Positions 1 through 64,000 of a stretch of 64,000 nucleotides of DNA are shown one piece after another. The notes under the pieces are model-generated. The model did not search any database, was not told the origin of the DNA, and worked only from the letters and a program-made list of their open reading frames with translations. A program made the translations under genes and the position numbers. Position 1 is the stretch's first letter, and each line of letters opens with the position of its first letter. This DNA is from a virus. The DNA is taken from positions 51,057 to 115,056 of the IMG/VR virus record IMGVR_UViG_3300021093_003900; one strand, given 5' to 3'.

Positions 1-33
1 CCTTTGTAGATTTTGTTTTAAATCTTCACTCAT
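1..33 (-). CDS. Start of a CDS cut by the window edge
   Basis: An ATG on the minus strand at 33 opens a frame that stays open for the eleven codons to the window edge, beginning MSEDLKQNLQR. It lies 2 nt after the stop of the preceding minus-strand gene, the tight spacing typical of this operon. Too little is visible to assign a function. It could be a chance open frame, but position and spacing favour a real gene. Confidence 0.45.
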   Translation of the reverse strand, partial: MSEDLKQNLQR

Positions 34-35
34 TT

Positions 36-302
36 TTAAAGTTTTTGTATAAATTTATTGAATAACATTGTATTCCAAGCTAATCGAAATGAAACACTCA
101 AATCTTGTGATTTACTGACCATTTTTTCATCGATTGGTTGCATTTCAGAAAAAACAACTTCAGTTAATGTTTTTATAACTTCGTATTTTATGACAGAAAT
201 ATGTTGACTTTCACCAGTTCCTGAAAACTCAGGGCGATCGACGAAAGAATCAATCGCATTGATGTTCAAATAGTATTTTTCACCTAAAACGTCTAACATC
301 AT
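36..302 (-). CDS. Small phage protein of unknown function
   Basis: This 88-residue protein has no motif I recognise. It begins with two adjacent Met codons, and the first overlaps the stop of the upstream HAD-like gene in an ATGA arrangement, which implies translational coupling. The sequence is mixed alpha/beta in character, without a signal peptide or membrane segment. It is the last complete gene of the minus-strand sugar operon, so it may be unrelated to glycosylation. Confidence 0.6.
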   Translation of the reverse strand: MMLDVLGEKYYLNINAIDSFVDRPEFSGTGESQHISVIKYEVIKTLTEVVFSEMQPIDEKMVSKSQDLSVSFRLAWNTMLFNKFIQKL

Positions 303-895
303 ATTAAATTTTTAATGTAATCATTTAATTCACCGATAGAATTTATAGTAATATTGGTTTTTATTTCCGAATTATATGGTTTTTCGAATTTAATTAAAGT
401 TTTATTTTTATTAATTTGTAATAATTCAGGTTCTGCCGTAACTAAAATATCAAATTCTTTCCAGATTTTTCTTTTATTCTTATGGTTGTAAAAAATTATT
501 TTTTCAATTTCACATCCGAACTTGGATATAAAAAACAGAGTTGCTGGTTTACTTTTACCAACCTGTTTGGAAATTAATAAAAACTCAACTTTACCAAAAT
601 ACTCCCTGTAAATTTCGTTTAAAATATGGAACGTACTCATCTCTGTCGATGGCGCATGTCCAAAAATTTGCATAGCGAATTCGTTATACATAAAGTTGTA
701 ATACTCTTCATCATTCTTAAAATTGAAATGATTTTTATAGTTAGATGTATTGTATGGTTTATAGATTTCAAATTTAAAATCTTTGTCAACCAATTCTAAT
801 TCATCGATAAAGAATTTTTGATAGATCTGTTCTATTTTTTCGAAAGTGTCCCTCAGAACACCTTCAATATCAATTGCTATTCGAAATTTTGGCAT
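299..895 (-). CDS. HAD-superfamily-like phosphatase
   Basis: A protein of about 198 residues. I place the start at 895 (MPKFRIAIDIEG) because the longer frame from 982 would run far into the epimerase gene; this start leaves a 26-nt overlap. The N-terminus has a hydrophobic strand and IDIEGVLRDT, which resembles HAD motif I (DxDGTLxDT) with Glu at the second acid. A later KSKPATLFF stretch may supply the motif III lysine, and DILVTAEPELL could be the acidic loop. Family members are phosphatases or nucleotidases; the substrate is unknown. In this operon it could dephosphorylate a sugar or nucleotide. The second-acid change may mean altered or lost phosphatase activity. Confidence 0.55.
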   Translation of the reverse strand: MPKFRIAIDIEGVLRDTFEKIEQIYQKFFIDELELVDKDFKFEIYKPYNTSNYKNHFNFKNDEEYYNFMYNEFAMQIFGHAPSTEMSTFHILNEIYREYFGKVEFLLISKQVGKSKPATLFFISKFGCEIEKIIFYNHKNKRKIWKEFDILVTAEPELLQINKNKTLIKFEKPYNSEIKTNITINSIGELNDYIKNLI

Positions 896-2006
896 ATGTT
901 TTTTTTTGTTGAACCATTTTGTTAATCCATTCGTATGTTTTTTCAATACCTTCTTTGAGTGGCATTGTACTTTCCCACCCAACTTTTTCTTTGTATAATT
1001 TATTATCGGAGTTTCTACCTCTGACCCCAGTTGGGCATTTAAATCCGTATTTTTTTATAAACTCATCGCCATCAATATTAGTAATTTTGATATTCTTACC
1101 TGATATATTGATTGCAAGTTGTGCCAATTCATTAATTGAAACCATTTCTTCTGACCCAATGTTCACTGGCCCTGTGAAATCGCTTTCCATTAATCTTAAA
1201 ACCGCCTCAACACATTCCTCAACATACATAAATGATCGTGTTTGCTTACCATCACCCCAAACTTCAATTTCATAATCAGGTCTTGATTGTTCTTCGATTT
1301 TGATTGCATCATCGATTTCTGCGACTTTTCTACACATTGCTGCTGGTGATTTTTCTTTACCACCAATCCAAGTACCTTGTGGGCCAAAAATATTATGAAA
1401 TCTTGCAATTCTAACATTAAGACCATAGTTTCGAGAAAATGCTAGATATAAACGTTCAGAAAAAAGTTTTTCCCAACCATACTCCGAATCTGGATTCGCT
1501 GGATATGCCGATGATTCTTCACAGTTTGGATTATCTGGATCTAGTTGATTATGTTCAGGATACATACAAGCCGAAGAAGAGTAAAATACTTTACCTACTT
1601 TTGTTTTGACAGCTTCATGAGCAACATTAAGATTTATTGTTGCTGAGTTATGCATTACATCCGCATCGTGATTACCTGTAAAAATGTATCCAGCACCACC
1701 CATATCTGCAGCAAGTTGGTAGACCTCATCAAAACCTTGGGTTTTCAGGAAAGGTTGTTTGAGATATTTGAATGGTTGTGGGTACCCACTATTGTTGACT
1801 TCTAATCTCATTATCGCTTCCACGTTATGAGAATCTCTTAAATCATAGGTGAGAAATTCATCACATATTTCATTTTCAGGGAAGTATTCGTGTCGTTTTA
1901 AATCAACTACTCGTACATAATGTCCTTCGGACTTTAATCTTTTTGCTAGATGTCCTCCAATGAAACCTCCTCCACCGAGAACTAAAATATTTTTAAATTG
2001 TTTCAT
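870..2006 (-). CDS. GDP-mannose 3,5-epimerase-like (extended SDR)
   Basis: This 378-residue NAD-dependent sugar-nucleotide epimerase resembles plant GDP-D-mannose 3',5'-epimerase, which makes GDP-L-galactose or GDP-L-gulose. Seen: Rossmann GGGGFIGG at residues 11-18; LAADMGGAGYI at 98-108; SSSACMYPE at 143-151, holding the Cys general acid/base; YGWEK with Tyr176 and Lys180; RFHNIFGPQGTW and GGKEKSPAA (215-223) holding the second catalytic Lys; then GDGKQTRSFMYVEEC, VNIGSEEMVS and GVRGRNSDN, all characteristic of this enzyme. A stretch of about 25 residues near 67-90 looks inserted relative to plant enzymes. It sits in the glycosyltransferase operon and probably feeds a donor sugar to the GT10/GT11 enzymes. 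A general NAD-dependent epimerase with another GDP-sugar substrate is the main alternative. Confidence 0.85.
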   Translation of the reverse strand: MKQFKNILVLGGGGFIGGHLAKRLKSEGHYVRVVDLKRHEYFPENEICDEFLTYDLRDSHNVEAIMRLEVNNSGYPQPFKYLKQPFLKTQGFDEVYQLAADMGGAGYIFTGNHDADVMHNSATINLNVAHEAVKTKVGKVFYSSSACMYPEHNQLDPDNPNCEESSAYPANPDSEYGWEKLFSERLYLAFSRNYGLNVRIARFHNIFGPQGTWIGGKEKSPAAMCRKVAEIDDAIKIEEQSRPDYEIEVWGDGKQTRSFMYVEECVEAVLRLMESDFTGPVNIGSEEMVSINELAQLAINISGKNIKITNIDGDEFIKKYGFKCPTGVRGRNSDNKLYKEKVGWESTMPLKEGIEKTYEWINKMVQQKKTYAKISNSN

Positions 2007-2010
2007 AATA

Positions 2011-2583
2011 TTATTTAATATAAATAACTAATCTATCGGTTGGATCTAGAACACTAGGCATTAACCAATAATCAATAATTTTTTTATTTTCAAATGTTCC
2101 TAATATTTTATCAATTGTCAGGGTTATTAGTGAATCATCTATTTGAACACTATGTCCCACACCAAATAATCGTACATCATCAATCAAAACCAACCCCAAA
2201 TCACCAGTAAAATGTTTGTCAATAATACTACACTCTTGTAAAACTGGAAAATCTATCTTACCTACCGAGGTACCAGGGCCAGAGTTGTGACCATCCAACC
2301 AAAATAAACTATTTCTAGGTTCTAATCTAAGTATGGTGCTAAGTATGTCTATGGTATCTCCGTACATAACAGAAGTGTTAGATACCTCTTTGAATAACGC
2401 TTCGGCTCTATTATAAAGAGGCACATCAATTTCGATTGTGTATACTTTCTCAAAAAGACTAGAAGCTAATTTTGTGGTTTCACCCATATATGTACCAGAT
2501 TCAATGAATACTGGAAAATCCTGATATGTTTTGTCTATTTTATGTAGACATGTGTCTAGTAAATTTTTTTCTAAAGCTGGCAT
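2011..2583 (-). CDS. Class I SAM methyltransferase-like protein
   Basis: The 190-residue protein carries FIESGTYMGETTKLAS near residues 26-41. This looks like the glycine-rich SAM-binding loop after strand 1, and is followed by VYTIEID, the acidic end of strand 2. WLDGHNSGPGT and LVLIDDVRLFG follow, matching the strand 4/5 layout of sugar O-methyltransferases of the TylF/macrocin type. It lies 4 nt upstream of the epimerase gene in the same operon, so capping or modifying a sugar is plausible. The methyl acceptor cannot be read from sequence, and a non-catalytic Rossmann protein remains possible. Confidence 0.5.
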   Translation of the reverse strand: MPALEKNLLDTCLHKIDKTYQDFPVFIESGTYMGETTKLASSLFEKVYTIEIDVPLYNRAEALFKEVSNTSVMYGDTIDILSTILRLEPRNSLFWLDGHNSGPGTSVGKIDFPVLQECSIIDKHFTGDLGLVLIDDVRLFGVGHSVQIDDSLITLTIDKILGTFENKKIIDYWLMPSVLDPTDRLVIYIK

Positions 2584-2654
2584 AAATTCGCGGTTTAATT
2601 AATTTTTATATTTTTAAAAAAAAATAAAAATATTCGAAACAAAGTAAATATGTT

Positions 2655-2675
2655 ATTGAATCTTATCGATTCAAT
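2655..2675. other. 8-bp inverted repeat at the end of a glycosyltransferase gene
   Basis: ATTGAATC and GATTCAAT flank a TTATC loop, and the stop codon of the minus-strand gene lies inside the stem. No T-run follows on the minus strand, so it is not a clear intrinsic terminator. It could be an RNA-processing or attenuating stem in the 87-nt gap, which otherwise holds only AT-rich leader. Confidence 0.35.
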
Positions 2676-3606
2676 TGAAGTATGTTCGGTACTCTTTGAA
2701 ATACAAATTTGTATTTTCAGGTAAATGATCAGTAAAATTGTGTATATTATCAATAAACTTTAAAGTATTTCGATAACCAATTATTTCGTTCTCTAAGTTA
2801 CGAATAAGATCTTGAGGATTTCTTTCTTGATAGACTGAAGCTGAAGTAAAAATAACAGAGTTGGGATGATAAAATTGTTGAATGTATGCACCCCAAATGT
2901 CATCCATTCTTCCGACAAATGGTAAAACTGAATAATTTTTCAATACACTTCTGTGCAGAAAAGTATTTTGTGAATTATATGGTGTCATTTGGTGTGTTGT
3001 GAATGGGTCAAATTTTTCAAATTTTACAATTGGTTTTTTACTCAATCTACAGATCGCATCAATATCTGGATCACCATCCCAAAATTCAGCTTGTACTAAG
3101 GGTACAATTTCAATCTTTCCTTTATATTCAATATCGTTTTTGACTTTCAAGTATTCAATAGGAAATCCTCTGTGCCACAAATCATTGTGACTAGTGATAG
3201 ACAATGGATCAAAGTACGAACAATTAATGTTTTCATAGAGATCGACAATAACCTTTTGTCCAACATAAATTTGATCACCCCAAAAATCGTAAGGGATATT
3301 ATCATCATCTACTGTTGCAACTATCTCAGCTTGATTGAGGTAAGCGTAAATAAAACCGATATTTCTTCTTTGTATAGTATTCCAACCAATTACGTTAGAT
3401 ATTTTTGGAAATAATGTGTCTTGTTGTTCGGGGGAAAGATAAACTACATTTTTGTAGTTTTTTTCTAGTTTTCTATATTCATTATGTGGTGTTTTTTTAT
3501 CACCAACTATTATAAACTGAAAACCTTTTTTGTCAGCAATCTCACAAAATTTTAGTGTTGCTTTAGTCGGACTATTAATCGTTGTGGTAACTATAAACTT
3601 TATCAT
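2671..3606 (-). CDS. STELLO/GT75-like glycosyltransferase
   Basis: This protein of about 311 residues starts at 3606 (MIKFIVTTTINSPT), giving an ATGA overlap with the upstream gene; the extra eight residues upstream are unlikely. The N-terminus (TTTINSPTKA, IIVGDKKTP, VYLSPEQQ), then GWNTIQRRNIGFIYAY and ATVDDDNIPYDFW, follows the pattern of the STELLO (DUF288) and reversibly glycosylated polypeptide (GT75) families. In those families the DDDN segment binds metal and UDP-sugar. The middle holds a second segment, FDPLSITSHNDLWHRGFP, also seen in DUF288 proteins. It acts in the cytosol on a sugar nucleotide. Whether it is a transferase or a mutase cannot be decided. Confidence 0.65.
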   Translation of the reverse strand: MIKFIVTTTINSPTKATLKFCEIADKKGFQFIIVGDKKTPHNEYRKLEKNYKNVVYLSPEQQDTLFPKISNVIGWNTIQRRNIGFIYAYLNQAEIVATVDDDNIPYDFWGDQIYVGQKVIVDLYENINCSYFDPLSITSHNDLWHRGFPIEYLKVKNDIEYKGKIEIVPLVQAEFWDGDPDIDAICRLSKKPIVKFEKFDPFTTHQMTPYNSQNTFLHRSVLKNYSVLPFVGRMDDIWGAYIQQFYHPNSVIFTSASVYQERNPQDLIRNLENEIIGYRNTLKFIDNIHNFTDHLPENTNLYFKEYRTYFN

Positions 3607-4325
3607 ACAAATTCTGGTGAGGGTAAACACATACCGTCAGTCCTGCGATTATGACGTTGTGTTCTTTCATTTGTTCTATGATTATGATATGTTGGATATC
3701 TTATTGCGGCTGATTTTGGTTTAAATCCTGCTTCGTAAATTTTATTCAGAAAGCAATTTTCCCCACCTTGATTACCTAGAAAACAACCAGATTCTGCTAT
3801 AAACTTTTTTGTTTTCCAAGCCCACCCACAATGGGCACATGGAACAAACGATCGTACAGTTTCGTCATTCATAAACCAATTTTTATCTATAATTTTTTGA
3901 GTATTAAACATATTAAGACCATCATTATCTGATTGTTTATAAGCTTCTGGAGACTGACCAATACTCGGATCTCTCATAGATCGATTTGTAAAAAGTAAAA
4001 AAACATTATCGTCACATTCAAAATTCATAATTTCTTCTCCGAATGTCGTGTCGGAATTTGTAAAAAACTTAAAATCCGTATCACTCGATACTTCATTTGT
4101 AAAATCATATAACTGTTTCATGGATATCATTCCCGTTTTATTCAAGTTATGGACACATATTTTATCAGAATCATAATCTTTAAACTTGAGATAGTCTTCG
4201 TTTTCTTGACACCAAACGTGTATAACATCAAAAAATTTCGAATTCCACTCCAAAGTATTCTTTATTTCTCTTAATCTTTCGTCACTATTATAACGAAATC
4301 CATCAATACTTAAAATTTTACGCAT
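3603..4325 (-). CDS. Putative GT-A fold glycosyltransferase
   Basis: The 240-residue protein opens with ILSIDGFRYNSDERL. FKFFTNSDTTFGEEIM is a probable metal-binding loop (NSD in place of DxD). FVPCAHCGWAWKTKKFI follows, where a Trp-rich acceptor-side segment is typical of small GT-A enzymes, and then GNQGGENCFLNKIYEAGF, like the catalytic-base region of GT-A families. I cannot name a CAZy family. It overlaps the next gene by 4 nt and lies 3 nt after the previous one, so it is embedded in the operon. Confidence 0.5.
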   Translation of the reverse strand: MRKILSIDGFRYNSDERLREIKNTLEWNSKFFDVIHVWCQENEDYLKFKDYDSDKICVHNLNKTGMISMKQLYDFTNEVSSDTDFKFFTNSDTTFGEEIMNFECDDNVFLLFTNRSMRDPSIGQSPEAYKQSDNDGLNMFNTQKIIDKNWFMNDETVRSFVPCAHCGWAWKTKKFIAESGCFLGNQGGENCFLNKIYEAGFKPKSAAIRYPTYHNHRTNERTQRHNRRTDGMCLPSPEFV

Positions 4326-4328
4326 ACA

Positions 4329-5162
4329 CTAAATTTGTTCAATATTAAATAAATATTCTCCTTTACCCCAATTTTCCGAGTTTTCAGTTTGTTGAAAATT
4401 CTGAATATATTTATGTTTATCATTACTAATTGTAACACCACCAGAACCATCACCGTGCCCATAATGGTTCATATGGAACACTGGTAAGTCCAATTTAGAA
4501 ATGACCCCACACATAGCACCTTTCTTCATTAGGTTACTATCTGCAAAATTTCTGTAAATCATAGATTCTTCAAACCCCTTCATTTTGTACCATAAATTTC
4601 TGTGTGCAAGTTGATAGTCTCCACAACAAACAACAGTAGACCACGGATCACCCACATCTTCAGGGATCCTATTTGCGTCAGGTTTTGCAAGATAATTTTG
4701 GAAATTAGTGATTAAATAATCACCAAAATCTTTATGATTTTGTACACTTAAAAACTCATGTGGTTCCACATCTCTTCTAGGTGCGGCATACAAGGTGTTA
4801 TGATCCAAAGAAGTTAAGTTTGGTCGATCAGCAATAATATCGATGTTTGTTGATACAATAAAATCAGAAGTTGCAAGTCTTATACCAATATTTCGGGCTA
4901 AAACCTCGACAATTTGTATATTGGATAACCCTAAACCAAAATCCTCGATCATTTGTTTAGTTACTTCTATGTGTTTAAGTCTTCCTTTTTTTGGTACTAG
5001 TGATCTTATTTCTTCAATTAGAGACCTGTTCTCTGAATTCCAATCTACATAAATAACTTCATCGTACCTTTCAATAAAATTTATTAAACATAGAGCACTA
5101 CGATGATTTAAGTGTCCACCATAGTCATCATTTCTAGAAATTATTACAGCAGTAATCGTCAT
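4329..5162 (-). CDS. GT2/GT7-like glycosyltransferase
   Basis: This 277-residue protein begins with AVIISRNDDYGG, the usual first strand of GT-A enzymes. ARNIGIRLATSDFIVSTNID follows, with an N-I-D metal-site variant, then CCGDYQLAHRNLWYKMKGFE, resembling the galactosyltransferase C-terminal segment that contacts the acceptor. A His-rich loop, FHMNHYGHGDGSGG, is near residues 228-241. The family suggests transfer from a nucleotide sugar in the cytosol; donor and acceptor are unknown. It is flanked within 3-4 nt by a glycosyltransferase gene and a sugar-nucleotide enzyme gene. Confidence 0.6.
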   Translation of the reverse strand: MTITAVIISRNDDYGGHLNHRSALCLINFIERYDEVIYVDWNSENRSLIEEIRSLVPKKGRLKHIEVTKQMIEDFGLGLSNIQIVEVLARNIGIRLATSDFIVSTNIDIIADRPNLTSLDHNTLYAAPRRDVEPHEFLSVQNHKDFGDYLITNFQNYLAKPDANRIPEDVGDPWSTVVCCGDYQLAHRNLWYKMKGFEESMIYRNFADSNLMKKGAMCGVISKLDLPVFHMNHYGHGDGSGGVTISNDKHKYIQNFQQTENSENWGKGEYLFNIEQI

Positions 5163-5165
5163 TTT

Positions 5166-6152
5166 TTAATTTTTTAATTTTTTTAACCAATAGTTTAATA
5201 GATCTTTCATAGTTTGTTCCAGTGTATACTCGGGTTTCCAACCTGTAATTTCAAATAACTCTGTAGAATCACCTACTTGTACCTGTATGTCTATCGGTCT
5301 GTATAATTTATCATCTATTCTTTGTTCTATCTCGTTATAAGGAATTCCAGACGCTTCAATTAATTTATCTGTAAAATATTGCATTTTATGTACGTCAGAA
5401 CCACAAACGTTAAATACCTTTCCATCCGAATCTGGTGTCATCATAAGAAGATAATATGCATTTACACAATCTCTTACATCTATAACAACTCGTTCAGTTT
5501 TGAGATTACCGACTCTGAGTACTTTTTCTTGTAAACCTAGAACCATTTTAGCTATTTGGAATGCGTCAGATGAAATCGAAAAATTAAAACCTCGACGAGG
5601 GCCAGTATGTGAGAACGCTCTTGTAATAAAACCTTTTATAAAACCATTTTTGAACCTTTCCTGAAGATATAAATCTATCGCGGCCTTAGATGCTGCGTAT
5701 GGATTTGAAGGAGTTAACGGATCAGTAACTTTCAATATCCCTTTATCTTTACAAGTGTCACCATATACCTCAGATGTTGAACAAAACATTAATTTAGTTT
5801 CTGTTTTTTCTAAGACAGTGATAATATTCATACTAGCCGTAACATTTTCTTCAAACGTTAAAATTGGATCCGCAAAACTTGTTGGTGGATGTGATTGAGC
5901 GGCCAAATGAAAGACACCATCAAAAACTTGATTAAAAAATAATTTATGAACGGAGTGGTAAACTCTAAGATCCAAATTGTGAAAAGTAATAGAGTTGTAT
6001 TCTTCTAAAGTTAGTATATCAAGTAGATCTGTTTGTCTACCATTTGGACATCGTATCACTCCGTGTACTTCATGTCCTTTTGATAACAAAAGTTTTGCTA
6101 AATTTGGTCCAGCAAATCCTGTTATTCCTGTGATTAAAAATTTCTTTTTCAT
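5166..6152 (-). CDS. GDP-mannose 4,6-dehydratase / Rmd-type reductase (extended SDR)
   Basis: A protein of about 328 residues starting at 6152 (MKKKFLITGITGFAG), which gives an ATGA overlap with the upstream gene. Seen: Rossmann TGITGFAGPNLA, FHLAAQSHPPTSFADP, CSTSEVYGDT, YAASKAAIDLY (Tyr-xxx-Lys pair) and AFSHTGPRRGFNFSISS. The C-terminal DDKLYRPIDIQVQVGDST and TGWKPEYTLEQTMKDLL resemble GDP-6-deoxy-D-mannose reductase (Rmd) more than the dehydratase Gmd. Rmd reduces GDP-4-keto-6-deoxymannose to GDP-D-rhamnose; Gmd makes the keto sugar. If it is Rmd, the dehydratase must come from the host or from outside the window. It presumably supplies a 6-deoxyhexose donor to the adjacent transferases. 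Confidence 0.75.
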   Translation of the reverse strand: MKKKFLITGITGFAGPNLAKLLLSKGHEVHGVIRCPNGRQTDLLDILTLEEYNSITFHNLDLRVYHSVHKLFFNQVFDGVFHLAAQSHPPTSFADPILTFEENVTASMNIITVLEKTETKLMFCSTSEVYGDTCKDKGILKVTDPLTPSNPYAASKAAIDLYLQERFKNGFIKGFITRAFSHTGPRRGFNFSISSDAFQIAKMVLGLQEKVLRVGNLKTERVVIDVRDCVNAYYLLMMTPDSDGKVFNVCGSDVHKMQYFTDKLIEASGIPYNEIEQRIDDKLYRPIDIQVQVGDSTELFEITGWKPEYTLEQTMKDLLNYWLKKLKN

Positions 6153-6859
6153 TTCAGATAAATCCAATTTTGTTTGAATAAGTTAATTATATGATAAAAG
6201 TTTGGAGTTGTAAATCTTGAAGTTAAAAACATTTTATCAGCTTTCAATTTCAATTTCTCCAATATGTAATTGAATGATGTATCTACTATCGAAATTTCTT
6301 TTGCGTTTTCAAAAACTTTGGCCCAGTCAAAGGGGGTAAATTCGTCTGTAATCTCAACTTTTATAACTTTGTAAAGTTTATTGTAAGGAACTGGTTTCGA
6401 TGCTGTATGAGGAGGGGTACCCCATGTGTTTGAAACAACTACATAGTCCTCATCATCTTTCAATCCCAAAAAATTGTAGTATAGATTATTTTCTTTCTCT
6501 TTGTTTCTTTTCCAAGTGAAATGACCTTGCCAACCATTGAAATCATGTCCAACGAAAGAATATTTCACTTCCATACATGAACCAGGTAAGTGTTGATCGG
6601 CAAAACGAATTGGATAATATTCAAACTCAGGTTCTCTTACAATCTGACTACTACTCATAAATTGCTTGTATGGAAAACTTTCACTTAGCGTGTAAAACTC
6701 TAAGTTTGGTTTGGAAATATAATCTTTAACGAATATAAGATTGTCAGCAACAGGAAATATTACTTTAAACCCCTCTTGTATTTTCAAATCAACAAACTTT
6801 TGGAGAAAAAAAATATCTCCAAGACCAGCAGGTTGGTTTATTAAACATGTTTTAAACAC
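6149..6859 (-). CDS. Putative GT-B (heptosyltransferase-like) protein
   Basis: The 236-residue protein has CLINQPAGLGDIFFLQKFVD at the N-terminus, reminiscent of the Gly-Asp loop of GT9-type heptosyltransferases. Near the C-terminus EISIVDTSFNYILEKLK matches the segment that reads the donor in GT-B proteins (here Asp-Thr-Ser-Phe). It overlaps the previous gene by 8 nt. It is short for a full GT-B enzyme, whose members are often 300 residues or more, so it may be a minimal or divergent member. Family assignment is tentative. Confidence 0.45.
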   Translation of the reverse strand: MFKTCLINQPAGLGDIFFLQKFVDLKIQEGFKVIFPVADNLIFVKDYISKPNLEFYTLSESFPYKQFMSSSQIVREPEFEYYPIRFADQHLPGSCMEVKYSFVGHDFNGWQGHFTWKRNKEKENNLYYNFLGLKDDEDYVVVSNTWGTPPHTASKPVPYNKLYKVIKVEITDEFTPFDWAKVFENAKEISIVDTSFNYILEKLKLKADKMFLTSRFTTPNFYHIINLFKQNWIYLK

Positions 6860-7661
6860 AATTTTTTATGTAATTTTCAAACAACCAATCATCTAAAATT
6901 TCATATTGGAGTGCCCTCTCAAAGTTTTCTTTTATTGAATTGATTTTTGAATGATAAAGTTCTGGTGTTAGTAATGATAGATCTTCTAAATCATCCAAAA
7001 ATATTATACCGTCGGAATTGAAATGTTGAACAATTTTTTTAGTACCTTTAAATACTGGGATTGTTCCAGTCAAAAAACAATCTAATATTTTTTCAGTAAA
7101 ATAGGTATCATACGTATTATTTTCAATTGCTATCGAAAACATGTAGTCAACTAACCCTGTTTCTTTTTTTTCAATTTCTCCGAAACCTCTACCAAACAAG
7201 TCTAATTTGTCTCTATTTTGAAGAGCAAAATTATATCTAAACCTATGTTGTTCAGTAGCTTGTTTATCTGAAGTTATCATTGAAATCAACTTAGATTTAG
7301 TGTAAATTTTAGGTTCCTCGATATAAGACCCATAAGCTGGAGACCATTTAAAAATAGGATCAAGTTGAACTAGTTCGTCATTGTGTGTCCAAACTTGTTC
7401 GTAGGTATTCTTAATTTTTTCGACTTCAGACTTTGCTTGTTCCGATGTACCACCATCGTAGGATTTACTTTCGAGGATCCATAGAAACTTTTTTTTACCA
7501 TCGTTAGCATCTCCGAATCCAGCCCACATACCGCCATCAATATAAACAGATATTGGATTTTCACGTGAAAAAAAATCCCATTTAATGTGTTTAGAAACTT
7601 TCCACCAAGTTGAGCAATATGCATGAGCAAAATTACCCGATAACATATTCAAATGTACCAT
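6852..7661 (-). CDS. GT10-type alpha-1,3/4-fucosyltransferase
   Basis: This 269-residue protein contains the GT10 signature: FSIAIENN followed by YFTEKILDCFLTGTIPVFKG near residues 180-205. It matches the conserved Y-x-TEK...D.L..G.vPVy.G core that binds GDP-fucose. The N-terminal half (WWKVSKHIKWDFFSRE, WAGFGDA) is divergent, as usual for the acceptor domain. GT10 enzymes transfer L-fucose from GDP-fucose to GlcNAc-containing glycans. With two GT11 enzymes in the window it points to deoxyhexose decoration of a glycan. The start at 7661 leaves a 4-nt gap from the previous gene. Confidence 0.8.
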   Translation of the reverse strand: MVHLNMLSGNFAHAYCSTWWKVSKHIKWDFFSRENPISVYIDGGMWAGFGDANDGKKKFLWILESKSYDGGTSEQAKSEVEKIKNTYEQVWTHNDELVQLDPIFKWSPAYGSYIEEPKIYTKSKLISMITSDKQATEQHRFRYNFALQNRDKLDLFGRGFGEIEKKETGLVDYMFSIAIENNTYDTYFTEKILDCFLTGTIPVFKGTKKIVQHFNSDGIIFLDDLEDLSLLTPELYHSKINSIKENFERALQYEILDDWLFENYIKNCV

Positions 7662-7665
7662 ATTA

Positions 7666-8277
7666 TTATTTTTTTATGAAGAAACCATCACCCCAAGTAC
7701 CACCATCCCAAGTTTGCTCAACTAATTCGAAACCGTACGGGGATAAGAAATCGATTAATTGTTCAATACGCGTACAGTCTTGGTAGAGCTCGTCTCGATT
7801 TATTTCGGACATAATATAGTCAATATTGTGTAAAGTTTTCTCGGCACCTTTAAATACCTCCAATTCATAACCTTGGACATCAATATTTATAAAGTTGAAA
7901 CCTAAAAGATCAATACCCAAATCGTCTAATCGTTTCATTTCAACTTCTTCAGTTGACTCAAATTTGATATGTGGATATTGTGTAAGATGTAATACTGGAT
8001 TCAAAATCGAACTAGATTGACCGTTATTAGCTGTTTCAACATTCATTGAAATTTTTTTATTATCATTTCCTAAGGCAATATTCATCAACGTATAGTTTTC
8101 ACCAATATTGTTTTTTAATACTTTAAAGTTTGATGATAAAGGTTCAAAAAAAATTCTTCTTTGTATACCAAGATCGTTATATGCATTGTTTTCCTCACCG
8201 AAGTGGGCACCAATATGAAGAACGCCATTGATCTTCATATTGTATTTATTGACGATTGCGTTTAAGTTAAGCAACAT
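7666..8277 (-). CDS. FkbM-family methyltransferase
   Basis: The 203-residue protein shows the FkbM layout: GVLHIGAHFGEENNAYNDLG (SAM-binding loop), IFFEPLSSNFKVLK (acid at the end of strand 2), NNGQSSSIL, and FINIDVQGYELEVFKGAEKT, the hallmark IDVQGyE..vL.Ga segment. FkbM proteins O-methylate sugars or other hydroxyls. It overlaps the GT11 gene by 11 nt. A second FkbM gene of the same architecture lies at 20309-20938, which also shares NNGQSSS; the two look like paralogues from a duplicated or repeatedly acquired module. Confidence 0.8.
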   Translation of the reverse strand: MLLNLNAIVNKYNMKINGVLHIGAHFGEENNAYNDLGIQRRIFFEPLSSNFKVLKNNIGENYTLMNIALGNDNKKISMNVETANNGQSSSILNPVLHLTQYPHIKFESTEEVEMKRLDDLGIDLLGFNFINIDVQGYELEVFKGAEKTLHNIDYIMSEINRDELYQDCTRIEQLIDFLSPYGFELVEQTWDGGTWGDGFFIKK

Positions 8278-9091
8278 ATTCTAATATTCCATTTTTTGAT
8301 TCTACGTTTATGATAATCCAATTTGATTCGTAAATGTCTTTAAAGTTTGATGGACCACCAGTACCAAACCAAATCGACGGTGCAATTACTTTTTTATTTT
8401 CATTTCTATTGAGAAAACTTCCCCACCACGAGAAAGTTGAATTACAAATGATATTATTTTTACACAGCGACATTAACCAAATTTCTTTATAATCTTCATC
8501 CTCTTCTACTATAATCATATTGGGAAAGTTCAGATTTTCTTTTACCCAGTTTTTGTCTTCCGAAAAAACAAAAATTGTAGAATAATCTTGTACCAAATGC
8601 AAAGCTCTTTGGATGTAACTTAAACCAACACTAGGATGGATGTGAGGGTTCATCAAATAGTCACCTCTTCTGATATGAATTGAGACGGTATTTGAGTCAT
8701 TCAATTGGGGATATTTATAGAAAAAATCTGTAACTACATCATTAGTAGGTGAAAAAAGTTCACGCACCTCATTATCGTATCCTAAAAAATTTTTACTACT
8801 TTGAAAGTATCCAGTAAAAACAGTTTTTTCATCAAATGGTTTTACTGAACTATATTCCCATTCCCAAGGGTTTATAACCACTTCCTTGAATCCATTGTGA
8901 GATGTACCAAACTGAAAATTTTTAAAAATATTTTTAGTGTAGTTTTCAATACCTTTACCTTGCATAGGTGTCCATGAATGAGGTAAAATAAAAACTGGTC
9001 GATTATGTTTTAATCCTTGACAATAGGCATGTGCTGCCTGAAACATTTGGTTCCCTAGACCACCCATCAACTTACATGAAATATAATTCAT
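8267..9091 (-). CDS. GT11 alpha-1,2-fucosyltransferase
   Basis: This 274-residue protein is a clear GT11 member: LMGGLGNQMFQAAHAY at residues 8-23, SIHIRRGDYLMNPHIH in the middle (the HxRRGDY donor-binding motif), FVFSEDKNWVKENL, and LCKNNIICNSTFSWWGSFLN near the C-terminus. GT11 enzymes move L-fucose from GDP-fucose to the 2-OH of a terminal sugar; relatives can accept GDP-L-galactose in some systems. It overlaps both neighbours by 4-11 nt. No transmembrane segment is visible, so it acts in the cytosol. Confidence 0.9.
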   Translation of the reverse strand: MNYISCKLMGGLGNQMFQAAHAYCQGLKHNRPVFILPHSWTPMQGKGIENYTKNIFKNFQFGTSHNGFKEVVINPWEWEYSSVKPFDEKTVFTGYFQSSKNFLGYDNEVRELFSPTNDVVTDFFYKYPQLNDSNTVSIHIRRGDYLMNPHIHPSVGLSYIQRALHLVQDYSTIFVFSEDKNWVKENLNFPNMIIVEEDEDYKEIWLMSLCKNNIICNSTFSWWGSFLNRNENKKVIAPSIWFGTGGPSNFKDIYESNWIIINVESKNGILEYVA

Positions 9092-9813
9092 CGATTGAGT
9101 GTTTTTAATTTGGGTTTATTACGAATTTGGTCAGCGTTTTTATTTTGAATACTTACACCACCACCAGCACTTAAATCTTTATGGTCATTATATGGGGATT
9201 CAGCGTTATAAACATATGAAATTTTATCAATGAATTTATAGTGTTTTTTTCCCGCTAATTCGATTAGAGGAAATGAGTATGCAACGTCAGCCCCAGATTT
9301 ATAATACTCATTATTTTCATCTAAAAAGTTTTCTTTTGGTATATTTTTCCATAAGAATGACTTCCAAGTTCTTAAATGTGAAAATCTGAAAGGATCCGAC
9401 CTGATCGTATCAGGGTTACATTCTTGAGAAAATCCACTATTTCCATTACTATACATAAAAGACCCGTTGGTTAACCAAATATTTTTGTCGGAATAAGTCT
9501 TATTTATCAATGATAATACATCATTACCCAGAAGAAAATCATCAGCATCCACTTCAACTACAATATCTTCATCATCAAATTGAGAAATTAATTCGTCCAT
9601 ATTTTTCAATTTAAACTTTTTTTCATCGTTCTTGATTAAAATGAACCGATCATCCCCGCCTATAAGTTCTTGTGCAAATTCATATCCACCGTCGGTAGAT
9701 AAATCATCAATCATATAAACGTAGAAGTGATTCAAAGTTTGTATTTTCAAACTTTTTACGTATGTCGAAAGATAATTTTTTGCGTTCCAAAAACACGATA
9801 CTACTTTGATCAT
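9088..9813 (-). CDS. GT2 family glycosyltransferase
   Basis: The 241-residue protein has the GT2 core: VVSCFWNAKNYLSTYVKSL, VYMIDDLSTDGGYEFA and IVVEVDADDFLLG, with a full DxDD metal-binding site near residues 87-91. Beyond this, GADVAYSFPLIELAG is like the catalytic-base region. It is a soluble single-domain enzyme. It overlaps the GT11 gene by 4 nt and follows the bifunctional GT gene by one nucleotide. The donor sugar is not predictable. Confidence 0.8.
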   Translation of the reverse strand: MIKVVSCFWNAKNYLSTYVKSLKIQTLNHFYVYMIDDLSTDGGYEFAQELIGGDDRFILIKNDEKKFKLKNMDELISQFDDEDIVVEVDADDFLLGNDVLSLINKTYSDKNIWLTNGSFMYSNGNSGFSQECNPDTIRSDPFRFSHLRTWKSFLWKNIPKENFLDENNEYYKSGADVAYSFPLIELAGKKHYKFIDKISYVYNAESPYNDHKDLSAGGGVSIQNKNADQIRNKPKLKTLNR

Positions 9814-9814
9814 A

Positions 9815-11458
9815 TTATATCTGTTGATTTACTACTCGATAGTATTTGTCCTCAATTAATTGACCAACAACATCACTATTAAATTTATTTAACTCTTCAC
9901 TAGATGGTGGTGTGGTCAAAGTTTTTTCTATAATATTTCCAGATGAATCAACTTTATAAATCCACGCTGGTTTTCCGCAAAACCAACTTTCGATTGTCGT
10001 GCGACCAAGTAATATACCTGCAGTTTCACTAACTCTCTTAATGTAATCTTCAGTTCTCCATGTTGAGTTAAAGTATTTGACATGGGAATTTTGTAGTAAA
10101 GTTTCTAGATAATTTGATTTATTATCACCGACAAGCCACAATTCTTTTCCATTTTCTTTTGTGTAAGAAACTAAATCCTTGATTGTGTTTTCTCTTAAGT
10201 AATCAATACTACCAACAAATAAGACCGCATTCTCGACTTGAGTATTTTTTTGAGAAAATCGTTCATTATCAACAGGGTTATAAATTACAGAAGTTCTTTC
10301 TCTAGGTATTTCATAAACGTCAATAATATGTTCTTGAATTTCTGGACGAATACAAATATATTCACGAATTGTTTCATTAATTACTGGTTTTTCCAAACGT
10401 ATTACTTCTGAATGAATAGTTGAAATTTTTGGAATATTCGGATAAAGTTGACAAATATAATTTGTTGTAGGTTCGTGCTGAACATGTATAATATCAAAAT
10501 TCACTTCAGATACTTTATACATTGTATTAGGTATAGATAAGACCATTCCTTCTTGTGTTCTTAAACTCCATTTACCATCACCCAATTTGAACCCAGGTGG
10601 TTCTTTTAATGAGTACACCTTGATTCCTAGTTTTTTTGCCATGTCTTCTAAAGGTCGCCCAATATCAGAAAGCACCGAGACATCATGACCTAATTTTACA
10701 AGTGTCTTTGCTAATTCGTAAACATAAACTTCAGAACCTGTAAATGTTTTAAAAAAGAGACAAGACAACAAAATTTTTAGTTTTTCTTCTTTTTTCTTCG
10801 GTAGAATTTTCGGAAGTTCATTTGAATATCTTTCAATAAATTTAACTCTATTTTCTTCCCACTTTTCGTTTGTCATACCGATAGACTTATGTGTGACACG
10901 TATATCAAACATAACTCCAATTTGTACTCCTTCCAAAAAGTTTTGAAATGAAAAGTTAACATCGTAAAAATGAAAACCTTTGACAGTTTCATCAAATCTA
11001 GTTTTAATTCTGGATTTACTTAAACAAATAAATAATCCATCAACCATAACAACGTCTTTTAGTTTATCGCCTAAACTAGAACTATATTTTGATTCCCATT
11101 TTTTACCATCACTTTCATGATTTACAATACCAAACATTTTACTCCTATCTTCCCACCACATTCCACTTTTTGGTACATACGTTGTTCCAGCCAAACCAAT
11201 TATTCCGTGTGGATTTTTTTCAAAGTGTCTTGTCAGTTTTTTTGCCCAATTTTTAGTATCAAAGTAAATGTCATCATGACATAAAACAACTATATCATTT
11301 GAGGCTTCATTCAAAATTTCATTATAAACTTCTGTTAATGAACGACCGTTTGAATTTACTTTTTCGATAATTTCGACTTTTGGTAAACCACTTGATTTAC
11401 GAAGTAACTCTTTGAATTCTTCTGAAGAATTTCTTGTACTATATCCTATCGTAATCAT
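9815..11458 (-). CDS. Bifunctional glycosyltransferase: GT2-like (StrF-type) plus GT4
   Basis: The 547 residues form two domains. Residues 1 to about 225 are GT2-like: GYSTRNSSEEFKELL, SNDIVVLCHDDIYFDTKNWA (HDD metal site) and VDGLFICLSKSRI, as in StrF-type and rhamnosyltransferase-like domains. Residues 230-547 are GT-B/GT4: ILLSCLFFKTFTGSEVYVYE, LVKLGHDVSVLSD, FDIIHVQHEP, VIYNPVDNERF, and ILLGRTTIESWFCGKPAWIY holding the donor-binding Glu. The fusion would add two sugars in sequence, or couple initiation and extension. It begins 2 nt after the dUTPase gene. Confidence 0.75.
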   Translation of the reverse strand: MITIGYSTRNSSEEFKELLRKSSGLPKVEIIEKVNSNGRSLTEVYNEILNEASNDIVVLCHDDIYFDTKNWAKKLTRHFEKNPHGIIGLAGTTYVPKSGMWWEDRSKMFGIVNHESDGKKWESKYSSSLGDKLKDVVMVDGLFICLSKSRIKTRFDETVKGFHFYDVNFSFQNFLEGVQIGVMFDIRVTHKSIGMTNEKWEENRVKFIERYSNELPKILPKKKEEKLKILLSCLFFKTFTGSEVYVYELAKTLVKLGHDVSVLSDIGRPLEDMAKKLGIKVYSLKEPPGFKLGDGKWSLRTQEGMVLSIPNTMYKVSEVNFDIIHVQHEPTTNYICQLYPNIPKISTIHSEVIRLEKPVINETIREYICIRPEIQEHIIDVYEIPRERTSVIYNPVDNERFSQKNTQVENAVLFVGSIDYLRENTIKDLVSYTKENGKELWLVGDNKSNYLETLLQNSHVKYFNSTWRTEDYIKRVSETAGILLGRTTIESWFCGKPAWIYKVDSSGNIIEKTLTTPPSSEELNKFNSDVVGQLIEDKYYRVVNQQI

Positions 11459-11460
11459 AA

Positions 11461-12144
11461 TTAAATTCCTGTTGAACCAAACCCATTTTCACCTCGTTCC
11501 TTATCTTGTAAATTTTCTTGAAGTTGTAAATTAACTACAGATCCTACATAGACAGGATATAGTCCACATTGAGCGATTTTTTGTTGTTTTTTTATAACAA
11601 TTGGGTCTGGTGTTGAGTTGTAAACAATCACTTTTATTTCACCATTATAACCCGAGTCAATTGTTCCCGGACTGTTTAAAACGATCAATCCTTGATTGAT
11701 AGCAAGACCACTTTTAGTTCTGACTTGTAATTCATTATGTGAAGGAATATCAAACTTCAACCCTGTCGGAATTAAAGCTCTCTGAAACCCATCTAATTTG
11801 TACTCAATTACCGAATGCAAATCGAAACAGGAGTCTGTTCCATAATTATATTTGGGATCTACAGCATCAGGATGAATCTTGACGTAATTTAGTTTCATTC
11901 TTTGATCCATATTTGATTGATCAGATAATTCAGTCATAAAGTTTGAATTTTCTTCTGAAGAAAGAATTGCTATAAGGTTTTCTAGATCGAACCCGAGTTT
12001 TTGTGATAAATTTGACAACTCGTTTTCATCATCTTCTTTTGTAAATTCTTGAGATAGATTTTTTAATTCTTCTTGAAGTTCAGACAATGTTTGATTTATC
12101 TCATAATCAGGATCGTCAAGTTTGTTTGTATTACTATTGTCCAT
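11461..12144 (-). CDS. dut: dUTPase with acidic N-terminal extension
   Basis: Residues 83-227 are a trimeric-type dUTPase with all five motifs: GTDSCFDLHS (102-111), RTKSGLA (142-148), NSPGTIDSGYNGEI (157-170, catalytic Asp), QQKIAQC (187-193) and the C-terminal arm RGENGFGSTG (217-226). It hydrolyses dUTP to dUMP and PPi, keeping uracil out of DNA and feeding dTMP synthesis. The first ~82 residues are an acidic, Glu/Ser/Asn-rich, probably helical segment not found in ordinary dUTPases. An internal Met at 83 could start a standard-length enzyme. The TAATG overlap with the exonuclease gene supports the long start. Confidence 0.93.
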   Translation of the reverse strand: MDNSNTNKLDDPDYEINQTLSELQEELKNLSQEFTKEDDENELSNLSQKLGFDLENLIAILSSEENSNFMTELSDQSNMDQRMKLNYVKIHPDAVDPKYNYGTDSCFDLHSVIEYKLDGFQRALIPTGLKFDIPSHNELQVRTKSGLAINQGLIVLNSPGTIDSGYNGEIKVIVYNSTPDPIVIKKQQKIAQCGLYPVYVGSVVNLQLQENLQDKERGENGFGSTGI

Positions 12145-12845
12145 TATTTTAATTCTTTTAGTTTTTTTATTAAGTCAACTAATACTAAAACGTCCCTCTC
12201 ACAATACTCAACAATCAAATTAAGTTGATTGTGTTCCCAGTATGCTTCGTGAACTCTATTACCCGTAATTTCACCTTCTTTAGATGATGGTACACCCATA
12301 GCTGAGCACATTAACTCCAAGGACGATAAACCAAAAGGATTACCAAATTTCCAGACATCCATAGTATCTATTGCTCTAATTTCCCAAGGTTTTGTTTCAT
12401 AACTTGGTAGTAATGTTGAAGGTTTAATTCCGTTTATTACCATCCTTTTAAGTAAGTGAGGAATATCAAAATTTTTGACATTGTGACCACACAACCAAAA
12501 ATCCGATTTTTGAACTTTATTGAATAAATGATTAATTTCAAATAGAGTTTGTTTTTCATCATGTCCTGAGATGGTTTGTTTGTGAACTTTTCCATCAGGT
12601 GTTACAAAAGCAAAACTAGCACAGACTATTTTTGAAAACTCGGGAACAAGTGCTGCTCGGTTTATAAACACTTGTTCTTTTGGTAATTCTTTATCTTCAG
12701 GAAATCTTTTCAAAAACCAGTCAAAATAGTTGTGAAATTGCTTAAACAACATTTCATTGTTCTTTTCAAGCTCTTCATAGTTTTTGAATAAACCTACAGT
12801 TTCAATGTCAAAAAAAAGGATTTTATTTATTGGTTGTGTAATCAT
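12144..12845 (-). CDS. DnaQ-like 3'-5' exonuclease
   Basis: This 233-residue DEDD nuclease shows Exo I ILFFDIETVG (residues 9-18), Exo II WLCGHNVKNFDIPHLLKR around 117-134, and Exo III VEYCERDVLVLVDL near the C-terminus (Tyr-xxx-Asp, DEDDy subtype). It resembles the stand-alone PolB-type exonucleases of large phages, which probably process DNA ends or aid proofreading. It overlaps the upstream GT gene by 4 nt (ATGA) and the dUTPase gene by one, so DNA-metabolism genes are embedded in the sugar operon. Confidence 0.85.
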   Translation of the reverse strand: MITQPINKILFFDIETVGLFKNYEELEKNNEMLFKQFHNYFDWFLKRFPEDKELPKEQVFINRAALVPEFSKIVCASFAFVTPDGKVHKQTISGHDEKQTLFEINHLFNKVQKSDFWLCGHNVKNFDIPHLLKRMVINGIKPSTLLPSYETKPWEIRAIDTMDVWKFGNPFGLSSLELMCSAMGVPSSKEGEITGNRVHEAYWEHNQLNLIVEYCERDVLVLVDLIKKLKELK

Positions 12846-14097
12846 AATATGGATCTGTAAAATTCTGCTCTATCTTTTGTAACTTTTTCTAAACTATATT
12901 TTTCGTGGACAGTTTCATATAATCGTTCACCCAAGTCTTTGGCGAAGTTTGGATTTTGAATAAGTTTTTTAACATACTTAAACCAATCACCGTGATTTCT
13001 GTTTTCATCTACTAATAATGCGTTTCCGTTGGTAAATATACCATTATCTAAGGCATGAGTCAAATCGATAGTATAAGGTCCGAGATTAGATGCAATCAAA
13101 GCTTTCTTGTAAAAACCAGCCTCAATTACTTTCAATTGAGATTTCATTCTATTGAAAATGTGATTCTTGATAGGTGCCAAAGATACATCAAATTTTGTAT
13201 AATTTTTTGCGTATTGTTGAATCGGTCTTGTCCAAATTCTCTTATAGAATTCGTGAGAAAATTGACTATCATCCTCCTCTTTAAATCTCATTAATAAATT
13301 ATGATATTCAGGTGATATTAATTTATAATTGTCTGTGAATACTTGTTCATATTTGTACCACACAGTTTCATGTGGTTTAATATCTCGTTTTTTCTGTTCT
13401 CCAGTTTGTTGATTAATTTCAGTCACAGTACCTCGTATATCAAACCCACAAAGATAAACTTCAGTTGTGCCTTTGTACTCGTGCATACGAGAAAAAATTG
13501 ATTCAAGTATAGTAATGTCGTGTAAGTGAGATGAACCACCTAACCATCCAAATCTTAACTTATCTGAAGGTTCTGTAACCGCATTAAATTGAGCCTCAGT
13601 TTTACTAATTGCATTAGGAAATACAACAGCGTTTTTATTATACTTTGTTATTTCCTGAGCAAAAATACTCGTTGTTGTCATCACATAATCACTAACTTTT
13701 AGATTTTCTATTATCTTTTCGTGAATTTTATTTGACACAACTAAGTCGTGAATAGGATGATCTTTTGTCGGTAACCAGTAGTCATCCAAGTCCATAACTG
13801 TCTTTACACCTAATTGACCAACCATTTTAATCAAATTGGCTGAGGTATCATAGTTTTGACCAATAGTTCTGTGGAAATGAACTATATCATATTTTCGCCA
13901 AAAATTGATATCGTTTATTTGGGGTTCATATTCAATATCAATATGAAAGTCATTAGGATACATATTTTGTAAAAAAATATGTGGATCGATTGATCTGAAT
14001 TTACCTTTAGTTAACCAACCCCCGTACGGTCAGATGGGACTACAAGAATCCTGATCTTTTCGCGACCATTTGGGGGTGGAATTGAATTTTGTTGCAT
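12842..14097 (-). CDS. GT4-type glycosyltransferase, reading frame interrupted near its N-terminus
   Basis: The continuous downstream frame (13963-12842, 373 residues) is a GT-B enzyme: FWRKYDIVHFHRTIG, FGWLGGSSHLHDITILE and KVIEAGFYKKALIAS. It lacks the first Rossmann strand. That strand lies upstream in another frame: ATG at 14097 encodes MQQNSIPPPNGREKIRIL, then VVPSDRTGVG and a TAA stop. Eight nucleotides later the downstream frame resumes as GKFRSIDPHIFLQNMYPND without a break in family-like sequence. Joining the two parts gives one enzyme of about 413 residues. The gene is either read by translational bypassing, inactivated by a small insertion, or affected by a sequence error. It heads the minus-strand operon. 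Confidence 0.75.
14003..14016 (-). other. Candidate translational bypass site (GGT / TAACTAAA / GGT)
   Basis: On the coding strand the take-off codon GGT (14016-14014) is followed at once by TAA. The gap TAACTAAA (14013-14006) is 8 nt, and a matching GGT (14005-14003) opens the correct downstream frame. This is the arrangement of T4 gene 60, where matched GGA codons flank a gap that begins with a stop. No long gap hairpin fits in 8 nt, unlike gene 60. A -1 slip on ACG GGG GTT would also restore the frame but would add four residues (about WLTK) not expected at this point. Confidence 0.5.
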
Positions 14098-14105
14098 AGT
14101 TAGAA

Positions 14106-14160
14106 ATTATATTCTAAGAGTTTATTGTACTCGTAAAACGAATAACTCTAGAATTATAAT
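14106..14160. other. Long imperfect hairpin in the operon leader
   Basis: The arms ATTATATTCTAAGAGTTTAT and CGAATAACTCTAGAATTATA pair almost fully around a short loop (CGT AAA ACG), with a few bulges. It lies 9 nt upstream of the ATG at 14097 and downstream of a TATTTATA element, so it would form in the 5' leader of the glycosyltransferase operon. No T-run follows. A control or mRNA-stability element is more likely than a terminator. Confidence 0.55.
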
Positions 14161-14189
14161 CTAAAATACAATGATTTTCAAGGTAGAAA

Positions 14190-14197
14190 TATAAATA
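14190..14197 (-). promoter_or_regulatory. TATTTATA promoter-like element
   Basis: TATTTATA on the minus strand, immediately after the stop of the 14198-14758 gene and 92 nt upstream of the operon start at 14097. The same octamer precedes many gene starts in this window. It lacks an obvious -33 TTG. It is the best candidate for a promoter driving the minus-strand sugar operon. Confidence 0.45.
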
Positions 14198-14758
14198 TTA
14201 CTTAATTTTTTTGATTTTTGTCACAACACCTTCAAATACGTGACTTCCAACTCTGAAGGTTAGTGGTTGTTTTGTTGAAGAACTTTCTTCGTACAATAAT
14301 CCTTTTTCTGATAACACTTCTTCTATTGTTTCTTTCAACATAGATTTTAAAGTATTGTAATCAAAATTAGATTGAACCTTTTTGGGTTCTGCTTTTACAT
14401 TTCCAGCTGGATCTGTTTTCATTAATCTAGTTGCCGCTTCGACTAATTCATTTGATAAAACAGATTGACTTTGTGATTGAGGTTGTTCTATCGGATGTTC
14501 CAACATCAATCTTTTTATTTCATCTGGTAGTTTAGAATTTTGAATTCTCTGTGTCATTGGAACATTCGAGTTTTGTTGTGGAGCCTGTCTTTGTTCTTGT
14601 AAAAATTCTTGTGGAATGTTATAGTTTGCATTTACAGGTTCAAACGATTGAACACTAGGCGATGAAATACTCATAGGTGAATTACCTCTTGGCATTTCAG
14701 TTTGTTTATCCATAATTTTTTTAGCTACTGCTAATTTTTGTAATAAATCTTGATTCAT
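14198..14758 (-). CDS. Unknown protein with disordered Gln/Pro-rich middle
   Basis: The 186-residue protein starts with a short helix (LLQKLAVAKKIMDK). Residues 20-110 are low-complexity Gln/Pro/Ser/Asn-rich and probably disordered. A predicted helix, LKSMLKETIEEVLSEKGLL, follows, then a small beta segment ending FRVGSHVFEGVVTKIKKIK. The layout resembles an assembly or scaffold factor more than an enzyme, but I do not recognise the family. It is the last gene of a five-gene minus-strand cluster. Confidence 0.6.
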   Translation of the reverse strand: MNQDLLQKLAVAKKIMDKQTEMPRGNSPMSISSPSVQSFEPVNANYNIPQEFLQEQRQAPQQNSNVPMTQRIQNSKLPDEIKRLMLEHPIEQPQSQSQSVLSNELVEAATRLMKTDPAGNVKAEPKKVQSNFDYNTLKSMLKETIEEVLSEKGLLYEESSSTKQPLTFRVGSHVFEGVVTKIKKIK

Positions 14759-14760
14759 AG

Positions 14761-15156
14761 TTATACAGTTTGAGTATTGAACTTTGCATTAATTATAACA
14801 CTATTCATGCTTTTGTCACCATTAAAATTATAATTTGGTCGAGGTTCATTAAAATTTGAACGCAAAGGTTTATACATAGTGATTTTATCAACTCTAAATA
14901 GTCTCCATCCCGGAAGGGGTTGAGTTCCCAAATAACCAGTATGCGACGCTCCAGTTCTGTCCCAAGCTCTTAATACCAAATTATTTGACTTAGAGCGACC
15001 TAAACAGACAGGTTCAATTTCTCTTAATCCACGACCACCTGGTTCATCTCCAGTGTAATAAATTGTACATACTTGTTTCTTCTCTATCGAATTTTTTATG
15101 TCATTGATAGACGTAGCCTCTATTATAAGACCAGATAGAGATTTAAGTAGTTTCAT
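14761..15156 (-). CDS. Stand-alone WYL-like domain protein
   Basis: In this 131-residue protein residues 28-96 resemble a WYL domain: VCTIYYTGDEPGGRG, then REIEPVCLGRS, NNLVLRAWDRTGASHTGY, and LPGWRLFRVDKITMYKPL. This is the SH3-like fold with the conserved R...EP, L.A.d and W..F..d.I positions. WYL domains usually sit behind a helix-turn-helix and sense nucleic acid or ligands. Here there is no DNA-binding domain, only a short N-terminal helix and an Asn/Pro-rich tail. A role in transcription or in binding DNA ends is possible. It begins 1 nt after the upstream gene. Confidence 0.55.
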   Translation of the reverse strand: MKLLKSLSGLIIEATSINDIKNSIEKKQVCTIYYTGDEPGGRGLREIEPVCLGRSKSNNLVLRAWDRTGASHTGYLGTQPLPGWRLFRVDKITMYKPLRSNFNEPRPNYNFNGDKSMNSVIINAKFNTQTV

Positions 15157-15157
15157 T

Positions 15158-15448
15158 TTATTGTTCCACTTTATATGGTTTGTTTGGTTGATACAAATTA
15201 AATTTAACGTTCAATTTTCTCTCAAGAATATCAACAGATGTACCTGCAGCTTCGTTGTGTACATCCAAGAAAGACCCTGTACCTCTTCCTATTTCATCAC
15301 CATCTCCAACGGCTGCGGGATTTGTTGATGAATATTCATTTCCTTGTTGTTTGAAGTCATTTTTGACTAAATTCTTTTTTCTTTCGATATCAGCAATTGC
15401 GCTTAATCTGTTTTCTGGTTGAGAAAAATCTAGTGGTTCTAGTGTCAT
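15158..15448 (-). CDS. Small unknown phage protein
   Basis: The 96-residue protein has a charged helical N-terminal half (IADIERKKNLVKNDFKQQ) and a Gly-rich turn, GDGDEIGRGTGSFLDVHNEA. It ends in a segment, SVDILERKLNVKFNLYQPN, that looks like a compact domain. No family recognised. It is flanked by 1 nt and 5 nt gaps, so it is co-transcribed with the WYL-like gene. Confidence 0.55.
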   Translation of the reverse strand: MTLEPLDFSQPENRLSAIADIERKKNLVKNDFKQQGNEYSSTNPAAVGDGDEIGRGTGSFLDVHNEAAGTSVDILERKLNVKFNLYQPNKPYKVEQ

Positions 15449-15453
15449 AATTT

Positions 15454-15921
15454 TTAAATTTTACTGAAAATTTCGTTTATTCTTCTAAGGTTTTCCATAA
15501 CCTTAAGATCGTATTGTTGTATATTTGTTTTTTTGGGAGTAGTATTAGCGATGTTAAGATTAATATCAGCTGTCGGTGTTTGAATGTACTCGTTATCCAT
15601 TCCAGTAGTCCGTCTTATTTTTTCAGACCCTTGAACACCCTGTCTTGATGTTGAAAGACATGTGTTAACAAAATCTTTCATTTTATTTTCACCGTTCAAA
15701 ATAAAAGGCGCATCCACATTTCTTCCTTGGAAGTTATCAAAAAAGTTTTTTATTCTTTTTAATTCAGGATATGATAGTTGTTGCGCGTTTTGTAAACGGA
15801 CATTACGATTATAACCCTCAGTATTTTGATTGGCGCCTTTTACTTTTGTAAAACAAATTTTCATATGATTTCTCATATCTTCTGGAAAGTTCCAAGTTTT
15901 ATGATACAATTGACTATTCAT
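15454..15921 (-). CDS. Unknown phage protein, possibly structural
   Basis: The 155-residue protein is helical and basic around YPELKRIKNFFDNFQGR, with a Thr/Asn/Pro-rich stretch (TPTADINLNIANTTPKK) before a C-terminal helix. No catalytic motif is seen. It overlaps the upstream gene by 8 nt. The composition suits a virion or assembly protein, but there is no direct evidence. Confidence 0.55.
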   Translation of the reverse strand: MNSQLYHKTWNFPEDMRNHMKICFTKVKGANQNTEGYNRNVRLQNAQQLSYPELKRIKNFFDNFQGRNVDAPFILNGENKMKDFVNTCLSTSRQGVQGSEKIRRTTGMDNEYIQTPTADINLNIANTTPKKTNIQQYDLKVMENLRRINEIFSKI

Positions 15922-16726
15922 TTTCAGAGTTTTTTATCATTTTAATAATATCTACCATTTCCAAATTTTCTTTCTTGGCCATTTTGACCAAAGATTTAAT
16001 ATTTTTTTTCAAAACCTCAGATACTTCGATTTCCTTATTTTTGATATCACCATCCGAATGTCTTTTGGCTAAAATATCTTCGACAACATCTTTCATTTTA
16101 TTTTTTCTTTCTTTCACGATCATTCGAATATCTGTACCAGGAAGTTTCTTTTTGTTTACTTTAGGAACTTTACCAAACTCTTCAGCCCTATCTTCAGCAT
16201 TTTCAACACCCATATCCTCAAGAGTGTCTATTGTTTCTTCTGGCGATAAGTCCATAGTCTCTTCCCATCCAAAAGCTTTGGATAAATCCTCTTCTCTTTG
16301 AACACTTTCACCCCAATACACTCTGTATCCCCTCGTCAAAGGGTTTCCTGGTTGTGCAACTGAGAATACGGTTTGATCCATAGTTTTACGTGGTGACATT
16401 TTGGGGTCGTGTATTGGTATTTTAGAATTACTCAAACTACCATCAAAATCAACCAATTCATCTATTTCACCATTCTTATCTGTTTTAATTTTTGACAAGA
16501 TTTTTTGAATTTCTTTCTTCGAAAATCTTTTTTTAGATTTTTGAAATTTTTCGAATATTAAATTAAGTAATTTTTCTGATGACTTGGGTATTGACATAAT
16601 GTCTTCATTAAGTCTAGACTCAGACAAATTTCTCCCGACCGAATAATAAACATCAATATCGTTGATGTTTTTCTTCAGAAAGAAGTACATATTGTTAAAA
16701 AAATATTCTTCCCCGTATTGAATCAT
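15914..16726 (-). CDS. Unknown charged protein at the head of a minus-strand cluster
   Basis: The 270-residue protein is highly charged. Residues 1-85 are Lys-rich helices (FEKFQKSKKRFSKKEIQKIL). A middle segment has PRKTMDQTVFSVAQPGNP and GYRVYWGESVQREEDLSKAF, residues 150-185 are acidic, and the C-terminus is a Lys-rich helical region. I do not recognise the family. A TATTTATA element lies 12 nt upstream, between this gene and the divergent surface-protein gene. It may be a scaffold, prohead-core or regulatory protein. Confidence 0.55.
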   Translation of the reverse strand: MIQYGEEYFFNNMYFFLKKNINDIDVYYSVGRNLSESRLNEDIMSIPKSSEKLLNLIFEKFQKSKKRFSKKEIQKILSKIKTDKNGEIDELVDFDGSLSNSKIPIHDPKMSPRKTMDQTVFSVAQPGNPLTRGYRVYWGESVQREEDLSKAFGWEETMDLSPEETIDTLEDMGVENAEDRAEEFGKVPKVNKKKLPGTDIRMIVKERKNKMKDVVEDILAKRHSDGDIKNKEIEVSEVLKKNIKSLVKMAKKENLEMVDIIKMIKNSENE

Positions 16727-16738
16727 AATTTTTTTTAA

Positions 16739-16746
16739 TATAAATA
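16739..16746 (-). promoter_or_regulatory. TATTTATA promoter-like element (divergent region)
   Basis: TATTTATA on the minus strand, 12 nt before the ATG at 16726. On the plus strand a related TATTTATT (16758-16765) lies 3 nt before the ATG at 16769. The 42-nt divergent gap therefore carries one candidate element for each direction. The plus-strand copy is so close to the ATG that it would imply a near-leaderless transcript or be coincidental. Confidence 0.45.
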
Positions 16747-16768
16747 CTTTCTAAATGTATTTATTACT

Positions 16769-18937
16769 ATGGCTTATCAAAACATTAATCAGTATGTCAA
16801 ATCAAAATTGTATTTACAACCTGTTTTACAAATTTCTGACATTTCATTGGCCGCTGATGAGAGAGAATACAATGAAGAAGTTGTGTTCTCACCACTTATT
16901 ATTGGTGCAAATGATGGTGATGTTTTACCTGTAAAAATTGATTTAAATTTTTCTGGATCCTCTCAAAAAATCAATTTGACTTTTGGTGATTACAAAAGAG
17001 AAAACGTAATCATTTCTGAAAATTATTATAATCCATACGATTATATTTTAGATTGTTTTTCTGGAAAAAGTATTTGTGATATTGGTTTGACTGGTACGGA
17101 TAATGGTTTGGTTACGGGAATGACGGGACAGAGTATTTCTTACACCGAGGGACTATTGCCAAATAATACAAAATTTGATCGATTGAAATTTGACCGTAGA
17201 TTGAAATTATTTCAAGTTACAGGATATACGAGCCATCCAAATCATAGATTTTCAGGAATAACGGCTGAGACCTCGTATGAAATGGTTTCTTATACCGCAA
17301 ACACCATAGGAACTTACAACGAATTATACGGTGGTTTTTACCAAGGGTTTTATGAACTATTTGGATATGAATACAAAATACTACCTGAAAGATATACCAA
17401 AGGTTGGACTGTAGAGATGACATTAAAGCCTAGGATCTACAATCAATATACAACCCCGTCTGGTAAAACAACATTAAATTCATATTACCCAAATAATTCT
17501 GGAATATTTTTTTATATGGGAACTCGTGCTGAAAACAAATACTGGCATTTTGCACAAGGTAAAAACCCAACAGATCCAAATTACGATAGAGTAACTAGAA
17601 GGCTTTTAGATTTAAGTACTTGTGATTGCAAAACACTTAATCCTGGTTATTCTACAAATTCAACAACTCATTTTGATTTAAGTGTTTCAGGTGCAACAAT
17701 ACAAGTAGGTCAAGATTTATTATGGGCATCAGGTGACATTTGTGTTGTTTATCATAACGAAATTGCATTCCTGACTGGGAATGTTATTGGGTATACAGCA
17801 TCGACTAATTCATTACAATTTGTTACAACTTATCGTGTGGGTAAAGGAGATTTCAAATACTGGGTTGTGGATAAATTAAATTTCTTGGAATACAATAATT
17901 CCGATTGTTATTTTGTTTATCCCCCAACAGGCGTTACTGATTATCACTACACGGAAAGTCCTTGTTGTCCAGATGAACCCCAAGTACCTGTCCCTGAGCA
18001 AGACGCGGCTTACAATGGAATGTCTAATGCTTTAGCTATACGATTTAGTGGTGATCCAACTAACCCAAAAATTTGTATACGTACATTAACAATGACAGGT
18101 GATTGCATCACAAGTGGAAGTTGTGAAACTACTGGATATGAATCGCAAACAGGTTACTCAATAAATAACTATTGTACAACTAGGAGAATATACGATGATT
18201 GTAGTGGGACAACTTATTCTTTAGGTGAAAATTGGGTTCTAGTCGATGTTAGCTTTGAAAGGAACACCGCACTTGATGAGTGTGATTTGGTTTATCTTGG
18301 TGGATTAGGTGTAATATCGAATATGGTATTCACAGCATCTACGGATAGTAATTCAGTATCACTTATCTCTCCACCAATAACTCATTACCAACTAAACCCA
18401 GAAACAGAAGAACTTGTACAACTGAACAATGATTGGCTTCTTGAAAAGGGGTTTCGGAAAGGTAAATTAAGAATTTTTGTTAATGGTAAGTTATTCGAAA
18501 CTTTCGATAATGTTGAAGAAATAATACCTAGGGGTTTGTATGGACACAAAGAAACTCAAGTGGGTGTACCATTCAATATTTCTTGGGGTGGTGGTACCCA
18601 AGGATTGCATGAAAACCTAGTATTCAGTGCTATACCAACAACCGATTTAAACTATTACATACAAGACCCAGAATTGTTTCCACCAAATATTTTGAGTGGA
18701 ACAAGTCTTAGTGCTTTAACAACAAATATTCTTATTGAACAAAACTTTGCTGGCACTTTTGATGGGGGTATATCATCATTTTCTATGTATGCAAAACCTC
18801 TGACTATTCCTGAGGTTCAACATAATGCAAGAATACTTAAACCAAAATATAATTTTTTGAATCCTTTTTGCCTGAATTGTATTGATTCAACGCCAACACC
18901 TACCCCTTCAATAACCCCAACACCAACACCAACTTGA
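16769..18937 (+). CDS. Large beta-rich virion surface protein with LamG-like domain and Thr-Pro tail
   Basis: The 722-residue protein is rich in Tyr, Thr, Gly and Asn, as phage fibres and decoration proteins are. Segments such as GWTVEMTLKPR and GIFFYMGTRAENKYWHF look like concanavalin/LamG strands. The region near 680-705 (GTFDGGISSFSMYAKPLT, then IPEVQHNARIL) matches the end of a LamG-like domain. Many paired Cys (SPCCPDEP, NPFCLNC) suggest disulphides or metal binding. The last ~17 residues are a mucin-like tail (TPTPTPSITPTPTPT). It is directly followed by a GT60-type GlcNAc-transferase, which could glycosylate the tail. It probably serves in host recognition or adhesion on the virion. 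Confidence 0.7.
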   Translation: MAYQNINQYVKSKLYLQPVLQISDISLAADEREYNEEVVFSPLIIGANDGDVLPVKIDLNFSGSSQKINLTFGDYKRENVIISENYYNPYDYILDCFSGKSICDIGLTGTDNGLVTGMTGQSISYTEGLLPNNTKFDRLKFDRRLKLFQVTGYTSHPNHRFSGITAETSYEMVSYTANTIGTYNELYGGFYQGFYELFGYEYKILPERYTKGWTVEMTLKPRIYNQYTTPSGKTTLNSYYPNNSGIFFYMGTRAENKYWHFAQGKNPTDPNYDRVTRRLLDLSTCDCKTLNPGYSTNSTTHFDLSVSGATIQVGQDLLWASGDICVVYHNEIAFLTGNVIGYTASTNSLQFVTTYRVGKGDFKYWVVDKLNFLEYNNSDCYFVYPPTGVTDYHYTESPCCPDEPQVPVPEQDAAYNGMSNALAIRFSGDPTNPKICIRTLTMTGDCITSGSCETTGYESQTGYSINNYCTTRRIYDDCSGTTYSLGENWVLVDVSFERNTALDECDLVYLGGLGVISNMVFTASTDSNSVSLISPPITHYQLNPETEELVQLNNDWLLEKGFRKGKLRIFVNGKLFETFDNVEEIIPRGLYGHKETQVGVPFNISWGGGTQGLHENLVFSAIPTTDLNYYIQDPELFPPNILSGTSLSALTTNILIEQNFAGTFDGGISSFSMYAKPLTIPEVQHNARILKPKYNFLNPFCLNCIDSTPTPTPSITPTPTPT

Positions 18938-19001
18938 GCGTCAAATGATTCTTGACAAGTCGGTAATTAGTAATAGAACTTTTTGAAAAAAAACAAAGTG
19001 T

Positions 19002-19009
19002 TATTTATT
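19002..19009 (+). promoter_or_regulatory. TATTTATT promoter-like element
   Basis: TATTTATT lies in the 113-nt gap between the surface-protein gene and the GT60 gene, 41 nt before the ATG at 19051. TTTG sits about 16 nt upstream of it, so a host-type promoter is also possible. The gap otherwise holds AT-rich leader and a weak GTCAA/TTGAC stem without a T-run. Confidence 0.35.
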
Positions 19010-19050
19010 TTAAAATTTAGAAAGTTATTTTTCAAATAAAATTAATTTAT

Positions 19051-20304
19051 ATGAAAATATTCATTCAGATAGCATCTTACAGAGATCCTGAGTTGAAAAA
19101 AACTATAGCCAATTGCCTTGAAAACGCCGATAAACCTGAAAATTTAGTTTTTGGTATTGCACGTCAATTTCACCCTGATGATAAATTCGACGACTTAACT
19201 GAGTATATGACAGATGAGAGATTTCGAATTTTGAACATTCCATACAATGAATCAAAAGGTGCGTGTTGGGCTAGAAACCAAATTCAACAACTATACAATA
19301 AAGAACAATATACAATGCAATTGGATTCCCACATGAGATTTGCACCTCACTGGGACACTGAAATGATTGGTATGATAAAACAATTACAGAAAAAAGGATA
19401 TAAAAAACCTTTGTTAACTGGTTATGTTTCTTCTTTTGACCCAGATAACGACCCTAGTGCTAGAGTACAAGAACCTTGGAGGATGGTATTCGATCGTTTT
19501 ATTCCTGAAGGTGCTGTATTTTTTCTTCCTGAAACAATACCAAATTGGCAAACATTGACTGAACCAGTTCCAGCAAGATTCTACTCAGCTCATTACGCAT
19601 TTACTTTAGGTAAATTTACTAAGGAAGTTCAGCACAACCCTGAATATTATTTTCACGGTGAAGAAATTTCAATAGCGGCGAGAGCTTATACTTGGGGTTA
19701 TGATTTATTTCACCCACATAAAGTTTTAATCTGGCACGAATACACAAGAAAAGGTAGAACTAAACAGTGGGATGATGATAAACAATGGGTTGATAAAAAC
19801 AATGTTTCCCATTTAACAAATCGAAAGTTATTTGGTATGGATGGATTACCACAAGAAGGACATGACGGTAAATATGGATTCGGAAAGGCCAGAAGTCTCC
19901 AAGATTATGAAAAATATTCAGGATTACTTTTTGAAAAACGTGCTGTTCAACAATACACGCTCGATAAAAACTATCCACCAAACCCTTATAACTACTCAAC
20001 AGAAGAAGAGTGGAAAGCCGATTTTGCAATGATATTCAAACATTGTATTGATATCGGATATTCACAGGTACCTGAAAAAGATTATGATTTTTGGGTTGTG
20101 GCTTTTCACGATGAAACTGATGAGACTATCTTCAGAAAAGATGCGGACAAGGGAGAGATCGCAAGAATGATGAACGACCCAGATGGGTATTGTAAAGTAT
20201 GGAGAGAGTTCCAGACAGCACATAAACCAAAATATTGGGTAGTTTGGCCACACTCAGAGTCTAAGGGATGGTGTGAAAGAATTACTGGAAATTTACCATT
20301 TTAA
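19051..20304 (+). CDS. GT60-type polypeptide N-acetylglucosaminyltransferase
   Basis: The 417-residue protein opens with IFIQIASYRDPELKKTIANC and NLVFGIARQ. It continues with ACWARNQIQQLYNKEQYTMQ and LDSHMRFAPHWDTEMI, the core of the GlcNAc-transferase family (GT60) first known from Skp1 GlcNAc-transferase and trypanosome mucin GlcNAc-transferase. These enzymes attach alpha-GlcNAc to hydroxyproline or threonine of a polypeptide. YFHGEEISIAARAYTWGYD matches the catalytic and acceptor region. The C-terminal ~110 residues (EKDYDFWVVAFHDETDET) look like an extra domain. The gene lies next to a virion protein with a Thr-Pro tail and heads the second sugar island, so it is the best candidate for glycan initiation on virion proteins. 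Confidence 0.8.
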   Translation: MKIFIQIASYRDPELKKTIANCLENADKPENLVFGIARQFHPDDKFDDLTEYMTDERFRILNIPYNESKGACWARNQIQQLYNKEQYTMQLDSHMRFAPHWDTEMIGMIKQLQKKGYKKPLLTGYVSSFDPDNDPSARVQEPWRMVFDRFIPEGAVFFLPETIPNWQTLTEPVPARFYSAHYAFTLGKFTKEVQHNPEYYFHGEEISIAARAYTWGYDLFHPHKVLIWHEYTRKGRTKQWDDDKQWVDKNNVSHLTNRKLFGMDGLPQEGHDGKYGFGKARSLQDYEKYSGLLFEKRAVQQYTLDKNYPPNPYNYSTEEEWKADFAMIFKHCIDIGYSQVPEKDYDFWVVAFHDETDETIFRKDADKGEIARMMNDPDGYCKVWREFQTAHKPKYWVVWPHSESKGWCERITGNLPF

Positions 20305-20308
20305 ATTT

Positions 20309-20938
20309 ATGATTGATTTAAAAAAAACATTTGAAGATTTTAATATCCAATGTTCGGGTATAATTCATGTCGGGGGGCACCAAGCACAAGAATATCAAAC
20401 ATATAAGGAAATTGGTATACAACATCAAATTTGGATCGAAGCTAACCCGTTTTATTATTCACAAATATTGGAAGTAATTAAAAATGATGAGTTTTCTATC
20501 GCCTTTAATTATTTAATTCTTGATGAAGAAAAAGAAGTTTCATTCAATTTGGCTAATAATGGTCAATCATCATCTGTTTTACCACTCAAAAATCATATTA
20601 AATACTACCCAAATATCAAGTTTGATGGTCAAATGTTGACAACTAGTAAAAGATTAGACTCATTGATCAAAGAATACAAAATTGAAGTAGAGAACTATAA
20701 TGGATTAGTTGTTGACGTACAAGGTGTTGAATTAAAAGTACTTATGTCCTTGGGATCATTGTTACAAAACTTCAAATTTATACAATCAGAAGTTAATTTA
20801 GAAGAACTTTATGAGGGTTGTTGTCTTATAGATGATTTAGACAAATATTTAGAACAATTTGGGTTTGAAAGGAAGATTACTAAGTTATGGGATAATGGTT
20901 CTGTAGGTTGGGGTGATGCTATGTATATTAAAATATGA
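20309..20938 (+). CDS. FkbM-family methyltransferase (second copy)
   Basis: A protein of about 209 residues. I start it at 20309 (MIDLKKTFEDFNIQ), 4 nt after the GT60 stop, rather than at an upstream in-frame Met inside that gene. FkbM features seen: GIIHVGGHQAQEYQTYKEIG, IWIEANPFYYSQIL, NNGQSSSVLP and LVVDVQGVELKVLMSLG. It likely O-methylates a sugar hydroxyl. It parallels the FkbM gene at 7666-8277. Its C-terminus overlaps the next gene by 4 nt. Confidence 0.8.
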   Translation: MIDLKKTFEDFNIQCSGIIHVGGHQAQEYQTYKEIGIQHQIWIEANPFYYSQILEVIKNDEFSIAFNYLILDEEKEVSFNLANNGQSSSVLPLKNHIKYYPNIKFDGQMLTTSKRLDSLIKEYKIEVENYNGLVVDVQGVELKVLMSLGSLLQNFKFIQSEVNLEELYEGCCLIDDLDKYLEQFGFERKITKLWDNGSVGWGDAMYIKI

Positions 20939-21684
20939 TTAATTTTTGTATTTTATACTGGGATATGGGTTGTGAAATAAGGAAACAGAATTCTATTATT
21001 TCATGGTTTGAATTGAAAAAAATGACTTACTATTTGAAGTCAAGAGGTTTGAATATCAATGCTTATTTATTCGAATTCGGTAACAATTTTATATTTGAAG
21101 ATTCAATAAAAATAAAAGATAAATTGGAATATTATGAAAAATCCAAAAAAAATAATCTAGCTATTAATCACAATTTGAATGACTATAGTGATTTTATAGC
21201 AATAATGGATTCTGATTTATTTTTTTGTGAAAATCAATATGAAATGATTTATAATCATTTGACTGAATTAATTGAAAGTAAAGAACGGAAATTTTTTACA
21301 TATAATTTACTTGATATTGATTATGAAGAAAGAAATCAAATTATTGATTTTGAAAAAAATCAATTAATGTATGAAAAAATTGATGAGTTTAATTTGAAAT
21401 ATTCTTGGAGACATTCTTTTGGTGCTGGTGTATTGGGTGGTATTTTTATCGTACCAACACCAGAAATTAGGAAAATGGACGGGTTCGATGAAAATTTTCT
21501 TACATGGGGTGCTGAAGATGATGAAGCATTTGTAAGATTAAAATATTTTGCTACGTGGTATCCTAAAATGAATGAAGGACCATATCATCTATGGCATCCA
21601 AAAAATGAAACAGATCCCAAATATTATATTCCTGTATATTCAGATGAATATTTTAAAATTAATAAAGTAAAAAATCCAAGATGA
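20935..21684 (+). CDS. Galactosyltransferase-like GT-A enzyme (GT7 C-terminal type)
   Basis: In this 249-residue protein FIAIMDSDLFFCENQYEM supplies a DSD metal-binding site. GAGVLGGIFIVPTPEIRKMD then GFDENFLTWGAEDDEAFVRL is the typical C-terminal segment of GT7/GT27-like transferases, with the WGxEDDE acceptor and base region. It is a soluble cytosolic enzyme that would extend a glycan with Gal, GalNAc or a similar sugar. It overlaps both neighbours by 4 nt. The coding DNA is noticeably more AT-rich than the structural genes. Confidence 0.7.
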   Translation: MINFCILYWDMGCEIRKQNSIISWFELKKMTYYLKSRGLNINAYLFEFGNNFIFEDSIKIKDKLEYYEKSKKNNLAINHNLNDYSDFIAIMDSDLFFCENQYEMIYNHLTELIESKERKFFTYNLLDIDYEERNQIIDFEKNQLMYEKIDEFNLKYSWRHSFGAGVLGGIFIVPTPEIRKMDGFDENFLTWGAEDDEAFVRLKYFATWYPKMNEGPYHLWHPKNETDPKYYIPVYSDEYFKINKVKNPR

Positions 21685-22430
21685 AAAATAATTTAATTAC
21701 TTTTGTTACATTTTGTGTCGACATTGGTCGTGGTGATTTACCTTTGGAAAATTCTATTCATAGAAACTTTGAGCTTTACAAGGCTGGTATGTATGAAAAC
21801 ATAAATACAAAAGTTCCAATGGTTCTTTTTTCATCCGTTGAAGATTTAAAAATCCCTGACTATAGAAATTTAACAAACTTTCGTCATATACCTTTAACAA
21901 AATCATTAATTGAGAATGATTTCCCAAATTTTGAATTATATCGTGAATTTTACCCTGTAACAAAAAAAGACGAAATTGAAAATTCATTGTTTTATTATAC
22001 ACCTTTAGTTGTATTAAAAATGAAAAAAATGATAGAAATATCAAAATTAAATCCTTTTGGAAGTGAAATATTTTTATGGATAGATTGTTTTTTTACTAGA
22101 GGATTGCCAAATTTAGATTTCATGAATGAAGAAGTTGATTACCTAATGATGTGTGGAAATGTGAAAAAAAAGTTGAGTAATAACAAATTTGTTTTGTTAA
22201 ATTGGGGTCCAAGACCTTTTGGTTTTTTTTGGGGTGGTACAACACAAGCTTTGCAAAATATGTACGAACACTACTTTGAAATTTTCTTCGAGTATCTACC
22301 AACCAAATTAATGACAGAGGAATTAATCTTTAAAGAAATCAATGAAAGATATCCAAATTTAATCAATATGATACAAGTTGAAAATGCCATTGATTATAAA
22401 TTAGCTTGTAGTAATTTTATGACAAAATGA
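21681..22430 (+). CDS. HtrL/YibB-like glycosyltransferase
   Basis: This 249-residue protein begins with LITFVTFCVDIGRGDLPLE. EIFLWIDCFFTRGLPN follows, where the WID segment is the probable metal site, then GPRPFGFFWGGTTQALQNMY and TEELIFKEINERYPN. The order WID / GGxxG / E-E-x-x-F is shared with the HtrL/YibB (WlaTC-like) family, two more members of which follow in this island. Family members sit in LPS and glycan loci and are presumed glycosyltransferases; the reaction here is unknown. Confidence 0.6.
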   Translation: MKNNLITFVTFCVDIGRGDLPLENSIHRNFELYKAGMYENINTKVPMVLFSSVEDLKIPDYRNLTNFRHIPLTKSLIENDFPNFELYREFYPVTKKDEIENSLFYYTPLVVLKMKKMIEISKLNPFGSEIFLWIDCFFTRGLPNLDFMNEEVDYLMMCGNVKKKLSNNKFVLLNWGPRPFGFFWGGTTQALQNMYEHYFEIFFEYLPTKLMTEELIFKEINERYPNLINMIQVENAIDYKLACSNFMTK

Positions 22431-23200
22431 TAGTATATTCTGATTTTAATAAAGGTCGACTTGGAAATCAACTTTTTTTTGTGGCATCAACTATTGGTAT
22501 AGCATATAAAAATCATACAAATTTTGGTTTTTCAACTCAAATGGCGTCTGGTACCGATAACTACCAATCTTTGTTTAAAAAAAATTTACCGATAGTTCAT
22601 TCAGTGCCTGAAAATAAATTTCATCAAAATGGATTTAATTATCAAGACATACAAATCAATGACGTTGAATTGTTTGGATATTATCAATCTGAGAAATTTT
22701 TCAAGCATTGTGAAGATATAATTTTAGAACAATTTGATTTTAATGAAAAATTTATTGAAATATGTTCTACACTATATCCGAATGTAACTAACTCATTATC
22801 TTTACATGTTAGACGTGGAGACTATTTGTCTCAACCAAACCATCACCCAACATTACCTCTGAAATACTATGAAATAATACTCTCTGAAATTTCGAAAAAT
22901 TATGAAAATATTCTTATTTTCAGTGATGATTCAGATTGGGTAAAAAGTAACTTTATTGGAGATAATTATATTTTTCCAACATTTGATACTGAAAATGTTT
23001 TAAAAAGTTTTGTATTAATGTCAATGTGCTCTGATAACATTATATCAAACTCTACATACAGTTGGTGGGCGGCTTGGTTAAATAGGAATAAAAACAAAAA
23101 TATTTATTCACCAAACCATAGTCAATGGTTTGGTTCGTCGTATTCCAATTTGGATACTTCTGATTTAATACCTAATAATTGGATACAAATCAAATTCTGA
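22427..23200 (+). CDS. GT11 alpha-1,2-fucosyltransferase (second copy)
   Basis: A 257-residue GT11 protein: FNKGRLGNQLFFVASTIGIA at the N-terminus, SLHVRRGDYLSQPNHHPTLP, ILIFSDDSDWVKSNF, and MSMCSDNIISNSTYSWWAAW near the C-terminus. It transfers fucose, or a related L-sugar, from a GDP donor. It is clearly paralogous to the gene at 8267-9091 but quite diverged, so the two may have different acceptors or separate origins. It overlaps its upstream neighbour by 4 nt. Confidence 0.9.
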   Translation: MIVYSDFNKGRLGNQLFFVASTIGIAYKNHTNFGFSTQMASGTDNYQSLFKKNLPIVHSVPENKFHQNGFNYQDIQINDVELFGYYQSEKFFKHCEDIILEQFDFNEKFIEICSTLYPNVTNSLSLHVRRGDYLSQPNHHPTLPLKYYEIILSEISKNYENILIFSDDSDWVKSNFIGDNYIFPTFDTENVLKSFVLMSMCSDNIISNSTYSWWAAWLNRNKNKNIYSPNHSQWFGSSYSNLDTSDLIPNNWIQIKF

Positions 23201-23835
23201 TGATACATAAAATAGTTTCTTTTTATCACAAAAACTTGAACCCTGAAATTAAGATTTTACAAAAAAAAGTTTTTGATTATTTAGATATTGATTTAGTTCA
23301 ATTTGAATTTACTGACAGTCATCCAGTCGCCATTGAATTTTTTTTAGAAAATAACAAATGGGATTTGATTACATTATTCGATGTGGATTGTATTCCTACT
23401 GAAAAAAAAATTATAGATAATATATTGGAAATTATTGATGACAATACAATTTATGGTAATGCTCAATTTTCTAATTGTTTACCTTATGTAGGCCCTAGTT
23501 TTATGTCATTTAATAAAAAATTATATGAAAATTCAATTCACAAAAAATTTCATGATGGTCTTTATCTTTGTGGAGATAAATTTCATCACTTAGATGTGGG
23601 TGAAATTTTTGTAAAAGAAAACTTAAAGTTTGGTAACAAACAAGTTCTCAGTTATCCAGTTTCAGTTGAAGAAAAAAAATGGAAATTTATAGGGAATGAA
23701 TTATACCCAAGTTTTGAGTTTGGAGTTGGGACATTATTTGATAATAAAACATTTCATTGTTTTCAAATTAGATTTGAGACTAATCAACACATTTTTAAAC
23801 TTTTTGTTAATAATTTATTAAATGAAAAAAATTAA
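23200..23835 (+). CDS. Putative GT-A glycosyltransferase
   Basis: A protein of about 211 residues. I choose the ATG at 23200 (MIHKIVSFYHKNLNPEIKIL), which shares one base with the preceding TGA. LITLFDVDCIPTEKKIIDN is a clear DxD-type metal site near residues 60-66. YGNAQFSNCLPYVGPSFMSF and YLCGDKFHHLDVGEIFV supply candidate acceptor and base residues. It is a small soluble enzyme with no family name I can give. The sequence is Lys/Phe/Asn-rich like the whole island. Confidence 0.55.
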   Translation: MIHKIVSFYHKNLNPEIKILQKKVFDYLDIDLVQFEFTDSHPVAIEFFLENNKWDLITLFDVDCIPTEKKIIDNILEIIDDNTIYGNAQFSNCLPYVGPSFMSFNKKLYENSIHKKFHDGLYLCGDKFHHLDVGEIFVKENLKFGNKQVLSYPVSVEEKKWKFIGNELYPSFEFGVGTLFDNKTFHCFQIRFETNQHIFKLFVNNLLNEKN

Positions 23836-24721
23836 ATTTATCACTTGTATTTATACAGATCTATACGGTTCTGAACTAGGTGGGAGACCTGGTAGATTTC
23901 ATCATTACAGGTGGAGTCTACTTTCGCTTTTGAAAATGACAGAAGCTGATTTTATTTGTTATACATCAGCCAGTGAATTTTTATCATTGAAACAATTTTT
24001 TTTTGAAGAAAATTCTATTTCTGAGGATCAATTGAAAATTGAAATTTTTGATATTTGGAATTGTAAATATAAAAATTTACTAAAACAAACAAAAAATTTG
24101 GAATTTACTAAAGGGGGTGACCGTTGTATAGAAATACAATACTCTAAATTTGCATGGTGGTACTATGAAGATAAAACGTATGATTATTATTATTGGATAG
24201 ACGCTGGACTATCACATTGTGGTTTAATCCCAGTAAAATACTTAGATCCAAAGTCTTATATGGCAAGTTTTTATGAATGTAATCTTTTCAATAATGATTT
24301 TTTAAATAATCTTATTGAATATACTCAAGACAAATTTTTTTTAATTGGTAAAGACAATGTCCGTAACTTTTGGTCTCAAACCGTTGATCCTAAATGGTAT
24401 AAAAATTATGATAATACTATTCACATAATTGGAGGATTATTTGGCGGCAAACGAGAAAAATGGGATGAAATTGTAAAATTGTTCGAAAATTACATTGAAC
24501 AAATTTTGATTGATGACTTTAAGTCACAAGACAAAGAATTACCACATGAAGAACAAATAATGTCCCTTATGTGGGTAAATCATCAAGATTTATTTATACG
24601 GAAACATTTTGACATATGGTGGTGTCCTGATAGTGGTCCTAGAGATGCGTTACCAGAAATATACACACAAAATAAAAGTTTTTATAGAATCTTAGAGGAA
24701 TTTAATAGAATTTATGAATAA
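23822..24721 (+). CDS. HtrL/YibB-like glycosyltransferase
   Basis: In this 299-residue protein KFITCIYTDLYGSELGGRPG begins the Rossmann-like core. EIQYSKFAWWYYEDK and YYYWIDAGLSHCGLIP carry the WIDAG metal motif of HtrL/WlaTC-type proteins. IIGGLFGGKREKWDEIVKLF and LPHEEQIMSLMWVNHQDLF complete the GGxxGG / E-E-x-I pattern. The presumed role is sugar transfer in the cytosol. It overlaps both neighbouring genes by 8-14 nt. Confidence 0.65.
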   Translation: MKKIKFITCIYTDLYGSELGGRPGRFHHYRWSLLSLLKMTEADFICYTSASEFLSLKQFFFEENSISEDQLKIEIFDIWNCKYKNLLKQTKNLEFTKGGDRCIEIQYSKFAWWYYEDKTYDYYYWIDAGLSHCGLIPVKYLDPKSYMASFYECNLFNNDFLNNLIEYTQDKFFLIGKDNVRNFWSQTVDPKWYKNYDNTIHIIGGLFGGKREKWDEIVKLFENYIEQILIDDFKSQDKELPHEEQIMSLMWVNHQDLFIRKHFDIWWCPDSGPRDALPEIYTQNKSFYRILEEFNRIYE

Positions 24722-26384
24722 TACAACTTTAGTCACTGGTTTATGGAATATAAACCGCCACGCATTATCTGAAGGGTGGTCAAGAAATTTCGATCATTAC
24801 TTATCGAAATTAGAACAATTATTAAAAATTGACGAAAATCTTATTATTTTTGGAGATAAGGATTTAGAAAAATGGGTATTTGAACGAAGACAACAACATA
24901 ATACTCAATTTATTGTAAGAGAATTGAATTGGTTCAAAAATGAATTCCACAAAAAAATTCAAAGAATCAGATTGGATTCATCATGGTACTCACAATCAAG
25001 TTGGTTACCACAATCAACACAAGCAAAATTAGAAATGTATAATCCATTAGTTATGTCAAAAGTTTTTCTTTTACACGACGCAAAAATAATGGATCGATTT
25101 GATTCAACACATTTATTTTGGATAGATGCTGGTATAACGAACACTGTTCATCCGGGTTATTTTACACATGACAAGGTTTTAAATAAATTGAGTAAATTAA
25201 AAAACATAACTTTTATCGCGTTCCCATACGAAGCTGAAAATGAAATTCACGGTTTCGATTATTCGGAAATGTGTAGAATGGTAAATAAAAAAATTGATAA
25301 GGTATGTCGTGGTGGTTTTTTTGGTGGCCCAAAAGAAAAAATAGGAGATTTTAACCCTCTTTATTATAGTTTGATGAGTAATACATTATCTCGTGGTTAT
25401 ATGGGTACTGAAGAATCACTTTTTACACTTTTGACGTATCAACACCCAGAAATTTTTGAATATTTTGAAATTGAGTCAAATGGTCTAATATCAAAATTTT
25501 TTGAAGATCTGAAGAATGATCAACACAAAATAAAAAGTGAGAGTTTAACACCTATCTCTGGAAACAATTTAGACATCAATAATTCCGCACTTTATGTAAT
25601 CACATTTAATAGTCCAAAACAATTTGAAACTTTAATAGAGTCAATGATTCAGTATGATTGTAATTTCATAGACAAACCAAAAAAGTACTTGTTAAATAAT
25701 TCTAGTGATGATTCAACATTTGACAAGTATGATGAGTTGTGTGCACAATATGAGTTTATTCATATCAAAAAAGATAATCTTGGAATTTGTGGTGGAAGAC
25801 AGTTCATAGCTGAACATGCCGAAGCCAACGACTTTGATTACTATTTCTTTTTTGAGGATGATATGTTTTTTTATCCAAAAAAAGGAGAAGTTTGTCGAAA
25901 CGGTTTTAATAGATATGTGAGTAATTTCTATAATAATGTTCTCCAAATTATTCAAAAACACAATTTTGATTTTCTTAAATTTAATTATTCAGAATTTTTT
26001 GGAGATAATGGAACTCAATGGTCTTGGTATAATGTACCACAATTCGTAAGAGAACAATTTTGGCCGGGTAAAAATAGATTACCTGAGTTAGGGTTAGATC
26101 CTAATGCTCCTAGAACTAGATACGAACATATTTGGTCACACAATGGTATTCCCTATGTGAGTGGTGAAGTTTACTACTCGAATTGGCCTCAAGTAGTTTC
26201 TAGAGAAGGAAACAAAAAAATGTTTTTGAATACAACTTGGGCACATCCTTTCGAACAGACGTGGATGTCTCATATTTTTCAGGAAACCAAAAAAAACAAT
26301 ATTAAACCTGCTTTGTTAATGATGACTCCAACCGAACACAACAGATTCGAATTTTATGACAAAAATTTGAGAAAAGAATCTTAA
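24714..26384 (+). CDS. Bifunctional protein: HtrL/YibB-like plus GT2-like domain
   Basis: The 556 residues split into two domains. Residues 1 to about 270 are HtrL/YibB-like, with HLFWIDAGITNTVHPGYF, CRGGFFGGPKEKIGDF and YMGTEESLFTLLTYQHPE. Residues ~285-556 are GT-A like: NSALYVITFNSPKQFETLIE, LGICGGRQFIAEHAEAN and YYFFFEDDMFFYPKKG (an EDDM metal site), followed by NTTWAHPFEQTWMSHIFQE. The fusion would make two linkages with one polypeptide and parallels the GT2-GT4 fusion in the other island. It closes the second sugar island. Confidence 0.65.
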   Translation: MNNTTLVTGLWNINRHALSEGWSRNFDHYLSKLEQLLKIDENLIIFGDKDLEKWVFERRQQHNTQFIVRELNWFKNEFHKKIQRIRLDSSWYSQSSWLPQSTQAKLEMYNPLVMSKVFLLHDAKIMDRFDSTHLFWIDAGITNTVHPGYFTHDKVLNKLSKLKNITFIAFPYEAENEIHGFDYSEMCRMVNKKIDKVCRGGFFGGPKEKIGDFNPLYYSLMSNTLSRGYMGTEESLFTLLTYQHPEIFEYFEIESNGLISKFFEDLKNDQHKIKSESLTPISGNNLDINNSALYVITFNSPKQFETLIESMIQYDCNFIDKPKKYLLNNSSDDSTFDKYDELCAQYEFIHIKKDNLGICGGRQFIAEHAEANDFDYYFFFEDDMFFYPKKGEVCRNGFNRYVSNFYNNVLQIIQKHNFDFLKFNYSEFFGDNGTQWSWYNVPQFVREQFWPGKNRLPELGLDPNAPRTRYEHIWSHNGIPYVSGEVYYSNWPQVVSREGNKKMFLNTTWAHPFEQTWMSHIFQETKKNNIKPALLMMTPTEHNRFEFYDKNLRKES

Positions 26385-26388
26385 CGAG

Positions 26389-26396
26389 TATTTATT
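26389..26396 (+). promoter_or_regulatory. TATTTATT promoter-like element
   Basis: TATTTATTGTAAAA lies in the 23-nt gap after the sugar island, 11 nt before the ATG at 26408. It fits the recurrent upstream element seen elsewhere and would restart transcription for the 26408 gene. Confidence 0.4.
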
Positions 26397-26407
26397 GTAA
26401 AAATCGG

Positions 26408-26788
26408 ATGAATTTTTACATAAATAAAAACGCTAATTTACCGCTTCTAAAAATGCAAGTGGTGAAGGATGGTAGGAGTGAATATCAAGAGTTCATGCGA
26501 CTACTAGAAACATCTTCAATCTTTTTCACAATGATCAATAGTGAATCAGGTATTCCGAAGATTGTTTCAAAACCAGCGTACATTGTGGAGTTGACTAACG
26601 TTGACGACAACGCTCAAGTCGAATATTATGTTTATTTCAGGTTTACAAAAAAAGATACAAATAAGGTAGGAACCTACAAAGGTCAGTTTTTGATTAAATC
26701 AACAGAGGGTGATCTTATTTTACCTTTGAGAGAAGAACTGAACATTTATATCCAAGAAAGTTTTATCATTGACAGTCCTTGTTGTTGA
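26408..26788 (+). CDS. Conserved phage protein of unknown function
   Basis: The 126-residue protein looks beta-rich (VEYYVYFRFTKKDTNKVGTY, FLIKSTEGDLILPLREELN) after a helical YQEFMRLLE. It ends in SPCC. The alternation of strands and the central AYIVELTNVDDNAQVEYY recall small virion proteins with an immunoglobulin-like or fibre-attachment fold. I cannot identify the family. It lies just upstream of DNA polymerase, whose own promoter overlaps its 3' end. Confidence 0.6.
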   Translation: MNFYINKNANLPLLKMQVVKDGRSEYQEFMRLLETSSIFFTMINSESGIPKIVSKPAYIVELTNVDDNAQVEYYVYFRFTKKDTNKVGTYKGQFLIKSTEGDLILPLREELNIYIQESFIIDSPCC

Positions 26789-26808
26789 TCCATTTTTTAC
26801 TATCTTTG
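26779..26808 (+). promoter_or_regulatory. Bacteroidota housekeeping-type promoter for DNA polymerase
   Basis: TTG at 26779-26781, a 19-nt spacer and TATCTTTG at 26801-26808 match the Bacteroidota primary-sigma consensus (TTG, N17-23, TAnnTTTG). Transcription would start about 7 nt downstream, giving a short leader before the ATG at 26831. This suggests that DNA polymerase is transcribed early by unmodified host RNA polymerase. Confidence 0.7.
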
Positions 26809-26830
26809 ATAGGATAAGTCATAAACAAAA

Positions 26831-29587
26831 ATGATCACAACAGAAGAAATCAAAAGTTTTTTAGAGGGTAACGATCCAGAAGAGCATATAGTCGCACTTG
26901 AGTTCGATTATGCAAGTGAAGATATCTTTAAAATCAAGGAAATCCCTAGTAAAGGTAAACAAATTGTCAGGGATACTTTTATTCCGTTTTGTTGGGTTGG
27001 TGATTTACGTAAATTAAACTTTTATGGAGGATCAAAAGCTCAACAGAAAGAGGCGATGTCCAAACATAAAATTCTTATTGAAAAACTAGAAACTCACGAC
27101 AATGAAAGATTAACCCAAGGTCTTACATTCTTGGTAAAATCCTTAAAAGGATATAGAAATCTTATTCAGTTTTTTCGTGATGGTGGTATAGATCCTTGGG
27201 GTGATGCGGCAAAAGAACAATTTCTATTATTACCACCAGTTGAACAATATTTGATTCAAAAAGAAAAAAGATTATTCAAAGGATATGAAGAATACAACGA
27301 TATCACTCGATTTGTATTTGACTTAGAGACGACCGCACTTGATCCAAAAGATGGTCGTATTTTTATGATTGGTATGAAGACAAATAAAGGTTTTCATCAA
27401 GTTATTGAATGTCTCACAGAAGAACAAGAAAAACACGGATTGATTGAGTTTTTCAGGACAATACACAAACTTAATCCAAGTATCATTGGTGGTTACAATA
27501 GCTTTAACTTTGACTGGCAATGGATCATTGAAAGATCCAAAGCTCTTGGTTTGGATATGAAGAAAATTTGTATAACCCTCAATCCAGAAAGACATTTCTC
27601 ACAAAAAGAACAATTGCTCAAACTTGGTAATGAGGTTGAGAAATTCAATCAGATTGGAATGTGGGGATATAATGTAATTGATATTCTTCATGCTGTGAGA
27701 AGAGCTCAATCAATCAATTCAAATATCAAAAGTGCTGGTCTTAAGTATATCACACAATACTTGGAACTAGAAAGTCCAAATCGTATTTACATAGATCATC
27801 AAAACATCGGTAAGATGTATGAAAAAAAAGAGGAGTATTGGTTAAATATTAACAATGGAAAATATAAAAAAGCTGATATTCCTGAGTTTGCAAACTTAGA
27901 TCAAAGATTTCCATCAGTTTATGAAAAAGTTACTGGAGATAAAATTGTTGAGATGTATCTTGACGATGACTTGGATGAAACTTTACGTGTTGATGAAGAG
28001 TTCAATCAAGGTTCTTTTCTTCTAGCATCTCTTGTACCAACGACTTATGAAAGAGTTTCTACAATGGGAACCGCGACGTTATGGAAAATGATTATGCTCG
28101 CTTGGTCATACAAACACAACTTAGCAATTCCGAAAAAACAAGAAAAAAAGGATTTTGTGGGTGGATTATCACGTCTTATTAAAGTGGGTTATTCTACCAA
28201 TGTTCTTAAACTCGACTTTAGTTCACTTTATCCTTCTATTCAACTTGTACACGAAGTTTTTCCTGATTGTGATGTGACTGGGGTGCTCAGAGGATTTTTG
28301 AAGTTTTTCCGTGATTCTCGTATATTATACAAACAACTTGCGGAAGAATTACACGAGACAGATCCAAAAAAATCAAAATCATACGATAGAAAACAATTAC
28401 CTATCAAAATCTTTATCAATAGTATGTTTGGTGCCCTGTCAGCACCTCAAGTCTTTGCTTGGGGTGATATGTATATGGGAGAACAAATTACCTGTACTGG
28501 TAGACAATATCTTCGTCAAATGACAAAATTCTTTATGGCACGTGGTTATGAACCACTTGTGATGGATACGGACGGTATTAACTTCTCAGCACCAAACGGG
28601 GTTGAAGATCGAGTTTATATTGGTCGAGGTAACAATTGGAAAGTTAAAAAGGGTAAAGAGTACAAAGGCACTGCGGCTGATATTGCTGAGTATAATGATA
28701 TTTTTATGCGTGGTGAGATGGCGTTAGATAACGATGGTGTGTGGCCAAGTTGTATAAACATCGCCAGAAAAAACTACGCACTTCTCACAGAAAAAGGAAA
28801 AATCAAGTTGGTTGGAAACACTATTAAGTCAAAAAAATTACCGGGTTATATCGAGGAGTTTCTTGATAAGGGAATTAAATTATTACTTCAAGGTAAGGGA
28901 AAAGAATTTGTCGAGTTTTATTATGAATATCTGACAAAGATCTACAATATGGAAATTCCTTTAGTCAAAGTAGCTCAAAGAGGTAAAATAAAACAAAGTA
29001 TCTCTGACTATGAAAAAAGATGTAAACAAACAACTAAGGCGGGTAATTTGATGGCAAGACAAGCACATATGGAACTTGTAATTCAAAAAGGGATGAGTGT
29101 TAATTTGGGTGATGTTATTTATTACGTCAACGATGGAACTAAAATCTCTCAAGGTGATGTGTCCAAAAAGGGTGATACTATTACATTAAATTGTTATTTG
29201 GTAAGTCAAAGCGACATTGATAATAATCCGAATTTAACAGGTGTGTATAATGTTCCTCGAGCAATCTCAGTATTCAATAAACGTATTGAACCACTTTTGG
29301 TTGTGTTCAAACCAGAAGTTAGGGATATTTTGTTAGTCACCAATCCAGAACAAAGAGAGTATTTCACAACTCTACAATGTCAACTTGTAAATGGACAACC
29401 TTTTAATGAAACCGATCAAGATAATTTACAAAGAGATGTCTTGGAAATTACCGAACAAGAGTTGGAGTATTGGAAAAAGAGGGGTCTTGATCCGAACTAC
29501 ATTTACGATCAAGCTGCAGATGGGTGGGAAAAAGTGGTAACTTACCAAAGTTTAACACCATCAGAAGAAAGTATGTACCAATTGTGA
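26831..29587 (+). CDS. Family B DNA polymerase (gp43-like)
   Basis: A 918-residue replicative polymerase. Exonuclease domain: VFDLETTALDPKDGRIFMIG (Exo I acids near 163) and SIIGGYNSFNFDWQWI (Exo II). Polymerase motif A is DFSSLYPSI near 461, motif B is KIFINSMFGALSA, and motif C is VMDTDGINFS near 577-586. Motif C has Gly where T4-type enzymes usually have Ser (DTDS), but both metal-binding Asp remain. The length matches T4 gp43 (898). It copies phage DNA with the clamp, gp32 and gp41. A host-type promoter precedes it, and its 3' end overlaps the convergent gene by 46 nt. Confidence 0.97.
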   Translation: MITTEEIKSFLEGNDPEEHIVALEFDYASEDIFKIKEIPSKGKQIVRDTFIPFCWVGDLRKLNFYGGSKAQQKEAMSKHKILIEKLETHDNERLTQGLTFLVKSLKGYRNLIQFFRDGGIDPWGDAAKEQFLLLPPVEQYLIQKEKRLFKGYEEYNDITRFVFDLETTALDPKDGRIFMIGMKTNKGFHQVIECLTEEQEKHGLIEFFRTIHKLNPSIIGGYNSFNFDWQWIIERSKALGLDMKKICITLNPERHFSQKEQLLKLGNEVEKFNQIGMWGYNVIDILHAVRRAQSINSNIKSAGLKYITQYLELESPNRIYIDHQNIGKMYEKKEEYWLNINNGKYKKADIPEFANLDQRFPSVYEKVTGDKIVEMYLDDDLDETLRVDEEFNQGSFLLASLVPTTYERVSTMGTATLWKMIMLAWSYKHNLAIPKKQEKKDFVGGLSRLIKVGYSTNVLKLDFSSLYPSIQLVHEVFPDCDVTGVLRGFLKFFRDSRILYKQLAEELHETDPKKSKSYDRKQLPIKIFINSMFGALSAPQVFAWGDMYMGEQITCTGRQYLRQMTKFFMARGYEPLVMDTDGINFSAPNGVEDRVYIGRGNNWKVKKGKEYKGTAADIAEYNDIFMRGEMALDNDGVWPSCINIARKNYALLTEKGKIKLVGNTIKSKKLPGYIEEFLDKGIKLLLQGKGKEFVEFYYEYLTKIYNMEIPLVKVAQRGKIKQSISDYEKRCKQTTKAGNLMARQAHMELVIQKGMSVNLGDVIYYVNDGTKISQGDVSKKGDTITLNCYLVSQSDIDNNPNLTGVYNVPRAISVFNKRIEPLLVVFKPEVRDILLVTNPEQREYFTTLQCQLVNGQPFNETDQDNLQRDVLEITEQELEYWKKRGLDPNYIYDQAADGWEKVVTYQSLTPSEESMYQL

Positions 29588-29877
29588 TATATGAAAACTA
29601 ATTCAATACAAGATCCTTTTTCTATTTGAATTTCATCCCAATACTCATCAATTCTATTTTCATCTGGAATGATCAAAACATTGGTCATAGCTTTGATTTT
29701 CACTCTATCTGTTGTTTGACTATTTAATTTAATTGTACAAATTTCAACATCTTTTACAACAATAGCATATTCTCCATTTGTTGTATACAACGCTTCGGAT
29801 ACAACGGCTAACTCAGAAGTTTTGACCTGTATTCCGTTAATTATTTTTTCACTTGGTATTGTTCTTATTATTGCCAT
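29542..29877 (-). CDS. Small unknown protein downstream of the neck gene
   Basis: The 111-residue protein appears beta-rich: IINGIQVKTSELAVVSEALY, AIVVKDVEICTIKLNSQTTD, IELVFIYHNWYILSSDGVKL. It ends in a convergent overlap of 46 nt with DNA polymerase. The pattern of short strands with a C-terminal W-Y resembles small virion proteins such as head decoration or fibre-tip domains. No family is assigned. It lies 1 nt after the gp13-like gene and is probably expressed late with it. Confidence 0.6.
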   Translation of the reverse strand: MAIIRTIPSEKIINGIQVKTSELAVVSEALYTTNGEYAIVVKDVEICTIKLNSQTTDRVKIKAMTNVLIIPDENRIDEYWDEIQIEKGSCIELVFIYHNWYILSSDGVKLW

Positions 29878-29878
29878 C

Positions 29879-30994
29879 TTAGACTGTTGTAATTGGTACT
29901 GGGAAGGCTCTGTATTGCATTTGTTTATTCAGACTTTCAGCAATATCTGCTTCTCTTTTCATTAGAAATTCTGGTCTTAATCTTTCAAGTCTTTTTGTTA
30001 GTTCCTCTAATAAAATTGTTTTTTCATCTTTAGCCTCCGTAGATAGTGATGCATAATCCATTTGAAGTTCACTATCTGGTGCTTTAAGATTTCCACTGAA
30101 TTTACCTCTTACACGAGCTAAAGTTTCTTTAGCATAAGCTGTTAACCACCTTCTTACCCATTGTTGAGCAGGATCATTCAGATCTTGCCATGATAGTACA
30201 TCTAATGGGATATCGGAGGGTAATTTTACAATATCAGGATTATCCTTCAGACATTGATCCCTATCCTTATCATAGGTATCATAATACCAATACCACACTT
30301 TTCCTCTATTAAGTTCTGAATTACCAAAGTCAAATTTACCACCGGGTGTATTATAAAGCATAATCGCTTTTTTTCCATTAGGAAGTGCTGTAACTCTATA
30401 TTGTAGATCTGGTTGAATAATTCTTCTTTTTATATTAATATCTTGTTGACGAGCTAATACATCATATGATGAAAAGAAAAAGTATCCACCACCACCCCAA
30501 CCCGGTTGAGCATAACCACCAGCACCACCAATTCCAGGACCACCTAATCCTCCAAATGACCAAGGGTCAAAAAGAATGTTACTTTGTTCTGCTGGAGAAA
30601 ACCATAAAAGTTCATTCAATTCACGTCCAGCTGGTATTTCGTATATTTGTTGATTTGCTTGTAATTGAATGTAATCTTTTTTTAGCACCCACGACCCTGA
30701 ATTTTGTAAACCAACAATTTTAGAATAAGCGTAAGTATATTGAGTTTCCCAATCTAGTGATCTTCTAACCAATGCATTTGCCACTGATTGTGTTTCCAAG
30801 TTTAAACCATATAGGGATGTCCATTGAGACTCAATTAACCAGTCTTGTACGTACTGGGTGTAATCACCAATTGATAATTCCATAAGTGAATCCATCATTT
30901 CATCTGTAAGTTCTACAGAACGTAGAGGTGCTCCTAAGAGGTTATAAATCCTCTTGTACATTCTACTTCTATCTGGTTCAGCTATTATTGTCAT
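29879..30994 (-). CDS. T4 gp13-like neck protein
   Basis: The 371-residue protein begins with a helical region (MYKRIYNLLGAPLRSVELTD, MMDSLMELSIGDYTQYVQDW). A central Gly-rich insertion (GGLGGPGIGGAGGYAQPGWG) follows, and the C-terminus is QQWVRRWLTAYAKETLARVR then GKFSGNL. The C-terminal helix is characteristic of gp13-type neck proteins of T4-like and cyanophage myoviruses, which seal the portal and join head to tail. The Gly-rich loop is unusual. It stands downstream of a Thr-Pro repeat gene and apart from the other tail genes. Confidence 0.7.
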   Translation of the reverse strand: MTIIAEPDRSRMYKRIYNLLGAPLRSVELTDEMMDSLMELSIGDYTQYVQDWLIESQWTSLYGLNLETQSVANALVRRSLDWETQYTYAYSKIVGLQNSGSWVLKKDYIQLQANQQIYEIPAGRELNELLWFSPAEQSNILFDPWSFGGLGGPGIGGAGGYAQPGWGGGGYFFFSSYDVLARQQDINIKRRIIQPDLQYRVTALPNGKKAIMLYNTPGGKFDFGNSELNRGKVWYWYYDTYDKDRDQCLKDNPDIVKLPSDIPLDVLSWQDLNDPAQQWVRRWLTAYAKETLARVRGKFSGNLKAPDSELQMDYASLSTEAKDEKTILLEELTKRLERLRPEFLMKREADIAESLNKQMQYRAFPVPITTV

Positions 30995-31014
30995 AAATTA
31001 CTCTAAATTTGTCG

Positions 31015-31265
31015 AGTTTCACTAGGTGTATTAGTTAAGGTTCTGTCGGTGTTGGTGTGTTTGTTACTGTTTCACTAGGTGTATTAGTTGGTGTTTCTGT
31101 CGGTGTTGGTGTGTTTGTTACTGTTTCACTAGGTGTATTAGTTGGTGTTTCTGTCGGTGTTGGTGTGTTTGTTACCGTTTCACTAGGTGTATTAGTTGGT
31201 GTTTCTGTCGGTGTTGGTGTGTTTGTTACTGTTTCACTAGGTGTATTAGTTGGTGTTTCTGTATT
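31015..31265 (-). repeat. 54-bp tandem repeats encoding the Thr-Pro tail
   Basis: About four copies of a 54-bp unit, nearly identical (one C/T difference noticed), encode [19 protein letters not shown] partial copy continues past the TAA at 31037-31035 in another frame, showing that the array once read further. The high identity implies recent expansion by slippage or recombination. Confidence 0.9.
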
Positions 31266-31562
31266 CGTAGGTGTTATAGATGGTGTTTGTGTATGAGTAG
31301 GAGTTTGTGTTGGTGTTAGTGTATTTGTTGGTGTTTGTGTATTAGAAGGAGTTTGTGTTGGTGTGGGGGGAAAATAAGTTGTATTTGTTATTAGTTGACC
31401 CTCACTTGCGGTAAGAAGAGTTCCTTCTATGTACCAAACATTAACAACTTCATTTGGCATAAGTCGTTGGTCATTAATAAGCATATTATCACCACATCTT
31501 CTATAACTGATAGAACTTATTTGGGATAATTGATTTTCAATTGTGGATTTTTTACAAAACAT
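31035..31562 (-). CDS. Virion-like protein with mucin-type Thr-Pro repeat tail
   Basis: In this 175-residue protein residues 1-68 form a small domain with Cys at positions 3 and 23 ([31 protein letters not shown]). Residues 69-175 are almost only Thr, Pro, Asn, Glu and Ser. They include near-identical 18-residue units ([18 protein letters not shown]). The tail looks like an O-glycosylation substrate or an extended stalk. A TATTTATA element lies 15 nt upstream of the ATG, consistent with late virion expression. The stop falls inside the repeat because of a frame change; the older frame would end PSETRQI at 31003. Confidence 0.65.
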
Positions 31563-31577
31563 TTTTTTTATTTTTTT

Positions 31578-31585
31578 TATAAATA
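31578..31585 (-). promoter_or_regulatory. TATTTATA promoter-like element
   Basis: GTATATTTATAAAA on the minus strand, with 15 nt between the octamer and the ATG at 31562. No -33 TTG is evident. It belongs to the recurrent set of upstream elements proposed as phage late promoters. Confidence 0.5.
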
Positions 31586-31595
31586 TACGTTGTTA

Positions 31596-32285
31596 CTATA
31601 ATTTATCAGCCACGTACTCCCAATCAACAACTCTCCAAAAATTTTTTATGTATTCGTCTCTTCTGTTTTGATATTTTAGATAATATGCGTGTTCCCACAC
31701 ATCCAAACCAAGTATTGGTTTTCCGCCATCTTTAACAAAACTCATCATTGGATTGTCTTGATTTGGTGTTGTTATAATTTTTAATTTACCATTATCTTTG
31801 AGTATTAACCAAACCCAACCAGAACCAAATACAGTTTTTGCTGCCTCATCAAACTTTTTTTTAAATTCCTTAAGGGTTCCAAAATTTGAATTTATTCTTG
31901 ATTCAAGTTTTGTTGGTATTTTTGATGGATTAGGTGTCATCATTTCCCAAAATAAAGAATGATTATATGCTCCACCAGCATTATCACGAATTAATTTTTC
32001 GTTTTCTTTTACCGATGAAACAATCTCTTCCAACGACATATTTTCATATCGTTTTCCTTTAGTTGCAAGATTAAGTTTGTCCACGTATCCTTTGTAATGT
32101 TTTGTATAGTGAACATTCATCGTTGTTGGATCGATAAAAGCCTTTAGTGATGTAAATGAATATGGTAGTGGTTCAACAACAACATTACCTTGTTTAATCT
32201 TGGATTTTTTTTGTTCTTCTATTAATCTTCTACGTTCTTCAATTTTCTGTTCAATTAACTCAATTCTATTTTCCAAATATTTCAT
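31596..32285 (-). CDS. Iron/manganese superoxide dismutase with N-terminal coil
   Basis: The 229 residues include a complete Fe/Mn-SOD core (about residues 36-229). Metal ligands are His59 (VHYTKHYKGYV), His109 (GGAYNHSLFW), Asp195 and His199 (GLDVWEHAYYLKY). FGSGWVWLILK is also present. The enzyme dismutates superoxide to O2 and H2O2. The first ~33 residues are an added charged helix (LIEQKIEERRRLIEEQKK) absent from usual SODs, possibly for oligomerisation or for attachment to another phage protein. No signal peptide is seen. It lies between virion genes and the helicase gene. Confidence 0.92.
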   Translation of the reverse strand: MKYLENRIELIEQKIEERRRLIEEQKKSKIKQGNVVVEPLPYSFTSLKAFIDPTTMNVHYTKHYKGYVDKLNLATKGKRYENMSLEEIVSSVKENEKLIRDNAGGAYNHSLFWEMMTPNPSKIPTKLESRINSNFGTLKEFKKKFDEAAKTVFGSGWVWLILKDNGKLKIITTPNQDNPMMSFVKDGGKPILGLDVWEHAYYLKYQNRRDEYIKNFWRVVDWEYVADKL

Positions 32286-32321
32286 ACTCCACCAAGACTT
32301 TAGTGTCTCTAATAAGTATTT

Positions 32322-34094
32322 TCAATTTCTCTTTTGGTTGATAGATTGAAGTATATTTTCAAGTGCATCTCCTTCAAACAACATTGTATCACCCATAACA
32401 GTATTGATAATTCTTTTTTTCTTATCTAGAATGTCATAGATAATTCCTTCGATTGTATTTTCGAATAGAGGGTAATAAACTACTACTGTATTTTTTTGTC
32501 CATATCGGTACGCTCTATCTTCAGCTTGAGAGTGGTCTGATGGTAGAAACGACAAATCGTTCATAATAACAGTTTCGGCGGCAGTTAAAGTTAAACCAAC
32601 ACCCGCGGCTTTAATATTACCGACAAAGACTTTAACTTTATCGTCGGTTTGGAATTTATCCACAGCATCTTGTCTTTCTCCTTTTGGTGTTGATCCATCA
32701 AGTTTTACCGCGACTTTTTTGAAGTGATTATAAATTGCATTAAGAGAATCAGTAAAGTTACAAAAGATGATAACTTTTTTATCTTGATCTAAAATATTTT
32801 CACACAGTTCTATTGTTTGTGCAACTTTTTCATTTGCAATAATTTGTCTGACTTTTGCGATTTTGGAAAATTGCATAGTAAGAGAATCGGATTCACCACC
32901 TTTGTCATACCACTCGTAATATTCACCCATTACATCTTCATATTCTTTGGATCTTAATCTCATATAAACTGGTGAGATAATTTTTTCAGGTAGATCTAGT
33001 ACATCATTTTTTAAACGACGTAGTACAAATGGTTTGGTTCTTTCGTATAGTTCTTCAAGATTGGAGGCACCACTCACATTCCAAATTTTTCGATTTCCTG
33101 CACGGAATTGATACCCATTGCAATATCTTTTGACGTAGGCCATCCAGTTTTGTGCGACATTACAATCAACAAGATTAAGTAGGTTGAAATAATTAATGGG
33201 TCGAGATGTGACGGGCGTTCCTGTTAACAACCAAACTTTATCTGATATCTTGGCTATATCATTTACAAGTTTTGTTCTTTGTGCTTGTGTATTACAAATT
33301 GCATGAGCCTCATCAACAATAATTAAATCGAACCCTGAATTACGTATAATTGATTCTACACCCTTTTCCAAACTATGAAAGTTTTTGAGAATGTCGTAGT
33401 TGACAATTACATAATCACCATCTTCCCATTTTTTACCCTCAACAATTGATATTTTTTTGTTGGTATGAAATTCGATTTCTCTTTTCCAATTAATTTTCAA
33501 AGATGCTGGACAAATTACAAGTGTTTTTTTTGAGTTCGACTCTAGGGACGCGACAATTGTTGTCATGGTTTTACCCAGCCCCAAATCGTCCGCTAAAATG
33601 TATTTTTTATTCTCACATAGGGTTTTGACACCTTCTTTTTGATGTTCGAGTAAAGGTCTATGACTATATTTGTCAAAATCAATTTCTACATTTTTAACCT
33701 TGTTGTCTTTGATAACTGCAGCTTTTGGGATCCAAAAGTCATGCAGCCCTTGGGTCTCAAAATAGTAACCCCAAATATGATAAGCGGTTTCTTTTTCAAC
33801 CAAAAGTTTTTCTATCCAAATTTGACTGGGTACTTCGGTAAACATTTTTTCATCCGCAATTTTATTTGCAAAATAGGAATCTAGTGTCACCCATTTTTTT
33901 GCGACCTTTGGTTCTCGTTTATGAAATTTGATGATATACTCGGTCTGAGTTGCGTTTGGAAAGAATTTAATATTCGTCAATTTTTTTTGACGAAGTTTTA
34001 GGATATAGTTATTTGCTCCCGAATAATTATCCAATATATCGAGTGCTTGGTTCTCTCTTGCGTTTAGTTGATTTTCCAAAAACAAATAAATCAA
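32322..34094 (-). CDS. SNF2-type DNA helicase (UvsW-like)
   Basis: A protein of up to 590 residues with all helicase motifs: I ILADDLGLGKTMTTI (166-180), Ia TLVICPASLKINW, II LIIVDEAHAICN, III WLLTGTPVTSRPINYF, IV KVIIFCNFTDSLNAIYNHF, V GLTLTAAETVIMNDL and VI QAEDRAYRYGQ. SNF2-like enzymes of this size in T4-type phages correspond functionally to UvsW, which remodels forks and recombination intermediates. The start is uncertain: the open frame begins with TTG at 34094, but that codon lies inside a promoter -7 box, so translation probably begins at a later non-ATG codon (for example TTG at 34085 or 34079). Confidence 0.88.
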   Translation of the reverse strand: MIYLFLENQLNARENQALDILDNYSGANNYILKLRQKKLTNIKFFPNATQTEYIIKFHKREPKVAKKWVTLDSYFANKIADEKMFTEVPSQIWIEKLLVEKETAYHIWGYYFETQGLHDFWIPKAAVIKDNKVKNVEIDFDKYSHRPLLEHQKEGVKTLCENKKYILADDLGLGKTMTTIVASLESNSKKTLVICPASLKINWKREIEFHTNKKISIVEGKKWEDGDYVIVNYDILKNFHSLEKGVESIIRNSGFDLIIVDEAHAICNTQAQRTKLVNDIAKISDKVWLLTGTPVTSRPINYFNLLNLVDCNVAQNWMAYVKRYCNGYQFRAGNRKIWNVSGASNLEELYERTKPFVLRRLKNDVLDLPEKIISPVYMRLRSKEYEDVMGEYYEWYDKGGESDSLTMQFSKIAKVRQIIANEKVAQTIELCENILDQDKKVIIFCNFTDSLNAIYNHFKKVAVKLDGSTPKGERQDAVDKFQTDDKVKVFVGNIKAAGVGLTLTAAETVIMNDLSFLPSDHSQAEDRAYRYGQKNTVVVYYPLFENTIEGIIYDILDKKKRIINTVMGDTMLFEGDALENILQSINQKRN

Positions 34095-34122
34095 ATATAA
34101 TAATAAAATAGATATTTATCAA
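34092..34122 (-). promoter_or_regulatory. Bacteroidota housekeeping-type promoter for the helicase gene
   Basis: On the minus strand TTG (34122-34120), a 20-nt spacer and TATATTTG (34099-34092) match the TTG / TAnnTTTG consensus exactly. Its -33 box lies only 3 nt from the divergent ATG at 34125. The predicted transcript would start near 34085, so the helicase start codon should lie at or below that point. Confidence 0.65.
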
Positions 34123-34124
34123 GT

Positions 34125-34640
34125 ATGGCACAAAATCAAGTTCCAATAACGAGGTTAGGTAAGTTTTTCGGTCAAGAAGACTTCGATTTGGATGTAAATA
34201 TGGGTAGAGAATGGCTCGATGGGGATATGAATTTCACCATTGTTGTCTATCGTGTAAACAAACAAAAAACAAATCAAGACGATGTCTATGGTGAGGCTCT
34301 TCCCCAATCTATCGAATTTTTACCACCGATTTCTGTAAATGCTTATCTACAGATTTTACAACCAGACAATTCATTTTTGGGTAATTCAAAAATATTACAA
34401 AACGAACCAGGTAATATAAAATTTGCAATTTATCAAAAAGATTTGGATGATTTACAAATATCTATCAGTTTGGGTGATTACATAGGTTATTGGATTACAG
34501 AAAATCAAGTAAGGTATTATTCTGTTGTTGATAAAGGTATTCCAAACTACGACAACAAACATACTTATGGTGGGTATAAACCTTTTTATGTTAGTTACAT
34601 TGCAACACCTGTAACTGCAAATGAATTTATGGGGATTTAA
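34125..34640 (+). CDS. Neck / head-tail connector protein (gp14-like position)
   Basis: The 171-residue beta-rich protein (FTIVVYRVNKQKTNQDDVYG, FLPPISVNAYLQILQPDNSF, LGDYIGYWITENQVRYYSVV, then DKG) is followed 2 nt later by a tail-completion-like gene and then the sheath. A TATTTATC lies 4 nt before the ATG. By position and fold character it resembles the second neck protein (T4 gp14) or a small head-completion protein. There is no decisive motif, so the assignment rests mainly on synteny. Confidence 0.55.
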   Translation: MAQNQVPITRLGKFFGQEDFDLDVNMGREWLDGDMNFTIVVYRVNKQKTNQDDVYGEALPQSIEFLPPISVNAYLQILQPDNSFLGNSKILQNEPGNIKFAIYQKDLDDLQISISLGDYIGYWITENQVRYYSVVDKGIPNYDNKHTYGGYKPFYVSYIATPVTANEFMGI

Positions 34641-34642
34641 CC

Positions 34643-35713
34643 ATGGCACTACCAAAAAAAGTAATACCAAATATAAATTTAGTTCCTCCAAAAATATTAC
34701 TTGAGAGGAGAGAACAATTATTGGAGGATATTACAAAAGACGGAACATATCTTCCAAAGAATTTAGGATACGCTGATTTAGATAGGGGGTTTTTGGATTT
34801 TGTCAAAAATGAACTTAAAACTGTTGTTGAAGGTAAAGTTATTCCTACTATTGATATTCTTATTACAACACAAAATTGGGCACAATTTACTCAAACATGG
34901 TCTTTCCAGGATTTGAATGGTAATACCGAACCACCATTCATTACAGTTGTCAGGGTTCCTGAAGTAAAGTACGGTACAAATCCAGCAACACTATACAATA
35001 TCCCAAATCAAAAAGAGTTTTTTTATGCTGCTGTTCCCACATGGAATGGTAATGTAAAAGGTTTAGACATTTATAAAATACCACAACCAATACCTGTTGA
35101 TATTTCGTTTAGTGTGAAAATTATTTGTAATCGTATGAGAGAACTCAATGAATTCAATAAAAATGTTTTACAGACATTTGCGTCACGTCAAGCATATACT
35201 AAGGTCAACGGACATTTCATTCCAATTGTTAACGCAAACATTAGTGATGAATCTGTAACCCAACTTGATAAACGAAGATTTTATATTCAAAACTACGATT
35301 TTACTTTATTGGGTTTTCTATTGGATCAAGATAAATTCGAAGTCGCGCCTGCGGTATCTAGAGTCTTGAATGTGTTCGAAACAAATTTCAAACCAATAAA
35401 TAGAAAAAGAAAAGTTTTTCCAGTAAATGAGGGTGTATTTGATTTATTAGTGGAAGCAGAAGGAAGTTCACCTGTGATCAAAACTATCAGTGTTGATTAT
35501 ACAGGAACATTCACAATACTTTCAACTCAAAATGTAAGTTCATATGATTTATTTGTGAGATTGAACAATAGTGCTGAATTCGACTTTTATGGTACCAATG
35601 TCACAAACTTTGAGGTGAATACTGGGGATCAATTAAGGTTTGAAATTACACAAGAAAATGCGAATCCAACCTCAACTATTAGCTATGGTGTATCATTGTT
35701 AGGATCACCATAA
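34643..35713 (+). CDS. Tail completion / sheath-stabiliser-like protein
   Basis: The 356-residue protein has a central segment PIPVDISFSVKIICNRMREL, NEFNKNVLQTFASRQAYTKV and FYIQNYDFTLLGFLLDQDKF. It resembles the tail-terminator/gp15-type fold, in which a ring protein caps the tube and sheath. Residues after about 265 (GVFDLLVEAEGSSPVIK, YDLFVRLNNSAEFDFYG) form an extra beta-rich domain. It lies two genes upstream of the sheath, as expected for T4 gp15 or gp3. The distinction from a neck protein cannot be made by eye. Confidence 0.55.
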   Translation: MALPKKVIPNINLVPPKILLERREQLLEDITKDGTYLPKNLGYADLDRGFLDFVKNELKTVVEGKVIPTIDILITTQNWAQFTQTWSFQDLNGNTEPPFITVVRVPEVKYGTNPATLYNIPNQKEFFYAAVPTWNGNVKGLDIYKIPQPIPVDISFSVKIICNRMRELNEFNKNVLQTFASRQAYTKVNGHFIPIVNANISDESVTQLDKRRFYIQNYDFTLLGFLLDQDKFEVAPAVSRVLNVFETNFKPINRKRKVFPVNEGVFDLLVEAEGSSPVIKTISVDYTGTFTILSTQNVSSYDLFVRLNNSAEFDFYGTNVTNFEVNTGDQLRFEITQENANPTSTISYGVSLLGSP

Positions 35714-35731
35714 AACTAGATCATACAAAAT

Positions 35732-35887
35732 TTAATTTTCCCCGTAGATATCTCTTTTCTTGGAACAGTTTTGTTCAATAAGTTTTTCCAAAAACTTGTA
35801 AATTTTTATTCCATTTTCATCACAATATTTTTTTAGTTTGGTGTGTGAATCCAATGAAATTTTAATGTTTTTGGTATTTTTTTTCAT
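35732..35887 (-). CDS. Small ribbon-helix-helix-like DNA-binding protein
   Basis: A 51-residue minus-strand gene fills most of the 290-nt gap before the sheath. MKKNTKNIKISLDSHTKLKK gives a short strand (IKISLD) and a first helix. YCDENGIKIYKFLEKLIEQN gives a turn and a second helix, the spacing of Arc/MetJ-type repressors in which the strand contacts DNA. The tail is CSKKRDIYGEN. It is oriented against the flanking virion genes and has its own TATTTATA element 33 nt upstream. It could regulate the adjacent late region or another phage promoter. Confidence 0.65.
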   Translation of the reverse strand: MKKNTKNIKISLDSHTKLKKYCDENGIKIYKFLEKLIEQNCSKKRDIYGEN

Positions 35888-35920
35888 AAAAGATAAAAAA
35901 AGATAATTTTTACTTACTAA

Positions 35921-35928
35921 TATAAATA
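35921..35928 (-). promoter_or_regulatory. TATTTATA element upstream of the ribbon-helix-helix gene
   Basis: CTTATTTATATTA on the minus strand, 33 nt before the ATG at 35887. It lies back to back with the plus-strand element at 35967-35974, so the region between the two genes is a divergent promoter region. Confidence 0.4.
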
Positions 35929-35966
35929 AGTTTTTGAAAAAAAAAATACTTTATCAATCGAGATAA

Positions 35967-35974
35967 TATTTATA
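35967..35974 (+). promoter_or_regulatory. TATTTATA element upstream of the tail sheath gene
   Basis: ATAATATTTATATC with 29 nt to the ATG at 36004; the leader after it is A-rich (AAACCTAAAAAAAATTAC). No -33 TTG at proper spacing was found. It is a likely late promoter for the sheath-tube block. Confidence 0.5.
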
Positions 35975-36003
35975 TCAATAAAACCTAAAAAAAATTACAT
36001 AGT

Positions 36004-39000
36004 ATGGCAACTACCAATAAAATATTTGTTTCCCCTGGTGTTTATACATCTGAGAGGGATTTGAGTTTTGTAGCACAGAGTGTTGGTGTTACAACTTTGG
36101 GTTTGGTTGGTGAAACTCTTACTGGCCCAGCCTTTGAACCTATTTTCATAACTAACTACGACGAATTTCAAGCTTTCTTTGGAGGTACTATCCCCGAAAA
36201 ATTTGTGAATACTCAAATTCCAAAATATGAATTAGCTTATATTGCAAAATCATATTTACAACAATCCAATCAGTTATTTGTAACTCGTGTATTGGGTCTT
36301 TCAGGGTATGATGCTGGACCGGGTTGGTCATTGTCTATTCAAGCAAATGTCGATGGAACAACAGTTGGATTAACAAGTACAGTATCAACATATACAATTA
36401 GTTTGTCCGCAACGACAGGGGGTACAGTTACGTTAACACCAGTTGGTTCTACATTGGTCGGAACTAATTTAAACAATCCTTTTACACTATTGAATGGAAA
36501 CCAATCATCCTTTAATAGTCAATTGACTAATCAAATCACGGCTATTGTAAATGCATCAGGAACTACAAGTGGTACTTCAATATATTATTTTGGTACTGTA
36601 TCTGATGCTGAGTATAGTGCTCTCGGTGCTTACACTGCACAGACAAACGTTTTTGGTGTTTCAGGATTAACAGATTCGGAAGCCGAATACACATCACCAA
36701 ACAACGATGCTTGGTATTATTCTAATTTCGATGAAAGTTCCAATGGAAATTATACAGGTTATTCATTTATGAGTATTGTAAGTTCTTTGACTGATACAGG
36801 ATCAGGTAATTATACTGGTACAATTTCAGGAACCGTGTTTAATTATTCAGGTGTTTCATACTTGGATTATAACGATGTTGTGGTAGCAACACTTCGTTCG
36901 AGAGGAATTTCGAACTATGGTTCAGGTGGAACTGGCCCAAGATATCAAGTGACAGGTTTAACGAGTGTTACACTTAATACAACAGGAACTTACTCTGCAG
37001 TAACAGAAAACCCTTTTGCTAGATTTGCAATTTCTGGTATAACTGATGGCGCTAACTCACCAGAAAATTTCCAATTTGTGGTATCGTTGTCACAAACAGA
37101 CCAAAACTACTTACCTGCTGTGTTGGGTAGAACTAATTTTAGTAGAAGTAGAACTGAGGTTCCGTTGTTTGTTGAGGAGATTTATCCGACATTACTTACT
37201 TATGGGTACAACAAAGGTTATATTAGAGGTATCAAAACCGACGTTATTGCTACTCCTGGTTTAAGATACACACCAACTACTGGTTCTATTGCAAACTATT
37301 TAGAAAGATATAGAGCCGCTGAATCTCCTTGGGTTGTGTCCCAACTTCGTGGTAGTACAGTTGAAAGATTATTCAAAGTGTTAACGATTTCCGATGGTAA
37401 TGCTGCAAATGCTCAAATTAAAATTTCAATTCAAAACATCTCGTTCAATAATTTAAATTTTGACTTAGGTGTTCGTGATTTCTTTGACACAGATACAAAT
37501 CCTGTGTATCTGGAAAAATTCACAAATTGTAATATGGATCCAGCATCGAATAATTACATCGGTGTTAAAGTGGGTACTTCTGACGGTGAATATACACTTA
37601 ACTCTAAATTTATTATGTTGGAGTTAGATGCTGATGCACCAATTAGTTCTCTTCCATGTGGTTTCGAGGGTTATGTGATGAGAGAGTATCCCAATGGATT
37701 GCCCCCATTCCCGATCTACAAAACCGCTTATTATTTCCCGGGTGAAGTTATTTACAACCCCCCATTTGGAACAACTACTGGCCCAGTGTCTTCTCGTGGT
37801 ATGTCCAATGCGGTACAAAGTTCTGGTGACAAGGTAAGAACTACGTTCTTGGGAATCTCAAGTCAAATTGGTTATGATGTTGACTTTTACCAGTACAAAG
37901 GAGCACAATACCCTGTAAGTATCTGTGACTCAGAAGCCGCAGAACCTTGGGATTACATCACTCAAGGTTTCCATATGGATTCAGGTGCGACAGTTGTACA
38001 AATCGCTGTTGGGCCAACTTCTGGTACTCCTGCATTCCAATGTGGTGATGCATCTTTCCAATCTGATCCTGAAACTTCCGCAAACCCATACTACCAAATC
38101 CAAGCTCGTAAGTTTACTTTTTTGGTACAAAAAGGTTTTGACGGTTGGGACATTTATCGTGAGTATCGTACAAACGGTGACTCATTCATACTAGGTGGTG
38201 CTGGGTATCAAAGAGGTGCTTGCGCTTCAACAAGATATCCGAACGCAACTGGGTGGGGAGCATTCAAACCTATTAGTGTTTCTAACTTTACGGATTATGC
38301 CAATACGGATTACTACGCTTATTTACTTGGTATTAGTACTTTCAATAATCCCGAGTCAACAAATATCAATGTGTTTGCAACCCCAGGTATTGATTACGTG
38401 AACAATTCAAATCTCGTTGAAGATGCAATTTCAATGATTACCTACCAGAGGGCTGATTCAATTTATATTGCAACAACACCTGACTGTAATGTGTTCTTAC
38501 CGACTATTAATGATAATTTTATTTATCCTACAGAAGCGGTAGATAACTTGGATAACACAGGTATTGACTCAAACTACACAGCAACTTATTACCCTTGGAT
38601 CTTGGTAAGAGATACTGTGAATAACACACAGATTTACATCCCACCAACAAATGAAGTTTGCAGAAACTTGGCTCTAACGGATAATATTTCATTTCCTTGG
38701 TTTGCTACCGCTGGTTACACTCGTGGTTTGGTCAACGCTATCAAAGCTCGTAAGAAACTTACACAAGAAGATAGAGACACTTTGTATCAGGGTCGTATTA
38801 ATCCTATCGCTACGTTTTCTGATGTTGGAACTGTAATTTGGGGTAACAAAACTCTTCAAATTGCTGATACGGCGTTGAATAGAATTAATGTGAGAAGATT
38901 GTTACTACAAGCTAGAAAACTTATTTCTGCAGTTGCCGTCAGATTATTGTTTGAACAAAACGATGCTAAGGTACGTCAGGACTTCTTAGACAGCGTCAAT

Positions 39001-39189
39001 CCTATTTTGGATGCCATCAGAAGAGACAGAGGTCTTTATGACTTCAGAGTGACTGTAAGCAGTTCTCCAGAGGATTTAGACAGAAACACACTCACTGGTA
39101 AAATCTATCTGAAACCTACTAAAGCGTTAGAATTTATCGATATAGAGTTCTTGATTACACCAACTGGAGCATCTTTTGAGAATATCTAA
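36004..39189 (+). CDS. Contractile tail sheath protein (gp18-like), enlarged
   Basis: The 1061-residue protein starts VSPGVYTSERDLSFVAQSVG and LGLVGETLTGPAFEP, the N-terminal handshake region of phage sheath proteins. It ends with the conserved C-terminal domain: LTQEDRDTLYQGRINPIATF, SDVGTVIWGNKTLQ, INVRRLLLQARKLISAVAVR and TGKIYLKPTKALEFIDIEFL. T4 gp18 has 659 residues, so about 400 extra residues lie in the variable outer domains (roughly 100-900), rich in Ser/Thr/Gly/Tyr. These would face outwards on the tail. It polymerises around the tube and contracts at infection. A TATTTATA element precedes it. Confidence 0.95.
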   Translation: MATTNKIFVSPGVYTSERDLSFVAQSVGVTTLGLVGETLTGPAFEPIFITNYDEFQAFFGGTIPEKFVNTQIPKYELAYIAKSYLQQSNQLFVTRVLGLSGYDAGPGWSLSIQANVDGTTVGLTSTVSTYTISLSATTGGTVTLTPVGSTLVGTNLNNPFTLLNGNQSSFNSQLTNQITAIVNASGTTSGTSIYYFGTVSDAEYSALGAYTAQTNVFGVSGLTDSEAEYTSPNNDAWYYSNFDESSNGNYTGYSFMSIVSSLTDTGSGNYTGTISGTVFNYSGVSYLDYNDVVVATLRSRGISNYGSGGTGPRYQVTGLTSVTLNTTGTYSAVTENPFARFAISGITDGANSPENFQFVVSLSQTDQNYLPAVLGRTNFSRSRTEVPLFVEEIYPTLLTYGYNKGYIRGIKTDVIATPGLRYTPTTGSIANYLERYRAAESPWVVSQLRGSTVERLFKVLTISDGNAANAQIKISIQNISFNNLNFDLGVRDFFDTDTNPVYLEKFTNCNMDPASNNYIGVKVGTSDGEYTLNSKFIMLELDADAPISSLPCGFEGYVMREYPNGLPPFPIYKTAYYFPGEVIYNPPFGTTTGPVSSRGMSNAVQSSGDKVRTTFLGISSQIGYDVDFYQYKGAQYPVSICDSEAAEPWDYITQGFHMDSGATVVQIAVGPTSGTPAFQCGDASFQSDPETSANPYYQIQARKFTFLVQKGFDGWDIYREYRTNGDSFILGGAGYQRGACASTRYPNATGWGAFKPISVSNFTDYANTDYYAYLLGISTFNNPESTNINVFATPGIDYVNNSNLVEDAISMITYQRADSIYIATTPDCNVFLPTINDNFIYPTEAVDNLDNTGIDSNYTATYYPWILVRDTVNNTQIYIPPTNEVCRNLALTDNISFPWFATAGYTRGLVNAIKARKKLTQEDRDTLYQGRINPIATFSDVGTVIWGNKTLQIADTALNRINVRRLLLQARKLISAVAVRLLFEQNDAKVRQDFLDSVNPILDAIRRDRGLYDFRVTVSSSPEDLDRNTLTGKIYLKPTKALEFIDIEFLITPTGASFENI

Positions 39190-39195
39190 TTATAA

Positions 39196-40026
39196 ATGTT
39201 AACAGTTAAAAAAAAACGTAATATCATTTCGGAGGGTTTCGATCAGTTCGGAACCCCCGATTTGAAGTATTATGCCTTTGACTGGGATGATAATATTCTT
39301 CAAATGCCAACAAAGATAATGTTGATGGATGATGAGGGTAATGAAGTTGGTATGTCAACAGAGGACTTTGCAAAATTTCGATCTAAAATTGGAAAGAAAA
39401 ACTTTGAATATGAAGGTCATAAAATCGTTGGGTATGCAGAAGATCCTTTTAGATTTTTTAGGACATTGGGTGATAAAAAATTTTTGTTTGATACCATGAA
39501 TGCTAAACCAGGACCAGCTTGGTCGGACTTCATTGAAGCTATCAATAACGGATCTATTTTTTCTATCATTACAGCTAGAGGGCATAACCCGAGAACAATT
39601 AGAGAAGCTATTTATAATATGATCATACAAAATCATATGGGTATCAACAGAGATTTACTGGTTAAAAACCTGAAGAAGTATAGAAAGATTACCAAGGAAG
39701 GCCCAACAAATACAAAAAATCTTATAAATTACTATTTAGATTTAAACAAATACTACCCAGTTACCTTTGGCGATGATGGTAGTGCTTCAAATCCAGAAGA
39801 ACTCAAAGTAAAAGCACTGAGAGAGTTCATCAACTATGTCAAACAACATGCTAAAAAATTAAATAAGAAACTCTTTATGAAAGATAAAATAAGTAATAGA
39901 TTTTTACCAACAATTGGATTTTCCGATGATGATATAAAGAACTTAGAAAGAATTAAACAAGAATTTATTAAAGAACCTTTATTAAAAACTTATAACACTT
40001 CATCAGGAACAAAAACTAAATTCTAA
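39196..40026 (+). CDS. HAD-superfamily protein between sheath and tube genes
   Basis: In this 276-residue protein YYAFDWDDNILQMPTKIMLM (residues 25-44) has a DxD motif I (Asp29 and Asp31, in DWDDN). FSIITARGHNPRTIREAIYN supplies the motif II Thr-Ala-Arg, and VTFGDDGSASNPEELKVKAL supplies the acidic pair of motif IV. A basic C-terminal region follows (KQHAKKLNKKLFMKDKISNR). This resembles HAD phosphatases such as polynucleotide 3'-phosphatase domains. The location between sheath and tube is unusual for an enzyme. It may have a role in tail assembly, or may only have been inserted here. It begins 6 nt after the sheath stop. Confidence 0.65.
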   Translation: MLTVKKKRNIISEGFDQFGTPDLKYYAFDWDDNILQMPTKIMLMDDEGNEVGMSTEDFAKFRSKIGKKNFEYEGHKIVGYAEDPFRFFRTLGDKKFLFDTMNAKPGPAWSDFIEAINNGSIFSIITARGHNPRTIREAIYNMIIQNHMGINRDLLVKNLKKYRKITKEGPTNTKNLINYYLDLNKYYPVTFGDDGSASNPEELKVKALREFINYVKQHAKKLNKKLFMKDKISNRFLPTIGFSDDDIKNLERIKQEFIKEPLLKTYNTSSGTKTKF

Positions 40027-40157
40027 AAAAAATTAAAATAAATTATTATTAAGAACTTCTTCAAGAACATATAATCTTTTTTTATAAAATTAACCAAATT
40101 CATATAGACAATATCACATTAAAAATAAAAGTAAATAGAAAAAAATTTAAAAGCTTA

Positions 40158-40165
40158 TATTTATA
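40158..40165 (+). promoter_or_regulatory. TATTTATA element upstream of the tail tube gene
   Basis: TTATATTTATAAAC with 19 nt to the ATG at 40185. It is in the 158-nt gap after the HAD gene. The rest of the gap is A/T-rich and I see no gene in it. Confidence 0.5.
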
Positions 40166-40184
40166 AACAAAAAACAAAAAAGTT

Positions 40185-40673
40185 ATGGCTGATTTACTAA
40201 TGAAAATGCCCGTTCCGTATGAACCGAAAAGGGTAAACCGATTTATACTTAGATTTGATTCAACGTTGGGTATTAACGAATGGTATGTTGAATCTACTGA
40301 TAGACCTTCAATTGATATAGCATCTGTTGCAATTCCATTTTTGAATACAGAAACGTATGTGGCTGGAAGATTTAAATGGAATGCTATGAACGTAACATTC
40401 AGAGATCCTATTGGGCCTTCGGCAACACAAGCACTTATGGAGTGGGTTCGTCTGCATGCGGAATCAGTTACTGGTCGTATGGGATATGCTGCTGGATATA
40501 AAAAGAATGTTGATTTAGAAATGTTAGATCCAACAGGTGTAGTTGTTGAAAAATGGATTTTGGATTCATGTATGATAACTAAATCCGCATGGAACCAAGC
40601 ACAGTATAGTCAAGACGGACTTGCAACACTCGCAGTGACACTTCAACCAGATCGTTGTATATTGGTCTACTAA
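40185..40673 (+). CDS. Tail tube protein (gp19-like)
   Basis: A 162-residue protein, the same length class as T4 gp19 (163). PKRVNRFILRFDSTLGINEW, ESTDRPSIDIASVAIPFLNT, FKWNAMNVTFRDPIGPSATQ and LTVKDP-like beta segments ending TLAVTLQPDRCILVY are typical of tube proteins. It forms the hexameric rings of the inner tube under the sheath. It has its own TATTTATA element and a strong terminator directly after, consistent with high, separate expression. Confidence 0.93.
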   Translation: MADLLMKMPVPYEPKRVNRFILRFDSTLGINEWYVESTDRPSIDIASVAIPFLNTETYVAGRFKWNAMNVTFRDPIGPSATQALMEWVRLHAESVTGRMGYAAGYKKNVDLEMLDPTGVVVEKWILDSCMITKSAWNQAQYSQDGLATLAVTLQPDRCILVY

Positions 40674-40700
40674 ACTTTAAAAAAAAATATTATAAAAAAA

Positions 40701-40727
40701 TCCTGTATATTAATATACAGGATTTTT
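40701..40727 (+). terminator. Intrinsic terminator after the tail tube gene
   Basis: A perfect 10-bp stem TCCTGTATAT / ATATACAGGA with loop TA (40701-40722) is followed by TTTTTTG. It lies 28 nt after the tube stop. On the minus strand the stem is preceded by A's and followed by T's too, so it could act in both directions. Confidence 0.85.
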
Positions 40728-40776
40728 TGTTTACTTACAAAAAATATCGATTATCTATTATAGTATTTAATTAATT

Positions 40777-41526
40777 ATGGACGAAAATTTGATGAAATAC
40801 GGTCAAGAGAATTTTTCTCTACCGCACGATGTTGTAAAGCTACCTAGTGGAGGTAAGTTTTACCCAAATAAAAAAAAATCAGTAAAAGTAGGTTATTTGA
40901 CCGCTAACGACGAGAATTTGTTAATGGCTACAAATACTGACGATCTGATCATTAATCTTCTAAGATCCAAAGTATACGAACCAGATCTGAGACCAGATGA
41001 AATGATTAACGGTGATTTGGAAGCCATTCTTATTTTTTTGAGAAATACATCATTTGGACACGAATACAATATTAGTGTAAATGATCCAACCACAGGTAAA
41101 CCTTTCAAAGCTGTGATTGGGTTAGACGAACTCGAGTTTAGAAAACCAAACGTAGAACCAGATGATAACGGAACTTGGACTGTTACACTACCAAAGTCAC
41201 AAACATCTGTTACTATACGTCCATTATTGTATAAAGAAATTACAGATATTAATCGTCAAGCCGATTCTTATCCACAGGGACGTGTCGCTCCAAAAGTCAC
41301 TTGGAGATTACAAAAACAAATTGTTTCAATTAATGGTGATAGTCAGAATCAAACAATTGCTAAGTTCATCGACACACTTCCAATTATGGATTCCAAGTTT
41401 ATCAGGAATTTCTTGGATGAGAATGAACCAAAGATTGATCTAAAAAGAATAGTTACAGCCCCGTCAGGAAGTAAGGTCGATGTAGAAGTCACCTTTGGGG
41501 CGGAATTTTTTCGTGTATTCTTCTGA
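40777..41526 (+). CDS. gp26-like baseplate hub / tail assembly chaperone
   Basis: A 249-residue protein with the T4 gp26-family start VVKLPSGGKFYPNKKKSVKV, then LTANDENLLMATNTDDLIIN, LLRSKVYEPDLRPDEMINGD and LEAILIFLRNTSFGHEYN. The C-terminus TFGAEFFRVFF ends at a TGA. It lies exactly between tube and tape-measure genes, where long-tailed phages encode tail assembly chaperones. A +1 overlapping frame continues as a plausible gp51-like extension (see 41513-41653), suggesting two products. In T4, gp26 helps build the baseplate hub. Confidence 0.75.
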   Translation: MDENLMKYGQENFSLPHDVVKLPSGGKFYPNKKKSVKVGYLTANDENLLMATNTDDLIINLLRSKVYEPDLRPDEMINGDLEAILIFLRNTSFGHEYNISVNDPTTGKPFKAVIGLDELEFRKPNVEPDDNGTWTVTLPKSQTSVTIRPLLYKEITDINRQADSYPQGRVAPKVTWRLQKQIVSINGDSQNQTIAKFIDTLPIMDSKFIRNFLDENEPKIDLKRIVTAPSGSKVDVEVTFGAEFFRVFF

Positions 41527-41653
41527 TTATAGAGCGTACCTAGTTGACGAGTTTTATATTCTGAATCAAAGATGTAATGTATCTTATTCAGACTATTTGA
41601 AAATGCCAATTTTTTGGAGAAAAAGATTATTGGATAAGATATCCACAACATAA
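41513..41653 (+). CDS. gp51-like / frameshift extension of the tail chaperone
   Basis: In the +1 frame relative to the gp26-like gene a coherent 46-residue sequence runs to TAA at 41653: YSSDYRAYLVDEFYILNQRC, then NVSYSDYLKMPIFWRKRLLD and KISTT. The S-Y-x-x-Y-L-x-M-P-I-x-W-R-x-R segment is like the C-terminal part of tail chaperones and T4 gp51. Either it starts at the GTG at 41513, or ribosomes shift +1 on GAA TTT TTT C (41503-41512), where tRNA-Phe can re-pair with TTC. In the latter case the product is a fusion AEFF-VYSSDYRAY. Confidence 0.6.
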   Translation: MYSSDYRAYLVDEFYILNQRCNVSYSDYLKMPIFWRKRLLDKISTT

Positions 41654-41708
41654 TCTACCAATGAACTTAATAAATATCAAATTACTTATTTAATTTTGTA
41701 AATTTAAA

Positions 41709-41716
41709 TATTTATA
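41709..41716 (+). promoter_or_regulatory. TATTTATA element upstream of the tape-measure gene
   Basis: AAATATTTATAAAA with 11 nt to the ATG at 41728. It lies in a short gap after the gp51-like frame. Confidence 0.5.
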
Positions 41717-41727
41717 AAAAAAGATTG

Positions 41728-43671
41728 ATGCAGTCACAACCACCACCACCACCCGGACAAGGGAACAGTTTTTTTGATGAACTTCAAAAAAACGTAAAAG
41801 ACACTTATAATACCATAAATGAAAAACTTAAAGATATTAGGCGTCAAAACGAACTCCTAGATAAGAGTATTCTGGAAAAAAACGAAGCACTAGCAAAAAC
41901 TTTTGGTCGTACTCAAGTTGCCGTAAAAGGTCTCCGATTATCGTTAGTTGAATCATTACCAACCATAACTACTTTGGGGGGTGGTCTTGAAGATGCTTTT
42001 AATATAATACATAAGACTTCCGATGAACTTGGAACTAATAGAATATTATTAGGTGAAACCACAAAAGACCTCTACGCTGTACAGAAAGCTTTCGGCTTAG
42101 AAGGCTATTATATGGGTACATACTTAAAAAATTTCCATGATGCGGGTATAGATGTTGGACTTATTAGGGATAGAATGGAAGAAACTTTGAATATTGCAAG
42201 ATTAGTTGGGGCTAACTCGCACGCAGTGTTTACAAACGTAGCAAATAGTTTAGATCAAATTAATAAGTATGGGTTTAAAGATGGTGTTGAAGGGTTATCA
42301 CGTATGGCCGCCAAAGCAGTATCGATGAGGTTCGATATGTCACAGATATTTAGTTTCGCGGAAAAAGTTTTTAGTCCAGAAGGAGCAATTGAAGCCGTAG
42401 CTACTTTCCAAAGACTAGGTGTTGCCGTTGGTGATTTAGCAGACCCTTTTAGACTTATGTACCTTGCATCAGAAGATGTAGAAGGACTTACAGATCAAGT
42501 TGTAAAAATGACAAGTAAGTTTTCTTATTTTGATGAAAAAAGCAAAGAATTCAAAATTTTTCCATACGCAAAAAGAGATATAAGGGATTTAGGAGCACAA
42601 ATGGGCGCAACTTACGAAGAAATGGTAAAAATGTCTTTCGCACAAACTAAATTAAATAAATTATCTAGTGAATTTAAATTCAATGCTAATGTAAAAGAAA
42701 CCGATAAACAATTAATTGCGAATCTTGCACAATACAGTAAAGAAAAAGGTGATTTTGTTGTTAAGGTCAATCGAGAAGAAAAATTGGTTACTCAACTTAG
42801 TGAAGAAGATATTGAAGAATTAAGAGGTAGACCAGAAACAGTGGAAGACGTTGCCAGAGCCCAACTTGAAGAAAGTGAATTAATCAAAAAGGCAGCAGAG
42901 GGTATTTTTGACCTACTGCGAGGAATAACTGTAGGTGCCAAACCAACACAAGATTTGGCTGAACTTGTAAGAGCCACAAAAGAAGGTGTTAATAAAGCGG
43001 CTACTAAAGCGAGCGGAAATGTAAGAGGTGGTATAAAAAAAGTCGACGAGTTTTACCTTGCCATCTCAAAAAATCTCAAAGCGATAATTGATGACTACAA
43101 TAAGGGTACTATTAATTTTACAGAGTACATAGACAAAATGCAAAAAGCTTCAGAATCATACACTGGTAGTCTTGAAGACTTGTCAAAAAGAATTATAGAA
43201 TATGATTTCCTAAAAAGTATTGATCCAAAAAACAACCCACTTATTAGCAAGGATAATTTAATTGCAGGTGCTGTAGATTCAGTGATAACTGAACTGCTAA
43301 ACGGGGCAAAAAAACTTAATGAGGTTTTCAAAGCCATTAATTTTAATAGCACCCCTAGTCAACAAACATCGTATCAATCTACACCTTCTATGAATCAGAC
43401 AACCCCCCCTTTACAAGCTTATGCAGTTATATTGCCGACACCACCAAAACAATTACCAACTGAATTTACATCAAATAATCAAAATGTTTCGTTTTCACCA
43501 ATCAATGGAAACATAGAGTTGAAAGTTGTTACAGAAGACGGAACAAAAGTAGATTTAACAAATCAAATTGTGAGTAGTGCTGAGTTCCAAAGAAGAGTCG
43601 TATCCCTTATTTCTGAAAGAATGCAAAACCAAAATTACAACAACTTACCAAATTCAACAGCAATTTCGTAG
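41728..43671 (+). CDS. Tape measure-like tail protein
   Basis: A 647-residue, mostly helical protein, started at ATG 41728. A Pro-rich start (QSQPPPPPGQG) leads into a coiled coil (NTINEKLKDIRRQNELLDKS). A region VKGLRLSLVESLPTITTLGG, ALGLE-like helices and YMGTYLKNFHDAGIDVGLIR, SRMAAKAVSMRFDMSQIFSF and VFSPEGAIEAVATFQRLGVA is typical of tape-measure N-terminal domains. The C-terminus has a Pro/Gln/Thr linker and ends in a small domain. It sets tail length and lies just after the chaperone genes, as usual. T4 gp29 has 590 residues. Confidence 0.75.
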   Translation: MQSQPPPPPGQGNSFFDELQKNVKDTYNTINEKLKDIRRQNELLDKSILEKNEALAKTFGRTQVAVKGLRLSLVESLPTITTLGGGLEDAFNIIHKTSDELGTNRILLGETTKDLYAVQKAFGLEGYYMGTYLKNFHDAGIDVGLIRDRMEETLNIARLVGANSHAVFTNVANSLDQINKYGFKDGVEGLSRMAAKAVSMRFDMSQIFSFAEKVFSPEGAIEAVATFQRLGVAVGDLADPFRLMYLASEDVEGLTDQVVKMTSKFSYFDEKSKEFKIFPYAKRDIRDLGAQMGATYEEMVKMSFAQTKLNKLSSEFKFNANVKETDKQLIANLAQYSKEKGDFVVKVNREEKLVTQLSEEDIEELRGRPETVEDVARAQLEESELIKKAAEGIFDLLRGITVGAKPTQDLAELVRATKEGVNKAATKASGNVRGGIKKVDEFYLAISKNLKAIIDDYNKGTINFTEYIDKMQKASESYTGSLEDLSKRIIEYDFLKSIDPKNNPLISKDNLIAGAVDSVITELLNGAKKLNEVFKAINFNSTPSQQTSYQSTPSMNQTTPPLQAYAVILPTPPKQLPTEFTSNNQNVSFSPINGNIELKVVTEDGTKVDLTNQIVSSAEFQRRVVSLISERMQNQNYNNLPNSTAIS

Positions 43672-43689
43672 AAAAAAATCAAGGGTAGG

Positions 43690-43697
43690 TATTTATT
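43690..43697 (+). promoter_or_regulatory. TATTTATT element upstream of the 1639-residue tail protein
   Basis: GGTATTTATTTATTAAATAA with 13 nt to the ATG at 43711, in a 39-nt gap after the tape-measure gene. Confidence 0.4.
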
Positions 43698-43710
43698 TAT
43701 TAAATAAAAT

Positions 43711-46700
43711 ATGCCATCTAGATTAACATTTGATGCGACTTCGGCAGTAAGGAATAGTTTGTTGACTAGAAACTTGAAACCTTATTATAAACCGGGTGCT
43801 TTTGGTTATTCAGTTTCTAATAGACCCGGTCAATATGAACCAAGTCAATATTCAGTAATTGATTCACCAGATCAATTAATTGATTTAGCCCCATTTGCGG
43901 ATGGTCTATATTTAACCAATGAATTTGGCCCAGAGGGTGGTTTCAATAAAGACATAACTGGATTAATTAGTGTTTCACAAAATCCAACAAATAGAGGGCC
44001 ATATGGGCCGTTTCCCCCATATACAGACGCACTCAAATTATTTTCCACAACCTTCCAAAAGAAAGGACAGATCAAAAACGAATATTCACCAAGAGATGGT
44101 TTCATAAGATATTATGATATTGGTGATATTGTCAAAGTACAAAAAAATGCAACATACTGGGATCCCCCTAGTTTTAGACCTTCATCGTATTCACCATTTA
44201 GTGTCTTATTACAAGAAATCCCAACTGGTTCAAATGGTCCTCTCACAGATGACTCTGAATTAGCTAAATTAGGTGTTGAGTTTCTTAAAAAAGCATACCA
44301 ACAAAGAATAGACCAAAACGTTAGAACAGAAACGTTAGGTCGTGTTAATATTTTAAACGGATTACAAGATCCAATTAACTTATCATTAATTGTTGCTGGT
44401 AAGAGACCTCTTATCTTTAGAGATTACAAAATTACCTCTGGAGGTGGTAATATTTTATCACAAGGACAAGATATTGTTCAAAGAATAGCTGGATTTACAC
44501 TACCATTATCACCAATACCCGGTGATTATTTTACTGTTGATAACCAAGAAAGAAATATTAACTCAATACAATCATTGGTAAAAGATAGTGATGGTGGAAA
44601 AAGAGGGGGTAAATTTGGTTTATTTGGAAGTCGACCAACATCAGCTTCACAATTATTTTTGGATTATACAGGGGAAGGACAAAGAGCACAATTAACCAAT
44701 AATTTAGATTATAATAGATATAGACCTAGATATAATACTGGAGGACGTGGGGTTATATCTGTACTTGGAGAGGCAATATTTGGTTCACAAGCACAGGACT
44801 TGGGTCAAGGTTTATATTATGTTGGATCTCCAGACAGAGAACCAATTTATCTTAATTCACCACCGGGTGTAGTACCAATTAACGAATTTGATGAACAAAT
44901 TTTAGCACCAGTATATGGTCCAGACGTTTTAGGTAAAGAATATGAGAAAGATATCCCCGGAAAGTTAAAATTTGGTTTTGAGGGTACAACATACCAAAGT
45001 CAGGGTGATATAAGTGGAGGCTTTAGTTGGGTTAAAGAATTAGATTCACCTAACGCAGGCAAAAGAGTAAGAGAGAATGGCTCCGCAGGATCACCAGATC
45101 CAAGTTTTCCAAAAAATCAATTCACAGACAGTGAATCTTTCAAAATTCTAGGACCCTATAGCGTTTCAGGTAGCTCGATTTTAGCTAAAACACAAAGACT
45201 TGTTAATTCAATGCCACTTGACGGTCGTAGGTATTCACATGTCGGAAATGCAATCAATCAAATTAGTAAAATTTTTGATGATGGTTATAAACAAATAACT
45301 AAAGGATCAAGAGTTATAAGTTTTACTCCAAACCAACTCAACACCCCACTTGAATATTGTAGAGTGTTTACCAAAGATACACCTTACATTCAATATACCG
45401 ATTTACAGAAATCAGATGGTAATATTAGAAAAGCATCATATTCAATCCTTGACAAAACATATCAACTTAATATTGCACCAGAAAAAGGTGGAGATTCAAT
45501 ATTACGTGGAGAGGGTGGTGTGAAAAAATATATGTTCTCTATTGAGAACTTAGCGTGGAGAACATCATCTAGACCAGGTTTAAGATATCAAGATTTACCA
45601 AAATGTGAACAAGGTCCGAATGGCGGTAGAATTATGTGGTTCCCACCATATGATTTAGATTTTAGTGAGGATACAAGACCTTCATTTAATGAAACTACTT
45701 TCTTGGGAAGACCAGAAATAATTTATACTTATAAAAACACAAGTAGATCTGGAACCTTGAAATGGAAGATCATTGTGGATCATCCCTCAGTTTTAAATCT
45801 AGTTGCTCAAAAAGTATTAGCAAAAAATGAAGGAGAGTTAGCAGACCAAGTAATCAATTCATTTTTTGCTGGATGTAAAAAATATGATCTTTATGATTTA
45901 GCTAGAATTTATAATAATGTCCCATTAACGGACTTACAAGCTTACCAAGAAGTAGTCAATAATCCAAACGTTACCGAAGAGCAATTTTCGAATGTCAAAA
46001 CAGAAATTCAACCTGATCCGCAAAGGGTTTCGGTTCAAACCACCCCACAACCAGAATTCCCAAAGGATGCCTTAGATAAGTATGTAAATTACGGATTTTA
46101 TTTTGATAATGATATCCCAAAAGTTGACCAAGTCAACGCAAACTTTGAGCCTCTGTATAATATTTACACATCGACTCAAAATAAAACATTATACGCCCAA
46201 AATGCTGTTACAACACAAAAACAACCTGTGGAACAATTTTTTTCATCTGTGGTTGAAAGTAACTACGATAAAATGAAAGAGTTGTGTCAAGAAATTTATA
46301 AAATCCTCTCAGAAAATTCTGAAGTAAAGATTGAGATAGGACTTTTATCTTCCGCATCTGAACCAGGGGCAATTCCTTATAATCAGAAACTTTCAGAGAG
46401 AAGGAATAGTTCGGTTGTAAATTTTTTTAATGATTATCAGTTTGAAGGTGGAAAAAGTTTGTATGAGTATATTAATTCACAAAGATTAACTATCAAAACA
46501 TCAGCTTCTGGAGAAACCACAACAGTAAACCCTAAAAAAGGCCCAGATCAATGTGGAAATTCTGTAAATTGTGGTACTCAATTACCAAGCCGCGAAAAAA
46601 TTTATTCTACTAGTGCGATGGCGTGTAGACAAACAAACATACGAAGTATTAATATTACATCTGATCCACGGAATCCAGTTCCAGCAAATGTAGCCCCAAA

Positions 46701-48630
46701 TGTGGTCTTAACACAAGATGGGAGAGAAAATCAAGCTTCAGTAAAACCAAATCCCGTCAGTTTTAATCAACCAACGAAGGATCTTTACAAAGGTGCTTCG
46801 AAAAAATTGTTACGTTTGCTTTTAAACGAGTGTGATTATTTCGAAGTTTTAAAAGAAACAGACTTTTTTTTATACAACTCATTACAAAATAAATTGAAAT
46901 ATTTTAGTCCGTCTTTTCATTCTATGACACCAGAAGGATTAAACGCAAGATTAACTTTTATACAACAGTGTGCTAGACCGGGTGATACTATACCAACCAT
47001 TGGCCCAGATGGACAACCAATATACAATGATGCACTTAATACCTCATTTGGGGTACCACCTGTGTTAGTTCTAAGAATTGGAGATTTTTACAATACAAAA
47101 GTTATACCTACATCTTTTGGAATAACGTACGAAAAAATTTATGATATGAATCCTGAAGGTATTGGGTTTCAACCGATGATCGCTAACATCGCTATGGGGT
47201 TCAATTTCATCGGAGGTTCAGGACTAGCAAAACCAATCGAAACATTACAAAACGCACTATCTTTTAATTATTATGCTAATACTGAAGTTTATGACGAAAG
47301 AGCGGAGTCTACGGACACATCTTTCAATGCTTTGGATAAACAAATAATTGAAAAAATTAAAAATAGACTCCCTGTTGTGGGGGTTTCTAATAACAATCAA
47401 AATTTACAAAATGCTGGGGGAGATACCATTGGTGATTTTACAAAGCTCGGAGAAAATATTTCAGGAGTTACGGGTACTTTGAATTATAGAGGGTTTGTAA
47501 ACGATTTTGTAAATGACACACAATCCTATTACACAAACACAATTACTTTTTTTGATAATATTTTAACAAAATATGGATATGGTTTATTATCACTTATGAA
47601 TACAACAATCCAAAATAACAGAGGATATTCTGAAGGAGTTTTAGGAACAACACCAACATATCTATATGGGAAACCACTTTTATATCAGATAAATGTTGAT
47701 ACAAATTTTGCCATTTTACAATCATACATTGAAGCACAAGATTTAAATATATTTTCAGCCGCGTCAATAAACTCATCTGAAAACGTAATATTCGGCATTG
47801 GTGAAATGAGTGATCCTGTAGTTACTCAAACACAAAAAGATTTGTTTAAAAACAATTATCAAAGATATTTGGATACCTACAGATCAAACTTCATAAACGA
47901 TGCGACTGAAATGGTTTCTGGATTAGTACAATTTCAACAGAATTATGTATTTCAAATCGATAAAATTACGTTTGTCACAACATTACTTGCTGATGGAAAA
48001 ATTAATTCAAAAGGTGTTGGAATAATTTATGAGTTTTCAGGATCATCAACAACTCAAACACAACTAATTACGGATATTAATCAGTTAGCAAGTGGTAATA
48101 CCGCGTTCTTGGGTTCACTTAAATCAAGTGGATTATATGTGGACAATTACCAAGTACAACCTCAAACAGTCCCGAATCCACAAACACAAATTTTTAACCT
48201 TGACGACCCAAGTCTATCCACATTTAAATCGTCCAATGCTTTAATATCTGCACCGCAACAAGTAGAGTTTTTAATTCTGAATAAAATATACAGAGACATT
48301 ACAACCTTGAGAGAATTTGTTAATCAACTGACAATAGGACTTAATCGTGATACTAAAGATATAGTTGAAAGATACTATGGAACTTTCCTAAAAAACACCT
48401 ATGATAATCTTACAACTGACGGAAAAAATCTTTTGAATAATTATAAACTCACACTTGGTAAAAATTATGTAAACTTCACACCGCCTTTTGAAAACAATCA
48501 AGAAAGAGTAATTGAGTTTCAAGAGAATCCGAATAATCCGATTACTGCATTTATTTTACAAGAATTATATTCACCGAACAATACAGATACTGAGGTAACA
48601 AATTTTAATTCAAAAAAGAAATTTAACTAA
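43711..48630 (+). CDS. Giant baseplate/tail protein with embedded OmpA-like domain
   Basis: A 1639-residue protein. The first ~740 residues are beta-rich with many Pro/Gly loops; conserved-looking blocks include KKYMFSIENLAWRTSSRPGL, GRIMWFPPYDLDFSEDTRPS and YTYKNTSRSGTLKWKIIVDH. Residues ~790-965 look like an OmpA C-terminal (peptidoglycan-binding) domain: VNYGFYFDNDIPKVDQ, then a helical LCQEIYKILSENSEVKIEIG and IPYNQKLSERRNSSVVNFFN near 887-906. The C-terminal ~600 residues are mixed. It overlaps the gp53-like gene by 1 nt. It is probably a baseplate wedge or hub component that could touch the cell wall. Confidence 0.6.
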   Translation: MPSRLTFDATSAVRNSLLTRNLKPYYKPGAFGYSVSNRPGQYEPSQYSVIDSPDQLIDLAPFADGLYLTNEFGPEGGFNKDITGLISVSQNPTNRGPYGPFPPYTDALKLFSTTFQKKGQIKNEYSPRDGFIRYYDIGDIVKVQKNATYWDPPSFRPSSYSPFSVLLQEIPTGSNGPLTDDSELAKLGVEFLKKAYQQRIDQNVRTETLGRVNILNGLQDPINLSLIVAGKRPLIFRDYKITSGGGNILSQGQDIVQRIAGFTLPLSPIPGDYFTVDNQERNINSIQSLVKDSDGGKRGGKFGLFGSRPTSASQLFLDYTGEGQRAQLTNNLDYNRYRPRYNTGGRGVISVLGEAIFGSQAQDLGQGLYYVGSPDREPIYLNSPPGVVPINEFDEQILAPVYGPDVLGKEYEKDIPGKLKFGFEGTTYQSQGDISGGFSWVKELDSPNAGKRVRENGSAGSPDPSFPKNQFTDSESFKILGPYSVSGSSILAKTQRLVNSMPLDGRRYSHVGNAINQISKIFDDGYKQITKGSRVISFTPNQLNTPLEYCRVFTKDTPYIQYTDLQKSDGNIRKASYSILDKTYQLNIAPEKGGDSILRGEGGVKKYMFSIENLAWRTSSRPGLRYQDLPKCEQGPNGGRIMWFPPYDLDFSEDTRPSFNETTFLGRPEIIYTYKNTSRSGTLKWKIIVDHPSVLNLVAQKVLAKNEGELADQVINSFFAGCKKYDLYDLARIYNNVPLTDLQAYQEVVNNPNVTEEQFSNVKTEIQPDPQRVSVQTTPQPEFPKDALDKYVNYGFYFDNDIPKVDQVNANFEPLYNIYTSTQNKTLYAQNAVTTQKQPVEQFFSSVVESNYDKMKELCQEIYKILSENSEVKIEIGLLSSASEPGAIPYNQKLSERRNSSVVNFFNDYQFEGGKSLYEYINSQRLTIKTSASGETTTVNPKKGPDQCGNSVNCGTQLPSREKIYSTSAMACRQTNIRSINITSDPRNPVPANVAPNVVLTQDGRENQASVKPNPVSFNQPTKDLYKGASKKLLRLLLNECDYFEVLKETDFFLYNSLQNKLKYFSPSFHSMTPEGLNARLTFIQQCARPGDTIPTIGPDGQPIYNDALNTSFGVPPVLVLRIGDFYNTKVIPTSFGITYEKIYDMNPEGIGFQPMIANIAMGFNFIGGSGLAKPIETLQNALSFNYYANTEVYDERAESTDTSFNALDKQIIEKIKNRLPVVGVSNNNQNLQNAGGDTIGDFTKLGENISGVTGTLNYRGFVNDFVNDTQSYYTNTITFFDNILTKYGYGLLSLMNTTIQNNRGYSEGVLGTTPTYLYGKPLLYQINVDTNFAILQSYIEAQDLNIFSAASINSSENVIFGIGEMSDPVVTQTQKDLFKNNYQRYLDTYRSNFINDATEMVSGLVQFQQNYVFQIDKITFVTTLLADGKINSKGVGIIYEFSGSSTTQTQLITDINQLASGNTAFLGSLKSSGLYVDNYQVQPQTVPNPQTQIFNLDDPSLSTFKSSNALISAPQQVEFLILNKIYRDITTLREFVNQLTIGLNRDTKDIVERYYGTFLKNTYDNLTTDGKNLLNNYKLTLGKNYVNFTPPFENNQERVIEFQENPNNPITAFILQELYSPNNTDTEVTNFNSKKKFN

Positions 48631-48950
48631 TGGAACAATATTACAATAGATATAAAGAGTTTCTTATTAATGGACAACAAACTGTGGTACCATTTGTTTC
48701 ATTACCTTCAAAAGGTACCGATCAACGATACATTTATAAAGTTGCTGTTAGTCGATTGGATAAAATATCCCAACAATATTATAATACTCCTTTTTTTGGT
48801 TGGTTGATTTTACAAGCAAATCCCGAGTATGGTGGATTAGAATGGAATATTCCAGATAATTCAATAATTACAATTCCGTTTCCTTTGGTTTCTTCACTGC
48901 AAGATTATCAAAACGCTTTGAACAATTATTTCTTATATTATGGCAGGTAA
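48630..48950 (+). CDS. gp53-like baseplate wedge protein
   Basis: In the 106-residue protein YIYKVAVSRLDKISQQYYNT, PFFGWLILQANPEYGGLEWN and IPDNSIITIPFPL follow the pattern of T4 gp53 and LysM-like wedge proteins: R-x-D-x-I-S, W-x-I-x-x-A-N, and I-P-x-G/N-x-x-I-x-I-P. It joins wedges around the hub. It overlaps the upstream gene by 1 nt and the 2171-residue gene by 11 nt, implying coupled, stoichiometric synthesis. Confidence 0.75.
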   Translation: MEQYYNRYKEFLINGQQTVVPFVSLPSKGTDQRYIYKVAVSRLDKISQQYYNTPFFGWLILQANPEYGGLEWNIPDNSIITIPFPLVSSLQDYQNALNNYFLYYGR

Positions 48951-51900
48951 TATTCCTAAAACCAATGAAGATGTTTTTGTAGTACAAAGTTATGATAACA
49001 TCATTCTAGTTGATCCCAACAAAGTAGTAAATCCAAATGGACAAGTAAGTGAAAGGGGGATTAATCAAGAAGATTTTGTAATGTATGCAAATCTTGAAGC
49101 ACAACTTTTACCACGAACAAAATTAATACAAGGGGTTTCACAAGATGATGGTATTGAAGCTATACAAAATCAAACACTAGCATCGATTAATTTTATGAAA
49201 CCGGGAGGTAAAACTTTTTTAGACAATACATACACAGATCAAATTACTGGATTTAATACCCTGACTAGTCAAGGTATCAATCAACCAAATATCGAAAACT
49301 TACAAAAAACCAATAAATCTAAAGATTTTTTTCTTTCTCAAAATACATTAAATAAACAAGATACTGGACTTTTGGGTATCGAAAGTATTTCAATCAAAAA
49401 TACAAGATCGTTTACACCAATGGTTGATATTACATTAATTGATATACAAGGTAGGGCTTTATTCGAAAAAGGAGAACAATCAGAGTACGCATTTTTTTTT
49501 AACTTACCTTACCCTACTTTTTACTTAACAATCAAAGGGTATTACGGTAAAGCAATCAAATATCAACTTATTCTCACAAAGTTTAATGCGGCATTCGAAG
49601 CTGCTTCAGGGAACTATAGAATCGATCTGCAATTTTATTCTTACAAATATACAGTACTAGCTGAGACTCAATTAGGTGCTTTGTTTGCAACACCATTTAT
49701 GTATACAAGTGAGTTTAAATTTACAACACCACAATCTCCAGCTATTGCCGCAGCTCAGGTTTCTGTTGGCGATGACAAAAAAACAGTCATCAATAAACAA
49801 ACAACTAGAGGTCGTCAATATATTGCCAACGTATACAAAAAATATAAAGCACTTGGATTATTAGCACCAGATTTCCCTGAAATCACATTCCCAGAATTTA
49901 GAGCACAAATACAAGCGTTACAAAAAAACTTAGAGCAGACATTCGGACAGTCTGATTTCACACCATTAACAAACGCTGACGATTATTTTGAGATACTTCA
50001 AAGTTTTAGATCGTCTATCACAGACAGAACATCAAATTCAAGTTGGTTTAATAAATTTATTGATATTGATAAAGTTTTTATTCTTCAAGAAACAAATAAT
50101 AAACCCTTGACCGAGGTTTGGATTTTGAATCAAAAGACAAGATCCAATAGTCAACTTATTGAAAATGCTTTAAGTGAATTAGAAAAAATTGTTACACGAT
50201 ACAAAAATGACTTACAAAAAAATCCTACATTTGGTGAGAATGGTAATTTCGAAATAGAGAAATTGAAATATACAAGTCAAATAAAAACGATTGAACAGAT
50301 CAATGCGAATAAAAGTAAAGACAGAGCTAGTGTTGAACCAAATAGTTTTGTAAATGTCATTTCTTCTGAAAACATCGATTGGATAGCCACTTTTAAAAAA
50401 CGATATAATAGAGAACCCATTGCGGAGGATGAGTGGATAACTCTAAAAAATACAGAATCTCAATTATTTGGAACTATTCTTGATGAAACGTTGAAAGGAC
50501 AAACGTTTCCATCTTACACGTTTGTTTTTTCTGATAATGTCGGACAATTTGAAGAAATTATTGATAAGACGTTCGAAGAATTAGGAAAACAAAAATCAAT
50601 TATAATTAACAAATTATCAACGTTCTTAAATAAAAAAATAGAAGGCCCAAATGGTTTGGGGTTTAGACCAACCATGAGAAATGTGATGGGTATTATTTTT
50701 GCATCTGTCGAAGCTTTTTATAGATTATTAAATCAAGTACACAGAGAAGCTTGGGCACAAAGAAATAATCCAACAAAACGACTAGCTTGTTATGGACAGG
50801 GTGATGAAAAAATAAATCCTGATAATAAAGAAAATGTGAACGATTATGTTTACCCGTGGCCGTTATACTTGACAAAACAAGTCGAAAAAGATGGAAAACA
50901 AAATTTTGTTGTTATGTATCCTGGCGAACAATCTGAACTTGCAAAAACAAAAGCATCAGATTACCAAATATGGCCCGAGGTACAATTCGTCGAAGAATAT
51001 ATGAGAGGATTATCTCAAAGTAATCAAAGCAATGCCGAACAATCTGGAACTTTTAGTGATAATGATATTGGACGATTAATTAACAGGATTTCAGTAAACG
51101 CTGTAGACTTTCCAACTAGTAATGCGATTTTAAGTGATCTACAAGATGTTAAATTTCTTTATGAAATTTACGAAAGGATCTTACTTCAAACTTTTTGGGA
51201 TAGACTATCAAGACCAAACGCAGAAAAGATCGGGGTTGTAGATAATCTTTCCGAAATGGAAATGATCAACGTTAGGAATGCTTTGAATTCGTTTTCAAAT
51301 CCGATAATTACAAAACTATTGAAAAATACAGCCTTCAGTTCAACAAACTATTTACAAGTATTAAGAAATATATCAAATGAAGGTGTTGGTATTTCTTGGC
51401 AACAATTTATTAGAGGTATTTTTACATCTGACTATTTGAGAATAAAAACTCAAAAAGATTTTTCAATATTACCAGTATCAACAATTAATTCTGGAGTACA
51501 AAATTCTAGTAAAGATACAAGTATTTTAAAAAATGTTGGTGAATTTGTAAAAAATACATCTTCAAGCGAAACTGATTTATTGGATTTATATCCATTCGTG
51601 TATAATACTTGGTCACAACAAAATCTATCAAATGTTGTTAGTAATTCTTCATTTTATAGTACAACTAAAAGTTTATACCTCAATTCGGTAACAAACTATA
51701 TTACAAACTTTGAAAACATAGCTAACGCAAATACCAATAGTAATAGACCATTTGTTAACAATTCATATTTGTATTTTACTGAACCAAGGATTATTATTAC
51801 AAATAATCAACAACAAATTGGCTCAAATGCGTTTTTAGATTTTAATAGTTTTTATACAGAAAAAAGAATAACATCGAAATATTTGATAACTGAAGGGTCA

Positions 51901-54900
51901 TTAAGTTATAATGGAAATACTGGAAATCTAACCCCAAACCAAACTGTATCGGTACTAAACACACCATATTTTACAAACGCATTTGTTGAGGGTGTACAAA
52001 ACGATAGAAATGATGTCCCATATCCTTATTTAAAAACAGCATATCTGTTTTTGAATAGTTTACCTTTGTCTACTTTAAGAGAACCTATGAAGGATATCAA
52101 TCCAACCGACAATACACTCAACACCTCCAAAGATTATTTGTTTGCAACACTTACAAAATTCGGAGCAATTCATAGATTACCATATGCTTGGATTTTAAAA
52201 TATGGGTCGATTTGGCATCGATACAAAAAGTTTGTTGAAACAGGCGAAGATATCTTAGATTCCGTTTGGAAAAACGTAAATGTTGGTGAATTGTATTATC
52301 CACCAACTAGTGCTTTGACACATCAATACGTCACGAAAGATATTAATAAAAATAACATAACACTTTATGGTGAGATAGATCTTTTGAGTCCAGGATCTGT
52401 TGAATCAATATACAAAAAATATGTTGGATTTTATCCTTCTTTAATCAATGATGTTTTATTTTTTTACACAGGGTTAGATTACTTAACAGGATACACAAAT
52501 AATGATATAGACAACTTGGTTTCAGAGGGTTTAAATATTGGTGCAACAAATGCCTCTATGAGAGAACCAATGGGTTTTGATGTTAATTTTGCCAATCGAT
52601 ATGCCTCATTGGATTTCCAAGGATGGTTTTCAACTTTTGATATAAGTGGATCAACAAAATTTAACATCAACGCTCGAAACAAAACAATTATTTTACCAAG
52701 TTTTGGAACGAATTATAATCAAGTTCAATATGAATGCTTCAATTTTGGAACAAGATTGATTATGAATCAATCTATTTTTGGTAACAGTGCGGTTAATGAT
52801 GGGTCAATTAGATTTTTTTGGGGGGCATCAAACTTTGGATATTTCGATAATAGTAGTATCACTAAACCAAAGTACGACGAATACTTTAACTTTTTACAAC
52901 CAAATAGGAATAACAATGATTCGTTTATATTATCTGATATGTATTCAAACATTGAAGAAATTTTCGGGGTCTTTAAAACCGAAATACTAGATGAGTTCGA
53001 AAAAGAATTTTTAAATTTTTCAAGATCGAAAAGAGAAGTTACAAGTCAAGAGCTCTTGAATAACGACTTCGCAAATCGAACGTTCCAACAAGTTTTTGCA
53101 AATTGTATGCTGGTTGATCAAGTAATCAAAACAGATGTTACACAATCAAATTATGTAAACGCATGTGTAAATAAACAAGGAAAATCAATGACTGAAGCAA
53201 TACAAGATTTTTTAAATTATAATATTGCTTTTAGATATGGTAATCCTAGTAATTTTGATCGTAAATTATTTGGTAGTGTGACAACAGATAATCGATATCG
53301 AGTTTTTGATGGTTATGTTTTTAGTCCGTACATAAGAGGTACATTACCAGGTGACGGATCTGGAATTCCATTATTACTATCAGAAACAAATAATATCCAA
53401 GCTTGGACAACACTAAAAACATATGTCGGGTTTGCTTCGGTAGATGGTATGAGATATACTGATAATGGAAGTTATATTACCGACTTCTTCATTAGCATGA
53501 ACATTGGGTTTACACCTGAAAATATTCAAATTGTAGCACCACTCGTGAAAATATTTGCAACACAAAAATTGTTGAACGATGGAAATTACGATCAAAGAAA
53601 TTTTGTTTCAGACATTAATGACTATTTTATAGACAAAAATGATTTTTTGAATTTAACTTTGAATTCTCTTTTCAATAAACTTCAAAAACAATTACCACAA
53701 GTAGAAGAAACAACAACAAAACCACTATTATCAACAATTAATGGAGTTCAACCTAAAATTGAACTGTACCAAGCTTTCAAGTCATTTAATGATAAATGGA
53801 TTGCTGGTTCTAATTTTGACGAAAAAACTATTTTTGAAGAAGTATTATTTTTAGATAGAGCTAATCGTGATATCGGCGATGTGCTTATCGATGTTCAAAA
53901 ATTAAATGAAATTTTCCAAAGTTATGCTAGTTTAGATGTCAGGGTTATAGATTTTGTTAGTAAAATTTTGGTAGACAATAAATTCTTTATGATGCCGATG
54001 CCAGCATATATCAATTGGTGGGGAGATGGGGAAGTGAGCAATGGTATAGAACCAAAATCTCAAAGTGTTGAAGATATTGCAAATAACCTATTTGGAATTT
54101 TCAAAAACGTAGATACTCGATATTCCAAACCTGCGTTTTTATGTTATTACGTTGGAAATCCAAGTGAACACCTTGATTTAAGAGAAAACACCAACTACGG
54201 TTGGAGAACAGATAGTTTTGATTTTGGAATTGCATCGCAAAATACATTAGCAACATCAAGTGTGAACCAAACTAATTGGGCAAATACCAACAGGGTTGTT
54301 GGATTCAATGTTGATTTCGGTACACGTAACCAGGGTATATTTAGTTCTGTCAATATGGAACAAACTTTGGGTGCGTCAACAACTGAAGCAAATAAATTAA
54401 TAACAGAGGCAGTATTACAGGCGGGTGGAACAAGATCAAGTTTGGGTAGTGTAAGTTTATACAATATCTATAAAAGTAGAAGTTATAGCGTAAGAATTGA
54501 AGCAATGGGTTGTGCACTTATTCAACCAACAATGTACTTTAATTTAAAACATGTTCCTATGTTCCGTGGTTCATACCAAATACAGTCAGTCGAACATAAG
54601 ATTGAAGCTGGATCGTTTAAAACATATTTCGAGGGGGTTAGAATACCAATTTATTCAATGGCAAAATTGGATGAACAACTTATATCTGTAAATAATAATT
54701 TATTGAGTGAATTGATACAACAAATAAGACGTGGAAAACAAACAAGTTTAATTTCTTCAAAAGCTACAACAAACAACATTAGTATAGGTAACTCTATACA
54801 AACAGATATTAGATATAAACCTGTACAACCTATATTTTGTGATTCTGCGATAAGATCCTCTGAGGCGCCATATAATACATGGGATGGTGTTGAAGGATTT

Positions 54901-55455
54901 ACAACAGGTATCACATATGCAAACTTCTCAACTATATTGAAACAAAAAACTACAGACCCAAGAGTAAGAGCAATGGTATTTTACACAGCATATTTGAATG
55001 GTCATGATGATAATCAATTCAATACATTCAATTATGATTTGGGTGGAACTCCATTGGGGGGATTTCCAATATCAAAAATAAATTACGGAGGTTTAAATAA
55101 TTATATGTTGAATGTTTATACTTGTAAAGAATCTCCCGACGGTAAAAGGGTTCCCTACGCAACGTTTTCTAGTTTTGAAAAATCAATAGAATTTATTAAA
55201 AACTTATATTTCACTACAAACACAAATAATTTACTTCTCGCGGACAACAATATAGGATATAACAATAGGTGGGAAACGGAGGCTGACTTTATAACACATA
55301 TGCTCACATTATGGTCTTACTATTGGCCACAAAAAAGATTCAAAACACCAGAGGACTTTAAAAAATGGAAGGAATTAAATAAAAATTCGACCACTAAATT
55401 CTTAACAATCGGAGAAGAGGTTTATAAAAAACTTAAAGAATTCAATTTGATTTAA
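48940..55455 (+). CDS. Giant baseplate hub protein (gpD/gp27-like C-terminus)
   Basis: A 2171-residue protein. Near residues 145-250 GIESISIKNTRSFTPMVDIT, IDIQGRALFEKGEQSEYAFF and TFYLTIKGYYGKAIKYQLIL look like a baseplate beta domain. Residues ~1840-1910 (RSYSVRIEAMGCALIQPTMY, PMFRGSYQIQSVEHKIEAGS, FKTYFEGVRIP) match the end of gpD/gp27-type hub domains. The last ~190 residues form an extra domain (FSSFEKSIEFIKNLYF, HMLTLWSYYWPQKRFKTPED) that may be enzymatic or wall-binding. The middle is rich in Asn/Thr/Ser. It is far larger than T4 gp27 (391), so it probably combines wedge and hub functions. Confidence 0.65.
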   Translation: MAGNIPKTNEDVFVVQSYDNIILVDPNKVVNPNGQVSERGINQEDFVMYANLEAQLLPRTKLIQGVSQDDGIEAIQNQTLASINFMKPGGKTFLDNTYTDQITGFNTLTSQGINQPNIENLQKTNKSKDFFLSQNTLNKQDTGLLGIESISIKNTRSFTPMVDITLIDIQGRALFEKGEQSEYAFFFNLPYPTFYLTIKGYYGKAIKYQLILTKFNAAFEAASGNYRIDLQFYSYKYTVLAETQLGALFATPFMYTSEFKFTTPQSPAIAAAQVSVGDDKKTVINKQTTRGRQYIANVYKKYKALGLLAPDFPEITFPEFRAQIQALQKNLEQTFGQSDFTPLTNADDYFEILQSFRSSITDRTSNSSWFNKFIDIDKVFILQETNNKPLTEVWILNQKTRSNSQLIENALSELEKIVTRYKNDLQKNPTFGENGNFEIEKLKYTSQIKTIEQINANKSKDRASVEPNSFVNVISSENIDWIATFKKRYNREPIAEDEWITLKNTESQLFGTILDETLKGQTFPSYTFVFSDNVGQFEEIIDKTFEELGKQKSIIINKLSTFLNKKIEGPNGLGFRPTMRNVMGIIFASVEAFYRLLNQVHREAWAQRNNPTKRLACYGQGDEKINPDNKENVNDYVYPWPLYLTKQVEKDGKQNFVVMYPGEQSELAKTKASDYQIWPEVQFVEEYMRGLSQSNQSNAEQSGTFSDNDIGRLINRISVNAVDFPTSNAILSDLQDVKFLYEIYERILLQTFWDRLSRPNAEKIGVVDNLSEMEMINVRNALNSFSNPIITKLLKNTAFSSTNYLQVLRNISNEGVGISWQQFIRGIFTSDYLRIKTQKDFSILPVSTINSGVQNSSKDTSILKNVGEFVKNTSSSETDLLDLYPFVYNTWSQQNLSNVVSNSSFYSTTKSLYLNSVTNYITNFENIANANTNSNRPFVNNSYLYFTEPRIIITNNQQQIGSNAFLDFNSFYTEKRITSKYLITEGSLSYNGNTGNLTPNQTVSVLNTPYFTNAFVEGVQNDRNDVPYPYLKTAYLFLNSLPLSTLREPMKDINPTDNTLNTSKDYLFATLTKFGAIHRLPYAWILKYGSIWHRYKKFVETGEDILDSVWKNVNVGELYYPPTSALTHQYVTKDINKNNITLYGEIDLLSPGSVESIYKKYVGFYPSLINDVLFFYTGLDYLTGYTNNDIDNLVSEGLNIGATNASMREPMGFDVNFANRYASLDFQGWFSTFDISGSTKFNINARNKTIILPSFGTNYNQVQYECFNFGTRLIMNQSIFGNSAVNDGSIRFFWGASNFGYFDNSSITKPKYDEYFNFLQPNRNNNDSFILSDMYSNIEEIFGVFKTEILDEFEKEFLNFSRSKREVTSQELLNNDFANRTFQQVFANCMLVDQVIKTDVTQSNYVNACVNKQGKSMTEAIQDFLNYNIAFRYGNPSNFDRKLFGSVTTDNRYRVFDGYVFSPYIRGTLPGDGSGIPLLLSETNNIQAWTTLKTYVGFASVDGMRYTDNGSYITDFFISMNIGFTPENIQIVAPLVKIFATQKLLNDGNYDQRNFVSDINDYFIDKNDFLNLTLNSLFNKLQKQLPQVEETTTKPLLSTINGVQPKIELYQAFKSFNDKWIAGSNFDEKTIFEEVLFLDRANRDIGDVLIDVQKLNEIFQSYASLDVRVIDFVSKILVDNKFFMMPMPAYINWWGDGEVSNGIEPKSQSVEDIANNLFGIFKNVDTRYSKPAFLCYYVGNPSEHLDLRENTNYGWRTDSFDFGIASQNTLATSSVNQTNWANTNRVVGFNVDFGTRNQGIFSSVNMEQTLGASTTEANKLITEAVLQAGGTRSSLGSVSLYNIYKSRSYSVRIEAMGCALIQPTMYFNLKHVPMFRGSYQIQSVEHKIEAGSFKTYFEGVRIPIYSMAKLDEQLISVNNNLLSELIQQIRRGKQTSLISSKATTNNISIGNSIQTDIRYKPVQPIFCDSAIRSSEAPYNTWDGVEGFTTGITYANFSTILKQKTTDPRVRAMVFYTAYLNGHDDNQFNTFNYDLGGTPLGGFPISKINYGGLNNYMLNVYTCKESPDGKRVPYATFSSFEKSIEFIKNLYFTTNTNNLLLADNNIGYNNRWETEADFITHMLTLWSYYWPQKRFKTPEDFKKWKELNKNSTTKFLTIGEEVYKKLKEFNLI

Positions 55456-55468
55456 TTGAACTATCGTA

Positions 55469-55476
55469 TATTTATA
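55469..55476 (+). promoter_or_regulatory. TATTTATA element that decides the next start
   Basis: CGTATATTTATAATG lies just after the hub stop. The ATG at 55477 touches the octamer, whereas the in-frame ATG at 55489 leaves 12 nt, the spacing seen at other genes. This favours 55489. Confidence 0.45.
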
Positions 55477-55488
55477 ATGAAAAAAATT

Positions 55489-55713
55489 ATGGAACTACAA
55501 AATATTTTGGACAACTATTTGGGCAAAAGAACACGATACACCCAAAAACAAGTTGGTAATGGTTTTAGTGAAGTTTGTGACTTGGACACTGGAGACTGTT
55601 ATACTGTAAGAGAAAGAGATGGGTTAATTGAAAGAGTAGATAATACTATGAGAACAAATAGAAAAATTCAAGTTGAAACATCTCATGGAATAAAACAATT
55701 ACTAAATGGATAA
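55489..55713 (+). CDS. Small unknown phage protein
   Basis: A protein of about 74 residues starting MELQNILDNYLGKRTRYTQK and continuing VCDLDTGDCYTVRERDGLIE, then RVDNTMRTNRKIQVETSHGI. Two Cys flank a D-T-G-D turn. It is charged and probably a mixed alpha/beta mini-domain. The frame is open upstream to a TTG at 55456, but the TATTTATA position favours this ATG. It lies 3 nt before the next gene. No family recognised. Confidence 0.6.
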   Translation: MELQNILDNYLGKRTRYTQKQVGNGFSEVCDLDTGDCYTVRERDGLIERVDNTMRTNRKIQVETSHGIKQLLNG

Positions 55714-55716
55714 AAC

Positions 55717-56427
55717 ATGTCTATAGATAAAAAAATAATTCAAGAAATTAAACGTCACTACCAAATCAACAAATATGTGACGGAACAAGAGGCACCACCA
55801 CCTTTACCTGGAGCACCAATGGATCCAAATGCTATGGGACAAGCACCACTACTTGGAGCACCAATGGATCCAAATGCTATGGGACAAGCACCATTACCTG
55901 GAGCACCAATGGATCCTACCTTACCACAAGAACCACCAACCCCAGAAGTCATTGATGTTGCTCAAGATGCTGAAGTTGAAAAAATCGGATCTGATGGCAA
56001 AAATATGGAAACAGAGTCAGGTTCAGAAGAACTTGATATAACGGATCTTGTTAATGCACAAAAAGGAATTGAAACCAAACAAGAAGAATATTTTGATAAG
56101 ATGTTCAAACAATTGGACACACTCCAATCTAAAGTTGGTGAAATGGATCAACTTATCGACAAAATTAATTCATTGGAAATGAAAGTTGAGAAATACAGAC
56201 CAAAAACCGCCCAAGAAAAATTAGAGTTAAGAAGTCTAGACTCTGGCCCGTTTAATCAAAAACTTACAGACTTTTTCGATGAGAAAGAAGAAGATCTCGA
56301 AAAGTCTGGAAAAAATGAATACATTTTAACTTCTGATGAGGTTGAGAATATTGTACCGTCGGATGTAAAGAAAAGTTTTGACATTACATTACCACCACCA
56401 CCCTCTAATTTCAAATCCTATTATTGA
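55717..56427 (+). CDS. Unknown structural-type protein with Pro/Met repeats and coiled coil
   Basis: The 236-residue protein has a basic start (IDKKIIQEIKRHYQINKYV). Residues 26-70 are a repeat of GAPMDPNAMGQAPL, followed by an acidic linker. A coiled coil lies near 105-165 (EEYFDKMFKQLDTLQSKVGE, MDQLIDKINSLEMKVEKYR), and the C-terminus ends in a Pro run and SNFKSYY. The layout suggests a virion or assembly adaptor. It is the last gene before a terminator and closes the late block. Confidence 0.6.
   Translation: MSIDKKIIQEIKRHYQINKYVTEQEAPPPLPGAPMDPNAMGQAPLLGAPMDPNAMGQAPLPGAPMDPTLPQEPPTPEVIDVAQDAEVEKIGSDGKNMETESGSEELDITDLVNAQKGIETKQEEYFDKMFKQLDTLQSKVGEMDQLIDKINSLEMKVEKYRPKTAQEKLELRSLDSGPFNQKLTDFFDEKEEDLEKSGKNEYILTSDEVENIVPSDVKKSFDITLPPPPSNFKSYY
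55804..55916 (+). repeat. 45-bp tandem repeat
   Basis: Two full 45-bp units and a partial third, with copies starting at 55811, 55856 and 55901, encode GAPMDPNAMGQAPLL/P. The units differ by very few bases, indicating recent duplication. The encoded segment is Pro/Met/Gly-rich and probably unstructured. Confidence 0.9.
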
Positions 56428-56452
56428 TTTTTTGAAATACTTGTTTATATTA

Positions 56453-56480
56453 AAAGGGTCATAAAGACCCTTTTTTTATT
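56453..56480 (+). terminator. Intrinsic terminator between virion and replication genes
   Basis: AAAGGGTC, loop ATAA, then AGACCCTTTTTTT gives a 7-bp GC-containing stem with a T-run. It separates the late block ending at 56427 from the gp32-led replication block starting at 56517. Confidence 0.85.
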
Positions 56481-56516
56481 TTATATTTTTAACCAACTTA
56501 AATTTTTACAAACAAC

Positions 56517-57347
56517 ATGATGAGTTCATTAGACGCCGTATTGGCACAGTACGAGAAAAACCAATCAGGTGATGGTTTATCTCAAGAGGAAAAAATGAAG
56601 AAATACTTCGCTTGCATCCTCCCACAAAATTCGTCCACAGGACAAAAACGAGTTAGGATTCTTCCTACAACAGATGGATCTTCACCATTCAAAGAAGTAT
56701 ACTATCACGAACTACAAGTCGGTGGTAAATGGGTCAAACTTTTTGACCCAGGAAAAAACGACAACGAAAGATCTCCGTTGAATGAACTCTATGAAGAGTT
56801 GAGAGCTACAGGCAAAGAATCTGATAAAGAGTTAGCAAAACAATATAACTCTAGGAAGTTTTATATCGTGAAGGTGATTGATCGTGATGCTGAAGAAGAA
56901 GGTGTAAAGTTCTGGAGGTTCAAACACAATTACAAAAACGATGGTATTCTGGATAAAATTATTCCAATCTGGAGACAGAAGGGTGATATTACAGATCCAA
57001 AAAAAGGTCGTGATTTGATTATTGAAATGAGAAAAGAAAAATCTAACACTGGTAAAGAATACACCGCAATTCAAACCATTATGCACGACGATCCAAGTTC
57101 CCTACACAGTGATGCTAAAATTCAAAAAGAGTGGTTGGCGGATGAATTGACTTGGGGTGATGTGTACTCCAAAAAACCAATTGAGTATCTTGAAGCTATT
57201 TCTAGAGGTGAAACACCAAAGTGGGATCCCAATCAAAATAAGTATGTATATGGTAACTCGACCGAAGCGGAAACTTCAATGGGAGGAGCACCAGCATACG
57301 AAGACCCTCAAGTTAACGCAGAACCAGACGAAGATCTACCTTTCTAA
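56517..57347 (+). CDS. Single-stranded DNA-binding protein (gp32-like)
   Basis: The 276-residue protein starts SSLDAVLAQYEKNQ and has KKYFACILPQNSSTGQKRVR, ILPTTDGSSPFKEVYYHELQ and KFYIVKVIDRDAEEEGVKFW, then RFKHNYKNDGILDKIIPIW in the order of T4 gp32. The acidic C-terminal tail ends in EPDEDLPF, the usual partner-binding tip of SSBs. T4 gp32 has 301 residues. The Cys/His zinc site of T4 gp32 is not obvious here. It coats ssDNA in replication and recombination and is followed by rpiB and uvsX. A doubled ATG start is present; the second Met is equally possible. Confidence 0.88.
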   Translation: MMSSLDAVLAQYEKNQSGDGLSQEEKMKKYFACILPQNSSTGQKRVRILPTTDGSSPFKEVYYHELQVGGKWVKLFDPGKNDNERSPLNELYEELRATGKESDKELAKQYNSRKFYIVKVIDRDAEEEGVKFWRFKHNYKNDGILDKIIPIWRQKGDITDPKKGRDLIIEMRKEKSNTGKEYTAIQTIMHDDPSSLHSDAKIQKEWLADELTWGDVYSKKPIEYLEAISRGETPKWDPNQNKYVYGNSTEAETSMGGAPAYEDPQVNAEPDEDLPF

Positions 57348-57354
57348 AAAACAA

Positions 57355-57801
57355 ATGTCAAAGATATACATTGCATCAGACCACGCGGGTGTTGATTTAA
57401 AAGCACTCCTTGTGAATAGAATACAATCGAATGGTTTAGTTGTCGAGGATCTTGGCCCCGACACCTATGAAGCGGTCGATTACCCAGATTATGCACACAA
57501 GGTAAGTAAAAAAATCTCAAATGAACCCGATAACATCGGTATTCTACTGTGCGGATCTGGTAATGGCACATCAATTACATCCAACAAATGGAAAAATGTA
57601 CGGGCGGCAATTTGTTGGAACTCAGAGATAGCGACCTTGGCAAGGTTACATAATAACGCAAATGTTTTATGTATACCTTCCAGGTTCGTCTCTGCAGAAG
57701 ATGCAATAGACATCTTAGATTATTTCTTAGAAACCAAGTTCGAAGGCGGAAGACACGAACGTAGGATCAACAAAATTCATATTCCAACACATTTAATTTA
57801 A
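57355..57801 (+). CDS. rpiB: Ribose-5-phosphate isomerase B-like protein
   Basis: The 148-residue protein starts at ATG 57355, 7 nt after gp32. It has MSKIYIASDHAGVDLKALLV, DLGPDTYEAVDYPDYAHKV, LLCGSGNGTSITSNKWKNVR (Cys66 of the CGSG catalytic loop), ATLARLHNNANVLCIPSRFV and the C-terminal GGRHERRI. All are RpiB/LacAB-family hallmarks, and the length matches E. coli RpiB (149). It interconverts ribulose-5-P and ribose-5-P. Placement in the replication block, upstream of uvsX and close to nrdBA, suggests a supply of ribose-5-P for nucleotide synthesis. A sugar isomerase with another substrate is the alternative. Confidence 0.9.
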   Translation: MSKIYIASDHAGVDLKALLVNRIQSNGLVVEDLGPDTYEAVDYPDYAHKVSKKISNEPDNIGILLCGSGNGTSITSNKWKNVRAAICWNSEIATLARLHNNANVLCIPSRFVSAEDAIDILDYFLETKFEGGRHERRINKIHIPTHLI

Positions 57802-57805
57802 TTTT

Positions 57806-58822
57806 ATGGCAATTAAGAAAAAAGATTTTTCTGATATTAAGAAAAAATTTTCAACATCAGCAAAATACAAACAACAAGAATATTTCGATTTAGGTCGTGA
57901 GTTCTTAGATGCTGTGGGACTTCCTGGTCCTGCGATCGGACATATTAATATGTTTTTAGGACACTCAGATACGGGTAAAACAACAGCATTGATCAAGTCA
58001 GCAATTGACGCGCAGAAAAGAAATGTTTTACCTGTCTTCATTATCACTGAACAAAAATGGGATTTTGGACATGCTAAAATGATGGGTTTTGAATGTGAAG
58101 AAGTTGTGGATGAATCAACGGGTGAAATAGACTGGGGAGGATTTTTCCTATTCAATAATAACTTTCAATACATTGAACAGATCACCGATTACATTAATGA
58201 ATTACTTGATGCACAAGAAAAGGGTGAGATTGATTACGATCTAGTTTTTCTTTGGGATAGTGTCGGTTCTGTACCTTGTAAAATGACATTTGACGGTAAA
58301 GGTGGTAAACAACATAATGCATCCGTTCTTTCAGATAAGATTGGTATGGGTATTAACCAAAGAATCTCAGGATCTAGAAAAGCCGAATCCAAGTTTCAAA
58401 ATACTCTATTGATTGTTGCTCAACCTTGGGTAGAACTTCCCGACAATCCATTTGGTCAACCTAAAATTAAAAGTAAAGGTGGTGAATCCATTTGGTTAAA
58501 TTCCTCGATTGTGTTTCTATTTGGAAACCAAAAAGGTGCTGGTACTACCAAGATTACAGCCACAAAAGACAAAAGAACAGTGAAGTTTGCGTCTAGAACC
58601 AAAATTTCTGTTTTGAAAAATCATATCAATGGATTGGGATATGAAGATGGAAAAATTATTGTGACACCTCATGGGTTTATTTCAGGAAAAGATACAGCAG
58701 AAGAAAAAACATCGGTTGAGAAATACAAAAAAGAATATGCTGATTATTGGAAAGAAATTCTAGGTTTAGATGGTGAGTTTACACTCAAGGAAGAAACAGA
58801 AGTTGAACATGAACAAGAGTGA
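57806..58822 (+). CDS. uvsX: RecA-like recombinase (UvsX)
   Basis: A 338-residue protein: Walker A GHSDTGKTT at 52-60, FIITEQKWDFGHAKMMGFEC, Walker B LVFLWDSVGSVPCKM, the DNA-binding loop region KGGKQHNASVLSDKIGMGIN, and QRISGSRKAESKFQNTLLIV before the L2-like AQPWVELPDN. This is the UvsX branch, shorter than T4 UvsX (391). It drives strand exchange for recombination-dependent replication. It ends in an acidic tail and overlaps the nuclease gene by 4 nt. Confidence 0.93.
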   Translation: MAIKKKDFSDIKKKFSTSAKYKQQEYFDLGREFLDAVGLPGPAIGHINMFLGHSDTGKTTALIKSAIDAQKRNVLPVFIITEQKWDFGHAKMMGFECEEVVDESTGEIDWGGFFLFNNNFQYIEQITDYINELLDAQEKGEIDYDLVFLWDSVGSVPCKMTFDGKGGKQHNASVLSDKIGMGINQRISGSRKAESKFQNTLLIVAQPWVELPDNPFGQPKIKSKGGESIWLNSSIVFLFGNQKGAGTTKITATKDKRTVKFASRTKISVLKNHINGLGYEDGKIIVTPHGFISGKDTAEEKTSVEKYKKEYADYWKEILGLDGEFTLKEETEVEHEQE

Positions 58823-59826
58823 AAACATTATTGATCGATGGAGATAATTTATTCAATCTCGGATTCTATGGTGTCAGAGAATTTTTTGTCGATGGAAATC
58901 ACATCGGAGGACTTTTCCACTTCATCAACGCAATTCGAAAACAACTGGACGAACACGATTACGACAAAGTCTTCGTGGTCTGGGATGGTGACCATAACTC
59001 ACAACGACGTAGAGAATTATACCCAGACTACAAGTTAAACCGTAAGGAGCGACTCAATGAGTTTCAAAAGGAATCATTCAACATTCAACGAAACAAAGTT
59101 CAAAATTATCTAGAAGAATTTTTTATTCGACAATTAAGGGTGTCGTACAATGAGGGAGATGATTTGATTTCTTATTATTGTCATAGGGCGACCAAAGAAA
59201 CCATTACCATTTTTTCTTCAGATAAAGACCTCCTGCAGCTTTTAAGTCCTCGGGTATGTGTGTACTCACCTATTCATAAAAAGTACTTCTACGAAGACGA
59301 CAAGGTCAAATTAGACCATATTGAAGTTCCACATTGTAATCTATTGGTGGTGAAAATTTTACTCGGAGACAAATCGGATAATGTTTTTGGTATAATGAAC
59401 TTTGGAGAAAAAAAACTTGTAAAATTTTTTCCCGAGGTACTTGAAATCCCGACCTCAATTGACAATATTTTGTCAAAAGCAAAACAAATTTGTGAAACAA
59501 AAAAAGTTATAGGACTTGAAAACTTAATCAATGGAACCTGTAAAAAAGAAACAAGTGGAGAACAATATTTTATCAAAAGAAAATTGATTATGGATTTACA
59601 AGATCCGATGATCACACAAGAAGCAAAAGATCTGGTGGACGAACACATTCGAGAAAACATAGATCCAGAGGGAAGGAGTTATAAGAACGTAATCAGAATG
59701 ATGACCCGAGATGGATTTTTTAAATACATACCAAAATCGGACGAAGGATTTGTTGAGTTCATTCGTCCCTTTATGAAACTAACTCGTAAAGAAAAAAGAA
59801 AATTCAACAGAGAACAAAATAATTAA
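58819..59826 (+). CDS. 5'-3' exonuclease / flap endonuclease (T4 RNase H-like)
   Basis: A 335-residue FEN-family nuclease with GTG start overlapping the uvsX stop. LLIDGDNLFNLGFYGVREFF (metal site I), VFVVWDGDHNSQRRRELYPD (gateway helix), YNEGDDLISYYCHRATKETI, IFSSDKDLLQLLSPRVCVYS and LLGDKSDNVFGIMNFGEKKL (site II and H2TH) are all in place. T4 RNase H has 305 residues. It removes RNA primers and flaps from lagging strands. The basic C-terminus (TRKEKRKFNREQNN) is probably for DNA or gp32 contact. Confidence 0.92.
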   Translation: MKTLLIDGDNLFNLGFYGVREFFVDGNHIGGLFHFINAIRKQLDEHDYDKVFVVWDGDHNSQRRRELYPDYKLNRKERLNEFQKESFNIQRNKVQNYLEEFFIRQLRVSYNEGDDLISYYCHRATKETITIFSSDKDLLQLLSPRVCVYSPIHKKYFYEDDKVKLDHIEVPHCNLLVVKILLGDKSDNVFGIMNFGEKKLVKFFPEVLEIPTSIDNILSKAKQICETKKVIGLENLINGTCKKETSGEQYFIKRKLIMDLQDPMITQEAKDLVDEHIRENIDPEGRSYKNVIRMMTRDGFFKYIPKSDEGFVEFIRPFMKLTRKEKRKFNREQNN

Positions 59827-59834
59827 CAAAAAAA

Positions 59835-59865
59835 TTTGAAAAACCAAAAAAACACCTTATATTTA
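59835..59865 (+). promoter_or_regulatory. Possible host-type promoter
   Basis: TTTG (59835-59838), 19-nt spacer and TATATTTA (59858-59865) match the Bacteroidota consensus except for the final base. It lies 17 nt before the ATG at 59883 and could provide an early or middle start for the gp41 block. Confidence 0.4.
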
Positions 59866-59882
59866 ATTAAATCAAAGAAATT

Positions 59883-60332
59883 ATGAAAGAACAAGAATTA
59901 GTAAAGTTAGAATTTTTGATTACACTTAATAATAATATTGTAATTCAAAGATATTTTAACGTAAAAAATTACAACAAAGATGCCGAGAGGTCTATGGATG
60001 TATATGAATATCTTAGGGATTTTTCTCATGAGTTTTTACTCGATCAAAAAATGAGAACAACTGTTTATATGATGGATCTAGCTAATGAAATTATGGAGGA
60101 TCCATCCATACTAGAAACCTCTATGACCGAAGGCCCAGAAGTTTTTTACTTTAAAATTTTAAAAGATAATATGACAATTTGTCATAGATCGTTAGATGCA
60201 AAAATTTTCCCACCTAAAATAAGATACACCGTAGATATACGCCAGCAAGTAAAAAGTGTACTTCGAGACCTAACTGACATATTTTCATCTGAAGAATTAG
60301 AGACAAATTACCTTGACTATAGTCTAGTTTGA
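59883..60332 (+). CDS. Conserved protein between nuclease and helicase genes
   Basis: The 149-residue protein has an N-terminal beta pair (KLEFLITLNNNIVIQRYFNV) and a helical region YEYLRDFSHEFLLDQKMRTT. VYMMDLANEIMEDPS is followed by YFKILKDNMTICHRSLDAKI, then FPPKIRYTVDIRQQVKSVLR and an acidic end. It is not recognised as a helicase loader (gp59) by sequence, but its position beside gp41 is suggestive. T4 late-transcription factors of similar size (gp33-type) are another possibility. Confidence 0.6.
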   Translation: MKEQELVKLEFLITLNNNIVIQRYFNVKNYNKDAERSMDVYEYLRDFSHEFLLDQKMRTTVYMMDLANEIMEDPSILETSMTEGPEVFYFKILKDNMTICHRSLDAKIFPPKIRYTVDIRQQVKSVLRDLTDIFSSEELETNYLDYSLV

Positions 60333-60335
60333 TTG

Positions 60336-60343
60336 TATTTATA
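60336..60343 (+). promoter_or_regulatory. TATTTATA element upstream of the gp41 helicase gene
   Basis: TTGTATTTATAAAAAC, followed by tandem copies of AAAAACAT, with 30 nt to the ATG at 60374. Because gp41 is a replication gene, this copy means the element is not strictly tied to virion genes. Confidence 0.4.
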
Positions 60344-60373
60344 AAAACATAAAAACATAAAAACATATAAAAC

Positions 60374-61756
60374 ATGTCAAGGAATTTCGAATATTTAGGT
60401 GAAACATTTCAAATACAACTCATAAATCAACTGATTGTAGAAAAAGAATTTTCACATACCATCCTTGATGTTTTAGAGCCAACACACTTCGAAAACAAGT
60501 ATTTCAAAACACTTGTTCAACTCATCAAAGAATACTACATAAAGTATGAGTGTTCACCATCATTTGAAACTTTATTTCAAATAGTGAAGAGTGAATTTCC
60601 TCAAGAGTTGATGTTGAAAATCTTAAATGACACAATCACTAAGATTCAAAAAGCACCAAGTGACGGTACCGCGTTTGTTCAAGAAAAAGCTCTTAAGTTT
60701 TGTAAACAACAAGAACTCCAGAAAGCTATCACAAAATCACAAAAGATTTTGGATAGTGGAGAATTTGAAAACTACGACAAGTTAGAAGAACTAATCAAAG
60801 CAGCACTTCAAGTAGGTGAAAATAACAAAAATGTTTCTGATGTCTTCAATGATTTGGATGATCTTCTTAGAGAAGACTTTAGACACCCAATTCCGATGGG
60901 AATACCTGGATTAGATAATCTTTTGAAGGGTGGTTTATCCAAAGGTGAGTTGGGTGTTATATTGGCCCCTACCGGGGTTGGGAAGACTTCGATTCTCACA
61001 AAAATAGCAAATACCGCATTTAATTTAGGTTATAATGTGCTCCAGATATTTTTTGAAGACAATCCGAAGGTCATACAAAGAAAACATTTTACTATATGGA
61101 CAGGTATTGCACCTGATGATTTACCAAATCACAAAGAAGAAGTTTTAGCTAAAGCAGATGAAATTAAAAACAATTTCCAAAACAACTTGTATATCAAAAA
61201 ATTGGCTTCGGATACGTATACAATGACACAAATCAAAGGTATGGTTCGGAAAATGATAGCGGATGGTAACCCTGTTGATATGATTGTTTTAGATTATGTT
61301 GACTGTGTGGTTCCAGACAAAAACTTGGGGGATGAGTGGAAAAGTGAGGGATCTGTAATGCGAGGATATGAGGCTATGTGTCACGAGATTGGTGTTGTTG
61401 GTTGGACAGCCACACAAGGAAATAGAAGTAGTATTTCATCTGAAATTGTAACGACTGATCAAATGGGTGGTTCAATCAAGAAAGCTCAAGTTGGTCACGT
61501 GATCATCACAGTTGCAAAAACTCTGCAACAAAAAGAAGCAGGACTTGCAACAATAGCTGTGACAAAATCAAGAATTGGTAAAGATGGTGTTGTGTTTGAG
61601 AATTGCAAATTTGATAACGAAATGCTTATCATTGATACAGAAAATTCGGTGACTTTCTTAGGGTTTGAAGAAAACAAAGAAGAGAGAAAACGTGATAGAA
61701 TTAAAGAACTGATGGAACAAAGACAACAAAGATTGTCAGAAAAAACAAAAAACTAA
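60374..61756 (+). CDS. Replicative DNA helicase (gp41/DnaB-like)
   Basis: A 460-residue protein with the DnaB layout: a helical N-terminal domain (1 to ~165), then [20 protein letters not shown], Walker [10 protein letters not shown] at 198-206, [20 protein letters not shown], Walker [16 protein letters not shown] and [20 protein letters not shown] (H3/sensor). [19 protein letters not shown] near the C-terminus likely contains the Arg finger. T4 gp41 has 475 residues. It unwinds the fork 5' to 3' as a hexamer and recruits primase. The basic tail [20 protein letters not shown] is probably a partner-binding helix. Confidence 0.95.
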
Positions 61757-61772
61757 ACTAAATTTATTAACT

Positions 61773-62735
61773 ATGGAAAAGATTTTAACAGAAAATCCAA
61801 ATCGTTTTGTCCTATTCCCAATCCAACATGAGGATTTGTGGAAGTTGTATAAACAAGCCCAATCTTGTTTCTGGACAGCAGAAGAAATTGATCTTCAACA
61901 AGATTTATCAGATTGGGAAAGATTAAACGATGGTGAGAAATACTTCGTCAAGAATGTATTGGCATTTTTCGCGGCATCAGATGGCATTGTAAACGAGAAC
62001 CTTGCGGAGAATTTCCTTAAGGAAGTTCAATACACCGAAGCCAAATTCTTTTACGGTTTTCAAATAATGATGGAGAATATCCATTCAGAAACATATTCAC
62101 TATTGATTGATACATATATCAAAGATAAAGAAGAACAAAACACATTGTTCAATGCGATTGATACAATTCCCGCAGTAGCGAAAAAAGCGGAATGGGCATT
62201 GAAATGGATTAGTTCATCTTCGTTCACCGAACGATTGATTGCGTTTGCGGCGGTTGAAGGAATTTTCTTCTCTGGTTCATTCTGTTCAATTTTTTGGTTG
62301 AAGAGACGTGGACTTATGCCAGGGTTAAGTTTTTCGAACGAATTGATTTCTCGTGACGAAGGTTTACACACAAACTTTGCAGTCCATCTGTATCGTCATC
62401 ATATTGAAGATCAACTATCCAAAGAAAGAGTTTTGGAAATTCTTACCTCAGCACTAACAATTGAAAAAGAATTTATTACCGAATCACTTCCAGTGGATCT
62501 TATTGGTATGAATTCAAAATTGATGTGTCAATATTTGGAATACGTCACAGACAGATTACTAGTTGATTTAGGTATTGGTAAGGTTTATAATTCTGAAAAC
62601 CCATTTGATTTTATGCAAAATATCGCTTTGGAAAATAAGACAAACTTCTTTGAGAAGAGAGTTTCAGATTATTCCAAAAGAGGTGTGGGTGATGTGATTG
62701 AAAACAAAGAATTAAATTTTGAAGAAGATTTTTAA
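61773..62735 (+). CDS. nrdB: Class I ribonucleotide reductase, small subunit
   Basis: A 320-residue R2 protein close to the eukaryote/Bacteroidota type: [40 protein letters not shown] and [20 protein letters not shown]. Di-iron ligands appear to be Asp70, Glu101, His104, Glu162, Glu196 and His199, with the radical Tyr at 108 ([10 protein letters not shown]). [20 protein letters not shown] is intact. The C-terminus [11 protein letters not shown] would bind the large subunit. It provides the tyrosyl radical for dNTP synthesis. It lies 11 nt before nrdA, the reverse of the common A-B order. Confidence 0.96.
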
Positions 62736-62746
62736 AATTGAAAAGA

Positions 62747-64000
62747 ATGGAAGTTGTAAAAAGAGACGGTACTAGAGAATATGTGAAGTTTGAAAAAATT
62801 TCATCAAGAATTAAAAAGCAAACCTATGGTTTGAACGAAGATTATGTTGACTATTTTGAAGTATCCAAAAAAGTAATTGCTGGTTTGTATGATGGGGTCA
62901 CAACCGAAGAACTAGATAGATTAGCAGCTGAAACCTCAGCCTCGCTGGTGACCAGTCACCCAGACTACTCAACACTTGCGGCACGTATTGTGATCACCTC
63001 GTTGTACAAAAGGGTTGATAAAAGATTCACCAACACAGTTGACAAATTATACCACTACATCAATCCTAAAACAGGGGATAAAGCTGGTATGATTTCAGAT
63101 CAAGTATACAAAGTAATTACTGAACACGCAAAAGAACTAGACGCTATGGTTGTTCACGATCGTGATTTTAATTTTGATTACTTCGGTTTCAAAACATTGG
63201 AGAAGAGTTACTTGTTAAAAATGTTTGGTGAGGTCGCAGAAACTCCTCAACATTTATACATGCGAGTTGCTGTTGGTATTTGGCTTGACGATTTGGAAAT
63301 GGTTCAAAAGACCTACGATATGTTATCACAAGGATTGTTTACTCACGCAACACCAACACTTTTTAATGCTGGGACAAAAAGACCACAACTAAGTTCGTGT
63401 TTTTTGTTAGATATTGACGATGACTCAATTCCTGGAATTTATAAAACACTGTCAGACTGTGCGGTAATCTCTCAAAATGCTGGGGGTATTGGAGTTAACA
63501 TCCACAAAATTAGAGCTAAAGGTTCTTATATCAAAGGTACAAACGGAAGTTCAAATGGTATTGTACCGATGTTAAAGGTCTTTAATGAAACCGCCCGTTA
63601 TGTTGACCAAGGGGGCGGTAGGAGAAAAGGATCAATTGCTATCTATCTTGAACCTTGGCACGCTGATGTATTTGACTTTTTGGATTTGAGAAAAAACCAT
63701 GGAAAAGAAGAAATGAGGGCACGTGATTTGTTTTTAGCAATGTGGACACCAAATCTGTTTATGGAAAGGGTTGAGTCCGATGGTTTATGGTCGTTGTTCT
63801 CTCCAGATGAAGTGCCAGGTTTGATTGATGCTTATGACTCACCTGAAGATAAAAAATTCACCGAACTCTATACCAAATATGAAAGAGATGGTAAGGCTAT
63901 CAAAACGATCAAAGCTCGAGAACTTTGGGAGAAGATTTTGGATTCACAAATTGAAACAGGCACTCCGTATATGTTATACAAAGATGCTGTAAACTACAAA
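62747..64000 (+). CDS. nrdA: Class I ribonucleotide reductase, large subunit (3' end outside window)
   Basis: The first 418 residues are visible and the frame is open at the window edge. The N-terminus MEVVKRDGTREYVKFEKISS is an ATP-cone, which senses ATP/dATP. LFNAGTKRPQLSSCFLLDID holds the redox Cys. NAGGIGVNIHKIRAKGSYIK, NGSSNGIVPMLKVFNETARY, GGGRRKGSIAIYLEPWHADV and WTPNLFMERVESDGLWSLFS follow the catalytic-barrel order of NrdA. It reduces ribonucleoside diphosphates with NrdB. The start at 62747 follows the nrdB stop by 11 nt. Confidence 0.96.
   Translation, partial: MEVVKRDGTREYVKFEKISSRIKKQTYGLNEDYVDYFEVSKKVIAGLYDGVTTEELDRLAAETSASLVTSHPDYSTLAARIVITSLYKRVDKRFTNTVDKLYHYINPKTGDKAGMISDQVYKVITEHAKELDAMVVHDRDFNFDYFGFKTLEKSYLLKMFGEVAETPQHLYMRVAVGIWLDDLEMVQKTYDMLSQGLFTHATPTLFNAGTKRPQLSSCFLLDIDDDSIPGIYKTLSDCAVISQNAGGIGVNIHKIRAKGSYIKGTNGSSNGIVPMLKVFNETARYVDQGGGRRKGSIAIYLEPWHADVFDFLDLRKNHGKEEMRARDLFLAMWTPNLFMERVESDGLWSLFSPDEVPGLIDAYDSPEDKKFTELYTKYERDGKAIKTIKARELWEKILDSQIETGTPYMLYKDAVNYK

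What the first reader, a model, noticed from the sequence alone, without database searches (positions are those of the whole stretch)
16769..20304. Virion protein with Thr-Pro mucin-like tail next to a GT60-type polypeptide GlcNAc-transferase
Seen: a 722-residue surface-type protein ends in a Thr-Pro tail. After a 113-nt gap comes a 417-residue protein with the GT60 core. A second protein (31035-31562) has a 107-residue Thr-Pro tail. Known: GT60 enzymes add alpha-GlcNAc to peptide hydroxyls, including Thr/Pro-rich mucins of trypanosomes. Inference: the phage makes its own O-glycosylated, mucin-like virion appendages. GT60 would initiate the glycan and the GT7-like, GT11, GT10, GT2 and GT4 enzymes would extend it.
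Basis: partly seen in the sequence, partly recalled or inferred. Interest (0 to 1): 0.88.

Follow-up and report, generated by a model that had tools for sequence, protein, structure and literature searches.

The report
Phage mucin-like stalks with GT60 glycosyltransferase
This phage and many relatives carry an enzyme resembling those that start sugar chains on mucins, encoded near phage proteins with long threonine-proline stalks, which suggests, but does not yet prove, that these viruses sugar-coat their own surface stalks.

Summary
19051-20304 is a GT60-family protein: PF11397 E 2.6e-65, DxH motif, model pLDDT 92, closest solved folds polypeptide GalNAc-transferases (Z about 22). Thr-Pro stretches of at least 25 residues occur in 76 of 80 related IMG/VR GT60 loci, against 1 of 120 arbitrary viral loci; after dereplication in 36 of 38, in 24 of 38 ending within 400 nt upstream of GT60. 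Three GT60-bearing jumbo phages (one clade) have 19-29 (Thr-Pro)3 sites; 11 sampled relatives without GT60 have none. For one of the three, XacN1, a 2018 paper reports at least two glycoproteins. Some bacterial GT60 genes also sit beside Thr-Pro proteins or in type VI secretion and injection-system loci. Corrections: the 722-residue protein has only a 16-residue Thr-Pro tail here; a near-identical relative has a 214-residue stretch plus a C-terminal domain, so this copy is truncated or collapsed. The conserved partner is the YibB/TAGT-like protein 24714-26384 (37 of 38 loci); homologues of the GT7- and GT11-type genes of the same cluster were found in 0 of 38. Thr-Pro stretches also occur without a detected GT60. 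Glycosylation, the sugar and virion location are inferred.

The parts
16769..18937 (+). 722-aa fibre-like protein (MAYQNINQY family) with a 16-residue Thr-Pro tail; truncated or collapsed relative of proteins with an internal Thr-Pro stalk and a C-terminal domain
   Evidence: no Pfam (E<=1) or PHROG (E<=0.01) match; model pLDDT 61.7; structural matches among phage ConA/LamG-type, collagen-repeat and tail-fibre proteins; virion location inferred
18887..18934 (+). coding sequence of the 16-residue Thr-Pro tail
   Evidence: in L559 the corresponding stretch is 214 residues
19051..20304 (+). GT60-family glycosyltransferase (PF11397), probable initiator of O-glycans on Thr
20273..20938 (+). FkbM-type methyltransferase
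   Evidence: PF05050 1.9e-8; homologue in 1 of 38 related loci
20935..21684 (+). GT7C / GT2-like glycosyltransferase
   Evidence: PF02709 2.9e-9; homologue in 0 of 38 related loci
21681..22430 (+). HtrL/YibB-like protein (below the Pfam cut-off)
   Evidence: 22.8 bits, cut-off 24.1; homologue in 2 of 38 related loci
22427..23200 (+). GT11-type (fucosyltransferase family) enzyme
   Evidence: PF01531 9.9e-22; homologue in 0 of 38 related loci
23822..24721 (+). 299-aa protein of unknown family; homologues in 16 of 38 phage loci and both jumbo-phage loci
24714..26384 (+). YibB-domain protein with a C-terminal part weakly like TAGT: the conserved partner of GT60
   Evidence: HtrL_YibB 8e-18; TAGT E 0.042, below cut-off; phrog_842 1.4e-5; homologue in 37 of 38 phage loci, 2 of 2 jumbo-phage loci, 7 of 19 bacterial loci
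31035..31562 (-). 175-aa protein: about 60-residue N-terminal module, then a Thr-Pro stretch to the end
   Evidence: the N-terminal 70 residues match 17 other Thr-Pro ORFs at phmmer E 1.9e-33 to 4e-7
870..11458 (-). second glycan cluster: nucleotide-sugar epimerase/dehydratases (870-2006, 5166-6167), GT10 (6852-7661), GT11 (8267-9091), GT2+GT4 (9815-11458), and ORFs without a Pfam match or not scanned
   Evidence: link to the Thr-Pro glycan is inference

Best explanation
The 19051-20304 enzyme is a GT60 polypeptide sugar-transferase that puts the first alpha-linked HexNAc (probably GlcNAc) on threonines of Thr-Pro stretches in the phage's own fibre-like proteins. Those proteins have the plan: conserved N-terminal part, mucin-like Thr-Pro stalk, variable C-terminal domain. 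The YibB/TAGT-like enzyme 24714-26384 probably acts next, and window-specific enzymes elaborate the chain. Shown: family, motif and predicted fold of the enzyme; coding-level Thr-Pro stretches; their linkage to GT60; the conserved YibB/TAGT partner. Published for one relative only: glycoproteins detected in XacN1. Inferred: that the Thr-Pro stretches carry the sugar, which sugar, the order of enzymes, and that the proteins are in the virion. Likely benefit (inference): stiff, protease-resistant, hydrated stalks that hold adhesin domains away from the particle or mask it.
For: PF11397 E 2.6e-65. D92-S-H94: D92 and H94 invariant, S93 at least 90%, in 39 phage and bacterial sequences; DxH is described for GT27 and GT60, families said to share polypeptide Ser/Thr O-glycosylation (PMC7185993, passages). 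Model pLDDT 92.4; the first 29 rows of the structural comparison are all polypeptide GalNAc-transferases, Z 22.1 to 19.2, the next row Z 17.7. A T. cruzi GT60 makes GlcNAc-alpha-Thr on mucin-like proteins (PMC9472816, passages). Thr-Pro stretches of 25 residues or more in 76 of 80 GT60 loci against 1 of 120 arbitrary and 6 of 119 UvsX-motif viral loci; in 36 of 38 after dereplication; in 23 loci with full flanks, same strand upstream in 19, downstream in 9, opposite strand in 0; 24 of 38 have a Thr-Pro ORF ending less than 400 nt upstream. Jumbo phages: (Thr-Pro)3 sites in 3 of 3 with GT60, in 0 of 11 sampled relatives without. In XacN1, 28 of the 28 sites read (29 exist) are in frame, in 12 ORFs, one directly after a baseplate wedge gene and one in the tail-sheath region. 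The XacN1 paper reports at least two glycoproteins by proteomics and names ORF334, our GT60 homologue, as one of two glycosyltransferases (PMC5852040, passages; ORF334). Bacterial GT60 beside Thr-Pro proteins, divergently transcribed, in Jiulongibacter (L529) and a Saprospiraceae MAG (L525).
Against: No glycan has been shown on any Thr-Pro stretch; which XacN1 proteins are glycosylated was not visible to me. The 80 loci are the best of 406, are 77-94% identical in GT60 and include near-duplicates, so the counts are not independent; the three jumbo phages are one clade. Nine of 36 viral contigs without a GT60 match carry (Thr-Pro)3 sites, one of them 120 kb long (G048; no GT60 found), and among contigs chosen for the pattern only 9 of 31 have GT60; many are fragments, so absence is weak, but Thr-Pro linkers may exist without GT60. 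Homologues of the 722-aa protein with no GT60 in the fetched flank carry poly-Thr or Thr-Pro tracts too. Thirteen of 19 bacterial loci show no Thr-Pro ORF by the measure. The window's own 722-aa protein keeps only 16 such residues.
Confidence: 0.7

Rival explanations
1. GT60 glycosylates another protein (phage or host), and lies next to fibre genes only because host-interaction genes are clustered there.
For: Linkage in the 80 loci is partly inherited gene order; Thr-Pro sites occur in 9 of 36 contigs with no GT60 found; in XacN1 the nearest Thr-Pro site is about 9 kb from GT60.
Against: Co-occurrence holds in jumbo phages where the genes are not adjacent (3 of 3 against 0 of 11) and linkage recurs in some bacterial loci without the phage gene order.
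Confidence: 0.17
2. The Thr-Pro stretches are bare, stiff linkers, comparable to collagen-like repeats in other phage fibres, and are not glycosylated.
For: Foldseek neighbours of the 722-aa protein include phage collagen-repeat proteins; homologues with no GT60 in the fetched flank have poly-Thr or Thr-Pro tracts too.
Against: Arbitrary viral loci rarely have such stretches (1 of 120) and 11 of 11 sampled jumbo phages without GT60 have no (Thr-Pro)3 site.
Confidence: 0.08
3. The enzyme and its cluster modify phage DNA or host surface polysaccharide rather than protein.
For: TAGT and phrog_842 (beta-glucosyl-HMC-alpha-glucosyltransferase), weak matches of the partner protein, are DNA-glycosylation families (the role of TAGT is recalled); phage glycosyltransferases are reported to act on DNA or on host serotype (passage in PMC12619734).
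Against: GT60 family and nearest folds are polypeptide transferases; the TAGT match is below cut-off (E 0.042); glycoproteins are reported for XacN1.
Confidence: 0.05

Closest known systems
CAZy GT60 polypeptide alpha-GlcNAc-transferases of protists (e.g. T. cruzi TcOGNT1)
   Same: Family PF11397, DxH motif, presumed peptide-hydroxyl acceptor in Thr-rich mucin-like proteins
   Different: Phage-encoded, so cytosolic rather than Golgi; beside its presumed substrate; activity untested; no sequence match to any solved chain at E<=1
GT27 polypeptide GalNAc-transferases (mucin-type O-glycosylation)
   Same: Closest solved folds, Z about 22, rmsd 3.5 over about 278 residues
   Different: About 12% identity in the aligned rows; by family GT60, not GT27; model residues beyond about 330 are hardly covered by the rows
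Mycobacteriophage virion glycosylation (Freeman et al. 2023; not held; known through a sentence in PMC12619734, and recall)
   Same: Glycans on phage virion proteins
   Different: There at the C-termini of capsid and tail-tube subunits; here, by inference, Thr-Pro stalks of fibre-like proteins and a GT60 initiator
Xanthomonas phage XacN1 (PMC5852040, passages)
   Same: GT60 homologue ORF334 (49% identity), YibB/TAGT homologue, Thr-Pro-rich ORFs some of which lie beside tail genes, at least two glycoproteins reported
   Different: The passages read do not connect ORF334 with GT60 or with Thr-Pro sequences; jumbo genome, genes not adjacent; that paper reports no tail fibres by microscopy or homology

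Membership tests
GT60 (PF11397) | Match over the curated family cut-off | tested here: met
   221.6 bits against 21
GT60 (PF11397) | DxH in place of DxD | tested here: met
   D92-S93-H94; D92 and H94 invariant in 39 sequences; definition from PMC7185993 (passages)
GT60 (PF11397) | GT-A fold allied to GT27 | tested here: met
   pLDDT 92.4; Z 22.1 to GalNAc-T10 and GalNAc-T2
GT60 (PF11397) | Match to a solved GT60 structure | tested here: inconclusive
   No sequence hit at E<=1; none recognised among the 50 rows shown in each fold listing
GT60 (PF11397) | UDP-GlcNAc:polypeptide transferase activity | not testable with these tools
   needs an enzyme assay
Mucin-like domain | Long stretch rich in Thr/Ser and Pro, 31035-31562 and relatives | tested here: met
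   120 residues by the measure; 192 segments in 38 related loci are 38% T, 21% P, 9% S
Mucin-like domain | Long stretch rich in Thr/Ser and Pro, 16769-18937 in this record | tested here: not met
   16 residues only, below the 25-residue criterion; 214 residues in the relative L559
Mucin-like domain | Dense O-glycans | not testable with these tools
   needs glycoproteomics
Phage virion fibre protein | Presence in the particle | not testable with these tools
   Only indirect: similarity to phage ConA/LamG, collagen-repeat and tail-fibre models; in XacN1 some Thr-Pro ORFs lie beside baseplate and sheath genes

The most novel reading that the evidence does not exclude
A prokaryotic mucin-type O-glycosylation module, GT60 plus a YibB/TAGT-like enzyme, dedicated to Thr-Pro stalks, shared by contractile machines (large tailed phages, type VI secretion tips, extracellular injection systems) and by surface proteins of Bacteroidota, and traded between phages and bacteria.
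Probability: 0.4. Interest if true: 0.9.

Novelty: new variant of a known kind. Interest (0 to 1): 0.76.

Why it matters
Phage virion glycosylation is known in few systems. A recognisable mucin-type initiator encoded near its presumed substrate would give a sequence rule for predicting glycosylated virions, could explain the glycoproteins reported for XacN1, and would supply a bacterial-type enzyme for putting O-glycans on Thr-Pro peptides. The same pairing in secretion and injection-system loci would mean that such stalks are decorated across contractile machines.

Tried and rejected
Specificity control with GT2 (PF00535) in 14 jumbo phages was uninformative: 0 of 14 over the cut-off. The association is weaker when contigs are chosen by the Thr-Pro pattern: GT60 in 9 of 31, against 1 of 15 arbitrary contigs. 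The model of the 722-aa protein is largely low confidence (254 of 704 residues under pLDDT 50) and has no PDB match at E<=0.001, so I draw no fold conclusion from the PDB rows. Ten paper searches listed no report that I recognised, from titles and abstract starts, as phage GT60 or Thr-Pro phage glycosylation; 'GT60' with 'phage' gave 0 papers and the T6SS/VgrG/glycosylation search 0. The library holds open-licence PMC papers only. No solved GT60 structure was recognised in the rows. Whether Thr-Pro tails on VgrG exceed the background of VgrG proteins was not tested; a planned comparison across the bacterial family failed. Divergent GT60-like genes in G025, G030 and G042 have stretches of only 36, 29 and 22 residues in the regions fetched, the first collagen-like rather than Thr-Pro.

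Whether the short tail of 16769-18937 is a real deletion or an assembly collapse of repeats cannot be told from one record.
Full report
What is there. The two adjacent ORFs and the second Thr-Pro ORF are as described, to the base. The 417-aa protein matches Pfam GlcNAc (PF11397) at 2.6e-65 and a PHROG of phage glycosyltransferases at 1.3e-171. The window is bases 51057-115056 of a 115,056-base virus record, with T4-like genes (sheath, UvsX-like, DNA polymerase; names from my reading of the ORFs, not from a search).

The enzyme. An alignment of 39 sequences (22 phage, 17 of the 19 bacterial loci) keeps D92 and H94 of the DxH motif invariant. PMC7185993 (passages) describes DxH in GT27 and GT60 and says that these families share polypeptide Ser/Thr O-glycosylation. 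The model is confident (pLDDT 92.4). Foldseek's first 23 rows are all polypeptide GalNAc-transferases; in the structural realignment the first 29 rows are, at Z 22.1 to 19.2, with a gap to the next row at 17.7. By sequence alone no solved chain matched at E<=1.

The Thr-Pro proteins. In 80 IMG/VR loci that encode the closest relatives (of 406), 76 have an ORF with a Thr-Pro stretch of at least 25 residues, against 1 of 120 loci chosen by an arbitrary 14-mer and 6 of 119 chosen by a UvsX motif. The total sequence is comparable (1.44, 1.05 and 0.96 Mb) but loci differ in length. After removing GT60s at least 95% alike (simple position-wise identity), 36 of 38 have such an ORF; the misses are L053 and L080. 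Of 23 loci with both flanks complete, 19 have one upstream on the same strand, 9 downstream on the same strand, none on the opposite strand; in 24 of 38 one ends less than 400 nt before GT60. The segments (192, 14,692 residues) are 38% Thr, 21% Pro, 9% Ser, with all four codons used for Thr and for Pro, so selection is on the protein rather than on a DNA repeat (inference). Stalks reach 816 residues. The first 70 residues of 31035-31562 match the part before the longest Thr-Pro stretch in 17 other ORFs at phmmer E 1.9e-33 to 4e-7, so a module of about 60 residues is shared; the query includes a few Thr-Pro residues at its end, some of the 17 are near-duplicates, and some matches lie inside long ORFs.

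The 722-aa protein. Relatives (192 of 195 candidates; 79 loci kept) share its first 700 residues. L559 is 96% identical in DNA up to about window position 18922, and the match resumes at about 18981 at 83%; in between L559 has about 870 bases where the window has about 58, encoding most of a 214-residue Thr-Pro stretch and a C-terminal domain. The window's copy is thus shortened, by deletion or by assembly collapse. Its model is poor; the viral structure library gives one close uncharacterised relative and distant ConA/LamG, collagen-repeat and tail-fibre phage proteins. Homologues with no GT60 in the fetched flank carry poly-Thr or Thr-Pro tracts as well; for at least one of them, L611, GT60 lies just beyond the fetched stretch (contig G049), so these are not clean negatives.

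Genome-level association. Three sets of IMG/VR contigs, taken from the 80 loci listed in each, were examined for PF11397 and an exact (Thr-Pro)3 pattern: 17 UvsX relatives and 16 UvsX-motif contigs of at least 30 kb, and 15 arbitrary contigs of at least 40 kb. Sites are in 9 of 12 with GT60 and 9 of 36 without (Fisher p 0.004, not corrected for kinship). The three GT60 contigs without sites are G042, G056 and G065; by the looser measure G056 has a 130-residue stretch in the ORF next to GT60, while in the regions fetched G065 has none of 20 or more residues and G042 one of 22. Among 31 contigs of at least 40 kb chosen by (Thr-Pro)4, GT60 is in 9, against 1 of 15 arbitrary ones. Of 20 GT60-bearing records examined (several near-duplicates), 19 have sites; the miss, G087, has a 273-residue stretch by the looser measure at locus L070.

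Cultured phages. Three of 50,697 phage records match the enzyme by tblastn at E<=1e-5: XacN1, CM1 (an 'unverified' record) and RAS14. They carry 29, 19 and 19 sites. Eleven relatives that I picked from the 40 listed of 2,569 records matching the XacN1 DNA polymerase, ten complete and one partial genome, all lack PF11397 and have no site. In XacN1 28 of 28 sites read (29 exist) are in frame, in 12 ORFs, among them ORF325 after the baseplate wedge gene ORF324, ORF372 in the sheath region and ORF350 beside a 'structural protein'. [quoted passage not shown] ORF334 is the GT60 homologue. The passages do not say which proteins these are, and the paper reports no tail fibres by microscopy or homology.

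Bacteria. Nineteen bacterial loci encode relatives. Six of 19 have a Thr/Pro-rich ORF by the measure: Jiulongibacter L529 and Saprospiraceae L525 directly beside GT60 but divergently transcribed, Trinickia L537, L538 and Cupriavidus L542 as the tail of a VgrG-type protein, and Rhodospirillales L543 just upstream of GT60. Pfam confirms TssF in L535, VgrG domains in L538 and a contractile injection tube protein in L543; T6SS genes in L534, L537, L540, L541 and L542 rest on tblastn to that VgrG or on my reading of ORF starts. Counter-example: the VgrG homologue of L540 ends in EEPAASD repeats, without Thr-Pro (last 45 residues seen). High-GC DNA makes Pro-rich tails commoner, and no bacterial background was measured.

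The partner. The YibB/TAGT-like protein 24714-26384 has homologues (tblastn E<=1e-8, flanks up to 10 kb) in 37 of 38 phage loci, 2 of 2 jumbo-phage loci and 7 of 19 bacterial loci; GT7C and GT11 in 0 of 38, FkbM in 1, the 299-aa protein in 16. So the likely conserved core is GT60 plus this protein. The minus-strand cluster adds sugar-nucleotide enzymes with a GDP-mannose dehydratase domain and GT10 and GT11 enzymes; no NCBIfam equivalog cut-off was reached for the two sugar-nucleotide enzymes, so GDP-fucose supply is a guess.

Verdict. A real GT60-to-Thr-Pro linkage, best read as self-glycosylation of mucin-like stalks. The step from linkage to chemistry is inference, helped by one published report of glycoproteins in a relative.

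Noticed in passing
16769-19050: Compared with L559 (96% identical before it) about 870 bases, with most of a Thr-Pro stretch and a C-terminal domain, are replaced by about 58; deletion or assembly collapse.
   Followed up: partly
L534, L535, L537, L538, L540, L541, L542: GT60 relatives lie among type VI secretion genes (Pfam-confirmed only for L535 and L538); the VgrG-type proteins of L538, L542 and L537 end in (TP)n, STPEP and PPPTE repeats.
   Followed up: partly
L543:1-11218: GT60 relative in a contractile injection system locus (CIS_tube) next to a protein with a Pro/Thr-rich linker and an Rv2525c-like domain.
   Followed up: partly
L529:7942-15145: Jiulongibacter has two GT60 genes flanking a Thr-Pro protein, followed by a carbamoyltransferase and an FkbM-YibB protein; XacN1 ORF333, next to its GT60, is also annotated carbamoyl transferase.
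   Followed up: partly
   Followed up: partly
31383-31562 (minus strand): N-terminal module of about 60 residues shared by many Thr-Pro proteins of these phages; possibly a common anchor.
   Followed up: partly
L602:4992-7244 and similar loci: Some homologues of the 722-aa protein with no GT60 in the fetched flank end in poly-Thr tracts.
   Followed up: no
L525, L526, L527: The bacterial genes closest to the window's GT60 (69-70% identity) are from Saprospiraceae and Bacteroidia MAGs, a hint at the host.
   Followed up: no
L648:311-676: A divergent GT60-like gene (G025) has a collagen-like GPT-repeat ORF about 7.6 kb upstream.
   Followed up: no

Follow-up and report, generated by a model that had tools for sequence, protein, structure and literature searches.

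A predicted programmed +1 ribosomal frameshift, preceded by a conserved RNA hairpin, in a putative T4 gp26/gp51-type tail assembly chaperone gene

Our analysis makes it very probable that a phage gene for a T4 gp26-like protein carries a programmed +1 ribosomal frameshift, which would give rise to a short and a long tail assembly chaperone of the T4 gp26/gp51 type. This reading rests on comparative sequence data, without peptides, ribosome profiles or reporter measurements. The gene is located in a viral DNA stretch of 64,000 nucleotides (IMG/VR record IMGVR_UViG_3300021093_003900, positions 51,057 to 115,056), which we refer to as the window. Its open reading frame (ORF; window positions 40777 to 41526, + strand) encodes the predicted short chaperone product of 249 amino acids and matches the T4_baseplate family (PF12322, E=2e-11, 44.5 bits against a cut-off of 24.5; phrog_150, E=4e-14). 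The 3' end of this ORF reads GCG GAA TTT TTT CGT GTA TTC TTC TGA. The +1 frame remains open between 41495 and 41653, with VYSSDYRAYLVDEFYILNQRCNVSYSDYLKMPIFWRKRLLDKISTT as the sequence that follows TTTC, and taking TTTC as a single Phe step results in a protein of 291 amino acids. A first-pass annotation of the same DNA had described a gp26-like protein ending at 41526 and a coherent +1 frame up to 41653, and this layout was recovered in the ORFs and in all 96 relatives described below. The gene sits between a tail tube protein gene (40185 to 40673, + strand; phrog_4542, E=6e-25) and a large ORF in the tape-measure position (41725 to 43671, + strand, with an ATG at 41728), which was assigned from position and size and has a weak phrog_3590 match and a sub-threshold PF10145 match; phages immuto and SP-15 have the same gene order. 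No tRNA genes were found in the window. Elsewhere in the tail operon, a 276-aa ORF (39196 to 40026), beginning ...YYAFDWDDNILQMPTKIMLMDDEG, has the look of a HAD-type phosphatase when inspected by eye, without a family match.

To describe the junction, we used 96 relatives from IMG/VR in which the junction is complete and the gp26-like protein shows 50-100% identity, and 71 representatives of these, thinned to <90% nucleotide identity. An in-frame TTT CGN within 20 codons of the stop, together with a +1 continuation, was present in 96/96 relatives, far more than chance would give. The slip codon (41509 to 41511, + strand), from which tRNA-Phe would move +1 to TTC at 41510 to 41512, was TTT in all 71 representatives. 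The codon after it (CGT in the window, 41512 to 41514, + strand), which would occupy the A site, was CGN in 71/71 (CGG 26, CGT 23, CGC 21, CGA 1), whereas only 12.6% of the gene's other Arg codons are CGN. Likewise, the codon for Gly-241 was GGG in 69/71, against 8% of Gly codons elsewhere in the gene, and among 89 conserved columns none was more biased than those of Arg-246 and Gly-241. CGG and CGC each make up 0.6% of the background and yet account for 47 of the 71 junctions (26 + 21). This excess is consistent with selection acting on the middle base of the first +1 codon, which is constrained to GNC (GGC, GCC or GTC; Gly, Ala or Val), and implies that the shift happens before that codon. 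It is also possible that CGN acts here as a slow codon. The conservation of the junction, its frames and the slip motif are direct observations; that the shift occurs, and at what rate, is inferred. Sequences inside one clade are not independent, and the motif by itself carries no signal, since 43 window ORFs contain eight in-frame copies of TTT_CGN. One CAG TTT TTT CGT stands in frame at codon 114 of a long ORF at 26831 to 29587.

The first-pass annotation had proposed that tRNA-Phe re-pairs from UUU to UUC, and this is feasible at 71/71 loci. It had also asked for conservation of a TTTTTTC run, of which the TTT_CG part proved invariant; the T6 run is not strictly kept, because the first Phe codon is TTT in 68 representatives and TTC in 3. 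These three bear on another explanation, in which the ribosome shifts by -2 or RNA polymerase slips on the T6 run. Most members have TTTTTT, which would permit -2 re-pairing, but the +1 layout persists without the run in TTC TTT CGN (3/71) and in the CTT TGG and CTG TTT CGN of other families. The TTC TTT CGN variants rule out both forms of this explanation, to which we give very little credence. A +1 shift at the stop codon itself, as in prfB or SPP1 gp17.1, would be suggested by the strong conservation of TTC TTC TGA in the clade. However, the short-form stop varies (TGA 52, TAA 16, TAG 3) and stands two codons later in 6/71, the stops of distant families are several codons further on, re-pairing of tRNA-Phe on UCU is impossible, and TTC TTC is accounted for by Ser-Ser coding in the +1 frame. 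The varied and displaced stops exclude such a shift, which we rate as slightly less credible still. Finally, a decayed gene or a sequencing error, with an indel as the cause of the frame break, has nothing in its favor beyond the break itself and can be dismissed for practical purposes: about 200 independent contigs, which come from many samples and hosts, share the break at one and the same codon.

We then considered whether the +1 frame could be translated from a start of its own. A stand-alone small gp51-like gene could begin at GTG 41513 or TTG 41495, or through termination-reinitiation at the gp26 stop. The window does carry both the GTG and the TTG, the huge phage LR756511 has a separate copy of the domain with a TAATG overlap, and TAATG or TGATG overlaps exist in several phages with a -1 layout (see below), where reinitiation is thus possible. 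Against this, the GTG is lost in most relatives, in which it is replaced by GAG, GGG, GGC or GCC, so that the nested GTG gene that the first-pass annotation had offered as the alternative to a +1 frameshift found no support. The TTG, at codon -5, simply results from TTT GGG. The +1 ORF is without ATG in 47/71 representatives, and ATG, GTG and TTG are all absent from it in 8/71 members of the window clade and in 31/67, 11/23 and 5/9 members of three other families, so that startless +1 ORFs occur in four families. Moreover, none of the 43 window ORFs of at least 100 aa has a strong Shine-Dalgarno core, the leaders being A/T-rich, which hints at a Bacteroidota-like host. A separate gene would also leave TTT_CGN and the hairpin described below unexplained, and we regard it as improbable. 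The first-pass annotation had stated that a clean start codon in relatives, together with no conserved slippery run, would refute the frameshift. In the window clade the opposite was found: the GTG is lost and TTT_CGN is invariant, in agreement with the +1 frameshift.

The +1 frame encodes a conserved protein domain. This gp51-like or T-like domain of 46 amino acids (41513 to 41653, + strand), part of the 291-aa long form, lacks a conserved start codon, and its beginning overlaps the 0-frame tail of the short product (R-V-F-F-stop with TGA in the window; 41512 to 41526, + strand). In 70 moderately diverged pairs, substitutions after the overlap were distributed over +1-frame codon positions 1:2:3 as 515:249:1045, and single-base codon changes were synonymous in 634 cases versus non-synonymous in 262; by this measure the domain is under purifying, protein-level selection. 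AlphaFold2 models, made separately for the short form and for the +1 domain, predicted three helices for the domain (mean pLDDT 90) and had a mean pLDDT of 86 for the short form. With the latter, Foldseek matched predictions for SP-15 and for T4-like baseplate hub assembly proteins in BFVD, and gave no credible match in the PDB.

The region upstream of the slip codon holds a conserved RNA hairpin, which was not among the observations of the first-pass annotation. The 5' arm of its outer stem (GCCCCG, 41458 to 41463, + strand) pairs with the 3' arm TGGGGC (41496 to 41501, + strand), which contains the GGG codon 241 and ends 8 nt before the slip codon; 97.8% of the cells in this stem are paired. 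An inner stem is formed by AAGGT (41473 to 41477, + strand) and ACCTT (41491 to 41495, + strand). Both stems were recovered by RNAalifold from 70 sequences without any prior, and the window clade as a whole pairs [A/G]CCCC at -51..-47 with GGGG[U/C] at -12..-8 from the slip codon. Covariation is observed directly. At 41460:41499, a compensatory change from C-G to A-U is seen in two relatives (L032 and L048; GCACC/GGTGT), and column pair 28:44 of the inner stem is GC in 32 and CG in 27 sequences, although this switch partly follows two subclades with different residues and hence does not represent 27 independent events. Over 69 distinct rows, 90.7% of the hairpin cells were paired, compared with 34-63% when the arms were slid by 1-3 columns, and 73 cells were double-changed against 32 in shuffles (0/500). 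The third base of codon 228, a synonymous position in the 5' arm, was C in 69/71 versus a background of 12.5%. TCA GGA (Ser-Gly, 41464 to 41469), in the bulge of the hairpin, has near-invariant synonymous sites (TCA 63/71, GGA 69/71) even though it is unpaired. A downstream stimulatory structure was not seen in the 60 nt after the site (mean z -0.65 versus -0.46 for the control).

The pairing probability at -12..-8 was 0.95-0.99 in the window clade (control about 0.41), 0.87-0.97 in a set of loci like that of Streptomyces phage BRock (controls 0.4-0.5) and 0.56-0.67 in an immuto-like set. In a position test, a hairpin whose 3' arm lies at -11..-9 was ranked by energy against other codon positions of the same gene, which gave a Fisher p=1.7e-6 for nine +1 phages and p=0.50 for 13 phages with a -1 layout (rank test flat). 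Since the offset had been taken from the window clade and several of the phages had been inspected by eye beforehand, the fair test is one with new loci and a fixed offset. This yielded KS p values of 7e-16 (67 loci), 2.6e-7 (9 loci) and 1.7e-3 (23 loci, weak), which are too small because the loci within each set are related. The hairpin is strongly supported for the window and BRock clades, less so for the SP-15-like loci (median rank 0.20). The -1 phages, too, show mildly raised upstream pairing (0.60-0.66 at -13..-9, control about 0.46), so that a distinction between +1 and -1 phages by the hairpin is suggestive only. Any role of the hairpin is inferred, and a role in choosing the shift direction is not proven. 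On 70S ribosomes, a hairpin adjoining the E site was reported to stimulate +1 and attenuate -1 shifting, being about 60% as effective as an internal Shine-Dalgarno sequence; in that system the hairpin drove +1 shifting at CUU_UGA, and only in the absence of RF2 (Huang, Cho and Chang, PMC6321510). An internal Shine-Dalgarno-like GGGG is present at our site as well and is a possible stimulator, but it is less consistent with the data than the hairpin: the GGTG variant is accompanied by a matching CACC in the 5' arm, and strong Shine-Dalgarno cores are missing from the window ORFs, as noted above.

The +1 layout is not restricted to the window clade. By eye, we found it in Flavobacterium phage immuto (TTT CTT TGG), Bacillus phage SP-15 (TTT TTT CAC), Listeria phage LIS04 (TTT TTT AGT), Microcystis phage Mel-JY01 and Rhodothermus phage RM378 (both TTT TTT TGG), the huge phage LR756508 (TTT CTA), Streptococcus phage GXN1 (TTC TTT CGT) and BRock (CTG TTT CGC). 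In two of these phages slippage is more likely at the first Phe codon, namely LR756508 (TTT C) and LIS04 (TTT T). Fresh IMG/VR sets added about 100 loci with this layout beyond SP-15, RM378, BRock and immuto. In the immuto/Mel-JY01-like set, TTT_TGG was present in 58/67 loci and TTT_T or CTT_T in 67/67; TTT_CGN was found in 16/23 SP-15-like loci, a family that also uses TTT_CAY, and TTT_CGN or TTT_CAG in 9/9 BRock-like loci. A model of the window-clade domain matched the +1 ORFs of 63/67 immuto/Mel-JY01-like and 14/24 SP-15-like loci, compared with 1/23 and 0/11 for the -1 ORFs, and was of no use for the BRock-like domains, which are too diverged. Two loci depart from the pattern. In an immuto/Mel-JY01-like locus (L169, IMGVR_UViG_3300020442_002272), the sequence AAT TTC TTC TGG has lost the slip TTT and is followed by the domain in the -1 frame, through either an assembly error or a real switch. 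In LR756511 (LR756511.1, 4771 onward; L026), which falls in the +1 part of the tree, the domain is a separate ATG gene, and frameshifting seems to have been lost. Taken together, the ATG of LR756511 and the -1 frame of L169 indicate that frames can change.

In other phages, the same Phe-Phe codons form part of T_TTT_TTN, and the equivalent domain follows in the -1 frame. These are the cyanophages S-H25, P-HM2 and S-CRM01, the pelagiphage Mosig, and phages phiN3, RaK2, XacN1, RAS14, X1, Ps15, D481, AF3 and Atu_ph07; the junctions of S-H25, P-HM2, Mosig, RaK2, XacN1, RAS14 and X1 are without ATG. Vibrio phage K364 (L119) and Klebsiella phage Menlow (L121, Ackermannviridae) have the -1 domain without a clear U_UUU_UUN, and the Menlow junction reads ATT TTC, again without ATG. 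When the +1 label was mapped onto a tree of 37 gp26-like proteins, two changes sufficed, and none of 500 shuffles was as low. With long deep branches and an arbitrary root, this is consistent with a single change of shift direction. The long product was missing in the annotated phage records examined, where the extension is a separate hypothetical gene, a short gp51 or not listed; in L112, L123, L125, L115 and other annotated records it is given a start of its own, often an internal one.

The relation to T4 could be traced through the protein family. T4 gp26 and gp51 each match PF12322 over its full length, gp51 with an extra C-terminal part, and are paralogs corresponding to the short and the long form. 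The first-pass annotation had contrasted the present locus with the separate gp26 and gp51 of T4. It was right that T4 has two genes, which lie on opposite strands, but the contrast is incomplete, because both encode paralogous PF12322 proteins. An HMM comparison gave no direct match between the +1 domain and the gp51 C-terminus (E=1.2), and hhalign found no relation between the whole fused profile and T4 gp51. With hhalign, the window clade matched the -1 phages at 88.6%, and these matched the gp51 C-terminus at 45.8%. The proposed link of the extension to the gp51 C-terminus is thus indirect, by way of Pfam and PHROG matches and intermediates. A chaperone role, which would entail binding to tape measure and tail tube and absence from the virion, is a prediction drawn from the protein family and the order of the genes. 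According to PMC10885494 and PMC12846349, Vladimirov, Gautam and Davidson (2022) proposed short and long tail assembly chaperones of the T4 type. As cited in the PRFect paper, the same work holds that some T4-like phages have a short copy plus a long fused copy and no frameshift, and as cited in PMC12846349, that there are poly-T -1 signals in T4-like chaperone genes. We therefore do not claim these parts as new. The +1 UUU_Y class in this gene family, with its upstream hairpin, appears to be unreported, as far as can be judged from citations of the 2022 study.

We propose the following mechanism. Most ribosomes would stay in the gp26-like frame, terminate at 41524 and make the 249-aa form. 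Some would pause when UUU occupies the P site and CGU the A site, whereupon the peptidyl-tRNA-Phe may re-pair on UUC one base forward and reading would continue in the +1 frame to 41653, giving 291 amino acids. The mRNA hairpin at 41458 to 41501 would refold in the wake of the ribosome, its base lying 4 nt upstream of the E-site codon, and would probably favor +1 and oppose -1 movement. The two forms would then act on tape measure and tail tube like lambda gpG/gpGT. More speculatively, and with somewhat less than even confidence, we suggest that in a large clade of T4-type phages a refolding upstream hairpin drives +1 shifting at UUU_Y, that the frame (+1 or -1) used at the same Phe-Phe was switched in evolution with hairpin gain as the cause, and that T4 later swapped frameshifting for gene duplication.

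Several known systems resemble parts of this arrangement. In lambda gpG/gpGT (Xu et al. 2004; PMC5009743), a gene flanked by tube and tape-measure genes likewise makes a short and a long product through a 3'-end extension in another frame; the window gene differs in shifting +1 rather than -1, at UUU_CGN instead of a tandem-slip heptamer, with an upstream hairpin as the candidate stimulator, and in belonging to PF12322. A 2016 review considered chaperone frameshifting widely conserved in long-tailed phages except T4 (PMC5009743). T4 gp26 and gp51 are of the same protein family, gp26 resembling the short and gp51 the long form, but are two opposite-strand genes rather than one frameshifted gene. 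In Vandenendeviridae and Andersonviridae (PMC12846349), a myovirus chaperone gene also has a poly-U slip site at its 3' end, which is however -1, with the motif GTTTTT. Phage tail genes with +1 shifts are also known from SPP1 gp17.1* and HSTV-2 (PMC6316719, PMC5009743), the SPP1 case being CCC_UAA in a tube gene. As in prfB (RF2), the P-site slip would be forward, with an mRNA duplex just behind the ribosome as its stimulator, but the duplex here would be an intramolecular hairpin instead of a Shine-Dalgarno:anti-Shine-Dalgarno helix, and a sense codon rather than UGA stands in the A site. The slip motif itself is identical to that of influenza A PA-X and the plant amalgaviruses, in which UUU_CGN serves as the +1 motif with all four CGN codons, the P-site tRNA moving from UUU to UUC with CGN in the A site (PMC5052127). 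In contrast to these, the window belongs to a bacterial virus, presumably read by 70S ribosomes, has a conserved upstream hairpin, and has related clades with UUU_UGG and UUU_CAN; common descent of the sites is not implied.

Altogether, the relatives of T4 gp26 have a conserved slip site whose direction can be read from the sequence, +1 in one part of the tree and -1 elsewhere. UUU_CGN, a motif described for RNA viruses of eukaryotes, occurs in phages together with an upstream hairpin, which had earlier been an engineered stimulator on 70S ribosomes. The split between +1 and -1 is a natural experiment on what determines the direction of ribosomal slippage.
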